A DNA stretch of 60,680 nucleotides. It comes from a bacterium ADurb.Bin236. GTDB lineage: Bacteria; UBP15; UBA6099. Numbering within the stretch: the first letter of the stretch is position 1; each line of letters starts with the position of its first letter. A program made the position numbers and the translations under genes. Below the pieces are notes generated by a model. The model did not search any database. It had not been told where the DNA came from and worked only from the letters and a program-made list of their open reading frames with translations. Of the stretch, positions 1-60,680 are shown piece after piece. The DNA is taken from contig MWCD01000019.1 of NCBI GenBank assembly GCA_002069885.1, forward strand, positions 1 through 60,680. The letters run 5' to 3'.

Positions 1-769
1 CGTCCTGCGTCGGCTCAAGCGTGCGCTCGCTGACTGCCTCTAAATAATCTATTTTTATGAGCGGAGATTCGGCGAGTTTCGCACGCGCGGCTTCGAGCGC
101 TTTTTCCGCCCGCTTCTCTCCGGCTTCGACAAGTTTTTTCGCCTCCGTCAATCCGGCGCTGATTAGCGTCGCTGCCTTCCTCTGTTCCGGATTCAGGTAG
201 ACGTTTCTCGAACTCATGGCCAGCCCGTCGGATTCCCTGATTGTGGGCATCGCGACGATTTCGAGATTCATGTTCAGGTCTCTGACCATCTTTTTGATTA
301 TCAGCAACTGTTGCGCGTCTTTCATTCCGAAGTACGCGCGGTCCGGCGCGCAGATGTTGAACAGTTTCGCGCACACCGTGGTCACGCCCCGGAAATGGAT
401 GGGGCGCGAGATTCCGCACAGCCGCGACGACCATCCCTCGACGGTTACATAAGTCTTGTATCCAGCCGGGTACATTGAAGCGTTGTCCGGAGTGAAAAGG
501 AAACTCGCTCCGGCTTCATCGGCCAGCTCGGTGTCGCGCTCGAGATTTCTGGGATATTTCTCCAAGTCCTCGCACGGGCTGAACTGGGTCGGATTCACAA
601 ACAACGTGACGATGGTGTCGTCGTTATCTGCGGCGCTGCGGCGCATAAGCGACGTGTGGCCTTCGTGGAAATATCCCATAGTGGGAACGAGGCCTATGGA
701 TTTGCCGTCGCGGCGAAGCCCGGCCGCCACAGCCTTCATTTCCTCAACTGAGCTTATCCTCTGAATCAT
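1..769 (-). CDS. panC: Pantothenate synthetase, 3' end beyond window
   Basis: Joins pantoate and beta-alanine with ATP to make pantothenate, the last step of vitamin B5 synthesis, in the cytosol. Translating the minus strand from 769 gives an N-terminus starting MIQRISSVEEMKAV, then VPTMGYFHEGHTSL with the HxGH nucleotidyl-transfer motif near residues 35-38, then GMKDAQQ, and an SDGLAMSSRNVYL segment carrying the KMSKS-like loop. About 256 codons are present and the frame is open to position 1, so the C-terminal end is outside the window. The start is preceded by a GGAG-containing site. It lies 32 bases after panB on the same strand, so the two are probably co-transcribed. Identification is firm; only the 3' end is unknown. 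Confidence 0.95.
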   Translation of the reverse strand, partial: MIQRISSVEEMKAVAAGLRRDGKSIGLVPTMGYFHEGHTSLMRRSAADNDDTIVTLFVNPTQFSPCEDLEKYPRNLERDTELADEAGASFLFTPDNASMYPAGYKTYVTVEGWSSRLCGISRPIHFRGVTTVCAKLFNICAPDRAYFGMKDAQQLLIIKKMVRDLNMNLEIVAMPTIRESDGLAMSSRNVYLNPEQRKAATLISAGLTEAKKLVEAGEKRAEKALEAARAKLAESPLIKIDYLEAVSERTLEPTQD

Positions 770-801
770 CAGCTCCGCCCGCCCGCGAATGTTCCGGGGC
801 G

Positions 802-1653
802 CTATTTCTTCTTTCTGTTCTTCGCCGCCGCCTTCAGCCTCTTCACTATCGATTCCTGAATTGTGAAAGAATGTTCCGTTGTCGGGTACGCGGATGTTTT
901 AACTTCCTTGACGTATTGCTTCACGCCTTTTGAGATTAGGGCGTTGGCGTTTACGAAAGTCTTGACGAACTTAGGCGGCTTGCGCCCGGATAGACCGACC
1001 ATGTCGTGGAGCACCAGAACCTGTCCGTCGCAGTCCGGGCCTGCGCCTATGCCGATGGTCGGCATTTCCAGAATGGACGTCAGATGTTTTGCGAGCATCC
1101 ACGGCACGCATTCGAGCACAACCATCGAGGCCCCGGCGGCTTGCAGAGCCAGCGCGTCGTCTTCTATCTCTTTTGCCTTTTCGTATTGTTTGCCCTGAGC
1201 TTTGTACCCGATGATGTTTACTGACTGAGGAGTAAGTCCGAGGTGGGCGCAGACAGGTATGCCGCTGTCCACCATAGCGCGTACGACATCCGCGAATCTG
1301 CCGCCGCCTTCGAGCTTGACCATGTTGCAGCCGGTTTCCTTGATGGCGCGTCCGGCGTTGCGGACCGCTTCCTCGACGCTCGCCTGATAGCTCATGAACG
1401 GCATGTCGAAAATAACGAGCGCGCGCTCCACTCCGCGAACCACCGCCGCCGCGTGGTGTGTCATCTGATCCATCGTAACCGGGAGAGTGTCTTTGTAGCC
1501 TAGAACCACGTTGCCGAGGGAGTCGCCGACAAGCAACACATCCACGCCCGCTTCGTCCAGCAGTCTGGCCGTCGGAGTGTCGTAAGCGGTCAACATGCAT
1601 ATCTTATCGCCGTTGCGCTTCATTTCCGTCAGTTCGCCGACTGTGACTTTCAT
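802..1653 (-). CDS. panB: 3-methyl-2-oxobutanoate hydroxymethyltransferase
   Basis: Transfers a hydroxymethyl group from methylene-tetrahydrofolate to 2-oxoisovalerate to make ketopantoate, the first committed step to pantothenate. The product is about 283 residues, normal for the family. It shows the TIM-barrel segments MLTAYDTPTARLLDEAG, LLVGDSLGNVVLGY (metal-binding Asp), DMPFMSYQ, VKLEGG, CAHLGLTPQSV and the active-site region ECVPWMLAKHL, followed by GIGAGPDCDGQVLVLHD. The frame is open up to 1701, but the ATG at 1653 has an AGGGAGA ribosome site seven or so bases upstream and matches the usual family N-terminus (MKVTVGEL). A terminator-like hairpin lies directly before this site. PanC follows. 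Confidence 0.96.
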   Translation of the reverse strand: MKVTVGELTEMKRNGDKICMLTAYDTPTARLLDEAGVDVLLVGDSLGNVVLGYKDTLPVTMDQMTHHAAAVVRGVERALVIFDMPFMSYQASVEEAVRNAGRAIKETGCNMVKLEGGGRFADVVRAMVDSGIPVCAHLGLTPQSVNIIGYKAQGKQYEKAKEIEDDALALQAAGASMVVLECVPWMLAKHLTSILEMPTIGIGAGPDCDGQVLVLHDMVGLSGRKPPKFVKTFVNANALISKGVKQYVKEVKTSAYPTTEHSFTIQESIVKRLKAAAKNRKKK

Positions 1654-1669
1654 GTCAGTCTCCCTAATC

Positions 1670-1733
1670 AAAAATGCCTCCCCGAGATGGGAAGGCATCA
1701 AATAACAGCTTCATTGATGTTCCTGTCTCGGGC
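1670..1733 (-). promoter_or_regulatory. Putative transcription attenuator in panB leader
   Basis: Read on the minus strand, 1698-1689 and 1683-1674 form a 10-bp stem (one G-U pair, 5-nt loop) followed by a run of U, directly before the panB ribosome site. A 7-base segment upstream (1732-1726) is perfectly complementary to 1687-1681, which is part of the loop and 3' arm of that stem. The two pairings exclude each other, as in a terminator/antiterminator switch. What senses the signal is not visible, and I do not recognise a known riboswitch class. Confidence 0.5.
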
Positions 1734-1809
1734 TTGACGCTCCAAGCAGTTGAAAACCCGAATCAATTTAAAACCAATTATTAATTCGTTTTTCAATCAT
1801 AGATTAACA

Positions 1810-2325
1810 TCAGCAGGGAAGTTTTTCAACAGTTTGTTTTGAAAAATCTATGCGTTCGAGCCGGGAGTTGAAAAAGTCTATGAGCGTCACTCCGCCGGGC
1901 ATCATGAAGTGCGGGGCCGCCTCCGCCGCCGGGGCTAGCGCGAACATCCTCTCTCCCATTCTGGGGTGAGGGACTATCAGGTCGGGCGTGTCTATCGTGT
2001 GGTTTCCATATAATAAGATGTCTATATCTATCGGGCGCGCGGACCACCTCGGCGCGTCGATTTCTCTCCCCATTGACGCCTCGATTTTCTTGCATAGTTT
2101 CATCAGCGAGCGGGACGGAAGCTCGGTCGCCGCCAGAGCCGCGGCGTTTATGAAATCCGGCTGGTTAGGGTTGCCTATGGGGCTGGTTTTGTAAAATGAG
2201 GACCTGCTGACGATTGCTATCCCGTTTTCCTCCAACGCGGCCATAGCGGACTCGATGTTCTTTTTTCCGTCTCCCAAATTTGAGCCGAAAGCCAGCACGA
2301 CATTCTCTTTGCCGGTCGTCGCCAC
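1810..2325 (-). CDS. folK: 2-amino-4-hydroxy-6-hydroxymethyldihydropteridine diphosphokinase
   Basis: Transfers pyrophosphate from ATP to the pterin alcohol in folate synthesis. The 171-residue product fits the HPPK family (about 160). Visible motifs are LAFGSNLGDGKKNI at the N-terminus, SSFYKTSPIG, NPNQPDFINAA, the signature ARPIDIDILLYG with the metal-binding DxD, and VPHPRMGERMFALAPAAE. It follows the ABC permease by 3 bases and precedes the panB leader by about 80. Folate and pantothenate genes are linked in use, since PanB consumes methylene-tetrahydrofolate. No folP or folB is in view. Confidence 0.96.
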   Translation of the reverse strand: MATTGKENVVLAFGSNLGDGKKNIESAMAALEENGIAIVSRSSFYKTSPIGNPNQPDFINAAALAATELPSRSLMKLCKKIEASMGREIDAPRWSARPIDIDILLYGNHTIDTPDLIVPHPRMGERMFALAPAAEAAPHFMMPGGVTLIDFFNSRLERIDFSKQTVEKLPC

Positions 2326-2328
2326 GAG

Positions 2329-3141
2329 TTATCCTCCGTCAGTTTTTCGGGACATCCTGTGAACGGCTCTCGGAGCCGCCTCTCTATGCCTGAAGAAAAC
2401 TGTCGCTAGCGCGAACATTGCTATTCCATAAACGATTAGCCCGAAGAAATCGCGGGCCGGGCATCCCGCCATCTCGCATGTTATCGCCGCGTTCAAAGGC
2501 TCGATCGCGTATCTCATGGGAAACGCGTAACTCAAGGCGTTCAGCCAAGCGGGCAGGGCTTCAAGCGGAAATATCACTTCGCCCAACAGCAGCGCGGGCG
2601 GGAGAATCAGCGGTATCGCCGCGAACGCCTCTGTTCCGCGTCTGGCGGCCCCGGATGTGAACATCGACATCGCCACCGACACCACTCCGAGCAGGAACGC
2701 GGACGCCGGAACCGCCCACGCCGCTCCCCGAAATGAAACTCCGAAAATCAGCGCCGACGCAGCCGCCACCGCTAGGGATTGAACCAAAACGAACGGCGCG
2801 AATCCGCACACGTACCCGGCCACGACCGACGCCGGCGATACTCCTATCGCTTGGACGCGTTCAAGCGCTCCGCCTATCCGCTCTCTCACGAACACTCTGG
2901 CGCAGAATCCGAACGCGCTGATGTGAACGACGAAACACGCGAAGCCCGCCGCCAGCGTCTCCCTCGGAGCCAGTCCGTCCGCCGGGTCCGCGTATGATAT
3001 CCCGTCCGCGAATATTTTTACTATATAAATCGCGAGCGCGGGAAATATGAAAAGGTGCGGGACGGACATCCTGTCCCGCGGTATCTCCTTGAAAATCCTT
3101 TTCGCTATCGAGACCGCGTTGTCGATAATGCTGAATGTCAT
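2329..3141 (-). CDS. ABC-2 type transporter permease
   Basis: The 270-residue product has about six hydrophobic membrane segments (for example residues 26-45, 62-82, 104-130, 140-160, 170-195 and 228-246) and the general look of ABC-2 permeases (export of lipids, drugs or polysaccharide). A short cytoplasmic N-terminus includes an IPRDRMS stretch. Its start overlaps the end of the PilZ-ABC ATPase by 4 bases, so the two are translationally coupled and probably form one transporter, with two copies of each subunit. The substrate cannot be inferred. There is no separate extracytoplasmic binding protein beside it, consistent with export rather than import. Confidence 0.8.
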   Translation of the reverse strand: MTFSIIDNAVSIAKRIFKEIPRDRMSVPHLFIFPALAIYIVKIFADGISYADPADGLAPRETLAAGFACFVVHISAFGFCARVFVRERIGGALERVQAIGVSPASVVAGYVCGFAPFVLVQSLAVAAASALIFGVSFRGAAWAVPASAFLLGVVSVAMSMFTSGAARRGTEAFAAIPLILPPALLLGEVIFPLEALPAWLNALSYAFPMRYAIEPLNAAITCEMAGCPARDFFGLIVYGIAMFALATVFFRHREAAPRAVHRMSRKTDGG

Positions 3142-4391
3142 TCAGCGTCGCCCCCCGGTAGGAAGTGGTCCCGGATGATGTCGTCCAGCGTGTTTTCGCA
3201 AATCTCAACCTTTTCGAGCCGCGAAATTTCGGCCCCAAGACCGCGCAGCGCCTCTGGCAGCTCGGTCCTGTAGTCCTGCGTCCTGAACTCCCGGCTCTCT
3301 CCGCCCACCGTCAGCTTGACTGTGGCGAAACCGAGTTTCATTAGATTCTCCGGCGAATCGTCCGCAAGAGCCCGCCCGTCTATCATGAACACCACCCGGT
3401 CGCTCTCCAGCGCTTCCGCGGCTTCCCGCGTGGACATTATTATCGACACGCCTATATCCTTGAGTTGCCTTAGATAGTTGTGGAATTCTTCTCTGAGCGC
3501 CGGGCCTGCTCCGTCCACCGGCTCGTCCATCAGCAGCAGCTTCGGGCGATGCACTATCGCGCAGGCAAGAGACAGCCTTCTTCTCATTCCGGGGCTGAGC
3601 TTTCTGACAGGCTCCCCGGCTTTCTCCAGAAGGTTCGTGAACGCCAGAGCCTCCGCTATCTTGTCCGCCAGTCTTCTTCCGTGCAGCTTGTGGGCGCGCC
3701 CGAAAAATCTCAGATTCTCCGTCGCCGTCAGCTTGTCGTACAGCGCGTCCTCGCGCGGCATATAGCCTATAGATTGTCTGGCTTCCTTCTTCTGCGTCGC
3801 CAGATCGAACCCCATCACTTTCGCGGAGCCTGACGTCGGCTTCTGGGATGTGGCCAGTATCCGGATGAGAGTCGATTTTCCCGCTCCCGCCGGCCCCAGC
3901 AGAGCCACGGATTCTCCAGCCGCGACTTCCAGCGAAACGCCCCGCAGCGATTCAACCCCGTAGTTCTTTCCCCGCAGGTCCGTCGCTTCTACCGACGGGC
4001 CTGCGCTTCTTTCTATCCCGTAATGCTTGGAGAACACGTGCCTCAACAGCAATTCTCTGTCGCTCGGCTCGATGTCGTAGAAACTCACTCCGAAAAGATA
4101 CTTGTTCGTTGATTCAGCGTCGCCCTCGGACGCCCACCTCACTTCGCACAGAGACTCGATGACTCTGTCGCCTTCCGGGGTCGGGACGCTGAATCGCGTC
4201 CACACCATGTCCCCGCGCTTCACCGGCTGGTTTCCTGAAAGCCTTATCCCTCCGGCGGACATGTCGAGGCTGGACGCCGTGCGCGCCGGCGCGTCAACGT
4301 CCGGCCTTTCCACCTCGACGTCCAGCACGTCTTCGATTCGGAGATATTCCCGTCTTTCCTCCGGCAGTTCCTTCAAAGTTGTTTTTCTCAT
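3138..4391 (-). CDS. PilZ domain fused to ABC transporter ATPase
   Basis: The N-terminal 120 residues form a PilZ domain with both c-di-GMP contact motifs: RxxxR at R14-R18 and DxSxxG at D43-G48. Residues 135-360 are an ABC ATPase with Walker A (166-174, GPAGAGKST) and Walker B (LLLMDE, 285-290). Several catalytic loops are altered: the Q-loop Gln is Arg (R213, IGYMPRED), the signature is LSPGM, the D-loop reads DGAGP instead of SGLDP, and the H-loop His is Arg (R322, MSTREA). About 70 further residues follow. ATP binding looks possible, but hydrolysis may be weak or controlled. The permease gene overlaps by 4 bases. The fusion suggests export gated by c-di-GMP; this is inference. Confidence 0.85.
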   Translation of the reverse strand: MRKTTLKELPEERREYLRIEDVLDVEVERPDVDAPARTASSLDMSAGGIRLSGNQPVKRGDMVWTRFSVPTPEGDRVIESLCEVRWASEGDAESTNKYLFGVSFYDIEPSDRELLLRHVFSKHYGIERSAGPSVEATDLRGKNYGVESLRGVSLEVAAGESVALLGPAGAGKSTLIRILATSQKPTSGSAKVMGFDLATQKKEARQSIGYMPREDALYDKLTATENLRFFGRAHKLHGRRLADKIAEALAFTNLLEKAGEPVRKLSPGMRRRLSLACAIVHRPKLLLMDEPVDGAGPALREEFHNYLRQLKDIGVSIIMSTREAAEALESDRVVFMIDGRALADDSPENLMKLGFATVKLTVGGESREFRTQDYRTELPEALRGLGAEISRLEKVEICENTLDDIIRDHFLPGGDAE

Positions 4392-4496
4392 TCGGCTTGA
4401 ACTCCGGTCATCAGCGGCTTATGCCGCGCTTTTTTCTATATGTCTATTTTAGCTTAAAACCGACCCGCCGCGATGCCGTTTGCTTAAAATCACATT

Positions 4497-4520
4497 GCCG
4501 CGCATGAGCGCCCGCGCGGC
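4497..4520 (-). terminator. Weak hairpin after secreted-protein gene
   Basis: Perfect 7-bp inverted repeat (GCCGCGC at 4497-4503, GCGCGGC at 4514-4520) just downstream of the minus-strand gene ending at 4529. The T-run that should follow is poor, so this is at best a weak terminator or an RNA-stabilising hairpin. Confidence 0.25.
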
Positions 4521-4528
4521 ATCCTCTT

Positions 4529-5392
4529 TTATGGTTTCCCCGGAGCTGACTCGTTTGTTCCCTGTATCGAGTGCGGCGGCGACGCGATGTACAGCACGAT
4601 TCCATTCTTCGCGTCTCCGGGCGAAACGATGAATTTCACCTTCTCGTACTCGACGCCTTCCTTGGACGCACCCGCCACGTATTCCCCCGGCGGCGCGTTT
4701 ATCCATGTCACCCCTCCGTCCACAGACGTCTCCGTCAGAGCGGGGTCCGGCCTCACATGCTTGTCGAAATACACCGGGCCTATCGCTCCCGGCATCGGCT
4801 CGGACACCGCTCCGGGGTCGCCGTGCGGCAGCCTGTCATCGTGTATGCTCGCCCATTTCTTCCCGATTGTCGCCACTATCGCGTTCTTCAATCTCTTGTC
4901 AGCGCCCTTCGGCGACTTCTCCTTGATTATCAGCATCTCCACCAGCGGTCGGATTATCAGCTTGAAAAACACAGGGTCGATATATTGTATCGACAGGTCC
5001 GCCACGTCTGAATCGCCCACTCTTATCGCGTTCGATTTCGTCGTTATCCAGCCTGTCTTCTCGTACACCGGGGAAAGCTCCGCGTCCACTCCCGCGTACT
5101 TCAGGACTTTTAACTTCCACCATCCCGCCTCATCCGATTTGACTTCGAGTTCGGCTGAGTCAGGCAGCTCGGCGACCCAAACCGTCACTCCCGGCACGAC
5201 CGCATGATAGCTGGGATGTCCGGCGTGGTTGATTTTCCCGGACAGCAAGACAGTCGTCTTTGGCGCGCTCTCGGATATCGCGCCGCCGCTTTGATATTGA
5301 GTAATGTCCAGAACGGGGACGTCCGCCCGCGCCGCAGTCCATCCCGCAATAACCAACGCCGCCGCTATTGTCAAAACCGCTGTTTTTCGCAT
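4529..5392 (-). CDS. Secreted protein of unknown function
   Basis: The 287-residue product starts with a clear Sec signal peptide (MRKTAVLTIAAALVIAGWTA, cleavage likely after ARA near residue 23). The mature part is mostly beta-type. Residues 45-105 look like a carboxypeptidase-regulatory or Ig-like fold (VTVWVAELPDS, DEAGWWKLKVLKYAG), and residues 215-280 contain a second segment of that kind (GVTWINAPPGEYVAGASKEG). No catalytic motif is visible. It lies about 140 bases upstream of the PilZ-ABC gene on the same strand and may share its transcription. The start has an AGGGAGA site. Probably an envelope or periplasmic protein; function unknown. Confidence 0.7.
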   Translation of the reverse strand: MRKTAVLTIAAALVIAGWTAARADVPVLDITQYQSGGAISESAPKTTVLLSGKINHAGHPSYHAVVPGVTVWVAELPDSAELEVKSDEAGWWKLKVLKYAGVDAELSPVYEKTGWITTKSNAIRVGDSDVADLSIQYIDPVFFKLIIRPLVEMLIIKEKSPKGADKRLKNAIVATIGKKWASIHDDRLPHGDPGAVSEPMPGAIGPVYFDKHVRPDPALTETSVDGGVTWINAPPGEYVAGASKEGVEYEKVKFIVSPGDAKNGIVLYIASPPHSIQGTNESAPGKP

Positions 5393-5637
5393 CGAAGTCT
5401 CCCTTTATCCGTTGCCCGACCGCCCCGCCATATTATTTGTTATTGTTTCATATTATTGTACACGCCTCGCGGCCTTCTTCGCATTTTTTTTTGAATTCCC
5501 ACTTTACTTTGTTTCATTCCGCGTCTATCCTTGAAGCGTGATGCGTTACTTTAGCAGATAATCACAACTTAATCCTTCACCCACCAACACAGGCGAAAAT
5601 TTTTGTTTTTGATATTTCATATTCAGGAGGAGCGGAA

Positions 5638-6447
5638 ATGATAGGCAAAAAAGTAAGACTCGAAAGACTGATGGACAGGGAAAAGATGAGGACGGTCATC
5701 GTCCCGATGGATCACGGCGTCTCCGTCGGCCCGATCGCCGGGCTTATCGATATGGGGGCTTCCGTCAACGCGGTCGCGGACGGCGGGGCCAACGCCGTGC
5801 TAGGACACCTCGGCCTCCCGCTTCACGGCCACAGGGGCTATGGCAAGGACATCGGCCTCATTCTTCATCTGTCCGCAAGCACTTCCCTCAACCCCGACCC
5901 GAATGACAAAGTCCTCGTCAGCAACGTCGAGCGCAGCATCAAAATGGGGGCGGACGGCGTTTCCATCCATTGCAACCTCGGCGCCAAACATGAGTCCAAG
6001 ATGCTTGAGGCTCTCGGACAAGTCTCTCTCGCCTGCATGGACTGGGGTATGCCTCTGCTCGCCATGATGTACTGCCGGGGCGAAAAAATAAAGAACGAAT
6101 ACGATGTAAAATTCGTCAAGCACGCCGCGCGCGTCGCCTCCGAACTGGGAGCCGACATCGTCAAGGTGAATTACACTGGCAGCCCGGACACGTTCCGCGA
6201 AGTCGTCGAGGGCAGCTCCATCCCTGTCGTCATCGCGGGCGGCGAAAAGATGACCACCGTCGCTCAGGTGCTCACCATGGTGAAAGGCTCCATCGACGCC
6301 GGCGGCGCGGGCGTTTCTATCGGACGCAATGTCTTCCAAGCCGCGGACACCACTCGCATCACCGCCGCCATCAGCGCTATCGTCCATCGCAACGCCTCCG
6401 TCAAGGACGCTATGGACATCGTTAAAAGCGGCGCGAAGAAAAAGTAA
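5638..6447 (+). CDS. 2-amino-3,7-dideoxy-D-threo-hept-6-ulosonate synthase (class I aldolase family)
   Basis: Related to archaeal MJ0400-type aldolases, which condense a 6-deoxy-5-ketohexose phosphate with aspartate semialdehyde to give the C7 precursor of 3-dehydroquinate. The 269-residue product shows VIVPMDHGVSVGP (Asp-His near residues 24-25), GHRGYGKDIGLILHLSAS, the Schiff-base lysine region DIVKVNYTGSPDTF (K near 178), VIAGGEKM and GVSIGRNVF at the phosphate-binding end of the barrel. The next gene is 3-dehydroquinate synthase II, the second enzyme of this route, which separates it from plain fructose-bisphosphate aldolase or LsrF relatives. A strong AGGAGG site precedes the ATG. About 245 bases separate it from the divergent gene on its left. 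Confidence 0.88.
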   Translation: MIGKKVRLERLMDREKMRTVIVPMDHGVSVGPIAGLIDMGASVNAVADGGANAVLGHLGLPLHGHRGYGKDIGLILHLSASTSLNPDPNDKVLVSNVERSIKMGADGVSIHCNLGAKHESKMLEALGQVSLACMDWGMPLLAMMYCRGEKIKNEYDVKFVKHAARVASELGADIVKVNYTGSPDTFREVVEGSSIPVVIAGGEKMTTVAQVLTMVKGSIDAGGAGVSIGRNVFQAADTTRITAAISAIVHRNASVKDAMDIVKSGAKKK

Positions 6448-6559
6448 TAACGCGGCCCCGGACTAATAAGACGGAACGCCGGGCGCGCGACCAACCCGCA
6501 TTGGCGAAAAATGCGGGATACATTTCGCGGCGGACTCATTCCGCCGCAGGGAGAGCATC

Positions 6560-7570
6560 ATGAAACTTTTCTGGGTTGACGTCAGACCGTGGGACAAAAA
6601 GAAAATGACCGCCGCCCTCGAAAGCGGCGCGGACGCCGTTCTCGTCCCGGAGGGCTTCGCCGACAAAGCGCGCGAACTCGGCCTCATCACTATCGTCGCT
6701 CCGGACGGCGACCTCGTTCTCGGCGACGACGTGGTCGAGATTTCCATCGACACGAAGGCCGACGAGGTGGAAGCCGCCCGCCTCGGAAAATCTAAAACTG
6801 TCATCGTAAGCTCTTCCGACTGGACGATTATCCCTCTCGAAAACATCATCGCGCAGGCGGACGGCGTCATCGCCGCCGTCGATTGCGCCGAAGCCGCTAA
6901 AACCGCCGTGACCATTCTCGAAAAAGGCGTTCGCGGCGTCCTCCTCAAAACGGACGACATCAATGAGATTAAAAAGACCGCCCGCGCCATCAAACTGGAA
7001 TCGGAGAAACTCGGCCTCGTCGAGGCGAAGATAACCGCCGTCCGCCAGCTTGGCATGGGCGACCGCGTATGCGTGGACACCTGCACCAACATGAAACCGG
7101 GGCAGGGGATGCTGGTCGGCAACTCAGGCTCCGCCATGTTCCTCGTCCATTCTGAAAGCTTGGACAATCCGTACGTCGCCGCCCGGCCTTTCAGGGTGAA
7201 CGCCGGAGCCGTCCACGCGTACGTCCGCGTCGCCGGCGGCGGCACGAAATACCTCTCCGAAATCAAAGCCGGAGACGAAATGCTTATCGTCAATCACGAA
7301 GGGCGCGGCGAAACCGCCGTCGTAGGGCGCGCAAAAGTCGAGCGCAGACCCCTCATGCTTGTAGAAGCCGAGACATGCCCCCCCGATGGCGAGCCCACGC
7401 GCCCCGTTTCGCTCGTCCTACAGAACGCCGAAACCATCAGACTCGTCCGCCCCGACGGCTCCCCCGTATCCGTCGTCGCCCTCAAACCCGGCGACCTCGT
7501 CCTCGCCCACACCGAAGACACCGCCCGCCACTTCGGCATGAAAATTCAGGAGACCATCGTCGAAAAATAA
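6560..7570 (+). CDS. 3-dehydroquinate synthase II (archaeal type)
   Basis: NAD-dependent enzyme of the MJ1249 family, which oxidatively deaminates and cyclises the C7 amino sugar to 3-dehydroquinate, feeding aromatic amino acid synthesis. It is unrelated to bacterial AroB. The 336-residue product matches the family length and shows FWVDVRPWDKKKMTAALESG, DADGV-type repeats, RQLGMGDRVCVDTCTNMKPGQGMLVGNSG and FRVNAGAVHAYV, all characteristic. The ATG has a GGGAGAG site upstream. It follows the ADTH synthase by 112 bases, probably as one operon. Aro genes for later steps are not in this window. Confidence 0.93.
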   Translation: MKLFWVDVRPWDKKKMTAALESGADAVLVPEGFADKARELGLITIVAPDGDLVLGDDVVEISIDTKADEVEAARLGKSKTVIVSSSDWTIIPLENIIAQADGVIAAVDCAEAAKTAVTILEKGVRGVLLKTDDINEIKKTARAIKLESEKLGLVEAKITAVRQLGMGDRVCVDTCTNMKPGQGMLVGNSGSAMFLVHSESLDNPYVAARPFRVNAGAVHAYVRVAGGGTKYLSEIKAGDEMLIVNHEGRGETAVVGRAKVERRPLMLVEAETCPPDGEPTRPVSLVLQNAETIRLVRPDGSPVSVVALKPGDLVLAHTEDTARHFGMKIQETIVEK

Positions 7571-7909
7571 CCTCTCGCCGCGCCACAGATCAGATAAGAA
7601 TAAATCAAAAACCGCCGTCATGCCCGCGAAAGCGGGCGCCCATTTTAACAAAATACATGTTATTTAATGATTCTACACACTACCAAGTGTGCCATGAGCA
7701 AAGTTATTACCTTTGCGCATGTCCTTTCAATTACCGCTAACAAGCAGTATTATCAAACATACGAAGCATGAATATTTACTCGTTGTGCTGGGTGGCACCC
7801 ACGACCCAGTTGTGGGTGTGCGATGGTAAATCAATTAAGAACTGGAACAAATTGAATATTGGCCTGTAGGGCGGGAACGCCGATTCCCGCCATTGCCCTT
7901 TTAAATTGA
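7571..7909. repeat. Non-coding stretch with three strong hairpins
   Basis: No credible gene lies here. Three perfect inverted repeats are visible: GCCCGC/GCGGGC with a GAAA loop (7622-7637), CACCCAC/GTGGGTG with a 9-base loop (7796-7818), and GGCGGGAA/TTCCCGCC with a 6-base loop (7870-7891). The first resembles short palindromic repeats dispersed in many genomes and could also end the shikimate transcript, although no T-run follows. The sequence is more AT-rich than the flanking genes, marking the left edge of the accessory island. Confidence 0.55.
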
Positions 7910-7937
7910 TTGACACATTTCCGCCATCAGATATAAT
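7910..7937 (+). promoter_or_regulatory. Sigma-70 promoter for TPR gene
   Basis: Perfect TTGACA at 7910-7915 and perfect TATAAT at 7932-7937 with a 16-base spacer. Transcription would start near 7944, about 40 bases before the TPR gene ATG. This is one of the best consensus promoters in the window. Confidence 0.8.
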
Positions 7938-7982
7938 CTTGCTGAAAAGATAACGCGCCGAGTAAAAACGGGAGACATCATA

Positions 7983-9116
7983 ATGACCAGACGTTTACTG
8001 ACAATATTCGTTGCGGCATTCCTTATCGTCGCATGTCATCTATCCGCGCAGACGGAACAAACCCCAAAAGCCCCTGCACCCACCGCGCAAACAACATCCT
8101 CTCTCTCCACCCCGGTAAACACTCCCGCCGCTTCACCAGACATCACTTCCGAAAATACAATCTCACGAGATAAGGAATACCAATACATAAAAGACAATCT
8201 CCTACAGACATATGATTCAATGAAGCATGGCCAAAACATGCAATGGTATATCATTACAGCATTGATTGGTTTATTTGGAGTCTTTGGTTATAACACATTT
8301 AGTCAGTATGAAAAAAGGCTGAAAGAACATTTTGAGGACTCAAAGGAGAGACTTGAACGCTACGATACCAGATTTAAAGAAATTATGAAAGATGCTGAAA
8401 AGCATTGCACAACAGCAAAAGAATTAAGCGATACGATGAAGGACATATTGATGAAATACATGAATGAAAATAAATCATTGAAGAATGAAATGACAAAACT
8501 ATTCGATGAATTTATCGCTGAAGCGGGTGCGAAAGTCGATAAAGAAATCAAAGCATTTCAAATTGAAATGATGATAGCGAAGGAAAAGTTTAAGTTATTG
8601 CAGAAAGAAATGAATCCGGCTTTGAAAGAAGAACTAGAAGACACTGTAAAACATATAACAGAGAAGCCGCCGGAAGAGAGAAGCGCTCGCGATTACTTCT
8701 TAATGGCATACAACAGCAAAGACGTAAACGAGCAGATAGAATATTATTCAGAAGCAATAAATATCAATCATAGATTTGCCTCTGCTTATTACAATCGCGG
8801 GCTTGCATACGACGAACTAGCTAAGGACGATTCTAAATATTACGATGATGCGATTGCTGATTATGACAATGCAATAAGAATTGCTCCTGATGATACTGAC
8901 GCTTATTACAACAAGGCTTGTTCATACATTGTGAGGAATAAAGTAGGAGACATTGAAAAAGCGTTTGAGATGCTGGATAAAGCCGCTGAAAAAGGTTTTG
9001 ATGAATATGAACTTGTTTTGAGGGATGAAGAGTTAGATAAGATAAGAAAAGATGAAAGATTCAAAACATTCCTAAATAAAGTAGAAGAGAATCAAAAGAA
9101 AACGCGTAGAGAGTAA
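7983..9116 (+). CDS. Membrane-anchored coiled-coil TPR protein
   Basis: The 377-residue product has an N-terminal signal peptide (MTRRLLTIFVAAFLIVACHL, possibly a lipoprotein), a Pro/Thr/Ser-rich linker (25-60), a membrane segment near 88-104 (WYIITALIGLFGVFGYNTF), a long Lys/Glu-rich coiled coil (110-215), and C-terminal TPR units (230-370). The last unit has the end-of-group form in which a YNKAC helix is followed by KAAEKGFDEYELVLRDEELD and DERFKTFL. Function is likely protein-protein interaction at the membrane. The gene is clearly more AT-rich than its neighbours and has its own consensus promoter, so acquisition by transfer is likely. A GGGAGA site supports the start. Confidence 0.78.
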   Translation: MTRRLLTIFVAAFLIVACHLSAQTEQTPKAPAPTAQTTSSLSTPVNTPAASPDITSENTISRDKEYQYIKDNLLQTYDSMKHGQNMQWYIITALIGLFGVFGYNTFSQYEKRLKEHFEDSKERLERYDTRFKEIMKDAEKHCTTAKELSDTMKDILMKYMNENKSLKNEMTKLFDEFIAEAGAKVDKEIKAFQIEMMIAKEKFKLLQKEMNPALKEELEDTVKHITEKPPEERSARDYFLMAYNSKDVNEQIEYYSEAININHRFASAYYNRGLAYDELAKDDSKYYDDAIADYDNAIRIAPDDTDAYYNKACSYIVRNKVGDIEKAFEMLDKAAEKGFDEYELVLRDEELDKIRKDERFKTFLNKVEENQKKTRRE

Positions 9117-9216
9117 ACGCATTATGTTGTCTACGATTCGTTGCTAGTTGAATCTTCTGTATAGTTTATATTTGGCATGGAATAATCCAATCATCATTTT
9201 CATGTCTTCAAACACA

Positions 9217-9621
9217 TCATAATTCCATGTAAAAAATGTCTATGGGGGCGCTGTTGTAGATGTCGATGTAGAGCGGGTTGACGGATAGGATGGAGACGGA
9301 TAAGTCGATGGAGCAGGCGGAGTTGAAGGCGGCGTCCGGGCCGATATCGCGGTTAAGCAACAATGACAGATCGCGCCTGAGCGTTCCGGCGCGCGCCCAT
9401 GTATCCATCCCCGGCTCCAAAATGGGGACGTCCGACATTGCGCGAGCAAGAACTCTTGCGTCAATCGGGTCTATCGCCCTCGATACAAGGTCAGATATGA
9501 TGGGGCCGTTGACGCACACCACGCCTAGTCTGATAGCCTCGGCGATGGCGTTTTTCAATGTGCTTCTTTCTCTGGAAAAGTATCTGGACCACGCGGACGC
9601 GGTGACGAGGATCGGGTTCAT
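9217..9621 (-). CDS. PIN-domain (VapC-like) protein with degenerate active site
   Basis: The 134-residue product follows a VapB-like gene with a 4-base overlap, the usual antitoxin-toxin order. The fold pattern is that of VapC ribonucleases: ILVTASAWSRYF at the N-terminus, GPIISDLVSRAIDPIDARVLARAM in the middle and NRDIGPDAAFNSA near the end. The first catalytic Asp (normally VDTSVW) is Thr (T7), the conserved Glu of the second motif is replaced by Asp (IISDL), and the late TxD is SVN. Metal binding and RNase activity are therefore doubtful. It may be a dead toxin, or a member of a divergent PIN branch; the pairing with VapB is the best evidence. Confidence 0.65.
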   Translation of the reverse strand: MNPILVTASAWSRYFSRERSTLKNAIAEAIRLGVVCVNGPIISDLVSRAIDPIDARVLARAMSDVPILEPGMDTWARAGTLRRDLSLLLNRDIGPDAAFNSACSIDLSVSILSVNPLYIDIYNSAPIDIFYMEL

Positions 9622-9824
9622 CCGCGCGCGCCCGGCTTTCTGCTTATTGCGCTGGGGCCGGAGTCAAGCGGGATTCTACCCCTGTAGTCAAGCAGCCTGT
9701 TCATCCTCTTGTTCATGACGAACTGTTCGAGGGCGACCCGAACCGCGGCGGTTTTTGTCTTCGTTCTGGAAATTTTCATGACCTCTTTGATCAAGTCTTC
9801 AGGAATTTCTATCGTTGTCCGCAT
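9618..9824 (-). CDS. VapB-type antitoxin
   Basis: A 68-residue ribbon-helix-helix type antitoxin. The N-terminus MRTTIEIPEDLIKEVMK is a typical beta-strand DNA-binding segment, followed by the family pattern TKTAAVRVALEQFV and LLDYRGRIPLD, the C-terminal toxin-binding tail. It overlaps the PIN-domain gene by 4 bases (ATGA), so translation is coupled. A perfect 9-3-9 palindrome lies about 60 bases upstream and is the likely site for autorepression by VapB or the complex. The ribosome site is weak (GGGG about 8 bases before the ATG). Confidence 0.75.
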   Translation of the reverse strand: MRTTIEIPEDLIKEVMKISRTKTKTAAVRVALEQFVMNKRMNRLLDYRGRIPLDSGPSAISRKPGARG

Positions 9825-9884
9825 GGTTAAACCCCATTTATTTTGTCTAAAAAGATGTCGCGAAAAAAATGATGCTGCATAAGC

Positions 9885-9905
9885 TATGCATAAATATTAT
9901 GCATA
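9885..9905. promoter_or_regulatory. Palindromic operator upstream of vapBC
   Basis: TATGCATAA, three bases, then TTATGCATA: a perfect 9-bp inverted repeat about 60 bases upstream of the vapB start, with another TGCATAA copy at about 9876. Placement and symmetry fit autorepression by a ribbon-helix-helix antitoxin. Confidence 0.6.
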
Positions 9906-10107
9906 ATGTGAACTCAAGTCAAGCGTGAAAAGCAAAATAGCGCTTTAATAACAATGAATAATGATTATTGTAACGATGATAAGCCGTTCTCAAATATTTG
10001 GGGACTAAAAACGATGACAGGAACGCCGCAAAACGAAATAATGTAATAACAAAGCCAATAATAATAAAAAATACGGGTGAATTTGGATGGCGTTTTTTTG
10101 GGGCTTC
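9906..10107. other. AT-rich non-coding spacer
   Basis: About 200 bases between the vapBC operator and the clpC terminator. A short minus-strand open frame of 67 codons exists, but it has no ribosome site or family pattern. I see no RNA gene or mobile-element end here. Confidence 0.5.
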
Positions 10108-10129
10108 AAAAAACGGCAACATTGCCGTT
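10108..10129 (-). terminator. Rho-independent terminator after clpC
   Basis: On the minus strand a 7-bp stem (AACGGCA/TGCCGTT, 4-base loop) is followed by a run of T, about 135 bases after the clpC stop. No other minus-strand gene lies before it. Confidence 0.6.
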
Positions 10130-10263
10130 AGATTGAGCGTTTTAGCGGAAAGAAATTCGTCTCCGTATCGTGCATTCCGTTATAAGGCAGATGCCGACAT
10201 GCAACGCGGAGCATCCCGCCGGGATAGGCTTCAAAAAAGCATCGCGGAGGCGCTGGGCGCGCG

Positions 10264-12735
10264 TCAGCTTGGCAGTTTGATGTCGCAGACGGACCCGCTG
10301 ATTACGATTTCGTCGTTCACGCGGCTCACGTGGAACGTCTCGCCCTCGGAGTACCTGCACAGAAGCAGCTTCTCTGAGAGCGGGTCTTCGATATATCGCT
10401 GAACGAGCCTTCGGACGGGGCGCGCTCCGTTCACCGGGTCGTATCCTTCTTTGGCAATAAACTCAAGAGCTTCGTCGCTCACTTCGAGTTTCAGCCCCTT
10501 TGATTCGACGCGGTCTCTGAGCATCCCGATGAAAAGGTCGACGATGGCTCTGATGTCCTCTTTGGACAGGGCGCGGAACACCATCAGTTCGTCCACTCTG
10601 TTGAGGAATTCGGGCCTGAATGTTTTCTTCATTTCCTTGAGTATGTTTTCTTTCATCAGCTCGTATTCGCGCTCAAGTTCGGCGGGGTTCATGAGGTCGG
10701 GCTGAGCGCGCCTGAAGCCGACGGGGTTGGCGTTGCTGATAAGCTCCGCGCCAACGTTGGAGGTCATTATGACTATGGCGTTCTTGAAGCTGACTTTTCT
10801 TCCGTGCGAGTCCGTGAGCGTGCCGTCCTCCATAATCTGGAGGAGGATGTTGAACACTTCGGGGTGAGCCTTTTCAATCTCGTCGAGGAGGACGACGGAG
10901 TACGGTTTTCTGCGGATTGCGTCTGAGAGCTGGCCGCCTTCGTCGTAGCCGACGTATCCGGGGGGCGCTCCGACGAGGCGGGAGGTGGACGCTTTTTCCA
11001 TGTATTCCGACATGTCGATGCGGACGATTGCCTTTTCGTCTCCGAAGAGGAATTCTGCTAGGGCTTTGGCGAGTTCGGTTTTTCCTACGCCCGTCGGGCC
11101 GGCGAAAATGAAGCAGCCCATCGGGCGCTTCGGCTCTTTAAGCCCGACCCTGTGCCGCCTTATCGCTTTGGCGACGGTGATTATGGCTTGGTCCTGACCG
11201 ACGACGCGGTTCCTGAGCGTGTTTTCCATTTCCAGCAACTTGGCGGTCTCTTCCTCTTTGAGTTTGGAGACGGGGATGGAAGTCCACATGTAAACGATGT
11301 CCGAGATTTCATTTTCGGAGATTGTGAGCTGTTGGACGCCGGAGGAAGCGCGCCAGTCGTTTGATTTCTCTTTGATTTGATTTTCAAGCTCGCGCTCTTT
11401 GTCTCTGAGGGATGCGGCTAGTTCGAACTGCTGTCCCATGACTGCGGCGTTCTTCTCGACGCGCAGGGAATCGAGCTGGTCTTCGAGGCTCTTGAGGTCG
11501 GCTGGGGCGGCGGTGTGTTTAATCCTGACGCGGGAGGACGCCTCGTCGATGAGGTCGATGGCTTTGTCGGGGAGGAACCTGTCCTGAATATACCTGCTGG
11601 AGAGTTGCGCCGCGGCGACAAGAGCCTCGTCGGTGATGACGACGCGGTGGTGGGTTTCATATCTGTCGCGCAGGCCCTTAAGGATGCTGATTGTCTCCTC
11701 TATGGTGGGTTCTTCGACGAAGACAGGCTGGAAGCGGCGTTCGAGCGCGGCGCTTTTCTCGATGTGTTTTTTGAACTCGTCGTAGGTGGTGGCGCCGATG
11801 CACTGAAGCTCGCCGCGGGCGAGGGCGGGTTTGAGGATGTTGGAGGCGTCGATGGCCCCCTCGGCGGCCCCGGCTCCGATTATGGTGTGAAGCTCGTCGA
11901 TGAACAGTATGATGTCGCCTTTGGACTGATAAATCTCGTTGACGACGCGTTTGAGGCGCTCTTCGAATTCCCCTCTGTATTTAGTGCCGGCCACTAGTCC
12001 GGCAAGGTCGAGGGAGAGCACCCTCTTGTCGTAAAGGATGGAAGGGACTTCCCGTTTGACGATCTGCTGGGCGAGACCTTCGACGATGGCGGTTTTGCCG
12101 ACGCCGGGGTCGCCGATCAGCACCGGGTTGTTTTTGGTGCGTTTGCTGAGAATCTGGATGACGCGCTCGATTTCAAGGTCGCGGCCCACGACGGGGTCGA
12201 GCTTGGTGTCTCTGGCCAGTTCGGTGAGGTCGCGGCTGAACTCGTCGAGGAAGGAGGCCTTGGATTTTCTTTTCTTGCTTTGCGCGGGCATGGGGGCGGA
12301 TTCGCCTTCGAGGAGGTTAATCACCTGCTGGCGCGCCTTGTCGAGAGCCATGCCGCGTTCGATGAGCATCTTGGCGGCGACGCCTTCGCCCTCTCTGACT
12401 AGGCCGAGGAGCAGGTGTTCGGTTCCGATGTGGGCGTGGCCAAGACCCCGCGCCTCCTCGAAGGAGAGTTCGAGGACTTTTTTCGAACTGGGAGTGAAAG
12501 CGATTTCGCGCGCCCGGCCTTTGCGCTCCGGAACGAACATGTCCGTCAGCGCGTTCATGAGAGAATCCACATCGACGCCGAGGCCGAGGGCGACTTTGAC
12601 AGCGAAACTCTCCCTGTCCTGAATCAGGGCGTACAGCACGTGCTCGGTGTCCACGTAGTTGTGGTTCAACTCTTCGGCTTTGCCCTGCGCAAGAATTATC
12701 ACTTTCCTAGCGTGCTCTGTGAATTTATCCCACAT
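10264..12735 (-). CDS. clpC: ATP-dependent Clp protease ATPase ClpC
   Basis: Hsp100 unfoldase that feeds proteins to ClpP and refolds or removes damaged proteins. The product is about 823 residues. In order: two Clp N-terminal repeats ([26 protein letters not shown] and a second [15 protein letters not shown]), AAA-1 with GDPGVGKT and LFIDELH, a UVR motif ([20 protein letters not shown]) that marks ClpC rather than ClpA or ClpB, and AAA-2 with GPTGVGKT and [15 protein letters not shown]. The frame opens at 12750, but the ATG at 12735 has a GGAG site 9 bases upstream and fits the family, so I chose it. A TATAAT-like -10 (12790-12795, minus strand) lies upstream. No ClpP or McsAB gene is nearby. 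Confidence 0.96.
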
Positions 12736-12867
12736 TTTGAGAATCTCCATTAGTTGTTATAAGTCCGGCGGAACGCCGAGCCTGCGCTAATTATAGTTAA
12801 GGACAAACAACATTTCCACAATAAAGGGTCGGGCAATGAAATAAAGGGCGGACGGGGGGCGGCCGGC

Positions 12868-13890
12868 TCACATTCCGTCGTAACGTTCAGGATAGATAAT
12901 GACGTCCGGTTCGGTCTCAGGCTCGTATTCCTTGCGGCGCTCGAAAGGGTTCTCCCGTCGTTCGGCGTCTCTTCTTTTCATCATGTTTACCATAGCCTGA
13001 GCGCGCACGGCGTCCGTCATTTTGATGTCCCCAGCTCCGAGAGTCTTCAGTTCGGAGTGGTACTTCTCAAGAGCGTCCCATTCCTCTTGAGTGCAGCCGT
13101 AGAGGCAGTTTTTGCTATCCATAGCGCGCCCCAGTTCCGGATTGGCCTGAAGGAACTTTTCGGACTGGCGGGCGAAAGAGTATTCGGGAGTCACGCGCGG
13201 CTCGAGGTCGAAGCGGAAGATTTTCTCGCGCGCTTCGATTCTCTTAATGTAGACGGGGATGCTGGACATGTTCCGTTCGTATCCGCCCCAAATATTGTCG
13301 TTGAACTGCTGTTGGTATTCCGCGAGAGACAGCGGGATGGCGACCGGGAGCGCGCCGATGTAAATTTTATCAAGATAGAAAAAAGGGCGGCTTTCCTTTT
13401 CGACCCAATAGGCCCGGACGATGACGGTTATGGTCATCTTGGAGCGGGAGCCTTTTTCGGTCGCTATGGCCTTGAGGTTGTCGTCCAGATTCATGTCGTC
13501 CATTTTGTTTCCGATGAACTCCATCATGTTTCCGAAAGGAATGTCAAAACGCAACTTCAGCTTGCCCGGGCTCAAGAAGAGATAAGGGTCGGTGGCGATG
13601 GGCATTCCGCTGGGGGTTATGAAGTTGTCGAACATCTGGCGGATGTAGGCGTTCGCCTCGATTTCAGTTATTTCGAACTCTTGTATGTCTTTGCCGCTTT
13701 CGAGGTCCAAGAGCATCCTGATGAATTTGCCTTTGAGGTGTTCGCGCGCGGTTGGATAGACGCCGTCCACGATGACGTCGCTGACGATGTATTCGGGCGG
13801 GTTGGTTTTGACCGCGATAAAAACGCCTGCAGCGAGGATGAAAAAGGCGACAGTGAGTACGGCGAATATTTTGAAAGACAGTTTAATCAT
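12868..13890 (-). CDS. Membrane-anchored protein of unknown function
   Basis: The 340-residue product has one N-terminal membrane segment (residues 7-27, FAVLTVAFFILAAGVFIAVK) and a large extracytoplasmic part of mixed beta and helix. A stretch ITEIEANAYIRQMF followed by beta-rich sequence is loosely like proteins with a single anchor and a lipid-binding-type fold, but I do not recognise the family. The C-terminal 60 residues are charged (MKRRDAERRENPFERRKEYE). The single anchor places it in the inner membrane with most of it outside the cytosol. It lies about 130 bases upstream of clpC on the same strand. No enzyme motif is visible. Confidence 0.6.
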   Translation of the reverse strand: MIKLSFKIFAVLTVAFFILAAGVFIAVKTNPPEYIVSDVIVDGVYPTAREHLKGKFIRMLLDLESGKDIQEFEITEIEANAYIRQMFDNFITPSGMPIATDPYLFLSPGKLKLRFDIPFGNMMEFIGNKMDDMNLDDNLKAIATEKGSRSKMTITVIVRAYWVEKESRPFFYLDKIYIGALPVAIPLSLAEYQQQFNDNIWGGYERNMSSIPVYIKRIEAREKIFRFDLEPRVTPEYSFARQSEKFLQANPELGRAMDSKNCLYGCTQEEWDALEKYHSELKTLGAGDIKMTDAVRAQAMVNMMKRRDAERRENPFERRKEYEPETEPDVIIYPERYDGM

Positions 13891-14002
13891 TTCGATCCGC
13901 GCGCCCGGATTGATATTATGGATGAGCGGCCGGGCGCGAAAGTAATTATATAGCGCCGGAGGCGCGCGGGCGAATGCGGGATAAACTCAGGCCGCGCGAC
14001 AA

Positions 14003-14413
14003 TCAGAACGCCGCGAGAGCTTTTTTCAGTTCGGACACCGAGGCGGCCATTGCCTCGGCTGATTTAGCCAGAGAGTCTGCCGCGTCCGAAAGGCCCATGC
14101 CGCGGGCTTTCGCAGCCCATTCCTCCAAAGATTCCTGATGCTCCCTGTTGTGTTCCATCCAGCGCTCGATGCGAATCTTGAGTTTTTTATTTTCGTCCGA
14201 GGACGCCGGGGCGTCGGCGCTGCCGGATGAATGCTCGTGAGAGTGAGCGCCGCCGCCCTCATGAATGTTTTCGCTGGCGTGGTCGTGGCGATGGCCGCCG
14301 CCGCTATCATGCTCGTGCTCATGGCAGTGTTCGTGCTTGTGCGCGTGAGTGTGGTCATGGCTGTGGGAATGCTCGTGCTCATGGCAATGCGAATGTTCGT
14401 GTTTGTCTTTCAT
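14003..14413 (-). CDS. Histidine-rich metal-binding protein
   Basis: The first 60 residues are mostly His, Glu, Asp, Lys and Ser (HEHSHCHEHEHSHSHDH and similar), with two Cys in CHEHEH context: a probable nickel, cobalt or zinc sponge or chaperone. Residues 75-136 form a helical domain (KIRIERWMEHNREHQESLEEW) followed by amphipathic helices of the type seen in small proteins tied to nickel/cobalt handling. The ATG at 14413 has a GGAGG site and is preferred over 14437. No signal peptide, so probably cytosolic. Metal identity is unknown; neighbouring B12-using enzymes make cobalt a reasonable guess, not evidence. Confidence 0.7.
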   Translation of the reverse strand: MKDKHEHSHCHEHEHSHSHDHTHAHKHEHCHEHEHDSGGGHRHDHASENIHEGGGAHSHEHSSGSADAPASSDENKKLKIRIERWMEHNREHQESLEEWAAKARGMGLSDAADSLAKSAEAMAASVSELKKALAAF

Positions 14414-14455
14414 TTCACCCTCCGATGGTCCAGACATGCGTCAGGCCCGTTATAT

Positions 14456-15412
14456 TTAATGCTCGACCGAAGACAACCACTCTTCGAAATCGGCGTTCCA
14501 GCCTTTTGATTCAGCCTCGGCCATAAATCTATCGATGTTTGAAAAATCGCTTTCCGCCGCTGCGGCGAATCTGAATCCGTATGTTTTGAACAAGGGCCTG
14601 AAATCGGCCATGTCTTCGCTTTCGTGAGCGGAGACCGCCATTTTCCTTATGCTGTCGGCAATCTCCGCAGGCGTTCCGTCGACGATGTGAACCGGAGGGA
14701 ATTCGAGAGACGTCGAGCACGATAATTCCCTGATTGCGTTGATTGAATGATTGTTTGAGATTTTCATAAAGCTGACGTTAGACTTAAAAACGAAAGCGGC
14801 GTCCGCGTCGCCGTTCAGCAAAAGAACAAGCGATTCCTCTGCGTCTCCGTTAAGCAGGGTCGAAGAGAAGAAGTCCTGAGGCTTTTTGCCGAGGATGTTC
14901 CGCAGCAAAGCGTACTCGTTGAGTTCGGGCTGAGTCGCCAGCTTTTTTCCTTCGAGGCGGGACAGCTTTTTTATGTCTCCGTTTTTTCTGACGTATAAAC
15001 ACGCTTTGTCCTTGAACGAGCCGAGGAATTCATATCTCAACCACGGATGGAACGAGGCGCTTTCGAGATGGCCGGGAACTATTTTTTTATGATAATAGAA
15101 AAAATTCAGTTCGCCTGATTGGAGGTCCCTGAACAGGCTCTCGTCGTCGGTGTACCATCTTACTTCGACGCCGACGCCTTTTTTTTCAGCGATGCGGGAA
15201 AAAAAATTGGAGACCATAGATTTTACAAAGACATCGTGCCTGTCGGAGTCGCTGAACCTGACGCCGCACACTAATGACGGTTGTATTTCAGATTTATCGG
15301 ATGAGAGAGCGGAGAGAGATAAAAGCAAAAAAAACGCCGCGAAAAACGAGACGTTGAAAACTGACGGGCGCAAAAGAATACGTCTGGCGGGCGAATCAGA
15401 TTTTAGGGTCAT
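14456..15412 (-). CDS. Periplasmic substrate-binding protein (PhnD-like)
   Basis: The 318-residue product has an N-terminal signal or anchor (residues 18-36, VFNVSFFAAFFLLLSLSAL) and a two-lobed type II periplasmic binding fold. Visible parts are VCGVRFSDSDRHDVFVKSM, LFRDLQSGELNFFYYHKK, ACLYVRKNGDIKKLSRLEGKK and NGDADAAFVFKSN, similar to phosphonate/phosphite-binding proteins. No permease or ATPase lies next to it, so it may be a sensor or part of a scattered transporter. Its start overlaps the DUF3786 gene end by 4 bases, showing coupled translation. Ligand unknown. Confidence 0.65.
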   Translation of the reverse strand: MTLKSDSPARRILLRPSVFNVSFFAAFFLLLSLSALSSDKSEIQPSLVCGVRFSDSDRHDVFVKSMVSNFFSRIAEKKGVGVEVRWYTDDESLFRDLQSGELNFFYYHKKIVPGHLESASFHPWLRYEFLGSFKDKACLYVRKNGDIKKLSRLEGKKLATQPELNEYALLRNILGKKPQDFFSSTLLNGDAEESLVLLLNGDADAAFVFKSNVSFMKISNNHSINAIRELSCSTSLEFPPVHIVDGTPAEIADSIRKMAVSAHESEDMADFRPLFKTYGFRFAAAAESDFSNIDRFMAEAESKGWNADFEEWLSSVEH

Positions 15413-16059
15413 GAAACGGGCCTCGACGCGTTCTCGGACGCGGTCATATTCACGAGTTTATGAGAAACAAGCTCGGCGATGACAACAAGGTCTTCTAGGT
15501 GAAGCATGGAAGTAGCCGAGCGGTCGAACATGACGGAAGCTTCGGCGGGGATGCCCTCGTCCTCGCCGTGAATCGCCACGAGCATCGGGACTAGAGGAAG
15601 GGGGAAAAGCCTGACGGCGGCGTCGCCGATGTCCACACGCGCGCCGTCCACTTCGGGAATGATGTCGAAGAGAAGCTCCGGATTCTTTCCGAAAGCTCTA
15701 ATCAGGAAGATTTCCGAGCGGCGTCTTATGACTTCCGCGTAGTTCATCATTTCCGGGATTTTTCTGAGCGGGATGAATTCGCCTGCGAGAGGCGAGGCGG
15801 TCTCGTTTAGCAGATAGTGAAACAGGATGGTCCTCATCTGGAGTGGGAGAGGGCGTCCGCCGGCGTCGGCTGTTTTCAGGGTTGCGGGGTCGAGATAAAC
15901 CCTGCGGCCCAGATAGTCGACGATGATTTTTTTCGAAGCGTCCGGTTTTTCGACAATTTGAAATCCGAGAGTCCGCGCTCTTGCGGGCAAGTCTATCCCT
16001 TGAAGGGCTTTTCCAGCGCCCGCTTCGATTTCGAGATGATGTTTCCTTGAATACGGCAT
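15409..16059 (-). CDS. DUF3786 domain protein
   Basis: About 216 residues. The sequence follows the DUF3786 pattern: a central PLPLQMRTILFHYLLNETASPLAGEFIPLRKIP, then AFGKNPELL, RLFPLPLVPMLVAIHGEDEGIPAEASVMFD and a C-terminal HLEDLVVIAELVSHKL. The family is common in anaerobes and its role is not established in what I can recall; it often occurs near corrinoid or Fe-S enzymes. The ATG at 16059 is taken; a TTG three bases upstream is the alternative, and neither has a good ribosome site. It overlaps the binding-protein gene by 4 bases and is divergent from mutA. Confidence 0.75.
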   Translation of the reverse strand: MPYSRKHHLEIEAGAGKALQGIDLPARARTLGFQIVEKPDASKKIIVDYLGRRVYLDPATLKTADAGGRPLPLQMRTILFHYLLNETASPLAGEFIPLRKIPEMMNYAEVIRRRSEIFLIRAFGKNPELLFDIIPEVDGARVDIGDAAVRLFPLPLVPMLVAIHGEDEGIPAEASVMFDRSATSMLHLEDLVVIAELVSHKLVNMTASENASRPVS

Positions 16060-16214
16060 CAATATATTTTAACGATTTTAAGCGAACTCGAACAGAAAAA
16101 ATAAATAAAGGGCATCGTTCAAACGCGATATGGTATTATTAGGAATCAGATTAGAATCAGCATGACAGGGAATTGGCCGATGAACTTTGTCGGGCGCAAA
16201 AAGGAGATAAACAG

Positions 16215-17888
16215 ATGTGCGACGATATCCGTAAAACGATTCGAGAGAAGAAGGAAGAATGGGAAAACGGGACTGTGGCCAAATCGGCGGGGAAGTTCCC
16301 GGAAAGGGAGAGCGGGTTTGAAACGACATCAGGGATAGAGGTGGGAAGGCTGTATTGTCCGAGCGACGCGCCGAAGGATGAAGAGTATATCGACAATGTG
16401 GGGTTTCCGGGAGAATATCCGTTCACGCGCGGGGTTCAGCCCACGATGTACAGAGGCCGGTTCTGGACGATGCGGCAGTACGCGGGGTTCTCTTCGGCGA
16501 AAGAAACCAACGAGCGGTTCAGGTATCTGGCGGAGCAGGGGCAGACGGGTTTCAGCGTTGCGTTCGACCTTCCGACGCAGTTGGGAATGGATTCGGACAA
16601 TCCGCTGGCGGAAGGGGAAGTCGGAAAGACGGGCGTTCCGGTCGATTCGGCGAGGGACATCGAGGCTCTTTTCGACGGGCTGGATTTTTCAAAGATAAGC
16701 GTGTCGATGACGATAAACGCGCCGGCGAACGTTCTGCTTGCGATGTACATCGTCGCGGCGGAGCGGAAAGGCGTGGCTCCGGGCGCTCTCAACGGGACCG
16801 TCCAGAATGATATTCTGAAAGAATACACCGCGAGGGGGATGTACATCTTCCCGCCGAAGCCGTCTATGAGGCTGATAACCGACGTGTTCAAGTATTGCGC
16901 GGCGAACGTGCCGAAGTGGAACACGATAAGCATAAGCGGGTATCACATCCGGGAGGCGGGATCGACGGCGGCGCAGGAGGTCGCGTTCACGCTGGCTGAC
17001 GGGATAGCGTACGCGCAGTCGGCCATCGACGCGGGGTTGGATGTGGACCAGTTCGCGGGGAGGCTGAGTTTCTTTTTCAACGCGCACAACAATTTTTTCG
17101 AGGAGATAGCGAAGTACCGGGCGGCGCGGAGGCTGTGGGCGAAGATAATGAAGGAGCGTTTCGGAGCGAAGAAGCCGACGTCGATGATGATGAGGTTTCA
17201 CACGCAGACGGCGGGGTCGATGCTGACGGCGCAACAGGCGGACAACAATGTGGCGCGGGTGACGCTGCAGGCGCTAGCGGCGGTGCTGGGAGGGACGCAG
17301 TCGCTGCACACGAATTCATGGGACGAGGCGCTGGCGCTGCCTAGCGAGGACGCGGTCCGTGTCGCTCTGCGCACGCAACAGATAATAGCTCACGAAAGCG
17401 GGGCGGCGGACACCATCGACCCCTTGGCCGGCTCCTATTTCATCGAAAGCCTAACCGACGAGATAGAGCGCGTTTCGATGGAGTATATCCAGAAGATAGA
17501 CGGGATGGGCGGGGCTGTGGGAGCGATTGAAAAGGGATGGATGCAGAAAGAGATACAAGACGCGGCGTACAGGTGGCAGAAGGATGTTGAGTCGGGCCGC
17601 CGGGTGGTGGTCGGCGTAAACAAGTTCCAAACCAAAGGCGAGAAGAAGCATATACTGTTGCGTGTCAGCGAACAGGCAGAACGGGAACAGAAGGCGAATC
17701 TGGAGAAATTGCGCGCGGGAAGAGACGCGGGGAGGGCGGCCGCTTCTCTTGACGCTCTCAGGAAACTGGCTGAAACGCCCGACGCGCCGCTGTTTGACGC
17801 GATACTGGAAGCGGCGCGGGCGGACGCCACGCTGGGCGAAATCTGCGGCGTGTTCAGGGATGCGTTCGGAGTGTTCCGCGCTCCTTGA
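16215..17888 (+). CDS. Methylmalonyl-CoA mutase large (alpha) subunit
   Basis: Adenosylcobalamin enzyme that interconverts methylmalonyl-CoA and succinyl-CoA in propionate metabolism. The 557-residue product contains only the TIM-barrel CoA-binding part: [23 protein letters not shown] (substrate loop), [63 protein letters not shown] and [14 protein letters not shown]. The B12-binding C-terminal domain is absent, so a separate small subunit must be supplied from elsewhere. The frame begins at 16173, but the ATG at 16215 has an AAGGAG site. Single gene, divergent from DUF3786, followed by two hairpins. An isobutyryl-CoA or related mutase cannot be excluded. Confidence 0.92.
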
Positions 17889-17908
17889 TAAATGTTTTTT
17901 TGGAATAT

Positions 17909-17946
17909 GCGGGGAAACCATTTTTTGCAAAAATAGGTTTCCCCGC
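17909..17946 (+). terminator. Strong hairpin after mutase gene
   Basis: Perfect 11-bp stem (GCGGGGAAACC at 17909-17919, GGTTTCCCCGC at 17936-17946) with an A/T-rich loop, 20 bases after the mutase stop. There is no strong T-run directly after it, so it may stabilise the 3' end as much as terminate. Confidence 0.5.
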
Positions 17947-17969
17947 GCCCCTTCCAAAAAACTCTTAAT

Positions 17970-18008
17970 AGCCGATTTTATTGAACTTCGTTCAAAATAA
18001 AATCGGCT
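17970..18008. terminator. Bidirectional terminator between convergent genes
   Basis: Long inverted repeat (AGCCGATTTTATT plus GAAC, pairing with GTTC plus AAAATAAAATCGGCT, with a 2-base bulge) between the mutase gene (plus) and the metallophosphoesterase (minus). Its A/T-rich arms would give U-runs in both directions. Confidence 0.55.
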
Positions 18009-18050
18009 TTGATTTGATGCGGCGAATTTTGAAACGACGCAGGGAAAACG

Positions 18051-18980
18051 TCAGCGGGTGATGAATCTCATCAAGCGGAAAGAGAACTTTCTAATCGGGG
18101 CGTCGGGGTCGAAAGGTTCGTTTGCTTTCATGCGGGAGACATCGGGGGTTCCGCGGCTGATTGTGAAGACTGAAATTTCTGGTCTGGCGCGGAATCTCAT
18201 GGGAGGGTTCACCATGCCGAGGCCGCGATTGACGTACAGCCGGGAATTCCCGTCGAAGTACCATCCACTGAGGTAACGCGAGTTGAGGAGACCGGGAAGC
18301 TGATTTCTGGGGATGCCGGGGATGTCAATCTGACCGGCGTGAGTGTGACCGGAGAGAGCGAGGCAGTCTCGGTCTCTGAGGGCCGGGAAGATCTTCGGAC
18401 TGTGAGTGAGGGAGATGCGGACGGAGCCGCGCGGGATGCCTCTAAAAGCCTTGTCGGGATTGGGATGGCCGGTCCACTCGTCGTCGATGGAGGCGAGCCA
18501 AACGCCGTCCGCCAAGCGGCGATTTCCGTTGACGACGACGTCGATGCCGTTTTTCCTGAGGGCGTCAGCGACATAGTCGGCGTCTTCCCAGTAGTCATGG
18601 TTGCCGAGGGCGGCAAAGGAGCCGAGCGTGGTTTTCAGGCGGGAAAGTTCTAGGGCGCAGGCGTCGGCGTTTTTTTCGGAGTAGCTGACGAAATCGCCGT
18701 CGAGCAAAGCGGCGTCGGCGGACTGCTCATTAGCGATATCGATGAAGCGCCTCAAGCGTTCGACGGGCATGTAAGGCCCGCAGTGGAAATCCGCCATGAG
18801 GAGGATTTTCAGAGGCGGGGAGTCCGCGGGATAGTTTTCGAATAGAACGTCGTGGCGCTTGACTTCGACCCATCGAGGCTCTAAATAAATGGAATACAGA
18901 GCCAAAAGGACCAGCGCAAAAGCGATAGCGAAGATCAACGCGAAAGCGGTTTTTGCGATTTTCCTCAAAGTCACAATCAT
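18051..18980 (-). CDS. Membrane-anchored metallophosphoesterase (YkuE-like)
   Basis: The 309-residue product has an N-terminal membrane segment (residues 10-30) and a calcineurin-type phosphoesterase domain. Metal-binding motifs are complete: LLMADFHCG (DxH), LLDGDFVSY (GD), FAALGNHDYW (GNHD), the LTHSP segment and ALSGHTHAGQI (GHTH). The arrangement fits the YkuE/UDP-2,3-diacylglucosamine pyrophosphatase-like group, which often acts on lipid-linked phosphate compounds at the membrane. Single gene. Substrate cannot be stated from sequence. Confidence 0.85.
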   Translation of the reverse strand: MIVTLRKIAKTAFALIFAIAFALVLLALYSIYLEPRWVEVKRHDVLFENYPADSPPLKILLMADFHCGPYMPVERLRRFIDIANEQSADAALLDGDFVSYSEKNADACALELSRLKTTLGSFAALGNHDYWEDADYVADALRKNGIDVVVNGNRRLADGVWLASIDDEWTGHPNPDKAFRGIPRGSVRISLTHSPKIFPALRDRDCLALSGHTHAGQIDIPGIPRNQLPGLLNSRYLSGWYFDGNSRLYVNRGLGMVNPPMRFRARPEISVFTISRGTPDVSRMKANEPFDPDAPIRKFSFRLMRFITR

Positions 18981-19085
18981 CGACGAAAATTATTCCATAA
19001 AGAATGAATAAATAGAAAGGTTTTTAGTGAAAAGTTTGAAAAACGCTATATAGTAAATGGTAATCAATAAATAATGAGCGCGGAG

Positions 19086-19114
19086 TTTACAAAACAGGAG
19101 CAGGTGTCTATAAT
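19086..19114 (+). promoter_or_regulatory. Promoter of nusA operon
   Basis: TTTACA at 19086-19091 and TATAAT at 19109-19114, 17-base spacer. Predicted start near 19121, giving a leader of about 140 bases before the nusA GTG. Confidence 0.75.
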
Positions 19115-19157
19115 ATTGCAAAACGGCCCGTCGGTATGCGAGCGGGCCGACCCGCCG

Positions 19158-19182
19158 AAAGTGGGTTCAGCCCACTTTTTTT
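19158..19182 (+). terminator. Intrinsic terminator inside nusA leader
   Basis: AAAGTGGG/CCCACTTT 8-bp stem with a TTCAG loop and a run of seven T, located between the nusA promoter and gene. A 7-bp hairpin (19124-19130 with 19143-19149) precedes it, and GACCC at 19149-19153 can pair with GGGTT in the terminator arm. This looks like an attenuator resembling known rimP/nusA leaders, through which NusA could regulate its own operon. Confidence 0.65.
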
Positions 19183-19259
19183 GTTGATAGGGGAAAAACG
19201 CGGACCGGGAACGGGATTCCCGGAAGCGGGCGAAAAAAAGAAATTAAAGGAGCACGGCC

Positions 19260-20687
19260 GTGACATCGGACTTTTTACTTGCGATCAGGCAGATTGAACG
19301 CGAGCGCGAACTGCCGCCGGAATTGATTCAGGAAATCGTCGAGGACGCTCTCGTTAAGGCGTATCAGCAGGAGTCGGAAGGATTGCAGTCTATCCGGGTC
19401 GAATTTGACGTGGACTCCGGACGGCTCAACATCTACCGCGTCAGGGAAGTCGTGGAAGAAGTGAGGAACCCGGCGCTGGAGATATCGCTTGAAGACGCGC
19501 AGCGAGTGAACGACGAAGTCGAGGTAGGCGAGCTTGTGGAGACCGCCGCGACGCTGCGCAACTTCCGCAGAATCGGCATACAGACGGTTAAGCAGCTTAT
19601 CGTGCAGCGCGTCCGCGACATGGAACGCAATATGCAGCTCGACAGGTTCTCCGACAAAGAGGGGCAGATAATAACGGGCATCGTCAGCAGGATAACGAGC
19701 AACGGAATAATAGTGAGTTTCGACCGGATAGACGGGCTTCTGCCCCGCGAGGAAAGGATTCCCGGAGAGAAGCCGAGCATAGGCCGGCGGCTGAAAGTGC
19801 TTGTGAAGGAAGTTCGAAGAGGCACGAAGGACAACGAGATAATACTTTCGAGGAGCGATCCCGAATTCGTCAAGAAGCTGTTCTCGATAGAAGTTCCGGA
19901 GATAGCGCAGGGAATAGTACAGGTGAAGGAAATCGTCAGAGAGGCCGGATACCGGACCAAGATGGCGGTGGTGTCCACACAGGAGAAAGTGGACCCGGTG
20001 GGGGCGTGCGTAGGGTACAAGGGAAGCAGGGTAAAGAACATAGTAAACGAGCTTAACGGAGAGAAGATAGACATCATACCGTGGAGCGACGAGCCGGCGC
20101 AGTTCATAGCGCACGCGCTCAGCCCGGCGCAGGTTATCTCGGTGGAGATATTCGACGACCACAGCGCGGAGGTGATAGTGCCGGACAATCAGCTTTCGCT
20201 TGCGATAGGAAAGCAGGGACAAAATGCCCGCCTCGCGAACAAGCTGACGACATGGAAGATAGACATATTGAGCGACACAGAAAAAGAGCGGCTGACGCAG
20301 GAGCTTCGCGTGTCCGATTTGCTGTCGAAGCCGCTGGAAAGCATCGGGCTGTCCACCAGAACATCCAACCTTCTGGCGGAAGCCGGACTGAAATATATCT
20401 ACGATCTTGCAAAGATGACGGAGGGCGAAGTTACAGGCCTGCCAGGAATCGGAGACAAGTCGCTTGAAGAGATTAAGGAAAAAATGAAAGAAAACGGAGT
20501 TAAGCTGTTGGAGGAAGGACAAGCTCCGCCGCAGGCTCCGGAGTCAATAACCGCTGAAAGAAAAGAAACTCCGCAGGCGGCTGAAGAGGCATCGGATGTT
20601 GAAGACGAAGCTTCCGATGATGAAGGAACTTCAGACGCAGTGGAAGTTTCTGCGGAAGAAGGAGCATCGGCGGTTGAAGAGGACTAA
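19260..20687 (+). CDS. nusA: Transcription termination/antitermination factor NusA
   Basis: Binds RNA polymerase and nascent RNA to control pausing, termination and antitermination. The 475-residue product shows the NusA N-terminal domain (1-125), S1 domain (near 135-200, GIVSRITSNGIIVSFDRIDGLLPREE), KH1 and KH2 (PVGACVGYKGSRVKNIVNELNGEKIDII and SLAIGKQGQNARLANKLT), then a helix-hairpin-helix region (LPGIGDKSLEEIKEKM) and an acidic tail. The start is GTG with an AAAGGAG site 7 bases upstream. Usually rimP precedes nusA; here it is missing and a leader terminator takes its place. The tail after about residue 420 is low-complexity Glu/Ala/Ser. Confidence 0.97.
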   Translation: MTSDFLLAIRQIERERELPPELIQEIVEDALVKAYQQESEGLQSIRVEFDVDSGRLNIYRVREVVEEVRNPALEISLEDAQRVNDEVEVGELVETAATLRNFRRIGIQTVKQLIVQRVRDMERNMQLDRFSDKEGQIITGIVSRITSNGIIVSFDRIDGLLPREERIPGEKPSIGRRLKVLVKEVRRGTKDNEIILSRSDPEFVKKLFSIEVPEIAQGIVQVKEIVREAGYRTKMAVVSTQEKVDPVGACVGYKGSRVKNIVNELNGEKIDIIPWSDEPAQFIAHALSPAQVISVEIFDDHSAEVIVPDNQLSLAIGKQGQNARLANKLTTWKIDILSDTEKERLTQELRVSDLLSKPLESIGLSTRTSNLLAEAGLKYIYDLAKMTEGEVTGLPGIGDKSLEEIKEKMKENGVKLLEEGQAPPQAPESITAERKETPQAAEEASDVEDEASDDEGTSDAVEVSAEEGASAVEED

Positions 20688-20890
20688 GATCGCGGCGCAA
20701 GAGCGTTTTGCCGCAAAAGTATGATTGATTGTTCCGGATGAAGAATCCGGACTTGAGGAAATAAAGCGCCGGCGGATGAGAACTGCGTGGCGAACGCCGG
20801 GGCCTAGGAAGGCGGACCGCGCGATGACGACATGACGAAGCAGGTTGAAAGGCCGCTCCAAGGGGCGGCTTCGGGGGGCTGAACAGAATA

Positions 20891-23416
20891 ATGGCAAAAG
20901 CGAAAAAGAAAAGAATTTACGAATACGCGAAGGAGCTTGGGCTTTCGACGAACGATCTCTTGCGGAAGCTGAAGTTCATGGGCGTTCGCGTTGACAACAT
21001 ATTCAACGCTGTCGACGATGAAGCAATCAACCAAGTGAAGCGACAGATGGGGCTTCATTTGTTTGAAGAGCCGGAAGAGGAATTCATCGATTCGCCGCCG
21101 AAGCCGCGGTCGGAAGATGATCCGGATTATGAAGAGCCTCGGCAGAAGCCGGTCGCGCCGCGTCCGGTTCCGCCTCCTGAGAGAAAGCCTGTCGCGCCAG
21201 CGGCAGCGCCGCCGACTCCCGCGCCCAAAGCTCCGGAGCATAAGCCCGCTCCCGCAGAGGCGAAGCCGGAATCGAAACCTGTTCAGAAACCTCAAGTTCA
21301 GGCGGCCAAGCCTCCCTCTGAACAAGCGCCGAAGCTTGAAGACGCGCCGGATATACCGCCGGAACTGGCGGAGCCGGAAGTCATTGTGCCGGCGCTCAAG
21401 CTCGAAATAGACAAGAAGGACAAGATAAAAAAACTCGGCGGGCCGAAATTTCCCAAGACGGACGGCGAGAAGAAGGAAAAACCCGTCGATATGTACGCAA
21501 GCCCGGCGAAAAGGCTGGACGCGATCAAGCAGAAAGGATTGCAGAAGGACCGCCGGGGGATAACGAAAACAACATTTATCAAAAAACGCTCGAAGAAAGA
21601 ACGCGGCGCGGGTCAGACGGAAGAGGAACAGAAGCCGGTTCTCAGAAAGAGGATACGCGTTTCCGGGCCGATGACGGTGCGGGAGTTGGCGCACGAGTTG
21701 GGAGCGAAATCTTCCGACATCATCATGTACTTGATGAAGGAATTGCAGTTGATGACTACGCTGAACCAGAGTCTGGATTTGGACATAATCAAGCTGGTGG
21801 CGGACAGTTACGACTGCAAGGTGTTCCATGACATGAAGGACGCGGGGCCGGAAACGGAAGACGAGTTGGCCGCCATTCATGAAGAAGAAGAGGCCGGAGA
21901 GAAGATAGAGCGCGCCCCGGTGGTGACGGTGCTCGGACACGTCGACCACGGGAAGACGAAGTTGCTCGACGCCATCAGGCACACGGACGTGACGGCCACG
22001 GAGTTCGGCGGGATCACGCAGCACATAGGCGCGTATCAGATAACTCACAATGGAAGAAAAATAACGTTCTTGGACACGCCCGGCCACGCAGCTTTCACGC
22101 AGTTGAGGGCGCGGGGCGCGAAGGTGACGGATCTGGCGGTGCTGGTGGTGGCGGCGGACGACGGCGTGATGCCGCAGACAATAGAGGCCATCGACCACGC
22201 TCGGGACGCTAAAGTGCCGATCCTCGTTGCGATAAATAAGATAGACAAACCGCAGGCCAACCCGGACAGGGTGCGCCAGATGCTTTCCGACAAGGGGCTT
22301 GTTCCCGAAAACTGGGGCGGCGACACCGTGTTCGTCGAGGTGTCCGCTCTTCAGAAACAGGGAATCGAGGACCTGCTGGACATGGTGTTCCTCGTCACCG
22401 ACATAATGGAACTGAAAGCCAGCCCGAAGAGAAGGGCGATAGGAACTGTCATCGAAGCGAAGCTGGACAAGGGTAAAGGCCCGGTGGCGACGGTTCTGGT
22501 TCAGAACGGAACGTTGAACGTCGGGGACTATATGGTGGCCGGAAGGACGTACGGGAAGGCGCGCGCGTTGGAGAACGACCTCGGCGAAAGAGTGCAGTCC
22601 GCGTTCGCGTCCATGCCTGTGGAGGTTCACGGGCTTCATGAAATGCCGGAGGCCGGAGATCAGTTTTTTGCGATTGAGGACGAAAAGACGGCTAGGGAAA
22701 TCGCGGCGAAGAGGGAGTTCAAGAACCGCGAAGAAAAGATGAAATACGAAAGCCGGATAACGCTTGAAGACCTGTTCAGCAGGATGAAATCCGACAGTCT
22801 GCAGGAATTGAAAGTGGTGTTGAAAGGCGACGTGCAAGGTTCTGTCGAGGCGATAGTGCAGGCGCTGGAGGGCATCAAGCACGAACAGGTGAGGGTGAAC
22901 GTGATCCGCGTGGCGGCGGGAGACGTGAACGAGACGGACATCATGCTGGCGGCGGCGGCGAACGCGATTGTCGTGGCGTACAACGTGAACGTGATACCCG
23001 ACGCGCGCGCCCGCGCCAATTCCGAAAAAGTTGAGATAAGGTTCTACGACATCATATACAAGCTGATCGACGATGTGAAACTGGCGATGGCGGGCATGCT
23101 CGCTCCCGAATTCGACGAGCATTTCAGCGGCAGGGCGGAAGTGAGGCAGACGTTCGCCTCGTCGAAGTTCGGAAACATCGCGGGCTGCATGGTCACAGAG
23201 GGCGAGCTGAAGACGGGAATGATAGCGAGGCTCATCAGGGGCGGCAACGAAATACTAAAGACGAAAGTGTCTTCGCTGAGGCGTTTCAAGGACAGCGTGA
23301 AGAGCGTGGCGCAGGGATACGAGTGCGGCGTGACGCTTGAAGGGTTCGAGGCGTACGAAGAGGGAGACCAGATAGAAGTGTACTCGCTGGTTCAGAAGGA
23401 GCGGGAGATAATCTGA
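20891..23416 (+). CDS. infB: Translation initiation factor IF-2
   Basis: GTPase that brings initiator tRNA to the 30S subunit. The 841-residue product has an N-terminal IF2-N motif ([19 protein letters not shown]), a long Pro/Ala/Lys-rich linker (about 65-245), a second IF2-N ([19 protein letters not shown]), the G domain ([30 protein letters not shown]) and C-terminal beta-barrel domains. The gap of 203 bases after nusA holds no gene: ylxR and the L7Ae-like gene often found here are absent. The ribosome site is weak (GGGGGG far upstream). It starts the block infB-DUF503-rbfA. Confidence 0.97.
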
Positions 23417-23450
23417 GCGGCGAAAGCGGCCTGAAAGGCGCTGATGCGGC

Positions 23451-23732
23451 ATGATAGTCGGCGCGCTGGAAGTCGACATAAAGATACCGGGCGCGAACTC
23501 TTTGAAAGAGAAAAGGCATGTCCTGCGCAGCCTGAAAGACAACATCCGAAACAAGTTCAACGTGGCTGTGTCGGAGGTCGGGCATCAGGACATGTGGCAA
23601 AGGGCCGCCATAGGGATAGCGGGCGTAAGCTCGGACAGGCTTTTTATCGAAAAGGAAATGGCGCGCGCTCTCCAATACATCGAAAGCAGGGGAGATATCG
23701 AGGTGATCGACGCCTCCCTAGAATTTATTTGA
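23451..23732 (+). CDS. DUF503 (YlxP-like) protein
   Basis: The 93-residue product begins MIVGALEVDIKIPGANSLKEKR, the characteristic DUF503 pattern, with SEVGHQDMWQRAAIGIAGVSSD in the middle. Members form small ferredoxin-like domains, usually located between infB and rbfA as here, and are suspected to help ribosome assembly or RNA binding. It lies 34 bases after infB and 16 before rbfA. Confidence 0.9.
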   Translation: MIVGALEVDIKIPGANSLKEKRHVLRSLKDNIRNKFNVAVSEVGHQDMWQRAAIGIAGVSSDRLFIEKEMARALQYIESRGDIEVIDASLEFI

Positions 23733-23748
23733 AGCCGGACGGTTGGCT

Positions 23749-24123
23749 ATGATTCCCAACAGACTGAAAAGACTTTCCGCTTTGATGACTCAGACCATCA
23801 GCGAAGTGATAAGGAAGGAACTGAAAGACCCGCGCATAGGTTTTGTTTCCATTACCGATGTTGAGATATCGTCAGACCTGCGCCAAGCGAAGGTGTTCGT
23901 GTCTTCGTTCGGAGACGAATCGCAGAAGGACGCGGCGGTCGCCGGGCTGAACAGCGCAGCCGGTTTCATCTACAAGCAAATAAGGCCGGAGATATCAATC
24001 AAAAGAGTTCCGTCTCTCCGATTTTTCAGAGACGACAGCATAGAGCGCGGAGTCAGGGTGTGCGACGTGATAAGGCGCGCGAGGGAATCCGACCCTGAGA
24101 TGCCTCCAGAGGAGGAAGCCTGA
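23749..24123 (+). CDS. rbfA: 30S ribosome-binding factor A
   Basis: Helps late maturation of the 30S subunit at the 16S 5' end. About 124 residues, with NRLKRLSALMTQTISEVIRKELKDPRIGFVSITDVEISSDLRQAKVFVS, the KH-type fold of RbfA, and a C-terminal LRFFRDDSIERGVRV. The ATG at 23749 is preferred; a TTG two codons upstream is an alternative. Standard position between infB and the DHH phosphoesterase. Confidence 0.95.
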   Translation: MIPNRLKRLSALMTQTISEVIRKELKDPRIGFVSITDVEISSDLRQAKVFVSSFGDESQKDAAVAGLNSAAGFIYKQIRPEISIKRVPSLRFFRDDSIERGVRVCDVIRRARESDPEMPPEEEA

Positions 24124-24147
24124 CGAAAGGCGTCCGGCGCTTCAAGC

Positions 24148-25146
24148 ATGGATTTCAAATCGCTTAAAAAAATACTTTCCGAACCCAAATCGTTCTCAGT
24201 GTTCGGACACATCAATCCGGACGGCGACAGCATAGGGGCGTTGCTTTCGACGCGCATCATAGCGTTGTCGCTCGGAGCAAAGGATATAAAGCTGTACTCA
24301 AGGGACGGCGTTCCGGATAATTTTATGTTTTTGCCCGGAGCGGGACTGATAGAAAAGAAAGCGGCTGATGGCGCCCCCCCGGCGGATGTGGCGATTCTGG
24401 TGGACTGCGGCGGGCCTAAACGAATCGGCGACGAGCTTCTGCCTCTGCTGAAATCTTCGCCTTTTGTTGTGGTGATAGACCACCACGTTACCAACGGCGG
24501 TTTCGGAAATCTGAACATCATAGACTCGAACGCGGCATCGACGTGCGAGATACTCGCCAAGTTTATCGAGGCGGAGAACATCGGGATGCCTCTCGAACTG
24601 GCTCAATGCCTGTACACCGGAATCATGTATGACACGGGAAGGTTTCTGCACTCGAACACAACGCCCGAAGTATTCAGGATATGCGCGGACCTCGTGGCGC
24701 GTGGAGCTAATCCGCACGAGATAGCGGTGAATGTGTTCAACCGGCGGCGGTTCGAGAGGCTGAAGCTGCTGGGATACTCGCTGGTGAACATGAAGACCGC
24801 CGAGGACAACGCGGTAAGCTGGTCGGTGGCGGACAGAAAAACATACGAAGAACTTGGCGCGGAAGACGAGGACTCGGACGGGATAGTGGAGACGCTCGGA
24901 GCGTACAAGGGTTGCGAGGCGCACATATCGTTCAGCGAATCGAAGGATGGAAGAGCGCGCGTCAGCATGAGGTCGTCCGGCAGGATAGACGTGGGGGCAA
25001 TCTGCGCGAAATTCGGAGGGGGCGGACATAAGTTCGCCGCCGGGATCCGCATGGACGGGCCGCTTTCACTCGTGGAGCAGAAAGTCGTGGCAGAGGTTTG
25101 CGCTGCGGCGCGCGCTCTGAAAAACACGGAAGGCCGCGATGACTGA
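24148..25146 (+). CDS. DHH-family oligoribonuclease / pAp phosphatase (NrnA-like)
   Basis: Degrades nano-RNA and dephosphorylates 3'-phosphoadenosine-5'-phosphate. The 332-residue product carries the DHH motifs: FGHINPDGDSIGALLS (DHH motif I), LVDCGGPKRIG, VIDHHVTNGGFGN (DHH) and YTGIMYDTGRFLH, followed by the DHHA1 domain ending in FGGGGHKFAAG (GGGH substrate loop). It overlaps truB by 8 bases, showing translational coupling in the rbfA-nrnA-truB order common in Gram-positives and many other phyla. Confidence 0.92.
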   Translation: MDFKSLKKILSEPKSFSVFGHINPDGDSIGALLSTRIIALSLGAKDIKLYSRDGVPDNFMFLPGAGLIEKKAADGAPPADVAILVDCGGPKRIGDELLPLLKSSPFVVVIDHHVTNGGFGNLNIIDSNAASTCEILAKFIEAENIGMPLELAQCLYTGIMYDTGRFLHSNTTPEVFRICADLVARGANPHEIAVNVFNRRRFERLKLLGYSLVNMKTAEDNAVSWSVADRKTYEELGAEDEDSDGIVETLGAYKGCEAHISFSESKDGRARVSMRSSGRIDVGAICAKFGGGGHKFAAGIRMDGPLSLVEQKVVAEVCAAARALKNTEGRDD

Positions 25147-25840
25147 GAGCGGATTCCTGAACGTGTTCAAACCGCCCGGCATGACTTCTCACGATGTCGT
25201 CGCCTATATCAAGCGGAGACTCAAACCTTCAAAGATAGGGCATGGCGGAACGCTCGACCCGGTCGCCTGCGGCGTGCTCGTGTGCATGGTCAATTCCGCA
25301 ACCCGGTTGTCTCAACATGTGTCTGCGGACACGAAAAAAACATATATCGCCGAGGCGGTTTTCGGAGTGAAAACCGATTCTGGCGACTTCGACGGCGTTG
25401 TCGTCGAAAAGAAACAAATTGATTTGGCTCAAAGCGATATAGAACGGATTCTGCCGGATTTCACAGGCGAAATCGAACAGACGCCGCCTATGGCATCGGC
25501 GGTGAAAGTGGGCGGGGAAAGGCTGTATAAACTTCACAGGAAAGGCGAGACGGTGGAGAGGAAGCCCCGCAAGGCTATGGTTTACGACCTGAAGATGCTG
25601 GGATTCGAAAAGACAGACGGCGGGGCGAGGGCGAGATTCAAGGCGGTGTCCGGCGGCGGGCTTTATGTGAGGACTCTCATAGAGGACATCGGGGCCGCGC
25701 TGGGCGCTCCGGCGACTCTTTCCTTTCTTGTCAGAACTGCGGTCGGCCCGTTTGATATAGAGTCGGCGCATCCGCCGGAAGTTTTCTGCGGCCCGGAAGC
25801 CTCGAGTCTGCTTTTGCCGATTGATTATCTTGCGCGATAG
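25139..25840 (+). CDS. truB: tRNA pseudouridine-55 synthase
   Basis: Makes pseudouridine 55 in the T loop of tRNAs. The 233-residue product has FKPPGMTSHDVVAYIKR, HGGTLDPVACGVL (catalytic Asp in GTLDP), FGVKTDSGDFDG, QTPPMASAVKVGGERLYKLHRKGE and GGLYVRTLIEDIGAALG. It is shorter than Escherichia coli TruB (314) because the C-terminal PUA-like domain is mostly absent, as in many phyla. A GGAAGG site lies before the ATG, inside the nrnA end. Confidence 0.94.
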   Translation: MTESGFLNVFKPPGMTSHDVVAYIKRRLKPSKIGHGGTLDPVACGVLVCMVNSATRLSQHVSADTKKTYIAEAVFGVKTDSGDFDGVVVEKKQIDLAQSDIERILPDFTGEIEQTPPMASAVKVGGERLYKLHRKGETVERKPRKAMVYDLKMLGFEKTDGGARARFKAVSGGGLYVRTLIEDIGAALGAPATLSFLVRTAVGPFDIESAHPPEVFCGPEASSLLLPIDYLAR

Positions 25841-25854
25841 AGAGGCTTGTCGAA

Positions 25855-26781
25855 ATGCATGTCTTTAATTCGTTTGAAGAAGTTCCGTCGCAACAAGGGA
25901 TGAACGTAACTTTGACGCTCGGTTTTTTCGACGGCGTCCATCTGGGACACCGCAGGATTCTGGACAGGGTCGGAATGTTCTATGATCCCGGGGTTCAGGT
26001 TTCCGGGCTTGTGACTTTCGATCCTCATCCGAGCGAGCTTCTGGCTCCCGACAAGGTTCCTCAGCTTCTGACGACGAAGGAAGAAAAGATAGAGATACTC
26101 AAGGACTTCAAGCTTTCGTACATATTGTTCGCGCCGTTCAACGCGGAGTTGGCGCAGATGCCCGCAGAGAGGTTTGTCGACGAGATGCTGGTTCGCAGGC
26201 TTGGAGCGAAACAGATTATAGCCGGTTACGACACCCGTTTCGGAAGCGGGAAGCGCGGGGATGTGGAACTGCTCAAAAAGATGGGGGCGGAAAAAGGGTT
26301 CACCGTCGAAAGAATAGATGTGGTGAGGACGGACAACAAATCCGTCAGCAGCACAGCCATCAGGGAACTGCTGTTGAAAGGCGAAGTGACGGCCGCCGAG
26401 GGGATGCTTGGAAGGCCTTACGCGATGAAAGGCGAGGTCGTGAAAGGGATAGGAATAGGGAAGAAGCTGGGGTTTCCGACGGCCAACCTGAAGGTTGACC
26501 CAAAGAAGCTCGTGCCTGCGGACGGGGTTTACGCGGCGATGTGCGAAACGGGAGGGGAGACGGTGAAGGCGGCGGTGAGCATCGGCTCGCGCCCGACCAT
26601 ACCGCTCAAAAACCCGGACAGGGTTATAGAGGCGCACCTGATTGGCTTCAACGGCGACCTTTACGGGAAGGAACTGAAAGTGGAGTTCACGCGCAGGCTG
26701 AGGCCTCAGAGGAAGTACGGTGACGCGAAGGCTCTGGCGGAGCAGTTGGCGAAAGACATTGAGCTTGCGGAAAAATATTAA
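25855..26781 (+). CDS. ribF: Bifunctional riboflavin kinase / FAD synthetase
   Basis: Converts riboflavin to FMN and FMN to FAD. The 308-residue product has the nucleotidyltransferase part (LGFFDGVHLGHRRIL, the HxGH-like motif; TFDPHPSELL; GYDTRFGSGKRGD; VSSTAIRELL) and the kinase part (GIGIGKKLGFPTANL and PADGVYAA). Starts 14 bases after truB with GAGAGG upstream. Typical size and location in the operon. Confidence 0.96.
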   Translation: MHVFNSFEEVPSQQGMNVTLTLGFFDGVHLGHRRILDRVGMFYDPGVQVSGLVTFDPHPSELLAPDKVPQLLTTKEEKIEILKDFKLSYILFAPFNAELAQMPAERFVDEMLVRRLGAKQIIAGYDTRFGSGKRGDVELLKKMGAEKGFTVERIDVVRTDNKSVSSTAIRELLLKGEVTAAEGMLGRPYAMKGEVVKGIGIGKKLGFPTANLKVDPKKLVPADGVYAAMCETGGETVKAAVSIGSRPTIPLKNPDRVIEAHLIGFNGDLYGKELKVEFTRRLRPQRKYGDAKALAEQLAKDIELAEKY

Positions 26782-26826
26782 TGTATCTACAATATGCTGA
26801 CTATATAAGGAAGGGAGGTGACACAT

Positions 26827-27096
26827 ATGACACTGGGCGTTGAGCGGAAGAGCGAGATCATGACAAAGTTCCGGTCGCACGAATCAGACACGGGTTCTCC
26901 GGAAGTGCAGATCGCTCTTCTGTCGGAACGGATTACCCTTCTGACGGAACACCTGAAGAAGAACAAAAAGGATCACAGTTCGAGACGCGGATTGCTGAAG
27001 ATGGTTGGCAAGAGGCGGAGGCTGCTGAATTACCTTGCAAGGGTGGACGCCAGACGGTACGAGAAGATCATCAAAGAACTCGGACTCCGCAAGTAG
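26827..27096 (+). CDS. rpsO: 30S ribosomal protein S15
   Basis: Binds the central domain of 16S rRNA. The ATG at 26827 gives exactly 89 residues, the usual length, and has a GGGAGGTGA site five bases upstream; the frame also opens at a GTG at 26818. Motifs: [50 protein letters not shown]. Followed by pnp, the normal partner, after a 305-base spacer. Confidence 0.97.
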
Positions 27097-27401
27097 GCGG
27101 GAGCGGCGGCCAATGGGGCCGTCCGTCGCCTTGCGGTTCGTTTTTTTGAGAGGCCTATGGCATGGAGTCCGGCGCAATCGACGGCGGCCACCCGAGCATT
27201 AGGGTGGCTTATTAATTTGCCTAGATATTTGCCGGCATCCGCGCATCGCGACGAAAATTTTAGCCCGCATTAGTGAATAATTCGGGTTAAGCAATCCTTT
27301 TTTGTGATGATGAGGGCGGCGCGGGTCGCGCCGTCCGGACATGTGACAGACGGGGGAGAAAAACGTGACATGGAGCGGGAGCTCCGGAAGGGAATTTTTT
27401 A
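27097..27401 (+). promoter_or_regulatory. Non-coding rpsO-pnp spacer with hairpins
   Basis: No gene seen. A perfect 7-bp stem (GCCACCC at 27187-27193, GGGTGGC at 27202-27208) followed by TTATTAATTT may be a weak terminator or a processing site. A GGCGCG/CGCGCC hairpin lies near 27315-27335. In other bacteria such pnp leaders are cut by RNase III and used for pnp autoregulation; here that is inference. Confidence 0.4.
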
Positions 27402-29525
27402 ATGGAAAGCACACAGTATGAAGCCAAACTCCAACTGGGAGAACATGAGCTTCAGATATCAACGGGAAAGATGGCAAGGCAGGCAAGCGGCGCGGTCGTG
27501 GTCAGATACGCGGGCAGCGTCGTGCTTGTCACAGCCACACTATCTAAGAACGACAGAGACATCGACTACTTCCCGTTGATGGTTGATTTCGAGGAAAAGA
27601 TGTACGCCGCAGGGAAGATTCCGGGCGGGTTCATCAAAAGGGAAGGGCGCGCGTCGGATCACGCGGTAATAAGCGCCCGCCTCGTGGACAGGGCCATCAG
27701 GCCTCTGTTCCCCAAAGGTTTCAAAAAAGAAGTGCAGGTGGTTTGCCTCGCGCTGTCGTCGGACATGGAAAATCCGATAGACGTGCTGGGGCTTGTCGGA
27801 GCGTCCACCGCGCTTTCGATTTCCGAGATACCGTTCGACGGCCCTGTGGCCTCTGTTCGAGTGGGCAGGGTGGACGGCAAGTTCATCGTCAACCCGACTT
27901 TCGCGCAGCAGGAGGAAGGCGACATCGACATAGTCATCGCCGGGAACGAACAGTCCGTGATGATGGTCGAGGGAGAAATGAAAGAAATCTCCGAGGCGGA
28001 TTTCCTCGAAGCTTTGGAATTCGCGAGGGAGCCGATAAGCAAACTTATCGCTCTGCAGAGGGAAATCGCATCTCATATCGGCAAAGCAAAGGTAGAGTTC
28101 GTCGCTCCGGTCCCGGACGAAGAGCTTGCCCGCAAGGTGGAAGAGTTCGCCGAGCCGAGAATCCGAGCCGCTCTGGACGGAAAGATGAAGACGGAGCGCG
28201 AGGCGGATATCGCGGCGCTGGTCGAGCAGGCTGTGGCGGAATTCGCCACCGACGGCGAGGCCGTCGATTCAGCGAAGGTCAAAGAGGTCAAAAATGTTCT
28301 GGAAGGCCTAGAGAAACGTCTTATGCGAGAGAGAATCTGCAAGGACGGAGTCAGGCCGGACGGACGAAGCAAGGACGAAATCCGCCCGATATCATGCGAT
28401 GTGGCGCTTCTGCCCCGCACGCACGGCTCGGCGATGTTCACAAGAGGCCAGACTCAAGTGCTCAGCGCGGTAACGCTCGGCTCGCCACGCGACGCTCAGC
28501 GCATCGACGGCATCAGCAATGACATCGAGAAACAGTACATGCATCAGTACAACTTCCCGCCGTTCAGCGTCGGCGAAGTTCGCATGATGCGCGGCCCGTC
28601 CCGGAGGGACATCGGACACGGCATGCTCGCCGAGCGCGCGGTGGCGGGGATGATTCCCAATGAGGAAGAGTTCCCGTACGCGATACGCGTGGTGTCGGAA
28701 GTGCTGGAAAGCAACGGTTCAAGCTCGATGGCCAGCGTGTGCGCCAGCTCGATGTCTCTGATGGACGCCGGAGTGCCGCTGAAAAGCCCGGTGGCCGGCA
28801 TAGCAATGGGCCTAGTCATTGAGGAGTCGGGCGCTCACCATGTGCTCACGGACATTCAGGGCGTGGAAGACCACCTCGGCGACATGGATTTCAAAGTGGC
28901 CGGCACAAGCAAAGGCATAACCGCTGTTCAGATGGACATCAAAGTGAAGGGCGTGACTGCGGGCCTGATGAAGGAAGCGATGGAAAAGGCGCGCGTCGCC
29001 CGCATGATCATACTCGGAAAGATGAACGACGCGATAAGCAGCCCGAGGCCGGATGTTTCCCCGTACGCGCCGAGGCTCATCATAATCAAGATCGACATCG
29101 AGAAGATCGGAACAGTGATAGGCCCCGGAGGCAAAACCATCCGCCGCATCACAGACGAAACAGGCGTGAAGGTGGATATCGAAGACGACGGGCGCGTCCT
29201 AATCTACACCGCGGACGCCGCCGCAGGCGAAGCCGCGCGCAAGATGGTCGAAGACCTCGTGGCCGAAGTGGAAGTCGGCAAAATCTACGAAGGCATTGTG
29301 AGGCGGATCGTCAACTTCGGCGCTTTCGTCGAAGTGCTGCCCGGAACCGACGGCCTCGTGCATATCAGCCAGATCGCTCCCACCCGCATCAATCAGGTGG
29401 AAGACGTTCTTTCAGTCGGACAGAAAGTCCGCGTGAAGGTTCGCGAGATAGACGACATGAACAGGGTAAACCTGACGATGAAGGATGTGCCCGGAGCTTT
29501 GGACCCGGACAATAATCCTCTCTGA
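27402..29525 (+). CDS. pnp: Polyribonucleotide nucleotidyltransferase (PNPase)
   Basis: 3'-5' phosphorolytic exoribonuclease of the RNA degradosome. The 707-residue product has two RNase PH domains (FPLMVDFEEKMYAAGKIPGGF, SDHAVISARLVDRAIRPLFP; then MFTRGQTQVLSAVTLG, MMRGPSRRDIGHGMLAERA), a KH domain (GTVIGPGGKTIRRITDETG) and an S1 domain (GKIYEGIVRRIVNFGAFVEVLPGTDGLVHIS). Normal length. A GGAAGGG site precedes the ATG. A strong terminator follows. Confidence 0.98.
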   Translation: MESTQYEAKLQLGEHELQISTGKMARQASGAVVVRYAGSVVLVTATLSKNDRDIDYFPLMVDFEEKMYAAGKIPGGFIKREGRASDHAVISARLVDRAIRPLFPKGFKKEVQVVCLALSSDMENPIDVLGLVGASTALSISEIPFDGPVASVRVGRVDGKFIVNPTFAQQEEGDIDIVIAGNEQSVMMVEGEMKEISEADFLEALEFAREPISKLIALQREIASHIGKAKVEFVAPVPDEELARKVEEFAEPRIRAALDGKMKTEREADIAALVEQAVAEFATDGEAVDSAKVKEVKNVLEGLEKRLMRERICKDGVRPDGRSKDEIRPISCDVALLPRTHGSAMFTRGQTQVLSAVTLGSPRDAQRIDGISNDIEKQYMHQYNFPPFSVGEVRMMRGPSRRDIGHGMLAERAVAGMIPNEEEFPYAIRVVSEVLESNGSSSMASVCASSMSLMDAGVPLKSPVAGIAMGLVIEESGAHHVLTDIQGVEDHLGDMDFKVAGTSKGITAVQMDIKVKGVTAGLMKEAMEKARVARMIILGKMNDAISSPRPDVSPYAPRLIIIKIDIEKIGTVIGPGGKTIRRITDETGVKVDIEDDGRVLIYTADAAAGEAARKMVEDLVAEVEVGKIYEGIVRRIVNFGAFVEVLPGTDGLVHISQIAPTRINQVEDVLSVGQKVRVKVREIDDMNRVNLTMKDVPGALDPDNNPL

Positions 29526-29550
29526 CGTTAGGTTGATTTCAGACTAAAAT

Positions 29551-29585
29551 AAAAGCGGCGCGCCCGATAAGCGCGCCGCTTTTTT
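29551..29585 (+). terminator. Rho-independent terminator after pnp
   Basis: AAAAGCGGCGCGC at 29551-29563, 7-base loop, GCGCGCCGCTTTT at 29571-29583, then TT. A perfect 13-bp stem with a T-run, 26 bases after the pnp stop. It also lies just after the hbd stop on the other strand and may serve both. Confidence 0.85.
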
Positions 29586-29602
29586 AGTTGCCGTAAAAAT
29601 TG

Positions 29603-30466
29603 TTATTTTGAATAATCGTAGAAGCCGCGTCCGGTTTTTCTGCCGTGGAGTCCGGCGACGACCATCTTTTTCATCAACAGGGCCGGCCTGTATTTCGGAT
29701 CGTTGTATCCGTTATAAAGAGTTTCCATCACGTTGAGGCAAACGTCGATGCCGATAAGGTCGGCGAGCGCGAGCGGTCCCATGGGATGGTTCATTCCGAG
29801 TTTCATGCCCGTGTCGATATCTTCAGCCGAGCCGACTCCCTCTGAATAAGCCTGAATGGCCTCGTTTATCATTACCATGATGAACCGGCTGGTGGCGAAC
29901 CCCGGAAAATCGTTGACGACTATCGGCGTTTTGCCGAGTTCAATCGAAAGGTCGCGCACGGTCGTAACGGTCTCTTCGCTGGTCACGAAGCCTTTGATTA
30001 TCTCTATGAGCTGCATCACCGGCACGGGATTGAAGAAATGCACGCCGATGACGTTTTCCGGCCTCTTCGTGGCGGAGGCGATGGCTGTTATTGACTGAGA
30101 CGACGTGTTGGTTCCGAGGATAGCGCCGGCGGGAAGAATCCCGTCCAACTCGGCAAACACGCGTTTCTTCAGATTGATGTCCTCGTTGATCGCCTCAATT
30201 GCTATATCGCAACTATCTGCCCCCTCGTAGGACGTTACGCCTTTGATGCGCGCGAGCGTGGCTTTCATTTCGTCCGCCGTCAGCTTGTCTTTCTTTACCA
30301 TCCGCTCTAAGTTCGCGCTGATGGTGGAGATGCCGCGCTCCAGAAACGCGTCGCTCACGTCTTTCAGGATGACTTCCCTGCCGCTCATCGCCATCACGTG
30401 CGCAATGCCGTTGCCCATCGTTCCCGCTCCCATAACGAGCGCCTTCTTGATGTCCTTCGCTGCCAT
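29603..30466 (-). CDS. 3-hydroxybutyryl-CoA dehydrogenase
   Basis: NAD(P)-dependent oxidation of 3-hydroxyacyl-CoA in beta-oxidation or butyrate pathways. The 287-residue product has the Rossmann motif [66 protein letters not shown] (catalytic His) and [18 protein letters not shown], followed by [18 protein letters not shown] and a C-terminal YDYSK. The ATG has a GGAGGAATAAA site. It follows the crotonase gene on the same strand and probably shares its promoter. Confidence 0.93.
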
Positions 30467-30514
30467 TTTATTCCTCCATATAGATTTTTCAGACCGGATT
30501 TCGGGCCGCGCCCG

Positions 30515-31300
30515 CTATTTCCTGAATCTGTTGAAGTCAGGTTTCCGTTTCTCCATGAACGACGTCATTCCCTCTTTCAACTCTTCGCTTCCGTAGGTGG
30601 CCGACAACATTTCGATGCCGTGCATGTATGAAGAGTGCAGCAGGTCGCTCTCAAAATTGAGCGAAGTCTTGGATATCCTCAGCGACTGCGGGCTCATTTC
30701 GAGGATGCGGGACACCCACGCTTGTGTTTCCTCTTCGAGAGAGCCGTCGGGGACGACTTTGTTTATCCAGCCCATTTCGAGGGCTTCTCGCGCTGTATAT
30801 CTGCCGCAAAGGAAAATAATTTCTTTCGCCTTTTTGTCTCCGACGAGGCGCGGAAGAATCTGTGTGCCGGCGAGCACGGGCGTGCTGCCTACGGTCGGGC
30901 CGACCTGTCCGAACACCGACTTCTCGGTGGCTATCGTCAGGTCGCAAACCAGATTTATTTCGTTTCCGCCTCCGAGGCAGTATCCGTCGACTGCGGCAAT
31001 GACCGGTTTCGGGCACTGGCGGATGAGAGAGAAAAGATTGAACAGTTTTAATACGAACACCCGGCCGGTTGCGGGAGAGAGTTCGAGCATCTCCGCGATA
31101 TCGCCGCCGGAGCAGAATGCTTTTCCGCCTTCCGAAGTCAGAACCGCCGCGCCGACGCTCGCGTCTTGAGAGGCGTCCGTGAAGGCCTCAGTCAGTTCAT
31201 CCAGCGTGCGGGAGCGGAAAGAGTTGAGGGCCTTCGGCCTGTTGATGGATATTCTAGCCCGGCCTTCGCTTTTTTCGTATATCACATCTTCGAATTCCAT
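30515..31300 (-). CDS. Enoyl-CoA hydratase/isomerase family protein (MenB/BadI-like)
   Basis: Crotonase-fold enzyme of about 261 residues: ISINRPKALNSFRSRTL, FCSGGDIAEML (oxyanion hole), VDGYCLGGGNEINLVCDL (second oxyanion hole), and FGQVGPTVGSTPVLAGTQILPRLVGDKKAKEI with LCGRYTAREALEMGWINKVVP. The latter resembles naphthoate synthase and the ring-opening BadI rather than plain enoyl-CoA hydratase, so substrate is open. The ATG at 31300 has a GGAGG site; the frame extends to 31339 but that start is not supported. The next gene is a 3-hydroxyacyl-CoA dehydrogenase. Confidence 0.82.
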   Translation of the reverse strand: MEFEDVIYEKSEGRARISINRPKALNSFRSRTLDELTEAFTDASQDASVGAAVLTSEGGKAFCSGGDIAEMLELSPATGRVFVLKLFNLFSLIRQCPKPVIAAVDGYCLGGGNEINLVCDLTIATEKSVFGQVGPTVGSTPVLAGTQILPRLVGDKKAKEIIFLCGRYTAREALEMGWINKVVPDGSLEEETQAWVSRILEMSPQSLRISKTSLNFESDLLHSSYMHGIEMLSATYGSEELKEGMTSFMEKRKPDFNRFRK

Positions 31301-31329
31301 AGGGAAAAACCTCCAGCGGAACGAGACGG

Positions 31330-31358
31330 ATTCTATCACCGCGAATCCGGCGTGTCAA
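31330..31358 (-). promoter_or_regulatory. Promoter for crotonase-hbd operon
   Basis: On the minus strand TTGACA (31358-31353), 17-base spacer, TAGAAT (31335-31330). It points to the crotonase gene, whose start codon lies about 30 bases downstream. Confidence 0.75.
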
Positions 31359-31523
31359 CGGAAACGCTCCGCTCGCGGCTTGTGCGTATTGCGGCGCGGT
31401 GATATATTTGAAATAGATAATTTATCGTCGCGGCGGGGATTTAGAATCGGTTCAGGCGGCCTCGGCGCGTCGGTCGCGTCGGCAAGGCTGAACGGCAACT
31501 AAGGCGGCGGGGAGGTCTCGCGA

Positions 31524-33944
31524 ATGGCATCCGGCGGAAGAAGAAACAGAGCGGTTCCCGGCAGGGTCGAGAAAGCGCGGACGGATTCGAGAGGATTAAG
31601 CGTCGCGCTCTCGACAGGCGGCGCGCGCGTCTCCTTCATGTCTCCCGAAATTGTAAGGGTCAGGATTTGGCGGGAAGACTCCGCCGAAGAGCCGTCTTGG
31701 GCGGTGGTTCAACCCAAACCCGATGCTGTTGAATTCTCTTACTCCTCCGACGACTTGGAATGGACACTTGAGTCTTCGGCTCTCACTATTGTTATAAACA
31801 AAGACCCGTTCAAAATAAGGATTCAGGACAAAGCCGGAAGATGTTTGACGGAAGAAGAGGACGAGGGCGGCGTGTGGTGGGACGACAGCGGCTCGTGGCT
31901 GCGCCGCCGCGCGGGAAAAGACGACAGGTTTTACGGCTTCGGCGAAAAAACTTTCGGCCTCGTCAGAAGGGGCCGGAAGATGTCGATGTGGAACACCGAC
32001 CACCCCTTCAATAAAACCGGAAGCGACCCGCTTTATGTGTCCATTCCGTTTTTCATAGGCGTTTCCAGCGGCGCGGCTTATGGAATGTTTTTCGACAGCT
32101 CATGGAAATGTCATTTCGACATGGGCGCGGCGAAAGGCAAATGCTGGACGCACAACGTCGAAGGCGGGCCGATAAACTACTACTTCATCGCAGGCCCGGA
32201 CATGAAGAAAGTCGTGGAGAGATACGCATGGCTGACGGGCCTCTCTCCTTTGCCGCCGAAGTGGTCTCTTGGTTTTCATCAGTCGCGCTGGAGTTACAAA
32301 AACGAACAGAGCGTCAGGGGAATCGCGTCGAAATTCAGAAGCTTGGACATCCCGTGCGACGTGATTCATCTCGATATTCATTACATGAACGGCTACAGGG
32401 TTTTCACTTGGAACGGGAAGAGATTTCCCGACCCGGCGGGGATGTTCGCCACAATGCTCGAAGACGGGTTCAAGCTGGTGACGATTGTCGATCCCGGAGT
32501 GAAGAACGAGCCGGGGTACGACGTTTACGAGGAAGGCGTTCAGGGAGATTTCTTCTGCCGCAGGGCCGACGGGAAATATTTCAAGGGAGTGGTCTGGCCG
32601 GGCGAGACGGTTTTTCCGGATTTCATCCGCTCCGATGTCAGAAAATGGTGGGCGGGCAGGGTGGCTGACTTTGTTAAAACCTACGGGGCAGCCGGCGTAT
32701 GGAACGACATGAACGAGCCTAGCGTGAATATAAAGCCGCATATTAAAAGGGTGACGACGGACGATCTCGCGCATGTGGAGCACGGCCGCCGAGTTCCTCA
32801 TAAGAAAGTCAGAAATATTTACGGGTTTGCGGAGGCGATGTCGACGCGCGAGGGGCAGTTGGCCGCGCGACCCGGCAAACGGCCTTTCCTGCTGACGCGC
32901 GCGGGTTACGCCGGGATTCAGAGATACGCGGCGATATGGACGGGCGACAACACAAGCTCGTGGGAACACCTGCGGCTCAGCGTTCCGATGCTCTGCTCGC
33001 TGGGATTGTCCGGCGTTCCTTTCGTCGGGGCCGACATCGGCGGTTTCCACGGAAACTGCTCTCCGGAACTGTTTGCCAGATGGATACAGATCGGGGTCTT
33101 TTATCCGTTCTGCCGAGCGCACTCCATGCTGCTGTCGAGAAGACAGGAGCCGTGGAGCTTCGGACCGCGCGTCGAAAAAATCGCCCGCGAGCATATCAAA
33201 CTGCGCTACAGGCTTATGCCTTATATATACGGCGCGTTTTATGAAAGCTCCACGACAGGGATGCCGCCGATGCGGCCGCTCGCTCTCGAATTTCAGAACG
33301 ACGAGCCGTGCTTCGGACTCGACGACCAGTTTATGTTCGGCTCTTCGCTTATGGTCGCTCCTGTGATGAAGCCGGGCGCCGAGAGCAGGGTAATTTATTT
33401 CCCGCCCGGTGAATGGATCGATTTCCACACAGGCGAGAGGATGCCGGGCAGCCGCAGAAAAACGGTTTCCGCGCCGCTGGACGTTATTCCTATTTACATA
33501 AGGTCGGGTTCGATTATCCCGACGACTGTCGAGATGAGCCACATAGGGATGAAACCCGCCGATCCGCTGATTCTCAACATCGAACACGGCGCGCCCGCGT
33601 CTCTTCTTTACTATGAGGACGACGGCGAAACGTTCGCTAACGAATCCGGAGCTTTCAACAAAATCAAATATACATACGCGGAAAAAGACGGGACGGCGAT
33701 CTTTGAAGCGGAACCCGTCGTGACCGGAATTCGGCCGGATAGGACCCGCGTGGTCGTCAAACTCAGAGGGCTGCCCGGATTTCCCTCAAAGATTCTTCTC
33801 AACGGAAAACAGGTCCACGAGGGATGGATGGAGTCTTCAGGCGCGGAAGCGCCCGACGATGGCTGGAACTACATCGCTGAAACAAAAACTCTCTGTGTGG
33901 GTTATCCAGAAAAAATGAAGCCTGTCCGTATCGAGATATCGTAA
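31524..33944 (+). CDS. Glycoside hydrolase family 31 (alpha-glucosidase-like)
   Basis: The 806-residue product has the N-terminal beta domain with RFYGFGEKTFGLVRRGRKMSM and the catalytic barrel: LGFHQSRWSYKNEQSVRGIA, DVIHLDIHYMNGYRVFTWN, GVWNDMNEPSV (nucleophile Asp about residue 395), and WTGDNTSSWEHLRLSVPML (acid/base Asp), followed by GVPFVGADIGGF. C-terminal beta domains complete it. No signal peptide, so it likely cuts alpha-glucosides (or alpha-xylosides) inside the cell. Starts with a GGGGAGG site. First gene of a plus-strand block, 223 bases from the divergent crotonase promoter. Confidence 0.93.
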   Translation: MASGGRRNRAVPGRVEKARTDSRGLSVALSTGGARVSFMSPEIVRVRIWREDSAEEPSWAVVQPKPDAVEFSYSSDDLEWTLESSALTIVINKDPFKIRIQDKAGRCLTEEEDEGGVWWDDSGSWLRRRAGKDDRFYGFGEKTFGLVRRGRKMSMWNTDHPFNKTGSDPLYVSIPFFIGVSSGAAYGMFFDSSWKCHFDMGAAKGKCWTHNVEGGPINYYFIAGPDMKKVVERYAWLTGLSPLPPKWSLGFHQSRWSYKNEQSVRGIASKFRSLDIPCDVIHLDIHYMNGYRVFTWNGKRFPDPAGMFATMLEDGFKLVTIVDPGVKNEPGYDVYEEGVQGDFFCRRADGKYFKGVVWPGETVFPDFIRSDVRKWWAGRVADFVKTYGAAGVWNDMNEPSVNIKPHIKRVTTDDLAHVEHGRRVPHKKVRNIYGFAEAMSTREGQLAARPGKRPFLLTRAGYAGIQRYAAIWTGDNTSSWEHLRLSVPMLCSLGLSGVPFVGADIGGFHGNCSPELFARWIQIGVFYPFCRAHSMLLSRRQEPWSFGPRVEKIAREHIKLRYRLMPYIYGAFYESSTTGMPPMRPLALEFQNDEPCFGLDDQFMFGSSLMVAPVMKPGAESRVIYFPPGEWIDFHTGERMPGSRRKTVSAPLDVIPIYIRSGSIIPTTVEMSHIGMKPADPLILNIEHGAPASLLYYEDDGETFANESGAFNKIKYTYAEKDGTAIFEAEPVVTGIRPDRTRVVVKLRGLPGFPSKILLNGKQVHEGWMESSGAEAPDDGWNYIAETKTLCVGYPEKMKPVRIEIS

Positions 33945-33980
33945 GCCTTGATTTGAACCGCGTACGCGCAGGAGGCGATT

Positions 33981-34847
33981 ATGGGCGGAGATAAGATTAG
34001 AATAATTGTCGCCGGCCACTCAGGATTCTGCGGCGGGGCGAAACGCGCTATGGAGCTTGCGGCCGCGGCCGCTGAAACGGGACGCCATGTGTACACGCTT
34101 GGCCCTCTGCTCCACAATCCCGAAGCGTTGAAAACGCTGAAACAGATGAAGATAAAAGTCGCCGCCGGAGTTTCTGACATTCCGCCGGGGGCGACGGTTG
34201 TGTTGCGCGCTCACGGGGCAACGCCCGGCGAGATAGAGACATTGCGGGCGGCGGAAGCCAAGATAGTGGACGCCGTATGCCCGTTCGTCGCCGGGATTCA
34301 TAAAAAGATACGCGCTCTGAATCAGCGAGGCGCAGTCGTGTACATAGCGGGCGACGCCGCGCACTCGGAGACGGCGACGCAATCGAGCGTTTGCGCGAAC
34401 AAAGGCGGCGTTTTCGCTGCCGCCGCAGAAGCACGCGCCGCGAAGCCGCCTGAAGGGCGTCCCGCCGCCCTGATTGCTCAGACATCTTTTGACAGGGCGG
34501 AATTCGCCGAAATCGCAGCCGCGCTGTCCGCGCGAATTCCGGAAATTGAAATCCACGACACTCTGTGCGACTGGATGCGGAAAGCCAGAGAGAGCGCGGA
34601 GAAAGTCGCGCGAGAAACGGGTTTGATGATAGTGGTCGGAGGGCGCGCGAGCGCCAACACTTCGCGGTTGTTCGACGTGTGCGTCGCAGCGGGCGCGCGC
34701 GCTTTTCTTGTGGAGACGGCGGACGAGATTCTGCCTGAACACGTCGCGGGAGCAGGTTCCATCGGCGTCGCCGCCGGCGCTTCGACTCCTCCTGAATCTA
34801 TAGACAGAGTCGTAAGAAAACTGGAAACTGTCGCTGAGGGGATATAG
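33981..34847 (+). CDS. ispH: 4-hydroxy-3-methylbut-2-enyl diphosphate reductase
   Basis: Last step of the non-mevalonate isoprenoid pathway, a [4Fe-4S] enzyme. The 288-residue product keeps the three cluster cysteines (GFCGGAKRA, C17; VDAVCPFV near 97; HDTLCDWM near 195), the HxE active-site pair (AAHSETATQ), the SANTSRL loop and AAGASTPPESI. Spacing fits the family, although sequence is divergent from E. coli IspH (for example HSE replaces HPE). An AGGAGG site precedes the ATG. No other isoprenoid gene is in the window. Confidence 0.9.
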   Translation: MGGDKIRIIVAGHSGFCGGAKRAMELAAAAAETGRHVYTLGPLLHNPEALKTLKQMKIKVAAGVSDIPPGATVVLRAHGATPGEIETLRAAEAKIVDAVCPFVAGIHKKIRALNQRGAVVYIAGDAAHSETATQSSVCANKGGVFAAAAEARAAKPPEGRPAALIAQTSFDRAEFAEIAAALSARIPEIEIHDTLCDWMRKARESAEKVARETGLMIVVGGRASANTSRLFDVCVAAGARAFLVETADEILPEHVAGAGSIGVAAGASTPPESIDRVVRKLETVAEGI

Positions 34848-34934
34848 AATGTTCATTGTGAGCCGCGCCGAGACGTTGCGGACACGACGTTCAAAAAGCC
34901 CGGCGTCGCCGGGCCTCGAAGGGAGTATCATCAG

Positions 34935-35876
34935 ATGAAAGCAATCGTCACGGGAGGAGCCGGGTTCATCGGCTCCAATCTCGCCGATGCCCTTATAAAT
35001 CTCGGCTGGTCTGTTTCAGTGGTGGACGATTTATCTTCAGGAAAAACGGAGAACCTGAATCCGGCGGCGAAGTTCTTCAAAAAAGACATCGTCGACCCTA
35101 CAGTCAGAGAGGCGTTCGAGGAAACTCGGCCGGACGTCGTATTTCATCTCGCCGCCCAGATAAGCGTAGCGGACTCCGTTCGAAATCCCGTGAAGGACGC
35201 GCGAATCAACCTCGAAGGCTCCCTCAACCTACTTCAGTCTTGCGTGGAGTTCGGAGTTGGAAAATTCATATTTTCGTCTTCCGGCGGCACAATATACGGC
35301 GAAACGCCGGGCGAGCCGGCGACGGAGCAGTTCCCGCTGCGCCCGTTCGCGCCCTACGGCATAAGCAAGATGGCGCTGGAAAGCTACCTGAAGTTTTTCT
35401 CAGTCGAGCACGGCCTAAAGTATACATCGTTGCGGTACGGCAACGTTTATGGTCCGAGGCAGGACCCTCACGGCGAGGCCGGGGTTGTCGCGATTTTCGC
35501 CCGCGCGATGTTGGAAGGAAAGACTCCTACCATAAACGGCGACGGCTCCTGCCTGCGAGATTATGTGTTTGTCGGAGACGTCGTCAGAGCCAATATCGCC
35601 GCTATTGATAAAGGCCACAACGGAGCTTTCAATATCGGAACAGGGAAAGCTACGGACGTGAATGAGATTTACGCGCTGCTGAGCGCGGCGACAGGTTTCG
35701 GCTCTCCTGCAATCAGAGGCCCTTTCAGAGCGGGAGACCTTAAAAGAAGCGTGCTCAACAACGCTCTCGCCGGTGAAACGCTCGGTTGGTCGCCTCAAGT
35801 CTCGCTCGACGAAGGCATGAAGCTGACTGTGAAATTTTTCAAAGAACAGGCCGCGCGGAACAAGGCGCGCGAATGA
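34935..35876 (+). CDS. NAD-dependent sugar-nucleotide epimerase (UDP-glucose 4-epimerase-like)
   Basis: Extended short-chain dehydrogenase of 313 residues: VTGGAGFIGSNLADAL (NAD motif), VVFHLAAQISVADSVRNP, SSSGGTIYGETPGEPATE, the YGISK catalytic pair (PYGISKMALE), LRYGNVYGPRQDPHGEAG and DGSCLRDYVFVGDVVRA. It fits epimerases acting on UDP-glucose/UDP-GlcNAc or their uronates. A short GCCCGGC/GCCGGGC hairpin lies at 34898-34914 just before its ribosome site (GGGAG). Part of the sugar block with the next three genes. Confidence 0.85.
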   Translation: MKAIVTGGAGFIGSNLADALINLGWSVSVVDDLSSGKTENLNPAAKFFKKDIVDPTVREAFEETRPDVVFHLAAQISVADSVRNPVKDARINLEGSLNLLQSCVEFGVGKFIFSSSGGTIYGETPGEPATEQFPLRPFAPYGISKMALESYLKFFSVEHGLKYTSLRYGNVYGPRQDPHGEAGVVAIFARAMLEGKTPTINGDGSCLRDYVFVGDVVRANIAAIDKGHNGAFNIGTGKATDVNEIYALLSAATGFGSPAIRGPFRAGDLKRSVLNNALAGETLGWSPQVSLDEGMKLTVKFFKEQAARNKARE

Positions 35877-35934
35877 AACCGGATTCTTCGTCGGAATTCG
35901 GAATATATCCGGCCGGGCGGCGAGTCAAAGCCTG

Positions 35935-36762
35935 ATGCGTCCCGCGATCTCCACTCAAATATTCGGTCATGACAATCTTATCGCTTCCGATATCCGCATG
36001 ATTCGCGAATCGGGTTTCGACGCGGTGGAAGTTTACGGCGTTCCGCCTCATTTCGATTGTATGGATTCGGGGAGCGTATCCGAGCTTGCCGCGATGCTCG
36101 ACGGAGAGGGATTGAATGCGGTGTCCGTTCACATGCCGTATATCGACCCGGCGGGCGGCGGCGCGGCGGCGCGCGTCTCGATTACCGCAGGCGGCGTTGA
36201 TAATGTGAAGAGAGCGACAGCGCGGGCGCTGGCTTGCGTCGAGGCGGCGGCTGTTCTCCGCGCCCCGGTCGTCGTCGCGCATTGCGGCTCTTACAACGAC
36301 CCGCTTAACGGCGAAACGGCTTCCAACCTTGCGTCGTTCATCGCCTCCGTCGCTGCGGCATTTAAATCGGCGGGCGTCAGGCTGGCTCTTGAAAACGTCG
36401 CTTCCGCTTTTTCATCGTCAGTTTGTCTGCCGAGATTCCTTGCGGCCAATTCATTCGGGATCGCCGGCGTTTGTTTCGACGCCGCTCACGCGCACATAAG
36501 CGAAGACTCCGCCCGGGCCGTTCTTAATTACGGAAGTTTAATTGAACACGTTCATATATCAGACAACGACGGGAGTCGGGACCGCCACTTGTTGCCGATG
36601 AGCGAAGGCTGCTCCGTGGATTGGCCGGCCGTCGTCGGCGCGCTGCAAGCAATTAAATATTCCGGAAGCGTGACGCTGGAAGCGAGGCCTGATTCGGCCC
36701 CGGCGTCGTTTCTAAAATCCTGCCGCGATGTGTTCGACGCTCTCAAAATACATGGGGATTGA
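35935..36762 (+). CDS. Sugar phosphate isomerase/epimerase family (TIM barrel)
   Basis: The 275-residue product shows the AP-endonuclease-2-like barrel: STQIFGHDNLIASDIRMIRESGFDAVEVYG, SVHMPYIDPAGG, VVVAHCGSYNDP, LALENVA, GVCFDAAHAHISEDS, HVHISDNDGSRDRHLLPMSEG and VTLEARPD. These carry the metal-binding His, Glu and Asp residues of xylose-isomerase-like proteins. Substrate unknown. The 3' end is 8 bases before the preferred start of the kinase, which suggests coupling. The ATG has no clear ribosome site. Confidence 0.75.
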   Translation: MRPAISTQIFGHDNLIASDIRMIRESGFDAVEVYGVPPHFDCMDSGSVSELAAMLDGEGLNAVSVHMPYIDPAGGGAAARVSITAGGVDNVKRATARALACVEAAAVLRAPVVVAHCGSYNDPLNGETASNLASFIASVAAAFKSAGVRLALENVASAFSSSVCLPRFLAANSFGIAGVCFDAAHAHISEDSARAVLNYGSLIEHVHISDNDGSRDRHLLPMSEGCSVDWPAVVGALQAIKYSGSVTLEARPDSAPASFLKSCRDVFDALKIHGD

Positions 36763-36769
36763 AAATTCT

Positions 36770-37801
36770 ATGGACGACGCGCCGATAAAAAAACTGATTG
36801 AAGAGAAATACGGAGCCGCGACTTACACTCTTGAAAGGCTCGCCGGAGACGCCTCCGATAGGTCTTTTCACAGGATTAGAATAAACGCGCAACCTTCTTC
36901 CGGCGCGCCAGCGTCCGCCGTGCTCATGGTTCTCGGAAGCCCGGAGACGGACCCGGACATGCCTTTTCTGAATGTCGCGTCTTTTATGCGGCGGGCGGGG
37001 CTTCCGGTTCCGGATATTTTCGCCGCCGATCTGTCCGCCGGACTTATTCTCATGGAGGATTTCGGCGACGCGACGCTGGAAGACGCCATTCGCGGCGCGT
37101 CTCCCATTGCGGTTGAAGACCTTTATAAAAAAGCCGTCGAGCTGATGCTAGATATACAACTGGAAGGAACGCGGTTGAAAGATGATTCATGCGTCGCGTT
37201 CAAGCTGGCATTCGATGTGAATAAACTCATGTTCGAGTTTAATTTCTTCAAGGAACACGCGTTGCTCGGATATAAGAACGCGAAACTCAGCGAATCGGAA
37301 AGCGCGGCCATAAACGAAGGATTCATGCATATCGCCGAAGCTCTTTCCGCGCAGCCGAGATATCTGACGCACCGCGACTATCACAGCCGGAACATCATGG
37401 TTGCGGCGGACGGCGAACTTGGGTTGGTCGATTTTCAGGACGCGCGCCTCGGCCCTCTTCAATACGATCTTGTCTCTCTTCTGCTTGATTCTTATGTCGA
37501 ACTGCCTGCCGGGCTGGTTGATTCTCTGAAGGAATATTACTTCATCCGACTCACTGAGCGAACAGGCGAAGAGCCTGAACGCGAACAATTCGATATGATT
37601 TATGATTATATGGCGTTTCAGAGATGCGTGAAGGCCGCAGGTTCATTCGCTTTTCTGGATTGCGTAAAAAAGAAAAACAGGTATCTGAAATACTTTGCGC
37701 CGTGTCTTGCCAAAGCGCGAGCGGCGGCGTCCGCCCGTAGTGAACTTGGGGCGCTGGCTGACGCGATTTCAGTCTATGTCGAGGAGTTGAGGCAACCATG
37801 A
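36770..37801 (+). CDS. Sugar kinase of the aminoglycoside phosphotransferase fold (AmgK-like)
   Basis: About 343 residues. The N-terminus resembles AmgK (LAGDASDRSFHRIRI, AVLMVLGSPETDPDMPFLNVA, LPVPDIFAADLSAGLILMEDFGDATLED), and the catalytic loop TLTHRDYHSRNIMV-like is seen as LTHRDYHSRNIMVAADGELGLVDFQDARLGP (HxD, then DFQD). AmgK phosphorylates MurNAc or GlcNAc at C1 for wall recycling; here that is inference from similarity and from the nucleotidyltransferase that overlaps it by 4 bases. The frame opens at 36728 but the ATG at 36770, after the previous stop, fits better. Confidence 0.78.
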   Translation: MDDAPIKKLIEEKYGAATYTLERLAGDASDRSFHRIRINAQPSSGAPASAVLMVLGSPETDPDMPFLNVASFMRRAGLPVPDIFAADLSAGLILMEDFGDATLEDAIRGASPIAVEDLYKKAVELMLDIQLEGTRLKDDSCVAFKLAFDVNKLMFEFNFFKEHALLGYKNAKLSESESAAINEGFMHIAEALSAQPRYLTHRDYHSRNIMVAADGELGLVDFQDARLGPLQYDLVSLLLDSYVELPAGLVDSLKEYYFIRLTERTGEEPEREQFDMIYDYMAFQRCVKAAGSFAFLDCVKKKNRYLKYFAPCLAKARAAASARSELGALADAISVYVEELRQP

Positions 37802-38802
37802 GGGCGATGCTTCTTTGCGCGGGACTGGGCGTCAGGCTGAAGCCTTTGACCGAGCATATTCCCAAACCGATGTTGCCTGTCTTCGGAAGACAGACCGCCG
37901 ATTACGCGCTCGAATCGCTCGCCGAAGCCGGAGCAACCGACGTAGTGGTCAATCTGCACCATCTTCCGGAAAAGGTGAAATCCTCGCTTGGAACGCGCTC
38001 TCGCGGAATGAACATTCATTACAGTTTTGAGCCTGCGCTTCTCGGCCCGACAGGAGGGATACGAAAAGCGCTCCCGGCCCTAGGCGGCGAGCCTTTCATT
38101 GTGGTCAACGGAGACGCGCTGATGGAAATCGATTTCAAGTCCATGATGCGCGCGCACATATCAAACGGCGCGGCCCTCACCATCGCCGTCGGCCCCGGGC
38201 ATGACACGCCGGATATTCGAGCGGTTGGCGTTGATCCTCAATTCCGCGTCAGGTCTCTCTGGGGAATTCCGGCAAGGCCCGGAGAATCTCTGTCGGACAA
38301 AGTAAATCTCGGCTGCTTCATTTATGATCCTCGCATCGTCGAAACATATATCCCCGATGACACTTTCTATCATTTCAGAGAAGGGTTCATTCCGGAATTG
38401 TTCGAGCGCGAAGAAAAAATCTTCGCTTATGAAGCGGATACGTACTGGAACGATATCGGGTCGCCCACGTCATATCTGCGCGCGTGGACGGACGCGTTTG
38501 ACGGAGCCGGAACTCCTCGCATGAAAAAGACCGCAAACGCTAAAATAGAAGAATCCTCGCGGCGGTTAAATTCGGAGACCAAATCAGGAAAGATTCAATT
38601 CATCCATCCGGTATATGTGGAACAGGGAGCGGAAATCAGGGAGGGGGCTGTCATCGGGCCTGACGCCGCGTTATGCGCCGGCTGCAAGGTTGGAGCCGGA
38701 GCGTCCGTCTCGCGCTCGCTGGTCATGCAGGATTCCGTAGTTTGCGAATCCGCAATAGTCCGCGACTCTATCGTCTTTCAGGATAAAGTTATTCCTACGT
38801 GA
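37798..38802 (+). CDS. Nucleotidyltransferase (MurU/mannose-1-phosphate guanylyltransferase-like)
   Basis: The 334-residue product has the NTP_transferase core (MLLCAGLGVRLKPLTEHIPKPMLPVFGR, LLGPTGGIRKALPAL, FIVVNGDALMEIDF) and, after about residue 245, a left-handed beta-helix tail (FIHPVYVEQGAEIREGAVIGPDAALCAGC) with repeated hexapeptides. The core resembles MurU; the tail is more like GDP-mannose or dTDP-glucose synthases. With the AmgK-like kinase (ATGA overlap) it forms a kinase-plus-nucleotidyltransferase pair that would make an NDP-sugar from a free sugar. Confidence 0.8.
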   Translation: MRAMLLCAGLGVRLKPLTEHIPKPMLPVFGRQTADYALESLAEAGATDVVVNLHHLPEKVKSSLGTRSRGMNIHYSFEPALLGPTGGIRKALPALGGEPFIVVNGDALMEIDFKSMMRAHISNGAALTIAVGPGHDTPDIRAVGVDPQFRVRSLWGIPARPGESLSDKVNLGCFIYDPRIVETYIPDDTFYHFREGFIPELFEREEKIFAYEADTYWNDIGSPTSYLRAWTDAFDGAGTPRMKKTANAKIEESSRRLNSETKSGKIQFIHPVYVEQGAEIREGAVIGPDAALCAGCKVGAGASVSRSLVMQDSVVCESAIVRDSIVFQDKVIPT

Positions 38803-39002
38803 AAGCGGGACATAATAAACTCGCGGGACAATTCATCTAATCCGAAAAAACCGTTAAATTGTTTTTTCTTCTGCGATTGGGGAAAATCTTTGAAAGGGGC
38901 GATTAAAACCCCTTTTTCGCAAATATTTGCGTTGTTATGTTTGGTCATTATTGAGAATATTGCGGCTCTCAGCGAAATATCTGTTGGAGAATTCGTATTA
39001 AT

Positions 39003-39038
39003 AAAAAAAGCCCCGCATTCGTGGGAATGCGGGGCTTT
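39003..39038 (-). terminator. Strong terminator between convergent operons
   Basis: AAAGCCCCGCATTC at 39007-39020, GTGG loop, GAATGCGGGGCTTT at 39025-39038: a perfect 14-bp stem. On the minus strand it is followed by a long T-run (A-run at 39003-39009 in plus), so it ends the Fe-S oxidoreductase transcript; it may also stop the plus-strand sugar operon. Confidence 0.85.
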
Positions 39039-39061
39039 GTCTTGACTGGAATGATAAATCG

Positions 39062-41107
39062 TCAGATGGCTTTTTCAACAATCTGGCTGATGTCGAGAGT
39101 CTTGATTTCCTCTTTTTCGAGGTTCTTGAAAGCGTCCAACATCATGGTTCTGCAGAACGGGCAGGCGGTGCAAACGGTGTTTGCGCCGGCTTCGACAGCC
39201 ATTTTGCCGCGTTCTTCGTTGATGCGTTTGCCGAGGTCTTCTTCCATCCACATTCTGCCGCCGCCCGCGCCGCAGCAGAAGCTGGTCTTGTGGTGTTTGG
39301 CCATTTCGACGGGCGCGCTGCCTGTGGCAGCTTGTATGACTGAGCGCGGCTGACTATAGATGTCGTGGTATCTGCCCAGATAACAGGAATCGTGCCACGT
39401 GATTTTGCCGCCGTCGAATTTCTTGGAAAGTTTCAGTTTGCCTTCGTCGATAAGCTTCTTAAAGAATTCAGAGTGGTGCCAGACTTCGTAGTTGCCGCCG
39501 AACTGAGGATAGTCGTTCTTAAAGCAGTTGTAGCCGTGCGGGCACACGCAGATGACTTTTTTGATGTTGTAGGCTTTTAATATTTCAACGTTCGCCTCAG
39601 CCATCGCGGCGAAAAGGTACTCGTTGCCTATGCGTCTTGCGGAGTCGCCGCAGCAGCATTCTTCTTCGCCGAGGATGGCGAAATCGACGCCGGCGGCCAT
39701 GAGCGCCTTAGCCGTGCTCTGCGCGATTACCTTGTTGTCTTCGTCGAGAGAAGCCGAGCAGCCGAGATAGAGCAGATATTCGGCGTCCGGTTTTTCCGCG
39801 AACGTTTTAACGCCCATGTCCTGCGCCCATTCGGCTCTCTTATGCGCGCCGATGCCCCACGGGTTGGAGTTCTTTTCGATGTTCTTCAGCACGAGCTGCA
39901 CTTCGGGACTCATCTTTGATTCTGTGAGAACCAGATACCTGCGCATATCGAATATGAGCTGTGTGTGCTCTATCATGACCGGGCAAACGGTCTGGCAGGC
40001 TTGGCATGACGTGCAGGCCCAGATGATGTCTTCGCTGAAAATGTCGCCGATCATGTTCTTGTTGAGGATTTCGTGTTTCTTCTGAAGCTCTTCGAGGTTC
40101 TCGGCGGTTATCTTTCCTTCTTTTAATATGACTTCGCCGCGCTCGAACAGGTGCTCTTTAAGCTCGTGCACGAGACCTTTGGGCGTAAGAGGCTTCTGGG
40201 TGTTGTAAGCCGGGCATTGTTCTTGGCAGCGTCCGCATTCGGTGCAGGCGTAGAAATCGAGCATCTGTTTCCAAGAGAATTGTTCGACTGTGTTCACGCC
40301 GAAGGTTTCGAGGTTTTCGTCTTCGAGATCCATCTTGTTTACGACGCCGGAGGGGCCGAGGTCCCGCAGGAAAATATTGGGGATGGAGCCGAGCAGGTGC
40401 AGGTGTTTGGAATGAGGTATGTAGGATATGAAGGCAAAAAGCACCATCACGTGAAGCCACCATGCTATGTGGAACACTGGTCTGGCGGCGTCGCTTACAT
40501 GCGGACTGGGAACGAATGACGCGAATAAGTTGGAAATTGGAGCCCACGCGGCGGGAATCTCGCCGGCGTGAATCCTGATGCCGCCCATCACGTAGTAGCT
40601 GAGAATCAGAGCGGTGATCAATCCGAGGATTATGAAAGCGTCGATTTTGCCGGAGACCGGGCCTTCGAGCCTAACGGGTTTAATGATAATCCGTCTGAAT
40701 ATCGAGATGGCAATGGCGACAAGCACCAGCAGGCTGATGAGATCGACGATGAGTCCAACGAAGTTGAAGCCGGGGATCGTCCAGAATGTCACGCTGGGGA
40801 ACAAGGCGTTCGTCCACAGTTCCATCGTGGCGAAGCCTATCATGAGGAATCCCCAGAAGATAATGAAATGGCCTAATCCTCCGAGGAACATCACGACGCG
40901 CTTCTGGCCGAACACCAGAACAATCACGCCGAGAACGCGTTTGACAACGTCATTTGTTCTCGGGCGAGGGTCGGGTTGGCCGAGCTTTATGCAGTTGAAT
41001 AGGAACAAGGCCCTCTTTGCAAATATCGCCAGCGAGCCTATGAACAACAGAATAAACAGGACTTTCAATGCCGGATGAGCGGTCGGCGTCAATACCATGT
41101 GCTCCAT
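39062..41107 (-). CDS. Membrane Fe-S oxidoreductase (HdrD/EMO-like)
   Basis: About 681 residues. The N-terminal half has six or so membrane helices with paired histidines (for example GGLGHFIIFWGF and AWWLHVMVLFAF), as in NarI-type b-haem subunits. Then come two [4Fe-4S] motifs (CTECGRCQEQCP near 288-298 and CTSCQACQTVCP) and two CCG domains (CCCGDSARR and CCGAGGGRMWMEED). This layout matches ETF:menaquinone oxidoreductases and HdrD-like proteins, which pass electrons from acyl-CoA oxidation to quinone. EtfAB genes are not nearby. The ATG at 41107 has an AGGTAGG site; the frame opens at 41167. Confidence 0.88.
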   Translation of the reverse strand: MEHMVLTPTAHPALKVLFILLFIGSLAIFAKRALFLFNCIKLGQPDPRPRTNDVVKRVLGVIVLVFGQKRVVMFLGGLGHFIIFWGFLMIGFATMELWTNALFPSVTFWTIPGFNFVGLIVDLISLLVLVAIAISIFRRIIIKPVRLEGPVSGKIDAFIILGLITALILSYYVMGGIRIHAGEIPAAWAPISNLFASFVPSPHVSDAARPVFHIAWWLHVMVLFAFISYIPHSKHLHLLGSIPNIFLRDLGPSGVVNKMDLEDENLETFGVNTVEQFSWKQMLDFYACTECGRCQEQCPAYNTQKPLTPKGLVHELKEHLFERGEVILKEGKITAENLEELQKKHEILNKNMIGDIFSEDIIWACTSCQACQTVCPVMIEHTQLIFDMRRYLVLTESKMSPEVQLVLKNIEKNSNPWGIGAHKRAEWAQDMGVKTFAEKPDAEYLLYLGCSASLDEDNKVIAQSTAKALMAAGVDFAILGEEECCCGDSARRIGNEYLFAAMAEANVEILKAYNIKKVICVCPHGYNCFKNDYPQFGGNYEVWHHSEFFKKLIDEGKLKLSKKFDGGKITWHDSCYLGRYHDIYSQPRSVIQAATGSAPVEMAKHHKTSFCCGAGGGRMWMEEDLGKRINEERGKMAVEAGANTVCTACPFCRTMMLDAFKNLEKEEIKTLDISQIVEKAI

Positions 41108-41458
41108 TTTTCGCAACCTACCTTGTTTGATTTTTGGTTCCGCGCCGTCTGGGATGTGGCAATTCATGTTCCTTGCCGCGTCCCGGCTGCGGACCTTTTT
41201 TGGGACCCGATGTTCTGAATCCGTTTTCTATTTTTAATACGCCTGATGGCGTAAAAAAGAAAAAACCGGTCCGTGCATTTGAGATTATTCATATTTCAAG
41301 ATTCACGTTCACACATCAGAAAAAACTATGAATATAACGATTCTGATTGTGAATTAAAGCACATATTATCCAGAGCGCCCCGCGTTGTCAACTTTTTATT
41401 TGTGGAGGTTCTTCGTAATAATACTCTAAACAATGAGAAAAAAGTAGAAATTATCGCT
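41108..41458 (-). promoter_or_regulatory. Long leader and promoter region of Fe-S oxidoreductase
   Basis: About 350 bases without a gene. Minus strand: TTGACA (41393-41388), 17-base spacer, TAATAT (41370-41365) forms a good promoter, giving a leader of roughly 250 bases. A small hairpin (GCC/GGC, TACGCC..GGCGTA) lies near 41249-41262 on the leader. I see no coding potential or known RNA motif. Confidence 0.5.
41365..41393 (-). promoter_or_regulatory. Promoter for the Fe-S oxidoreductase gene
   Basis: On the minus strand, TTGACA (41393-41388), 17-base spacer, TAATAT (41370-41365). GATAAT overlapping the -10 is an alternative with a 15-base spacer. Confidence 0.6.
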
Positions 41459-41839
41459 TCATGCGGAGCGAACAGGGGGGAATGTTTCGGCTTCAAAGCG
41501 CCAGTCTTCGGGTTTCAGCGGAGGAAGCCCATGGCTTGCCCGCGCATTGTCGCAGGCCGTTTCCGGGACGCCGAATTGATACGATGGCATAAAATCCCTG
41601 CAAACGCCCGGTCTTTTGTCATATATTACGCAGCGGACGCTTTCGCCGATATTCCCGACAAGAGCCGCGCAACGCGGGTTCGTCCCACCCGTGTTTTTCA
41701 TAATCCGTTTCATTTCAGACAAATCTTCCGTCAATATCAAAGGAACGCCCCCGGGCGTATCGTCGTCGGCGTCTCTCCAATAAAAAGACACTCTGAACTT
41801 GGCGCAACACGCGCCGCACGACAGACAAGGATTGCTCAT
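41459..41839 (-). CDS. YkgJ-family cysteine cluster protein
   Basis: The 126-residue product has the family signature CLSCGACCAKFRVSF at residues 5-19 (CxxCxxCC) and further cysteines in RCAAL, RCVIYDKRPGVCRDF and ACDNAR. These proteins bind zinc or an iron-sulfur cluster; role unknown. The gene is upstream of the Fe-S oxidoreductase on the same strand but separated by that gene's own promoter, so it is probably a separate transcript. Size is normal. Confidence 0.85.
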   Translation of the reverse strand: MSNPCLSCGACCAKFRVSFYWRDADDDTPGGVPLILTEDLSEMKRIMKNTGGTNPRCAALVGNIGESVRCVIYDKRPGVCRDFMPSYQFGVPETACDNARASHGLPPLKPEDWRFEAETFPPVRSA

Positions 41840-42015
41840 TAGGCCACTCCTATGACAGCCGTATCCAACTATTTCAAAGAATCGAGTATATTATGAAGCC
41901 GTTAGGTTAAATTTTCAAATCTCATGTCGGTCAAGTCTCTTGCGCCGCGTCGCCGAAGAGGATTCTGCCGCATTGGCATAAGCGTCACAAGAATCGCCCG
42001 GAAGAGTCCGCGTTA

Positions 42016-42043
42016 TTGTAAACATCGGATTTTTTCCTATAAT
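42016..42043 (+). promoter_or_regulatory. Promoter for Re-citrate-synthase-like gene
   Basis: TTGTAA at 42016-42021, 16-base spacer, perfect TATAAT at 42038-42043. Start near 42050, about 40 bases before the ATG with a GAGGAGG ribosome site. Confidence 0.7.
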
Positions 42044-42088
42044 TGATAACTTAAATGTAAATGTCGGCGAGGAGGGGAGAACAGACAG

Positions 42089-43912
42089 ATGAGCGAAGCG
42101 ACAACAGGCAGACTCTTATTTGAGAAGAAGAAGTTTTTTCCGCTTCAGGACGTTGACGAGCCTATCCTGTTCAGAGAACAATTCCCGTACACGGAAATCC
42201 CCAAACTTCTCTTCGACGGAGAAACGCCCGAACTCAACCCTGCGAGCGATATTTTTATCACTGACACCACATTCAGGGACGGTCAACAGGCGAGGCCTCC
42301 GTACACCGTCAAGCAGATAGTCGACATATATAAGATGCTGCACAGGCTCGGCGGACCCAATGGCGTTGTGCGGCAGAGCGAGTTTTTCCTGTACAGCAAA
42401 AAAGACAAGGAATCCGTCGAGAAATGCCTTGAGCTCAACTACGACTTTCCCGAGGTGACAGGCTGGATACGCGCGAACAAGGAAGACCTCAAGCTGGTGA
42501 AGGCGATGGGGTTGAGGGAGACCGGAATACTCACATCTGTTTCGGACTACCACATATTTTTGAAGATGGGAATGACCCGGCGACAAGCTATGGAGAGCTA
42601 TCTTTCGATAGTGGACGCCGCGATAGAGCTTGGGATCAGGCCCAGATGCCATTTTGAGGATGTCACCCGCGCGGACATATATGGTTTTTGCGTTCCTTTC
42701 GCAATCGAACTTGTGAAACGCTACCGGAAATCCGGCATACCCGTGAAGATAAGGCTGTGCGACACGATGGGGTTCGGGGTTAGCTATCCTAACGCTGTGC
42801 TGCCGAGATCGGTTCCCAAACTGGTGTCAGCGTTCCTGACTGATGTGGGGCTGCCTTTCAGGATGCTGGAATGGCACGGGCACAACGATTTCTGCCATGT
42901 TCACGCGAACGCGATGGCCGCGTGGCTATACGGATGCGCGGCGGTGAATACTTCCGTTCTCGGAATCGGAGAGCGGACAGGAAACCCGCCGATCGAAGCG
43001 GCTATCATGGAATACATCGAGCTTAAGGGACACACCGACGAGATAGACACCACCGTAATATCCGAAATCGCCGAGTATTATGAAACGGAAATCGGATACC
43101 ACATCCCTAAACACCAGCCGTTCGTCGGTGAGGATTTCAACATAACGCGAGCGGGGATACACCTTGACGGCCTTCAGAAGGACGAGGAGATTTACAACAT
43201 ATTCGACACCGCGTCCATTCTCAATCGGCCGGTAGGGATAGCTATAACGGACAAGTCGGGAGCGGCCGGCATCGCGCACTGGCTCAACAGCTATCTCGAA
43301 CTGGAGCCTCGGTCGCGAATCGACAAAAGGCATCCCGGAATCATAAAGATCAACGAATGGATACAGAAGGAGTACGAGGAAGGGCGCGTCACTTCGATAT
43401 CCCACGAAGAGCTTCTCGAACAGTCGGTGCGCCACCTCCCGGAATATTTCGACATCGACACCGAGTACATCCAGAAAGCGGCCCGCCGCCTGATGAGCGA
43501 CACGATTCAGAAGCTTGTCGCGCACGAAGATATTATCTCTATGGACGCGGCCAGACAGGAAAAAATCCTCGAAGCTCTCTTCAAGGAGAACCCGTTCGCT
43601 CAACTCGCGGTCATCGCGGACAAAGACGGCAACAAGAATACGGACATCTTCATACGCTCCGGAAGGATTACTCCTGACGACGAAGCGAAACTGGACAAGA
43701 ACTACTCCAAGAGAGCGTGGTTCATTATTCCTCTGGAAAACGAACACATGCACATCACCAGCATCTTCAAGTCGAAGCTGACCGGGTTGCTCGGAGTCAC
43801 TGTTTCAGCGCCGATTGTCAAAGACGGAGCGGTCATGGGCGTTCTTAGAATCGACTGCAAGTATGAAGACCTGATGAAGGCCGGACGAGACGAGATGAAG
43901 ATAGACTTCTAA
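42089..43912 (+). CDS. Re-citrate-synthase-like HMGL/isopropylmalate-synthase family protein with extra C-terminal domain
   Basis: The 607-residue product has an HMGL-like barrel: ITDTTFRDGQQARPPYT (catalytic Arg-Asp), RLGGPNGVVRQSEFFLYS, TGILTSVSDYHIFLKMG, PRCHFEDVTRADIYGF, LEWHGHNDFCHVHANA (metal His) and LGIGERTGNPPIEAAI. The pattern fits the clade with Re-type citrate synthases of anaerobes, though homocitrate or isopropylmalate synthase activity cannot be excluded. Residues from about 465 to 607 are extra: ARQEKILEALFKENPFAQLAVIADKDGNKNTDIF and LLGVTVSAPIVKDGAVMGVLRIDCKYEDL look like a Cache/PAS-type sensor. The AC-terminal part could be a regulatory domain. It is followed by an alcohol dehydrogenase. 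Confidence 0.75.
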   Translation: MSEATTGRLLFEKKKFFPLQDVDEPILFREQFPYTEIPKLLFDGETPELNPASDIFITDTTFRDGQQARPPYTVKQIVDIYKMLHRLGGPNGVVRQSEFFLYSKKDKESVEKCLELNYDFPEVTGWIRANKEDLKLVKAMGLRETGILTSVSDYHIFLKMGMTRRQAMESYLSIVDAAIELGIRPRCHFEDVTRADIYGFCVPFAIELVKRYRKSGIPVKIRLCDTMGFGVSYPNAVLPRSVPKLVSAFLTDVGLPFRMLEWHGHNDFCHVHANAMAAWLYGCAAVNTSVLGIGERTGNPPIEAAIMEYIELKGHTDEIDTTVISEIAEYYETEIGYHIPKHQPFVGEDFNITRAGIHLDGLQKDEEIYNIFDTASILNRPVGIAITDKSGAAGIAHWLNSYLELEPRSRIDKRHPGIIKINEWIQKEYEEGRVTSISHEELLEQSVRHLPEYFDIDTEYIQKAARRLMSDTIQKLVAHEDIISMDAARQEKILEALFKENPFAQLAVIADKDGNKNTDIFIRSGRITPDDEAKLDKNYSKRAWFIIPLENEHMHITSIFKSKLTGLLGVTVSAPIVKDGAVMGVLRIDCKYEDLMKAGRDEMKIDF

Positions 43913-43950
43913 TGCGCGCTCCTCGGTTCGAGGACGCCGGTTTAAATATT

Positions 43951-44907
43951 ATGAAGGCTCTACGCTTCAACGCCGGAGAACTTGAGATAAGGGACGTTCC
44001 CGTTCCTGTTCCCGGTTCCGGAGAGACTTTAATCAAGGTCTCCACTGCCGGCATCTGCAACACGGATGTCGAGATTCTAAAAGGCTACATGAAGTTCAAC
44101 GGCGTTCCGGGACATGAATTTGTGGGCGTCGTAGAATCGTCTCCCAATAAGAAGCAAATCGGCAAAAGAGTAGTCGGAGAGATAAATTGCGCCTGCGGGG
44201 AATGCTGCTGGTGCAACGCCGGTATGGAGCGGCATTGTTTTCAACGCGACGTTCTCGGCATATTGAAACGCGACGGAGCGTTCGCCGAATACCTGACGCT
44301 CCCTGCGGGCAACCTTAGAATCGTTCCTGATTCGCTGCCGGACGAAAAGGCGGTTTTCGTCGAGCCGCTCGCCGCTTGTTTCGAGATTATCGAACAGGTC
44401 GAGTTTCCGCCTGACGCGCTCGTATGCGTTATCGGAGACGGCAAACTCGGCCTTCTAGCCGCCCGCGTTCTGCGCGACAAAGCGTTCAATCTCACTCTGA
44501 TAGGCAAACATGAGCGCAATATGGCTATCGCCTCGAAGAAATTTAAAGTCGAAGCGATAACCGAAGACTCTATCGGAGACGAGCAGTACGACGTAGTGGT
44601 TGAGTGTTCCGGAAAACCCTCCGGACTGGAACTTGCGACAAGACTCGTAAGACCACAAGGCCGGATCGTCTTGAAAAGCACATACCATGAAAAGCCATCA
44701 ATCGACGTATCGCTATGGGTGGTAAACGAAATAACGATAGTCGGCTCGCGCTGCGGGCCTTTCGATCCCGCGTTGGAAGCCCTTGAGTCCGGAGAAATTA
44801 ACCCGTCGCCGCTTATAGACGGAATATTCCCTTTCAATCAGATTGCGGAAGCGTTCGATGCCGCGCAGAACCCCGGCGCCCTTAAATGCCTCGTAAAGTT
44901 CGACTGA
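43951..44907 (+). CDS. Zinc-dependent alcohol dehydrogenase (MDR family)
   Basis: About 318 residues. It shows the MDR pattern GICNTDVEILKGY (catalytic zinc Cys), GVPGHEFVGVVES, the structural zinc cysteines CACGECCWCNAGMERHC and the Rossmann part VCVIGDGKLGLLAARVLRDK, followed by VVVECSGKPSGLELATRLVRPQGRIV. Substrate unknown; glucose or threonine dehydrogenase-like relatives are close. The frame opens at an ATG at 43912 that overlaps the previous stop (TAATG), so a longer, coupled start is possible; the family N-terminus fits the ATG at 43951. Probably cotranscribed with the enzyme before it. Confidence 0.82.
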   Translation: MKALRFNAGELEIRDVPVPVPGSGETLIKVSTAGICNTDVEILKGYMKFNGVPGHEFVGVVESSPNKKQIGKRVVGEINCACGECCWCNAGMERHCFQRDVLGILKRDGAFAEYLTLPAGNLRIVPDSLPDEKAVFVEPLAACFEIIEQVEFPPDALVCVIGDGKLGLLAARVLRDKAFNLTLIGKHERNMAIASKKFKVEAITEDSIGDEQYDVVVECSGKPSGLELATRLVRPQGRIVLKSTYHEKPSIDVSLWVVNEITIVGSRCGPFDPALEALESGEINPSPLIDGIFPFNQIAEAFDAAQNPGALKCLVKFD

Positions 44908-44979
44908 AATTTAGCGTCTGTTACAATATGCTAAATGGGAATGATTAGAATGTCGCCATGCGCGGTTGAAACAGGCGCG

Positions 44980-46350
44980 TCAATCGTTATCGTCAATGAA
45001 TTTGTTGACTTGGGAGACGAGTTTTTCGTTCAGGCGGCGCGCTTCGTCCGCCGTGGGAGCTTCGGAAATAATCCTCATAATCGGCTCGGTGTTAGAGGGC
45101 CGCACGAGCGTCCATTTTTTTCCGTCGCTGATTTTGATGCCTTCGGTTAAATCAATCTTTCGGTTTTTGTTTTTTTCGATGAGCAACTCAAGGACTTCGA
45201 GAGCTTTGCCCGCAGGGCATGGCGTCGCCGTTTTTGCCATGTGATAGCGGGGCAGGGCGGCCACAACTTCGGAGACAGGCCCCTTTTTTCTCGCAAAATA
45301 ATGCAAAGCTATAGCCATCCCCACAAAGCTGTCGCGCGCGAAATTCACTTCGGGATATATCACACCGCCGTTGCCTTCGCCGCCGATGACGGCGTTCTCG
45401 GATTTCATGGTCTCGGTGACGTTTATCTCCCCGATCATGCTTTTGACGACCCTGCACCCGCGCGCAATAGCGATATCGTCAACGGCGCTGGAAGTGGCGA
45501 GCGTCGTCACAACCGTGCCCGGCGTTTTTGACAGTATGTGGTCGACAGCCACGCCGAGAGTGTAATCTTCGCCGATAGGCGCGCCCAGTTCGGAAACGAT
45601 AGCCAGTCTGTCCGCGTCCGCGTCCTGCGCGAATCCTATGTCGGCTTTGTGTTTAAGCACGGCATCCGAAAGCATCGCGAGATTTTCAGGCAGCGGCTCG
45701 GGAGGACGCGGGAATATCCCGTCAGGCGTCGCGTTAATCGCCACGACCTCACAACCGAGCTTCTTCAGCAGGAATGGAGACATAACGGAGCCTGCGCCGT
45801 TGACGCAGTCCACCACGACTTTGACCGGCCGGCGGCGCGAAACGGGCAGAGGCCCGAAACTGTTTATAATCGCGTCTATATGTTTTTCAACTGCGCGCCT
45901 GTGCGTCTTCGGCTCCTTCATCGCGTCGCTGCGCGCTTTCGCGTAGTCTCCCTGATGGTAGATGTCGAGCAGTTCGCGCGCCTGAAATGAATTCAGGAAA
46001 CAACCGTCTTCCCGGATGAATTTGAAAGCGTTCCATTCGGCGGGATTGTGGCTGGCGGTAATGGCTATGCCGCCGGCGGCTCGGAGTTGACGAACGGCAA
46101 GCTGTATGGTCGGGACCGGGCTAATGTCCACCAGAACGGCTTGGCAGCCCGCGGATGTGAGGCCGGCCAGAGCGGCGTGTTGCGCCATTTCGCCGCTCGT
46201 GCGGGTGTCGCGTCCTACTACCACCTTGCCGCCGCCGGCGTATGTGCCGAAACTTTCCGCGAAACGCACGAGCAGTCCCGGAGTCAAAGACTCTCCGACG
46301 ACGCCCCGCACGCCGGAAATGCTTATCTTAAGAGAGCGCACGCCCTTCAT
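44980..46350 (-). CDS. Phosphohexomutase (phosphoglucosamine mutase/phosphomannomutase family)
   Basis: About 456 residues. Interconverts hexose 1- and 6-phosphates through a phosphoserine. Motifs are intact: KISISGVRGVVGES, VVVGRDTRTSGEM, AITASHNPAEWNAFKF (catalytic Ser100), FAQDADADRLAIV (metal DxDxDR), GGEGNGGVIYPEV (sugar loop) and RPSNTEPIMRI (phosphate-binding loop). The ATG at 46350 has an AGAGGAG site; the longer frame to 46464 lies inside the neighbouring gene. Its start overlaps the end of a second, degenerate copy by 4 bases. The exact sugar (glucosamine or mannose) is not clear. Confidence 0.9.
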   Translation of the reverse strand: MKGVRSLKISISGVRGVVGESLTPGLLVRFAESFGTYAGGGKVVVGRDTRTSGEMAQHAALAGLTSAGCQAVLVDISPVPTIQLAVRQLRAAGGIAITASHNPAEWNAFKFIREDGCFLNSFQARELLDIYHQGDYAKARSDAMKEPKTHRRAVEKHIDAIINSFGPLPVSRRRPVKVVVDCVNGAGSVMSPFLLKKLGCEVVAINATPDGIFPRPPEPLPENLAMLSDAVLKHKADIGFAQDADADRLAIVSELGAPIGEDYTLGVAVDHILSKTPGTVVTTLATSSAVDDIAIARGCRVVKSMIGEINVTETMKSENAVIGGEGNGGVIYPEVNFARDSFVGMAIALHYFARKKGPVSEVVAALPRYHMAKTATPCPAGKALEVLELLIEKNKNRKIDLTEGIKISDGKKWTLVRPSNTEPIMRIISEAPTADEARRLNEKLVSQVNKFIDDND

Positions 46351-47708
46351 CCCCCGATAAGCTCCTCTCCGATGGCAATAAGCTCCCGCGCCCGCTTTTC
46401 CGACCTCGCTTCGGCCATGACCCGGATTATCGGCTCGGTGTTGGACGGCCTGATGTGCAGCCAAGAATTCGCCCAGCCAAGCTTCACTCCGTCCGACAGG
46501 TCAACGTTCGCGTTTGAGTATCGTGTTTTAGCTTCTGTTCTTGCGTGGTGAATCGCTCGGTGAATCACCGAAAAGTCCAGTTGCGCGTTTTTTTTCAGAG
46601 TCACAAACTTCGGAATCGCAGCCGCGGCCGCCGATACCGTCGAGCCTGTCCTAGCGATGAAATCCAGTATGAAAGCCATCGCCGCCATGCCGTCGCAAGC
46701 GTAATGCAGTCGGGGGAATATGACCCCGCCGCTGCCTTCGCCCGCTATGGCCGCTTTATGTTTGGCTGCCGCCTCCGCGACGTACGCCTGCCCGATGCGG
46801 GTTCTCATCACCGACGCTTTGTGCTTTTTAGCCACTGCGTCTATCGCTCCGGTGGTTGACAGATTAGTGACGACCAACCCGCCGGGATTGTCTGAGAGCC
46901 ATATCGAAACGCATAAAGCGAGCGTGTAATCTTCGGGAAGGATGGTTCCATCATCCGTGACGATGCCGAGCCTTTCTCCTGCGGTGTCGAGCATGAAACC
47001 CGCGTCGCAGCCGACCGCCCGGACAATCGACCGTGTCTGCCGCATATTGGCCGCGTTGGGTTCAGGGTCGTGCGGGAAAGGCTCTCCCGGCTCCGCGTTT
47101 ATCGCGACCGTTTTGCAGCCGAGAGCGTCAAGCAGTTCTAACGCCGCCGCCGAGCATGCGCCGTTGCAGGTGTCGACGGCCACCTTCAATCCGGCTTTTT
47201 TTATGCGCCGCACATCCGTCATGCCGACTATCGCCGCGATATGTTCAGATACGGCCCCGCTAGAGCCTGTCTTTTCAAGAGGAACTATCTTGTCCCATCC
47301 CGCTCTTTCGAACTCCCCGGCGTGGTACACGTCCAGCAGTTCGTCCGCCTCCCGCGCGTTGAAGTAGAACCCGTCGGCGCGGATGAACTTCAGAGCGTTC
47401 CAGTCTTCCGAGTTATGTCCGGCTGAAACGGCTATTCCGCCGACCGCGCCGGAAGCCGCGATGGTCCTTTGCATGGAAGGTATGGGGCAGACGCCCAAGT
47501 CGTATGTTTTGCAACCGGCGGCAAGAAGCCCGGATATCGCCGCCCCGCGCGCCATAGAGCCTGATCGCCGCGCGTCGTCGCAGATATAAACTTTTCCCCG
47601 GCCGACGCATGTGGCGAACGCTTCGGCAAACTGCGCGACAAGGTGAGGCGTGAAGGTTTCCCCGACCACGCCCCTTACTCCGGTTATTCCGATTTTAAGA
47701 GGATTCAT
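46347..47708 (-). CDS. Phosphohexomutase paralogue lacking catalytic residues
   Basis: The 453-residue product is a full-length relative of the next gene and keeps the overall pattern (KIGITGVRGVVGETFTP, GEGSGGVIFPR, RPSNTEPIIRV). But the catalytic serine is Gly97 (VSAGHNSEDW against TASHNP), the metal motif DxDxDR reads DTAGER, and GRDTR is CDDAR. So phosphoryl transfer is unlikely; the sugar-phosphate-binding loops remain. It may regulate or partner the intact copy, with which it overlaps by 4 bases (ATGA). It follows a 37-codon gene directly (TGAATG). Confidence 0.85.
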   Translation of the reverse strand: MNPLKIGITGVRGVVGETFTPHLVAQFAEAFATCVGRGKVYICDDARRSGSMARGAAISGLLAAGCKTYDLGVCPIPSMQRTIAASGAVGGIAVSAGHNSEDWNALKFIRADGFYFNAREADELLDVYHAGEFERAGWDKIVPLEKTGSSGAVSEHIAAIVGMTDVRRIKKAGLKVAVDTCNGACSAAALELLDALGCKTVAINAEPGEPFPHDPEPNAANMRQTRSIVRAVGCDAGFMLDTAGERLGIVTDDGTILPEDYTLALCVSIWLSDNPGGLVVTNLSTTGAIDAVAKKHKASVMRTRIGQAYVAEAAAKHKAAIAGEGSGGVIFPRLHYACDGMAAMAFILDFIARTGSTVSAAAAAIPKFVTLKKNAQLDFSVIHRAIHHARTEAKTRYSNANVDLSDGVKLGWANSWLHIRPSNTEPIIRVMAEARSEKRARELIAIGEELIGG

Positions 47709-47822
47709 TCAGAGGGGACCGTCCGATTCTTCGCCGGTCGTTTCCCGCAACGCCACCCAGACTGCCGCCCCCACAAGCGCCAGCAACCCGAACTCGAGAA
47801 TGACATACAGCGAAAAATTCAT
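47709..47822 (-). CDS. Small 37-residue single-pass membrane protein
   Basis: Minus-strand frame from an ATG at 47822 to TGA at 47709, directly followed by the ATG of the phosphohexomutase paralogue. It begins MNFSLYVILEFGLLALVG, with a hydrophobic stretch (about residues 5-24) and an acidic tail ETTGEESDGPL. The TGA-ATG junction suggests translational coupling. The ribosome site is weak (CGGGACGG). It could be a leader peptide or a real small membrane protein; evidence is the hydrophobic pattern and the tight junction. Confidence 0.5.
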   Translation of the reverse strand: MNFSLYVILEFGLLALVGAAVWVALRETTGEESDGPL

Positions 47823-47891
47823 ATCCGTCCCGTCGCGGAGCGCCGGACAGAATCCCGGCTGGCTTTAGCCCGCGTTGGCGAGAACGCCGGG

Positions 47892-48401
47892 TTAGCTCTT
47901 GGCCATCCCCGCCAGTTTCTTAAGGTTCACCTTGTACATGTCTTTCTGGTTCTTATACAACTCCTCGGCGATGCGTTGCTCGATTATCGGCCCTATAAGC
48001 GGTATCTTTACGCTTATTGTTCCGTCCAGTGTTTGGAATACCCGGCCGTTCTTCGCGGCATACGTCCATTTCCCTTTGCAGTGAAAAACGTTCCGCAGGT
48101 GAAAGGGGATAATCTCATAGTGATAAACCATCGTAGAAGGGTCCCAGCGGCTTACTTCACGCCATGAAAGCATGTCCGGCGTCAGTATCTTCTGCGCTAT
48201 CTTCGGGATCTGTCCGTGAGCGCAATATGTGTACTCGATATCTTGTCTTCCATCCGGATGCTGCGTGAAGTGAGACCTTTTTATGCTAGTCACATTCGGC
48301 ATATCCTCGTATATGGACGGGTTTTCGATGATGTCGTAATGCGTAACCTTTAATACTAGATCGAGCGGGTGGTCGTACTCGTGGGTCATTCCTAATTTCA
48401 T
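47892..48401 (-). CDS. DUF2505-like (START-type) protein
   Basis: The 169-residue product matches the START/SRPBCC-like DUF2505 pattern: THEYDHPLDLVLKV at the N-terminus, then a beta-rich centre and a helix with the family-like ending GTISVKIPLIGPIIEQRIAEEL. It probably binds a hydrophobic ligand. Strong GGAGAG ribosome site and a promoter (48438-48466) upstream. It is divergent from the TetR gene, whose operator lies about 130 bases away, so it may or may not be part of that regulon. Confidence 0.72.
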   Translation of the reverse strand: MKLGMTHEYDHPLDLVLKVTHYDIIENPSIYEDMPNVTSIKRSHFTQHPDGRQDIEYTYCAHGQIPKIAQKILTPDMLSWREVSRWDPSTMVYHYEIIPFHLRNVFHCKGKWTYAAKNGRVFQTLDGTISVKIPLIGPIIEQRIAEELYKNQKDMYKVNLKKLAGMAKS

Positions 48402-48437
48402 AAAAGAGTCTCTCCGAACACTGTTTAGTTGTCATTA

Positions 48438-48466
48438 ATTCTATCTGCAAACCAACCCTAAATCAA
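48438..48466 (-). promoter_or_regulatory. Promoter for DUF2505-like gene
   Basis: On the minus strand TTGATT (48466-48461), 17-base spacer, TAGAAT (48443-48438). Start codon about 37 bases downstream. Confidence 0.6.
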
Positions 48467-48562
48467 GCGCGAAATACCGGATATGAACGCGCTGTCAAAG
48501 ATATAATGCGCTTCAAAATGGATTTATCGGATATGTTCAGGCCAAAAAAGCGAGAAATCGTA

Positions 48563-48592
48563 TTGACAACCGAAGAAGAGTCGCGGTAGTAT
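48563..48592 (+). promoter_or_regulatory. Promoter for TetR gene and methyltransferase cluster
   Basis: TTGACA at 48563-48568, 18-base spacer, TAGTAT at 48587-48592. Transcription would begin around 48599, inside the palindromic operator that follows. Confidence 0.65.
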
Positions 48593-48593
48593 T

Positions 48594-48609
48594 GACTGAC
48601 TAGTCAGTC
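48594..48609. promoter_or_regulatory. 16-bp palindromic TetR operator
   Basis: GACTGACTAGTCAGTC is a perfect palindrome just after the -10 element, at the expected transcription start and 21 bases before the TetR gene ATG. This is a typical place and shape for TetR-family autorepression. Confidence 0.75.
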
Positions 48610-48629
48610 GGTTTGGAGGCGCGATAACT

Positions 48630-49349
48630 ATGAAACAGATAAACTTGAAAAATGCTTCAATGGATACTTTTGCGTCATCGTCGGATATCCCGGCATCCTC
48701 TATTTCTCTAAGCAAAAAACCGAAAAATGAAATAGCGGACATAGCCGAGAAGTTGTCGAAGAAAGAGATGACAAGAAAGAAAATACTGGACGCCGCGCTA
48801 ATTGTCTTCTCCCAGAAGGGTTACGACAAGGCCAATGTGTCCGATATCGTGCGCGAGGTTGGAGTCGCGCAGGGCACTTTCTACTATCACTTCAAAGACA
48901 AGAAAACGGCGCTTGTCGAATTGCTGAACAGTTTTTTTGACGCCATGAAGAAGCTTGTCGCGAATTGGGCCGCCACAACGGACACGAGCGCCGATATGGC
49001 GCTAGTGTTTTCCCGGAACGTGGCGGACTTGCTCAGAAAAAACACCTGTCTCGGCCAGATAATCAGGAATGAAACGAACAATCCCGACCCGGAAATCAGG
49101 TTGCTAATAAAAGAATTCCACAATTATTTATATAGACAAGCCGAGTTGGCGCTTCTTCTGGGCATGAGACTCGGAGTGGTCAGGGAGATGGACGCGCGAA
49201 TAGCGGGCGTCGCGTTGGTGGGGATGATCGAGAGCGTGGTGTTTGAACTGATAGACAGAGTCGAAGATGTCGATGTTGAACACGTGATAAAAGAGATATC
49301 AGAAATGCAGAACATAGGAATACGTCCGACGCCGGATCCGAGGAGTTAG
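48630..49349 (+). CDS. TetR/AcrR family transcriptional regulator
   Basis: The 239-residue product has the helix-turn-helix at about 47-90: MTRKKILDAALIVFSQKGYDKANVSDIVREVGVAQGTFYYHFKDKKTALVELL in parts, all family residues present. An unusual 45-residue Ser/Lys-rich extension precedes it. The rest is an all-helical ligand domain. It is probably repressor of its own gene and of the five genes that follow, through the palindrome at 48594. The ATG has a GGAGG site. FadR- or QacR-like ligands are usual; the real one is unknown. Confidence 0.9.
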   Translation: MKQINLKNASMDTFASSSDIPASSISLSKKPKNEIADIAEKLSKKEMTRKKILDAALIVFSQKGYDKANVSDIVREVGVAQGTFYYHFKDKKTALVELLNSFFDAMKKLVANWAATTDTSADMALVFSRNVADLLRKNTCLGQIIRNETNNPDPEIRLLIKEFHNYLYRQAELALLLGMRLGVVREMDARIAGVALVGMIESVVFELIDRVEDVDVEHVIKEISEMQNIGIRPTPDPRS

Positions 49350-49393
49350 CGTGAGCGGCGGGAATCTGGCGTCCGTCTAGGGAGGATATTACA

Positions 49394-51052
49394 ATGGCGC
49401 AGTCGTTGGAAGAAAGGCTGAGGTCGAGGCTTGCGGAGGCTGTCGCGCAGGCGGCTGAAAGCGTATCGACGCAGGCGGTTTCAGGGTATCTTGTGAAAAG
49501 GCTTATTCAGGAGGGCTCTTTCACAAATGTGAAGGACGTCGACGGCGCGACGACTGGTTTCAGGGTTAAAGTAAAAAACAGGCTGGGCGTGGCGACTATC
49601 GTGGGATGCGACCCTTTGAAAATCGACGGAGAGATTTTTGATCCGGGCGTGATAACGATAGAAAAGAACAGGAAATCTTATTGCGCGGCTGAGTTATCTG
49701 AGACTCTTCCTCTGGGAGTTTCTTTCGGCGACGAACTGACGATAACGGTACAGGACGCGCAGGGACTGGAGTCCGGCGAGCATGATATCGAGCTTGCTCT
49801 GAAGATGGTCGGGCTGGGCCTTGTGCAAGCGAAATATAAGGACAAGCTGACAGGCGACGGCGCAGCGGCTCCGAGGGTGAAAAAGAAAACCGCCTTCGCC
49901 GAATCGGCCGGGGAGGGCGGCTCTTACTCCGAAATGTTGCGCCGGACGGTGGAAATGGCCGCCGGGCATATCGGAGCCGCGTCTCTGGCCGAGTGCGCTA
50001 AGACTCTCGATGTCATTGTTCTTGATATGAAAGACGCGGACGAGAAGTATTCTGTAAAATTGACATCCGACGGGCGCGCGGAATTCGTCGAAGGCGCAGC
50101 GTCCGGCGGTTCCATACTGGTAATCAAAACCACCAAGACGGCGTTCCACGACATGGCGCACGGCAAACTGAACGCCGGAATCGCGTATGCCAGAGGGGAC
50201 ATCAAGCTCGAAGGGATTCCTCTTTTGAAACTGCGCGGGATGGACAAGCTGATAACCGCAATATTCAGAGGCTACAGGGCGGCGTCGGACGGAGTGGAAT
50301 TCGATTCGGTTCCCGAAAGCATTGAAGGCGGGATTCTGGAACAGGCTCTCGGCGTGGCTTTCTCGGTGTTCGACGAGGTTCTCAAGGGGCTGGACAAGGC
50401 GCTTGGCGCGTTCGGCATGAAATATTTCTATGAAAAATCCTTAAACAGGATAGAACTCGTATGGGACGCGCTCGATAAGGAAATGAGAAGGATGCTTTCA
50501 TTCGGTCGGGAGGAAGCGGAAGAAGAGCCGAAAGCCCCCAAACCGCGTGCCGCCGCGCCAGCCGCAAAAAAATCCGCGTCTTCCTCCGCTCCGGCAAAAT
50601 CGCTGCAAGACAGACTCAGGGATAGAATCTCTTCCGTCATTGAAACCGCAGTCATAGAAATGTCTCGCAGTTCGGTGTCGGGCTACCTTGTCAAACGCTT
50701 AGTCGTTCCCGGGAGTTTTAAAAATTTTGTTGCGGACGGCGAGGTCGCCGGTTTTGAGGTAAAACTGAAAAACAAGCTTGGGGTGGCCACTGTCATCGGA
50801 TTCACGGATGTGAAAGTGGACGGAGAATCTTTTGGTCTTGATTTGATAGAAATCGCGAAAGGCTCGCGGAAGGTAGCCGCTTCCGAAGTGTCCGACAAGG
50901 CCCCGTTGTCGGTCTCTTTCGGAGACGAGTTGACAATCAGGGTGAAACGCGCCGGGGGGATAACTCCGGGCAGACACAAGATATCTCTAGGAGTGGATAT
51001 GGTTGGGCTTGGAGGGATGGATGTCGATTATGAAGAAGAACTTTCCGCTTGA
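49394..51052 (+). CDS. SCP2 domain protein flanked by two copies of an unknown domain
   Basis: The 552-residue product has an A-SCP2-A' layout. Residues 5-154 and 404-552 are clear repeats of each other: SGYLVKRL, then G-F-x-V-K-x-K-N-x-LGVAT, DGExF, SFGDELTI and MVGLG are shared. Residues about 175-310 form an SCP2 lipid-binding domain (LTSDGRAEFVEGAASGGSILV and KLNAGIAYARGDIKLEGIPLLKL). A Lys/Ala/Pro linker (about 375-403) separates it from A'. I do not recognise the repeated domain. It lies between the TetR and the MttB-like genes, so it likely serves that system, perhaps carrying a hydrophobic substrate. Strong GGGAGG ribosome site. Confidence 0.8.
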   Translation: MAQSLEERLRSRLAEAVAQAAESVSTQAVSGYLVKRLIQEGSFTNVKDVDGATTGFRVKVKNRLGVATIVGCDPLKIDGEIFDPGVITIEKNRKSYCAAELSETLPLGVSFGDELTITVQDAQGLESGEHDIELALKMVGLGLVQAKYKDKLTGDGAAAPRVKKKTAFAESAGEGGSYSEMLRRTVEMAAGHIGAASLAECAKTLDVIVLDMKDADEKYSVKLTSDGRAEFVEGAASGGSILVIKTTKTAFHDMAHGKLNAGIAYARGDIKLEGIPLLKLRGMDKLITAIFRGYRAASDGVEFDSVPESIEGGILEQALGVAFSVFDEVLKGLDKALGAFGMKYFYEKSLNRIELVWDALDKEMRRMLSFGREEAEEEPKAPKPRAAAPAAKKSASSSAPAKSLQDRLRDRISSVIETAVIEMSRSSVSGYLVKRLVVPGSFKNFVADGEVAGFEVKLKNKLGVATVIGFTDVKVDGESFGLDLIEIAKGSRKVAASEVSDKAPLSVSFGDELTIRVKRAGGITPGRHKISLGVDMVGLGGMDVDYEEELSA

Positions 51053-51070
51053 CCGGACTGGGAGGCGAAA

Positions 51071-52480
51071 ATGATATTCAGAAAACTTAAGGTTCTATCG
51101 GACGACGAAGTGGTAAAGATAGTCGAGGGAGCGTTCCGGATACTGAGGACGACGGGCTGCCGGTTCGAGGACGAGAAGTGCATGGACGAGTTGGAATCCG
51201 CAGGCTGCGACGTTGACCGCGCGACTATGGTCGTAAAGTTCAGCGAGGATGTGATTTTCGACGCGCTGGACAACGTGCCGTCGGTGACACCGCCGGACGA
51301 CCTTCCCAAAGTCCGCGTGGCCAGCGCCAACAAGGGAATGATTCTCGACTGCAAAACGAAGAAGATGAGACCGGGCACGACCGAGGACGCGCGCAACGTG
51401 ATTAAGCTGTGCAACTCGCTGGACAACATCACTCTCGCTTCGGCAGGAATAGTCTCGTCCGACGTGCCCGTGCAGGCGGTCGAAGTTTTTAATATCGGCC
51501 TGCTCATGAAATATTCCGAGAAACTTTTCAACCAATGGATTTATGAGACGGAAAACGTGCCTGTCGTAATGGAGATGGCGGAAGTGATAACGGGAGGCTC
51601 GGAGGAACTGCGCGGCTCGAAGTTCCTCAGTTACATGCTCAATTCGGTTTCTCCTCTGAGGTTTCCGCCGAAACAGCTAGCGATATCCCGCATGTACGCC
51701 GAAAGGGATTTGCCGATAGCTGTCGCGTCAATGACGCAGGCGGGAAGCGTGTCTCCGGCAACTCCCGCCGGATGCCTAGTATTGTGCGCCGCCGAGTTGC
51801 TCGCCGGGCTGGTGTGGGTCAGGTCTCTGCGGACGAAAACGGAAGTGGCTCTCGGCGCTTTGACACAGGTGATGCAGATGCGCACCGGGAGGCAGTTGTA
51901 CGCTTCACCGGAACAAACCCTGATGTTCCTCGGAGCGCACCAGATAATCCGCTATTTCGGATACTGCAGCGGGAACACCAGCTTCGAGACGGATTCCTGC
52001 GACTTCGACATGCAGAACGGCTGGGAAAAGGCGCTGTCGGGCGTGATGTGCTGGGCGGCAGGATGCGACATGTTCGGTCAGGCCGGATTTCTCTTCGACG
52101 GTTTCTCGATGGAGCAGCTTGTGCTGGACAACGAGGCGCTCGGCATGCTCAGCAAGGTTGGCGAGGGCGTTCTGGTGAACGACGACACTCTGGCGCTCGA
52201 TGTGATTAAGAGCGTCGGGCCGGGAGGCAACTTCCTAGGCGAGAAACACACGATGGCTCACGCGAGGGACGCATGGCGGCCCTCCATTTTCCAGAGAGTC
52301 AGCTTCGAGCATTGGGCCAAGAGCGGCGGGATGCGCATTATCGCCCACGCCCACGACAAAGTGAACGAAATCCTTTCCTCAAAAGAGCTATCGCTGCAGA
52401 TACCTGAAGACCAAGCCAAGGCGATTGACGAGATTGTCGCGCGAAGAGTCGCGGCCGTCGCCGAGAAGGGAGCTTGCTGA
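51071..52480 (+). CDS. MttB-like trimethylamine methyltransferase family protein, copy 1
   Basis: The 469-residue product belongs to the MttB superfamily of corrinoid-dependent methyltransferases, which moves a methyl group from a methylated amine, often quaternary, to a corrinoid protein. Visible: LEDNITLASAGIVSSDVPVQAVEVFNIGLLMKYSEK in part, SPATPAGCLVLCAAELLAGLVW and LVNDDTLALDVIKSVGPGGNFLGEKHTM. There is no in-frame TAG, so it does not need pyrrolysine. A GGGAGG site precedes the ATG. The next gene is a paralogue one base away, followed by a corrinoid protein. Substrate unknown. Confidence 0.88.
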   Translation: MIFRKLKVLSDDEVVKIVEGAFRILRTTGCRFEDEKCMDELESAGCDVDRATMVVKFSEDVIFDALDNVPSVTPPDDLPKVRVASANKGMILDCKTKKMRPGTTEDARNVIKLCNSLDNITLASAGIVSSDVPVQAVEVFNIGLLMKYSEKLFNQWIYETENVPVVMEMAEVITGGSEELRGSKFLSYMLNSVSPLRFPPKQLAISRMYAERDLPIAVASMTQAGSVSPATPAGCLVLCAAELLAGLVWVRSLRTKTEVALGALTQVMQMRTGRQLYASPEQTLMFLGAHQIIRYFGYCSGNTSFETDSCDFDMQNGWEKALSGVMCWAAGCDMFGQAGFLFDGFSMEQLVLDNEALGMLSKVGEGVLVNDDTLALDVIKSVGPGGNFLGEKHTMAHARDAWRPSIFQRVSFEHWAKSGGMRIIAHAHDKVNEILSSKELSLQIPEDQAKAIDEIVARRVAAVAEKGAC

Positions 52481-52481
52481 C

Positions 52482-53885
52482 ATGATTTTCAATAAACTCG
52501 ACGTCGTTTCAACTCAGGAAATCGAAAGGATTCTCGACACCTCTTACAGGATACTGGAGGAAGTCGGGTTCAAATACGAATGGGACTGGGCTTTGGAACT
52601 GCTTGAGAAACGCGGCTGCAAGGTTGACATGGCGAAACAAATCGCCTGCGTCCCGCGCTCGCTCACTCTCGAAGCCGTCGCCAATATGAAACCGCTCGCG
52701 TCGCCGCAGGACTATCCGAAAATATTCTGGGCTCCATGGATCGGCATGAACATCATCGATTTCGAGACGAAAACCAAGCGCGCGGGAACTCTCAACGACT
52801 GCCGGAATGTGATAAATCTGGTCAATCACCTCGAGAACATATCCGTGTCCTCGACCGGCGTGGTTCCTCAGGATGTGCCTATAGAGATATCCGACATCTA
52901 CATGGCGGAGTTGCTGTTCAAGTATTCCGAGAAGATAGTAACGACGTGGACATACACTATAGAGTCGGCCCACGATCTGGTGGAGATGGCGAAGGCGGTT
53001 ACAGGCGGAGAAGACGAGCTTCGCGGCTCGCGCATGATAAACTATCTTGCCGAACCGGTCAGTCCGCTGAAACTTTCCAAGCATTCGCTAGAAATAATGA
53101 AAGTGTACGGAGAACTGGATCAGCCGATAAACATGGGGCCGATGGTGCAGGTGGGAACGACCGGCCCGGCGACTCTCGCGGGATCGGTGGCTCTGCAGAT
53201 GGCAGAAAATCTTGCGGGTCTCGTATATCTTTATTGTTTAGGCTCGAACTCGCCGATGGCTCTCGGCGGTCCGATGCAGACCAGCGACATGCGCACCGGC
53301 AGATGCCTCTACGCCGCACCGGAACTATCACTCATTCATCTCGCTCTGGTCGCCTGCGCTCATCATCTCGGTTTCATGTCCGGCTGCACGTCCGGTCTGA
53401 CCGATTCCAACTGCATGGATTTTCAGAGCGGATGGGACCGCGGGCTGAGCATGATGCTCCTATGGGCGGCCGGCTCCGAAAGCATCGGCATGCGCGGCGA
53501 AATCGGCGGCGGCGAAGGCTTTTGCCTCGAATCGCTCGTTGTCGAAAATGAAATGGGCGGCATGCTCAGAGTCCTATCCGAGGGCATCCTCGTCAACGAC
53601 GACACTCTCGCGCTCGATGTCATTGAAAAGGTCGGAATCGGCGGCAACTACCTGATGGAAAAACATACCATGCGGCACGCGCGAGATTTCTGGCAGCCGG
53701 GCGTCTTCACTCAGGACACCTTCGACAAATACTGGTCCGAACCCAAGCCTATCGAGCAGAGGGCGCGCGAGCGGGTAGAAAAGATTCTCTCAGAAAACAG
53801 CCTAGAGCTTCAGGTCTCCGAAGATGTCGCGGCGGAGATCGACAGGATTGTGTCGCGAAGAGTGAAAGCGGCAGGTCTGCAATAA
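52482..53885 (+). CDS. MttB-like trimethylamine methyltransferase family protein, copy 2
   Basis: The 467-residue product is a paralogue of the previous gene and keeps the same motifs (GPATLAGSVALQMAENLAGL, LALGGPMQTSDMRTGRC-like, LVNDDTLALDVIEKVGIGGNYL). The ATG at 52482 has an AAGGGAG site in the end of the previous gene; the frame extends to 52425 but inside that gene. No amber codon. Two adjacent, different MttB copies suggest either two substrates or a heteromeric enzyme. The corrinoid protein follows at 53944. Confidence 0.88.
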   Translation: MIFNKLDVVSTQEIERILDTSYRILEEVGFKYEWDWALELLEKRGCKVDMAKQIACVPRSLTLEAVANMKPLASPQDYPKIFWAPWIGMNIIDFETKTKRAGTLNDCRNVINLVNHLENISVSSTGVVPQDVPIEISDIYMAELLFKYSEKIVTTWTYTIESAHDLVEMAKAVTGGEDELRGSRMINYLAEPVSPLKLSKHSLEIMKVYGELDQPINMGPMVQVGTTGPATLAGSVALQMAENLAGLVYLYCLGSNSPMALGGPMQTSDMRTGRCLYAAPELSLIHLALVACAHHLGFMSGCTSGLTDSNCMDFQSGWDRGLSMMLLWAAGSESIGMRGEIGGGEGFCLESLVVENEMGGMLRVLSEGILVNDDTLALDVIEKVGIGGNYLMEKHTMRHARDFWQPGVFTQDTFDKYWSEPKPIEQRARERVEKILSENSLELQVSEDVAAEIDRIVSRRVKAAGLQ

Positions 53886-53943
53886 GACTCCCGCCTGTCG
53901 CGGATAGTCGTTTATAAATGAATAAAAATCTGGAGGTCTCATA

Positions 53944-54579
53944 ATGTCGCTGTTGGAGAAAATCAAGGATTCTATTATCGAGATGGAGCCGGAACTTACG
54001 GTCGAACTGACGCAATCGGCTCTGGCGGAAGGAATAGCCCCGATGGAAATCGTCGCGGGCGGCCTCATCTCCGGAATTGAAATCGTCGGCGTGAAATTCA
54101 AGAACGACGAGGTGTTTCTGCCCGAGGTCATGATGAGCGCTAAAGCCTTCAAAGACGGGTTCGCGGCGGTCTCGCCGAAACTGAAAGATTCCGGTTACGA
54201 GCCTAAGGGCCGCGTCCTCATCGGCTCGGTGAAAGGCGACATCCACGACATCGGCAAAAACATCGTCATCGCCCTGTTGCAGGGCAACGGCTACGAAGTT
54301 CACGACGCAGGCGTGGACGCTCCTCCGGAGAGATTCGTCGATATGGTCAGGGAAATTAAACCCAACGTCGTCGGGATGTCCGCTCTGTTGACGACGACTA
54401 TGGCGTTTATGAGAGACACCGTGTCCGCGCTGAAAGAAGCTGGACTGAGGGATTCCCTGAAGATAATCGTCGGCGGCGCTCCCGTTTCCGCCGATTTCGC
54501 CAAAGAGATAGGCGCAGACGGATACGGCGAAGACGCGGGCGAAGCCGTCGACCTCGTCAAAAGCCTGTTGGCGAGTTGA
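53944..54579 (+). CDS. Corrinoid (cobalamin-binding) methyl-carrier protein
   Basis: The 211-residue product has the two-part structure of MtbC/MttC-type carriers: an N-terminal helical cap (1-90) and a B12-binding domain with GSVKGDIHDIGKNIV (lower axial ligand His101), NGYEVHDAGVDAPPERFV, GMSALLTTTM and IIVGGAPVSADFAKEIGADGYGEDA. It accepts the methyl group from the MttB-like proteins. A GGAGG site precedes the ATG. No methyltransferase that passes the methyl on (to folate or CoM) and no activator (RamA-like) is in the window. Confidence 0.94.
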   Translation: MSLLEKIKDSIIEMEPELTVELTQSALAEGIAPMEIVAGGLISGIEIVGVKFKNDEVFLPEVMMSAKAFKDGFAAVSPKLKDSGYEPKGRVLIGSVKGDIHDIGKNIVIALLQGNGYEVHDAGVDAPPERFVDMVREIKPNVVGMSALLTTTMAFMRDTVSALKEAGLRDSLKIIVGGAPVSADFAKEIGADGYGEDAGEAVDLVKSLLAS

Positions 54580-54673
54580 TTATATGCAAACGACCCTGCC
54601 GTCCCGGACTACGGCTCTTTAGACATGAACTCTTGCGCCGCCGCTTCGGCGTTGCGCTCGAAAGGACTCTCGT

Positions 54674-55864
54674 ATGGACTCCAAGCTAAGATTCGGCAGC
54701 CGCGTCGTATCCGGATGGAAATCGCCGTCACGCGAGCCGAGACCGGTCAATCCTCCAATCTACCAGAGCACGACTTACGTTTACGACTCTCTTGAAGACT
54801 TCATGGAGGCCGGCTCTGAACAGATGCTCGGCGAGGGAGGGCGGTACTTTTACACCAGAACGGGCAATCCCACGAACGCGATGTTCGAAGAGAAAATCGC
54901 GGAACTTGAAGGGGGCGAGCGCGCCGTCGCTTTCGCCAGCGGCATGGCCGCCATATCAACCGCCTTGCTCTCTCTTCTGAGAGCGGGCGACAGAGTGGTC
55001 GCTCACAGCAAGATGTACAGCGCGTCCGACACGCTTTTCGGACAGTATCTTCCGGGCCTCGGAATAGAGGTCGATATGACGGATTTGACGGATTACGCAA
55101 AGATGAAAAAGGCGCTATCGCGGCCCGCGAAAGTCCTTTTCATAGAGACCCCGGCAAACCCGATGGTCGAGATAATAGATATCCCGGCGGCGGCGAAACT
55201 CGCGCGCGCTTCCGGCTGCGTCACGGTTGTGGACAGCACATGGGCGTCTCCTTATCTCATGCGCCCGCTTGAGCTTGGGGCGGACCTCGTCGCGTCCAGT
55301 TCTACTAAATACATCAGCGGACACGACGACGCGCTCGGCGGCTATGTCGCCGGTGGCGCCGAACTGGTCGCGGCTGTCGACAACTATATGCTCGTTCTCG
55401 GCGGCTCGATGAGTCCGTTGCACGCTTTCTTTTCTTGGCGGGGAATACGCACTCTTCACGTCCGCATGGACAGACATTGCTCGAACGCTTTGGAAGTCGC
55501 CAAATTCCTCGAAAACCATCCCAAAATTATGAAAGTGAATTATCCCGGCCTCAAGAGCCATCCGCAGCATGATGTGGCGAAGAAAACAATGTCCGATTAC
55601 TCCGGCATGATAGCTTTCTGGCTGAAGGGCGGGTACGAGGCGGCTTCAAAGCTACTCGCCAATGTTAAAGTCTGCAATGTGGCGGTCAGCCTCGGCGACG
55701 CCTGCACGCTAATAGAGCATCCCGCGACAATGACCCATATCACTGTCGATGAAGAAAGAAGGAAACGGCTCGGCATCACGGACAATCTAATCCGGCTCTC
55801 CGTCGGACTTGAAGACGTCCGAGACCTTGTCCGCGATCTAGACCGCGCGCTCTCCAAAGTTTAA
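54674..55864 (+). CDS. PLP-dependent trans-sulfuration enzyme (methionine gamma-lyase-like)
   Basis: The 396-residue product is of the Cys/Met metabolism PLP family: YFYTRTGNPTNAMFEEKIAELE, FASGMAAISTALLSLL, VVDSTWASPYLMRPLELGADL (Asp187), SSSTKYISGHDDALGG with PLP lysine K212, and a C-terminal ITDNLIRLSVGLEDVRDLV. Related members are methionine gamma-lyase, cystathionine gamma-synthase and O-acetylhomoserine sulfhydrylase; I cannot choose between them. Its place 94 bases after the corrinoid gene on the same strand suggests a link between the methyl group and sulfur amino acids. AAGGA ribosome site. Confidence 0.88.
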   Translation: MDSKLRFGSRVVSGWKSPSREPRPVNPPIYQSTTYVYDSLEDFMEAGSEQMLGEGGRYFYTRTGNPTNAMFEEKIAELEGGERAVAFASGMAAISTALLSLLRAGDRVVAHSKMYSASDTLFGQYLPGLGIEVDMTDLTDYAKMKKALSRPAKVLFIETPANPMVEIIDIPAAAKLARASGCVTVVDSTWASPYLMRPLELGADLVASSSTKYISGHDDALGGYVAGGAELVAAVDNYMLVLGGSMSPLHAFFSWRGIRTLHVRMDRHCSNALEVAKFLENHPKIMKVNYPGLKSHPQHDVAKKTMSDYSGMIAFWLKGGYEAASKLLANVKVCNVAVSLGDACTLIEHPATMTHITVDEERRKRLGITDNLIRLSVGLEDVRDLVRDLDRALSKV

Positions 55865-55972
55865 TTCGCTTTTTATTTGCGGATTCTGGGCAATACTTCG
55901 CATATTAGTTTCAACAATCAATATCCAAATGATTGCTTTTGCTATTTGATGATTGAACAGCGTTGGTTCGTT

Positions 55973-56830
55973 TTATGGTTTATTCATTGATTCGGCTTTG
56001 GCTTTGAATTTTTTCACAGTTGAAACTAGGACATCCGGATGGTCGGTCTGAATCGCGTCGACTCCGGCGAAAATGGCTTTTTTCATGGCAGTATCGCGGT
56101 CGTCCCAGCCGAGCGTGTTGGTGAAGACCATGATTCCGCGCGCGTGTGCGGCGTCCACCAGTTCGTTAGTGATGATGGCCGCGCTTGTGTTGAAAGCTCT
56201 GGCGTTAGGGAATTTTTCTAGCGTCGGTTGAATGTCCTCCACGCTGCCGATGCCGGGCATGGCGGGAGCAAGAGGGTCGAGCTTGGCGAAGTCCGCCGTG
56301 AATTGACCCCCGCCGACTATGACGGTGAGATGCGGATATTTATCGTATTTCTTCAGCAACTCTAGAAGAATCGGTTGCGGAGTCTCTTTCTGGTCGATAT
56401 AAGCGCCGACTCCGGGCCCCATAGCGATAAGAGCCTCTTCCAGAGTCGGCACTTCGACATCCGAAGAAGCGTCGCGGGACATGCCGAACACGGCTCTCAA
56501 CTTTTTGACTTCCGCAAGAGACATTTGGTTTATCGGGCCTGAGCCTGTGGTAGTCCTGTTTACCGTGTCGTCGTGCATCAGCACCGGAACCCCGTCGGTC
56601 GTGTAGCGCACGTCAAGCTCGATATAATTCATTCCAATTTCCAGAGCTTTTTGAATCGCCGGGACAGTGTTTTCGGGAGCGAACTTTGAGGCCCCGCGAT
56701 GCGCGACTCTAATGACATCTATGTTAGGACGTTTCGTTTCAATCGGTTCATATGCGAGCGCGACTGCTCCGAATACTACAAAAACGGCAACAGCGCATAT
56801 CCATGTTCTCAATTTATTCACAATCAGCAT
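55973..56830 (-). CDS. Glycerophosphodiester phosphodiesterase, secreted
   Basis: The 285-residue product has a signal peptide (residues 8-28, TWICAVAVFVVFGAVALAY) and the GDPD pattern: VAHRGASKFAPENTVPAI (catalytic His and Glu-Asn), YIELDVRYTTDGVPVLMHDDTVNRTTTG (ELDV and HDD). The metal residues are present. It cleaves glycerophosphodiesters to glycerol-3-phosphate outside the cytosol. Last gene of a minus-strand block, convergent with the PLP enzyme gene (108 bases apart; no clear terminator seen). Confidence 0.93.
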   Translation of the reverse strand: MLIVNKLRTWICAVAVFVVFGAVALAYEPIETKRPNIDVIRVAHRGASKFAPENTVPAIQKALEIGMNYIELDVRYTTDGVPVLMHDDTVNRTTTGSGPINQMSLAEVKKLRAVFGMSRDASSDVEVPTLEEALIAMGPGVGAYIDQKETPQPILLELLKKYDKYPHLTVIVGGGQFTADFAKLDPLAPAMPGIGSVEDIQPTLEKFPNARAFNTSAAIITNELVDAAHARGIMVFTNTLGWDDRDTAMKKAIFAGVDAIQTDHPDVLVSTVKKFKAKAESMNKP

Positions 56831-56883
56831 CCTCCCGGCGTCGTTGTCAGCCTATTGTAACACAAAAAGCGAGTCGGTTCCGA

Positions 56884-57846
56884 CTATGTTTTTCTTAAGA
56901 CATAGTTCGTGTACGCTCCGAGTCGCAGTGAATCAGCGAACCGGAGGGCAGGGACTATCGCGCAATCAAACACAGTATTTTTCGCAAATTGTTTTATGCG
57001 ACTTTCTGGAGCGGAGATTCGGATCGGTGTCGCGTCATTGGCGTTTTCAGCGCTTTGAACCGATATGGAACTGCCTTTAGCAATTCTCATGCTATTGATC
57101 AAACTTGTGGCAGTGGTTGAATAGTAAACTTTTTCGATGTTCATCCCGGTTTCGGCGACGATTCTTTTCATGACTTTCGGCGAATAGTGATAGATGTGGA
57201 AAGGAGGTTGAAGACAGAACCATTTCGTGCGAAAAAGCATGCGCTCTAAAGAATCAAAGTTCGGCATGGACATAGCGATTACGCCGCCGGGTTTCAAGAC
57301 TCTTTTAGCCTCGGCGAGAGTCTCCACCGGATCGTAAAGATGTTCAAATACGCTCCAGAAAGTTACGGCGTCGAAAATTTCCGAATCGAAGCGAGAGGAA
57401 AGCAGAGAGCCTGCCTTTACATCCAGACCTAGGGAATCCCTTTGAAAAGCCGCTGATTTTTCAGAAAGCTCGCATCCGGCGACGCGCCAACCGGTCTGTT
57501 TGAGGCAAAGAAGAAATCTCCCGTCTCCAGAGCCGACATCTAGGGCGAATCCTTTATGCGCATGGCGCTCAAGGAGCATCCTTCGGCCTTCCTGTTCCGC
57601 CACAAGTTTCGAAAGCATTTCCTGACTGAAAGACATTGAATATGGCTCATAGTTGTCGGGATACAGGGAGGCGATATGTTCCTCAGGGATTCTGGGGTTA
57701 AGGGAAACTAGCGAACAACTTTTGCATCTGGATATTGAGAACTCGCCGGGAACGCCGTAAAGATAATCTCTTGTTTTAAAAAGCTCGGCGAACTCGATTC
57801 CGCCGCAGAGCGCGCAGGGAGCTTTTTCAAGTTCTGAAGAAATCAT
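56884..57846 (-). CDS. SAM-dependent methyltransferase with N-terminal cysteine motif
   Basis: The 320-residue product has a zinc-type N-terminus (CALCGGIEFAELFKTRDY and CKSCSLVSLNPRIPEEHI: four Cys) and a class I methyltransferase core: FALDVGSGDGRFLLCLKQTGWRVAGCELS, DAVTFWSVFEHLYDPVETLAEAKRVLKPGGVIAMSMPN. It resembles sugar or O-antigen methyltransferases with a similar zinc domain. Substrate unknown. It lies about 53 bases upstream of the GDPD gene. Confidence 0.87.
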   Translation of the reverse strand: MISSELEKAPCALCGGIEFAELFKTRDYLYGVPGEFSISRCKSCSLVSLNPRIPEEHIASLYPDNYEPYSMSFSQEMLSKLVAEQEGRRMLLERHAHKGFALDVGSGDGRFLLCLKQTGWRVAGCELSEKSAAFQRDSLGLDVKAGSLLSSRFDSEIFDAVTFWSVFEHLYDPVETLAEAKRVLKPGGVIAMSMPNFDSLERMLFRTKWFCLQPPFHIYHYSPKVMKRIVAETGMNIEKVYYSTTATSLINSMRIAKGSSISVQSAENANDATPIRISAPESRIKQFAKNTVFDCAIVPALRFADSLRLGAYTNYVLRKT

Positions 57847-57897
57847 TTTTAATAATCGACCGTTCCGCTTGCGCAGGATGAAACATACGCAGGACGC

Positions 57898-58488
57898 CTA
57901 TTTAAAAGGCGGCGGGACTTTTGCGCCGAAAGGAGAAGAAGGGGCTGATTTCGGGGGCGTCGCCGCCGGCTCCGGCTTTCTGGGAGCGGAAGGCTGTTGA
58001 GGCGCGGACGCCGGTTTTCCGGCGTTTGCCTCCGCGCCGTCGCCTCTCAAAATGCGCAAACCGATTCTCGGAGGAACTATCGGCGCGGTCAGGTCGAGAA
58101 CTTTCGCCGGAAGGATGGCCTCTGTCCCGCACTTGTAATTGATGCTGTTCACAATGTTTTCGGCGAGCGGCGCGTCGAATTCCTTCTCTTTCTGGAATTT
58201 TTCAACAATCCGTTTTACGTTAGGCTCGTCCATCTCGAACATCAGGAACCCGGACATACTGATTCTGCCGACGTCCTGTTTGTAAACCGCGTGGTAAGTG
58301 AACCAGATTTCGAGGTTGGAGCCGTTTGCTTTCACGTCGTCGAATTCAACGCCGAGTTCGATGCCTGAAATCGGGGCGTCTTTGACTTTCTCGGCGTTTA
58401 TCTTGGTTATTCTTCCTCTGACGATTGTCTGTCGGCGTTCCGGCGGGCCTTGTTCGTTTGCTGACACGGGATTTTTCGGTTCGGACAT
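57898..58488 (-). CDS. Conserved protein of unknown function (possibly SecB-like fold)
   Basis: The 196-residue product has a beta-type core (residues 20-145, with ISGIELGVEFDDVKANGS and RISMSGFLMFEMDEPNVKRIVEKF) and a Pro/Ala-rich C-terminal tail (150-196). The core is reminiscent of SecB-like protein-export chaperone folds, but this is a loose likeness. The ribosome site AAGGAG is good. It lies 16 bases after alanine dehydrogenase. Function not known. Confidence 0.55.
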   Translation of the reverse strand: MSEPKNPVSANEQGPPERRQTIVRGRITKINAEKVKDAPISGIELGVEFDDVKANGSNLEIWFTYHAVYKQDVGRISMSGFLMFEMDEPNVKRIVEKFQKEKEFDAPLAENIVNSINYKCGTEAILPAKVLDLTAPIVPPRIGLRILRGDGAEANAGKPASAPQQPSAPRKPEPAATPPKSAPSSPFGAKVPPPFK

Positions 58489-58504
58489 TATGTTCTCCTT
58501 ATTC

Positions 58505-59617
58505 TTAATACATGATGTCGTTTTCGTGGCATTTAAGGTTAAAGGCGTCCGCTACGCCGTGGCAGACGCAGCAACCGTTGTGGAAATTAACTCCTTTGCG
58601 AAGAGCGGCGTTTTCATTGACTGCTGCAGAAAAGCCTTTTTGGGCGATTTCTAGAACGTAAGGCAGCGTTTCATTCGTCAGAGCCAGAGTGGAAGTTCTG
58701 GGAACGGAGCCGGGCATATTTCCGACGCAGTAGTGAACGACGCCGTTGTAAATGAAGGTGGGGTTGTTGTGGCTGGTGACTTTGCTGGTCTCGACGCAAC
58801 CGCCCTGATCAATGGCGACATCGACGATGACGGAGCCTTTTTTCATTGTTTTGACCATTTCGCGGGTAACAAGCTTAGGGGCCTTCGCTCCGGTGATGAG
58901 CACCGCTCCGATAAGCAGGTCGGCGTACTGAACCGATCTTGCTATAGATATGGGATTGGATTTGATGGTGATAACCTGATTGCTAAGGAGGTCGTTAATG
59001 TATTTTAGCCTTGTGGTGCAGATGTCGAGAACTGTGACTTGAGCGCCCGCTCCGATAGCAAGGCGCGCTGCGGATATGCCGACTATTCCGCCGCCGACAA
59101 TTACGACATCAGCAGGGGGAACGCCGGGGACGCCGCTCAGCAGCACGCCGCGCCCGCCATTGTGCTTTTCGAGGCAGTTGCAGCCGATCTGGACGGCCAT
59201 GCGCCCCGCGACATCGCTCATCGGCGCCAATAGCGGCAGATATCCTTCCTCCGTCTCAACCGTTTCATATCCGATTGCGGACACTCCGCTTTCCATCAAG
59301 CGGGATGTGAGCTTTTTGTTGGCAGCTAGATGAAGATACGTGAACAAAACAAGGCCTTTTCGAAGCAGTGGATATTCACGCTCGATAGGTTCTTTGACTT
59401 TCACTATCATTTCCGAGCGCTTATATACCGCGTCGATAGAATCGACGATTTCAGCTCCGGCTTTGTGATATTCCGAATCTTCAAAGCCGCTTCCCACTCC
59501 GGCGTTCTTCTGAGCGATGACTTTGTGGCCGGCTTGCCTGAGAGCAATTACGCCTGCCGGCGTCAGTCCCACTCTGTTTTCATTTTCTTTGATTTCTTTG
59601 GGTAGTCCTACTATCAT
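58505..59617 (-). CDS. ald: Alanine dehydrogenase
   Basis: NAD-dependent conversion of L-alanine to pyruvate and ammonia. About 370 residues: MIVGLPKEIKENENRVGLTPAGV, VKVKEPIEREYPLLRKGLVLFTYLHLAANK (Lys and His of the active site), SDVAGRMAVQIG, VVIVGGGIVGISAARLAIGAGA and SVIVDVAIDQGGCVETS, with HNNPTFIYNGVVHYCVGNMPGSVPRTST in parts. The ATG at 59617 has a GGGAG site and is the family start; the longer frame to 59683 is not supported. It lies 47 bases after the manC-like gene. Confidence 0.94.
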   Translation of the reverse strand: MIVGLPKEIKENENRVGLTPAGVIALRQAGHKVIAQKNAGVGSGFEDSEYHKAGAEIVDSIDAVYKRSEMIVKVKEPIEREYPLLRKGLVLFTYLHLAANKKLTSRLMESGVSAIGYETVETEEGYLPLLAPMSDVAGRMAVQIGCNCLEKHNGGRGVLLSGVPGVPPADVVIVGGGIVGISAARLAIGAGAQVTVLDICTTRLKYINDLLSNQVITIKSNPISIARSVQYADLLIGAVLITGAKAPKLVTREMVKTMKKGSVIVDVAIDQGGCVETSKVTSHNNPTFIYNGVVHYCVGNMPGSVPRTSTLALTNETLPYVLEIAQKGFSAAVNENAALRKGVNFHNGCCVCHGVADAFNLKCHENDIMY

Positions 59618-59664
59618 TTCGCCTCTCCCATCTGATGTATATCCGCTTAACGGATTTTTATCGG

Positions 59665-60680
59665 TTACAGATATTCTTCCCATTTTTTACCGCGAAGGAT
59701 TTCAACCACGCCGCTTACTTTCTGAGCGTCGCTTCTTTTGCAGACGAGCAGGGCGTCGTCCGTCTCCACGATTATCAAATCTTCCACGCCTATGGTCGTG
59801 ACGAGTTTCTTGGGGCTGTATATCAGGCTGTTATTAGAGTCAATGGTCAATGTTCTGCCTATCGCCGCGTTGCCGCTTTCGTCTTTCGGCCATACGTCGT
59901 ACAGCGAGTCCCAGCTTCCGATGTCGTTCCAGCCGAAGCCCGCCGGAATCATAGCGACCCTGTCGGACTTTTCCATCACTCCATGATCGACGGATATCGT
60001 CTCGAAAATTCTGAATTCTTCGGCAATCGTTTTGATCTCCGTCGGAGAGCCTATTGACGAAGCGATGCGCATGAGGCCCGCGTGCATATCAGGCAGATGC
60101 TTTTCAACCTCTATCAGGAATGTGTCGGCTTTCCATACGAACATTCCGCTGTTGGCGAAGTAATCGGGGTCCTGAGCAAACCGTATAGCGGTTTCCATGT
60201 CCGGTTTCTCGATAAACCTTGCGACTTTTCTGGCCGGGTTGTCGTCGGATGTCTTTAGTATATCGCCAGCTTGGATGTAGCCGAGGCCGGGGTCGGCGCG
60301 TTTGATCGGGACTCCGAATGCGACAAGAACATTAAGCTCGGAGGCCACCTGAGCCGCGAAAATGACGTCGGAATGGAAGCGGGGCAGGTCGGTTATGAGG
60401 TGATCCGCCGCGAAGCACGCCATTGTCGCGCCGGGAGAAATATGTTGAATGACGACCGCGGCAAGTCCTATGCAGGGGGCGGTCCCTCTGCTTTCAGGCT
60501 CGACAATTATATTGCCGTCCGGCAGCATCGGGAGTTGGGCGCGTATTTTGCCTTCGAGCAGGGAGTTAGTGACGACCAGAACTTTTTCCGCGCCGTTTAT
60601 TGGAACGAGGCGGTTGACGGTGTCCTGAATCATGGTGTTTCTGCCGACAATGTTGAGAGTCTGCTTGGAGTTGGTCTTTC
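59665..60680 (-). CDS. Mannose-1-phosphate guanylyltransferase, 5' end beyond window
   Basis: Makes GDP-mannose from mannose 1-phosphate and GTP. The part visible (about 338 residues) has KQTLNIVGRNTMIQDTVNRL at the cut end, EPESRGTAPCIGLAAVVI, ACFAADHLITD, FGVPIKRADPGLGYIQAGD, FIEKPDMETAIRF, NSGMFVWKADTFLIEVEKHLP, ISVDHGVMEKSD and GWNDIGSWDSLYDVW. The frame is open to 60680, so the N-terminus with the GGxGxR signature is outside. The C-terminal isomerase domain of bifunctional ManC is absent. Confidence 0.92.
   Translation of the reverse strand, partial: KTNSKQTLNIVGRNTMIQDTVNRLVPINGAEKVLVVTNSLLEGKIRAQLPMLPDGNIIVEPESRGTAPCIGLAAVVIQHISPGATMACFAADHLITDLPRFHSDVIFAAQVASELNVLVAFGVPIKRADPGLGYIQAGDILKTSDDNPARKVARFIEKPDMETAIRFAQDPDYFANSGMFVWKADTFLIEVEKHLPDMHAGLMRIASSIGSPTEIKTIAEEFRIFETISVDHGVMEKSDRVAMIPAGFGWNDIGSWDSLYDVWPKDESGNAAIGRTLTIDSNNSLIYSPKKLVTTIGVEDLIIVETDDALLVCKRSDAQKVSGVVEILRGKKWEEYL

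Follow-up and report, generated by a model that had tools for sequence, protein, structure and literature searches.

What would a corrinoid methyltransferase system demethylate when it shares an operon with a lipid-carrier-type protein and a PLP enzyme? The question is raised by a six-gene cassette in the window, the 60,680-nt stretch of DNA from the metagenome-assembled genome of bacterium ADurb.Bin236 (candidate phylum UBP15) that we analysed. A sequence-only reading of this DNA had described a same-strand run of six genes with gaps of 1–94 bases, and we confirmed both the ORFs and their spacing: all six are intact + strand ORFs that start with ATG and have purine-rich sequence ahead of them, and the intergenic gaps are, in order, 44, 18, 1, 58, and 94 bp. 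Pfam and NCBIfam profile searches and the sequences of the cassette proteins also bore out its two MttB-like proteins without an amber codon, its corrinoid protein with a GDIHDIG motif, and its methionine-gamma-lyase-like enzyme. Its “SCP2 protein” does contain an SCP2-like middle domain (weak by sequence), but the two C-glycoside-deglycosidase-beta-like (CGDB) domains that flank it had been missed. No transporter gene is found in the cassette of the window or of the sister-genus locus L006, and Rfam and tRNA scans gave no match. A terminator-like hairpin at 54553–54575, of a kind for which chance matches are common, could set the PLP gene apart from the genes upstream.

The two methyltransferases, MttB1 (51071–52480; PF06253, 4.8e-77) and its paralogue MttB2 (52482–53885; PF06253, 8.8e-69), are spanned almost entirely by the family profile (259.5 and 232.2 bits against a gathering score of 25) and carry neither an internal stop nor an in-frame amber codon, as in the non-pyrrolysine branch of PF06253. 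The pyrrolysine enzyme, trimethylamine methyltransferase MttB, was rejected as an identity on the missing amber codon and on TIGR02369 scores of 311 and 273 bits against a cut-off of 525; the pyrrolysine column holds Glu or Leu, with Glu in MttB1. In a tree of 35 rows with three reference structures, from which MtcB, MtpB, MtyB, and MthB were left out, MttB1 and MttB2 (43% identical to each other) form one 100/100 clade divided into two 100/100 subclades; the duplication is therefore older than the sampled genera. Both branch apart from the 100/99 clade that holds MtgB together with a Sinorhizobium structure, as well as from a widespread clade that contains MttBs adjoining homocysteine methyltransferases, and their closest relatives beyond the phylum are ∼30% identical.

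The D-D-Q-G core is kept in both enzymes. At the columns of MtgB Y94, N199, R309, and H345, which were proposed as the betaine site from docking rather than from mutants (PMC6855144), MttB1 has A, N, G, and a gap, and MttB2 has W, E, G, and a gap, such that MttB1 retains just the Asn and MttB2 none of the four. Clade and betaine-site residues together led us to reject an identity as glycine betaine methyltransferase, and a glycine-betaine role is thus unlikely. A carboxylate, a likely binding determinant, is common to most known substrates of the family (PMC12155760), so the loss of the MtgB Arg would hint at a different kind of substrate. The earlier proposal of an undescribed corrinoid methyltransferase system holds within the scope of the reference enzymes compared: the alignments and tree support the view that MttB1 and MttB2 are probably corrinoid methyltransferases distinct from those enzymes.

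The second cassette gene (49394–51052) encodes a 552-aa protein of three domains, CGDB, SCP2-like, and CGDB. Two stretches match PF19906 (3e-26; 91.9 bits against a gathering score of 27.6), which assigns the protein to the CGDB domain family, and the modeled C-terminal domain resembles the fold of C-glycoside deglycosidase beta subunits with Z up to 15.2. The middle domain scores 15.4 bits against Pfam SCP2 (PF02036), below the cut-off of 21.3; SCP2 structures are matched with Z up to 11.5 on a poor-to-modest model built from 4 sequences (mean pLDDT 57). Among 386 genomes searched, the whole protein is confined to UBP15, a plasmid search with it returned no match, and no CGDB or SCP2 gene occurs at the 17 MttB neighbourhoods fetched from outside the phylum. 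The sequence-only reading had called the cassette's partner genes unusual; this stands for the CGDB-SCP2-CGDB protein but less so for the PLP enzyme, as in an unrelated genome (L054) a related enzyme of PF01053 is encoded close to an MttB. Literature searches found no paper that connects SCP2 with corrinoid methyltransferases, nor one that connects DUF6379 with C-glycosides, and within the literature searched a lipid-carrier-type partner has not been reported for corrinoid methyltransferase systems.

A CGDB-like domain is also fused to a URO-D-type (MtaA/CmuA-like) methyltransferase in three genomes. In one of these, G005 of the window's genus, an SCP2-domain gene lies near the fusion gene, and in the two unrelated genomes no SCP2 gene was recognised nearby. 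Thus, CGDB domains recur with methyltransferase barrels, and SCP2 was observed alongside both only in UBP15. By analogy with the docking of CGDB on its own alpha subunit, the CGDB domains may dock on the MttB barrels, and we propose that the CGDB-SCP2-CGDB protein is a substrate-presenting subunit.

The corrinoid protein (53944–54579), of the MttC/MtgC type, combines PF02607 (2.2e-18) and PF02310 (1.9e-29) with the DxHxxG motif in the form GDIHDIG, and scores 210.6 against TIGR02370, slightly below the cut-off of 215.3. It pairs (99/99) with the cassette copy in L006, apart from the second corrinoid protein of its own genome. That genome also carries CODH/ACS genes and an AcsE-type methyltransferase on one contig, and a second pterin-binding protein is partly encoded at the edge of a contig; with the CODH/ACS and AcsE genes at hand, methyl transfer to tetrahydrofolate would be available here. 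A RACo-type activator was found in all seven phylum genomes, one intact copy being in the genome of the window; stops flagged in two of the RACo genes fall outside the aligned protein core, which is uninterrupted. The corrinoid and PLP genes of two sister genera have between them a gene for a PF02574 homocysteine methyltransferase, which in L006 and L007 lies immediately upstream of the PLP gene; among solved structures, its product is most closely related to the homocysteine-binding portion of Thermotoga methionine synthase. By analogy with Ruegeria MtgBCDE, methyl transfer to homocysteine may be available in these genera. Neither PF02574 nor PF01717 was matched in any of the four genomes of the window's genus (up to 97% complete).

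The last gene (54674–55864) encodes a PLP enzyme of the Cys/Met-metabolism family (PF01053, 3.9e-134) whose closest subfamily by sequence is methionine gamma-lyase. It retains the PLP lysine together with the Tyr/Arg residues. At the columns of Cys116 and Lys240-Asp241 (P. putida numbering), which we take to be the key methionine gamma-lyase residues, the enzyme has Ala and Met-Leu, as does the L006 copy. A canonical methionine gamma-lyase was rejected on the absence of these residues and on a TIGR01328 score of 411 bits against a cut-off of 549.7. At two specificity positions the enzyme is more hydrophobic than methionine gamma-lyase.

Upstream of the TetR gene (48630–49349; PF00440, 1.1e-15), a sigma-70-like promoter on the + strand (48563–48592; TTGACA, 18 nt, TAGTAT; 10 of 12 consensus matches) begins with its −35 box at position 48563, and directly downstream of the −10 box lies a TetR-type operator, TGACTGACTAGTCAGTCG (48593–48610), a 16-bp perfect palindrome that matches once in the window against 0 expected in shuffles. 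The promoter region is conserved in L003 and in L005, a locus near-identical to this one, and the TetR gene of L006 is preceded by an equivalent promoter, TTGACA...GATAAT. The operator TGACTGACTAGTCAGTC is kept in three genera: the palindrome is exact in L003, L005, and L008–L011, and throughout the four genomes of the window's genus, with one match ahead of the TetR gene in each of L006 (1 mismatch relative to the search pattern) and L015 (2 mismatches). The closest solved structures to TetR, with similarity over most of its length, include 5gp9, 1vi0, and 3whb, the last being the B. subtilis fatty acid metabolism regulator; its score against the NCBIfam FadR model NF053878 is 71.8 bits, below the cut-off of 200. 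This kinship, together with the SCP2 fold, provides a lead toward a lipid-like substrate or inducer.

With the second gene as marker, the cassette is present in six of seven UBP15 genomes, and in the remaining genome (95% complete) the CGDB-SCP2-CGDB protein and both MttBs are absent. Identities to the sister genera are ∼50% for TetR, 54–56% for the CGDB-SCP2-CGDB protein, 70–71% for MttB1, 75–81% for MttB2, 67–69% for the corrinoid protein, and 77% for the PLP enzyme. A search for the gene order, as the sequence-only reading had suggested, found it conserved across three genera and two families but, as far as searched, within this one small phylum, which goes halfway toward the outcome (an order confined to close strains) that the sequence-only reading had named as a refutation. 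The arrangement is not due to chance, since three genera share the order and the operator but have different genes on either side. Nei-Gojobori dN/dS values were 0.00–0.20 for every gene pair computed, with up to three relatives (0.00–0.15 for MttB1 and 0.004–0.094 for MttB2), and the cassette genes are under strong purifying selection. A search of 84,980 species, which detects close relatives only, located MttB2 relatives at five loci, all with cassette genes and all in UBP15. A plasmid search with MttB2 gave 148 records, all below 60% identity and the best rows below 30%, and four of these neighbourhoods, when opened, held other genes. The cassette is a conserved unit, found in UBP15 alone as far as we searched.

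We propose that the operon carries out corrinoid demethylation of a methyl donor presented by the CGDB-SCP2-CGDB protein. An inducer would release TetR from its operator beside the −10 box; the SCP2 domain would hold the methylated substrate, the two CGDB domains would dock on the MttB TIM barrels, and MttB1 and MttB2 would move the methyl group to Co(I) of the corrinoid protein. The donor is probably not glycine betaine but another quaternary ammonium (or sulfonium) compound. Its methyl group would go to tetrahydrofolate in the window's genus, and from there to CODH/ACS or to oxidation; in the sister genera, the linked homocysteine methyltransferase would also yield methionine. RACo would re-reduce the corrinoid, and the PLP enzyme might process the amino-acid part of the demethylated product or make homocysteine. 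The substrate class, the docking role, the methyl flow, and the PLP reaction are steps that we infer. We see even chances that the mechanism is right as stated; we are more confident that this is a corrinoid demethylation system as such, and less confident that its substrate is lipid-like.

The sister-genus loci invite another reading, a folate-independent methionine module in which methyl groups pass from a quaternary amine via the corrinoid protein to homocysteine through the PF02574 enzyme, with the PLP enzyme supplying homocysteine and the CGDB-SCP2-CGDB protein serving as a scaffold. The PF02574 gene inside the cassette of two genera argues for this, as do MttB and PF02574 genes that adjoin in five other fetched loci (L043, L058, L060, L063, and L067) and the proven, essential link between betaine demethylation and methionine synthesis in Ruegeria pomeroyi (PMC12478193). 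In the window's genus, however, the cassette and its PLP gene are under purifying selection although PF02574 and PF01717 are missing from its four genomes, and further PF01053 enzymes in the genome of the window could make homocysteine, so that homocysteine supply is not the evident sole role of the PLP enzyme; we judge the module unlikely. If the cassette were instead an ordinary demethylase of glycine betaine or a similar small betaine, of the MtgBC kind and with unrelated genes sharing the operon, one would understand why the closest solved structure for both MttBs is a glycine betaine methyltransferase and why MtgC is among the corrinoid protein's top NCBIfam models, albeit below cut-offs. 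Such an enzyme is harder to reconcile with two MttBs outside the MtgB clade, with changes at three of four betaine-site residues in MttB1 and at all four in MttB2, with a cassette devoid of a transporter, and with partner genes conserved alongside in three genera, and we consider it quite improbable.

The remaining alternatives concern the substrate. The best fold matches of CGDB, to beta subunits of C-glycoside deglycosidases, and its fusion to URO-D-type methyltransferases would suit demethylation of a methylated sugar or of an O-methyl group on a natural-product glycoside rather than of a quaternary amine; URO-D-type family proteins handle varied methyl donors. To our knowledge, though, every substrate characterised for the MttB family is either trimethylamine or a quaternary amine. 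Those of the non-pyrrolysine enzymes have been described as quaternary amines (PMC12155760). Moreover, no relative of the deglycosidase alpha subunit was recognised among the cassette proteins, and CGDB-like domains also occur on HMG-CoA reductase, so the domain is not sugar-specific; a glycoside substrate therefore seems very unlikely to us. Just as speculative is a necromass-derived betaine lipid of the DGTS (diacylglyceryl-trimethylhomoserine) type: SCP2 would carry it, the MttBs would transfer its N-methyls to the corrinoid protein, and the homoserine ether would then be cleaved by the PLP enzyme. We give this proposal little credence. The PLP family acts on gamma-substituted homoserines. 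The DGTS synthase family (BtaA, PF11899) was not found in UBP15, which is compatible with degradation of DGTS and no test of it. If this were true, a membrane lipid would be processed by a corrinoid pathway.

Our preferred reading, demethylation of a donor presented by the CGDB-SCP2-CGDB protein, can be set against known systems. With MtgB/MtgC of Desulfitobacterium hafniense and Methanolobus vulcani, the cassette shares a non-pyrrolysine PF06253 barrel, a two-domain corrinoid protein, and the D-D-Q-G core; it differs in having two paralogous MttBs in a clade of their own with betaine-site residues lost, no transporter, and CGDB-SCP2-CGDB, TetR, and PLP genes in the operon. The MtgBCDE/split methionine synthase system of Ruegeria pomeroyi (PMC12478193) likewise has a PF06253 enzyme, a corrinoid protein, and, as in the sister genera, a homocysteine module, but its modules are scattered whereas those of the cassette are linked and accompanied by other partner proteins, and the window's genus has no homocysteine methyltransferase module. 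In the choline/phosphocholine system MthB-MthC-MthA-MthK of Eubacterium limosum (PMC12155760), a Wood-Ljungdahl organism as well, a substrate-acting accessory protein is also encoded with an MttB-family enzyme; there it is a kinase, here the CGDB-SCP2-CGDB protein. With the beta subunits of C-glycoside deglycosidases (DgpB, DfgB, CGD beta; PF19906), the cassette shares the CGDB beta-sandwich fold, but it has no alpha subunit and hence not the whole system, and in it a single chain carries two CGDB domains that flank an SCP2-like domain. Methionine gamma-lyase shares its PLP-binding residues with the cassette enzyme, in which Cys116 and Lys240-Asp241 are replaced.

Few members of the large MttB superfamily have known substrates, MthB having been counted as the sixth (PMC12155760), and the known non-pyrrolysine substrates are small, water-soluble quaternary amines. 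If our reading is correct, a lipid-carrier-type subunit dedicated to one MttB clade would suggest both a new class of substrate and a new means of supplying substrate to a corrinoid methyltransferase. The CGDB-URO-D fusions suggest that the pairing of CGDB with methyltransferases extends beyond the UBP15 operon. The cassette would also extend the known metabolism of this uncultured, CODH/ACS-bearing phylum by a one-carbon source.

Neither the homocysteine methyltransferase family PF02574 nor PF01717 was found in the four genomes of the window's genus (G000, G004, G005 and G006), and thus no known methionine synthase was found there, whereas PF02574 is present in the sister genera that carry the cassette. 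Homocysteine methyltransferase genes adjoin MttB-family genes at five compared loci from several lineages (L043, L058, L060, L063 and L067), whose MttB-family proteins belong to a separate, well-supported clade; a corrinoid protein is also encoded at some of these loci, and L060 has a gene for a pterin-binding protein. At L054, in an unrelated genome, an MttB-family gene (10395-11885) is followed by a PF01053 PLP enzyme (12283-13686) that is 38% identical to the window's PLP enzyme.

Within the window, the intergenic region upstream of TetR is shared with a divergent DUF2505 gene (47892-48401; PF10698, 7.5e-10), which is not upstream of the cassette in the sister-genus locus L006. Two tandem phosphoglucomutase/phosphomannomutase-type genes, approximately 40% identical, lie at 44980-46464 and 46347-47708.

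The C-glycoside-deglycosidase-beta-like (CGDB-like) domain also occurs elsewhere. L018 (G005:C131; genes at 6264-7172 and 8147-9760) encodes a protein that joins it to a methyltransferase of the URO-D type (MtaA/CmuA-like) and, close by, an SCP2-domain protein; the same fusion is encoded in two unrelated genomes at L178 (8740-10266) and L179 (7490-9016). An HMG-CoA reductase-like protein at L155 (G221:C26, 316-1872) carries an N-terminal CGDB-like domain, which matches the Pfam description of PF25653.
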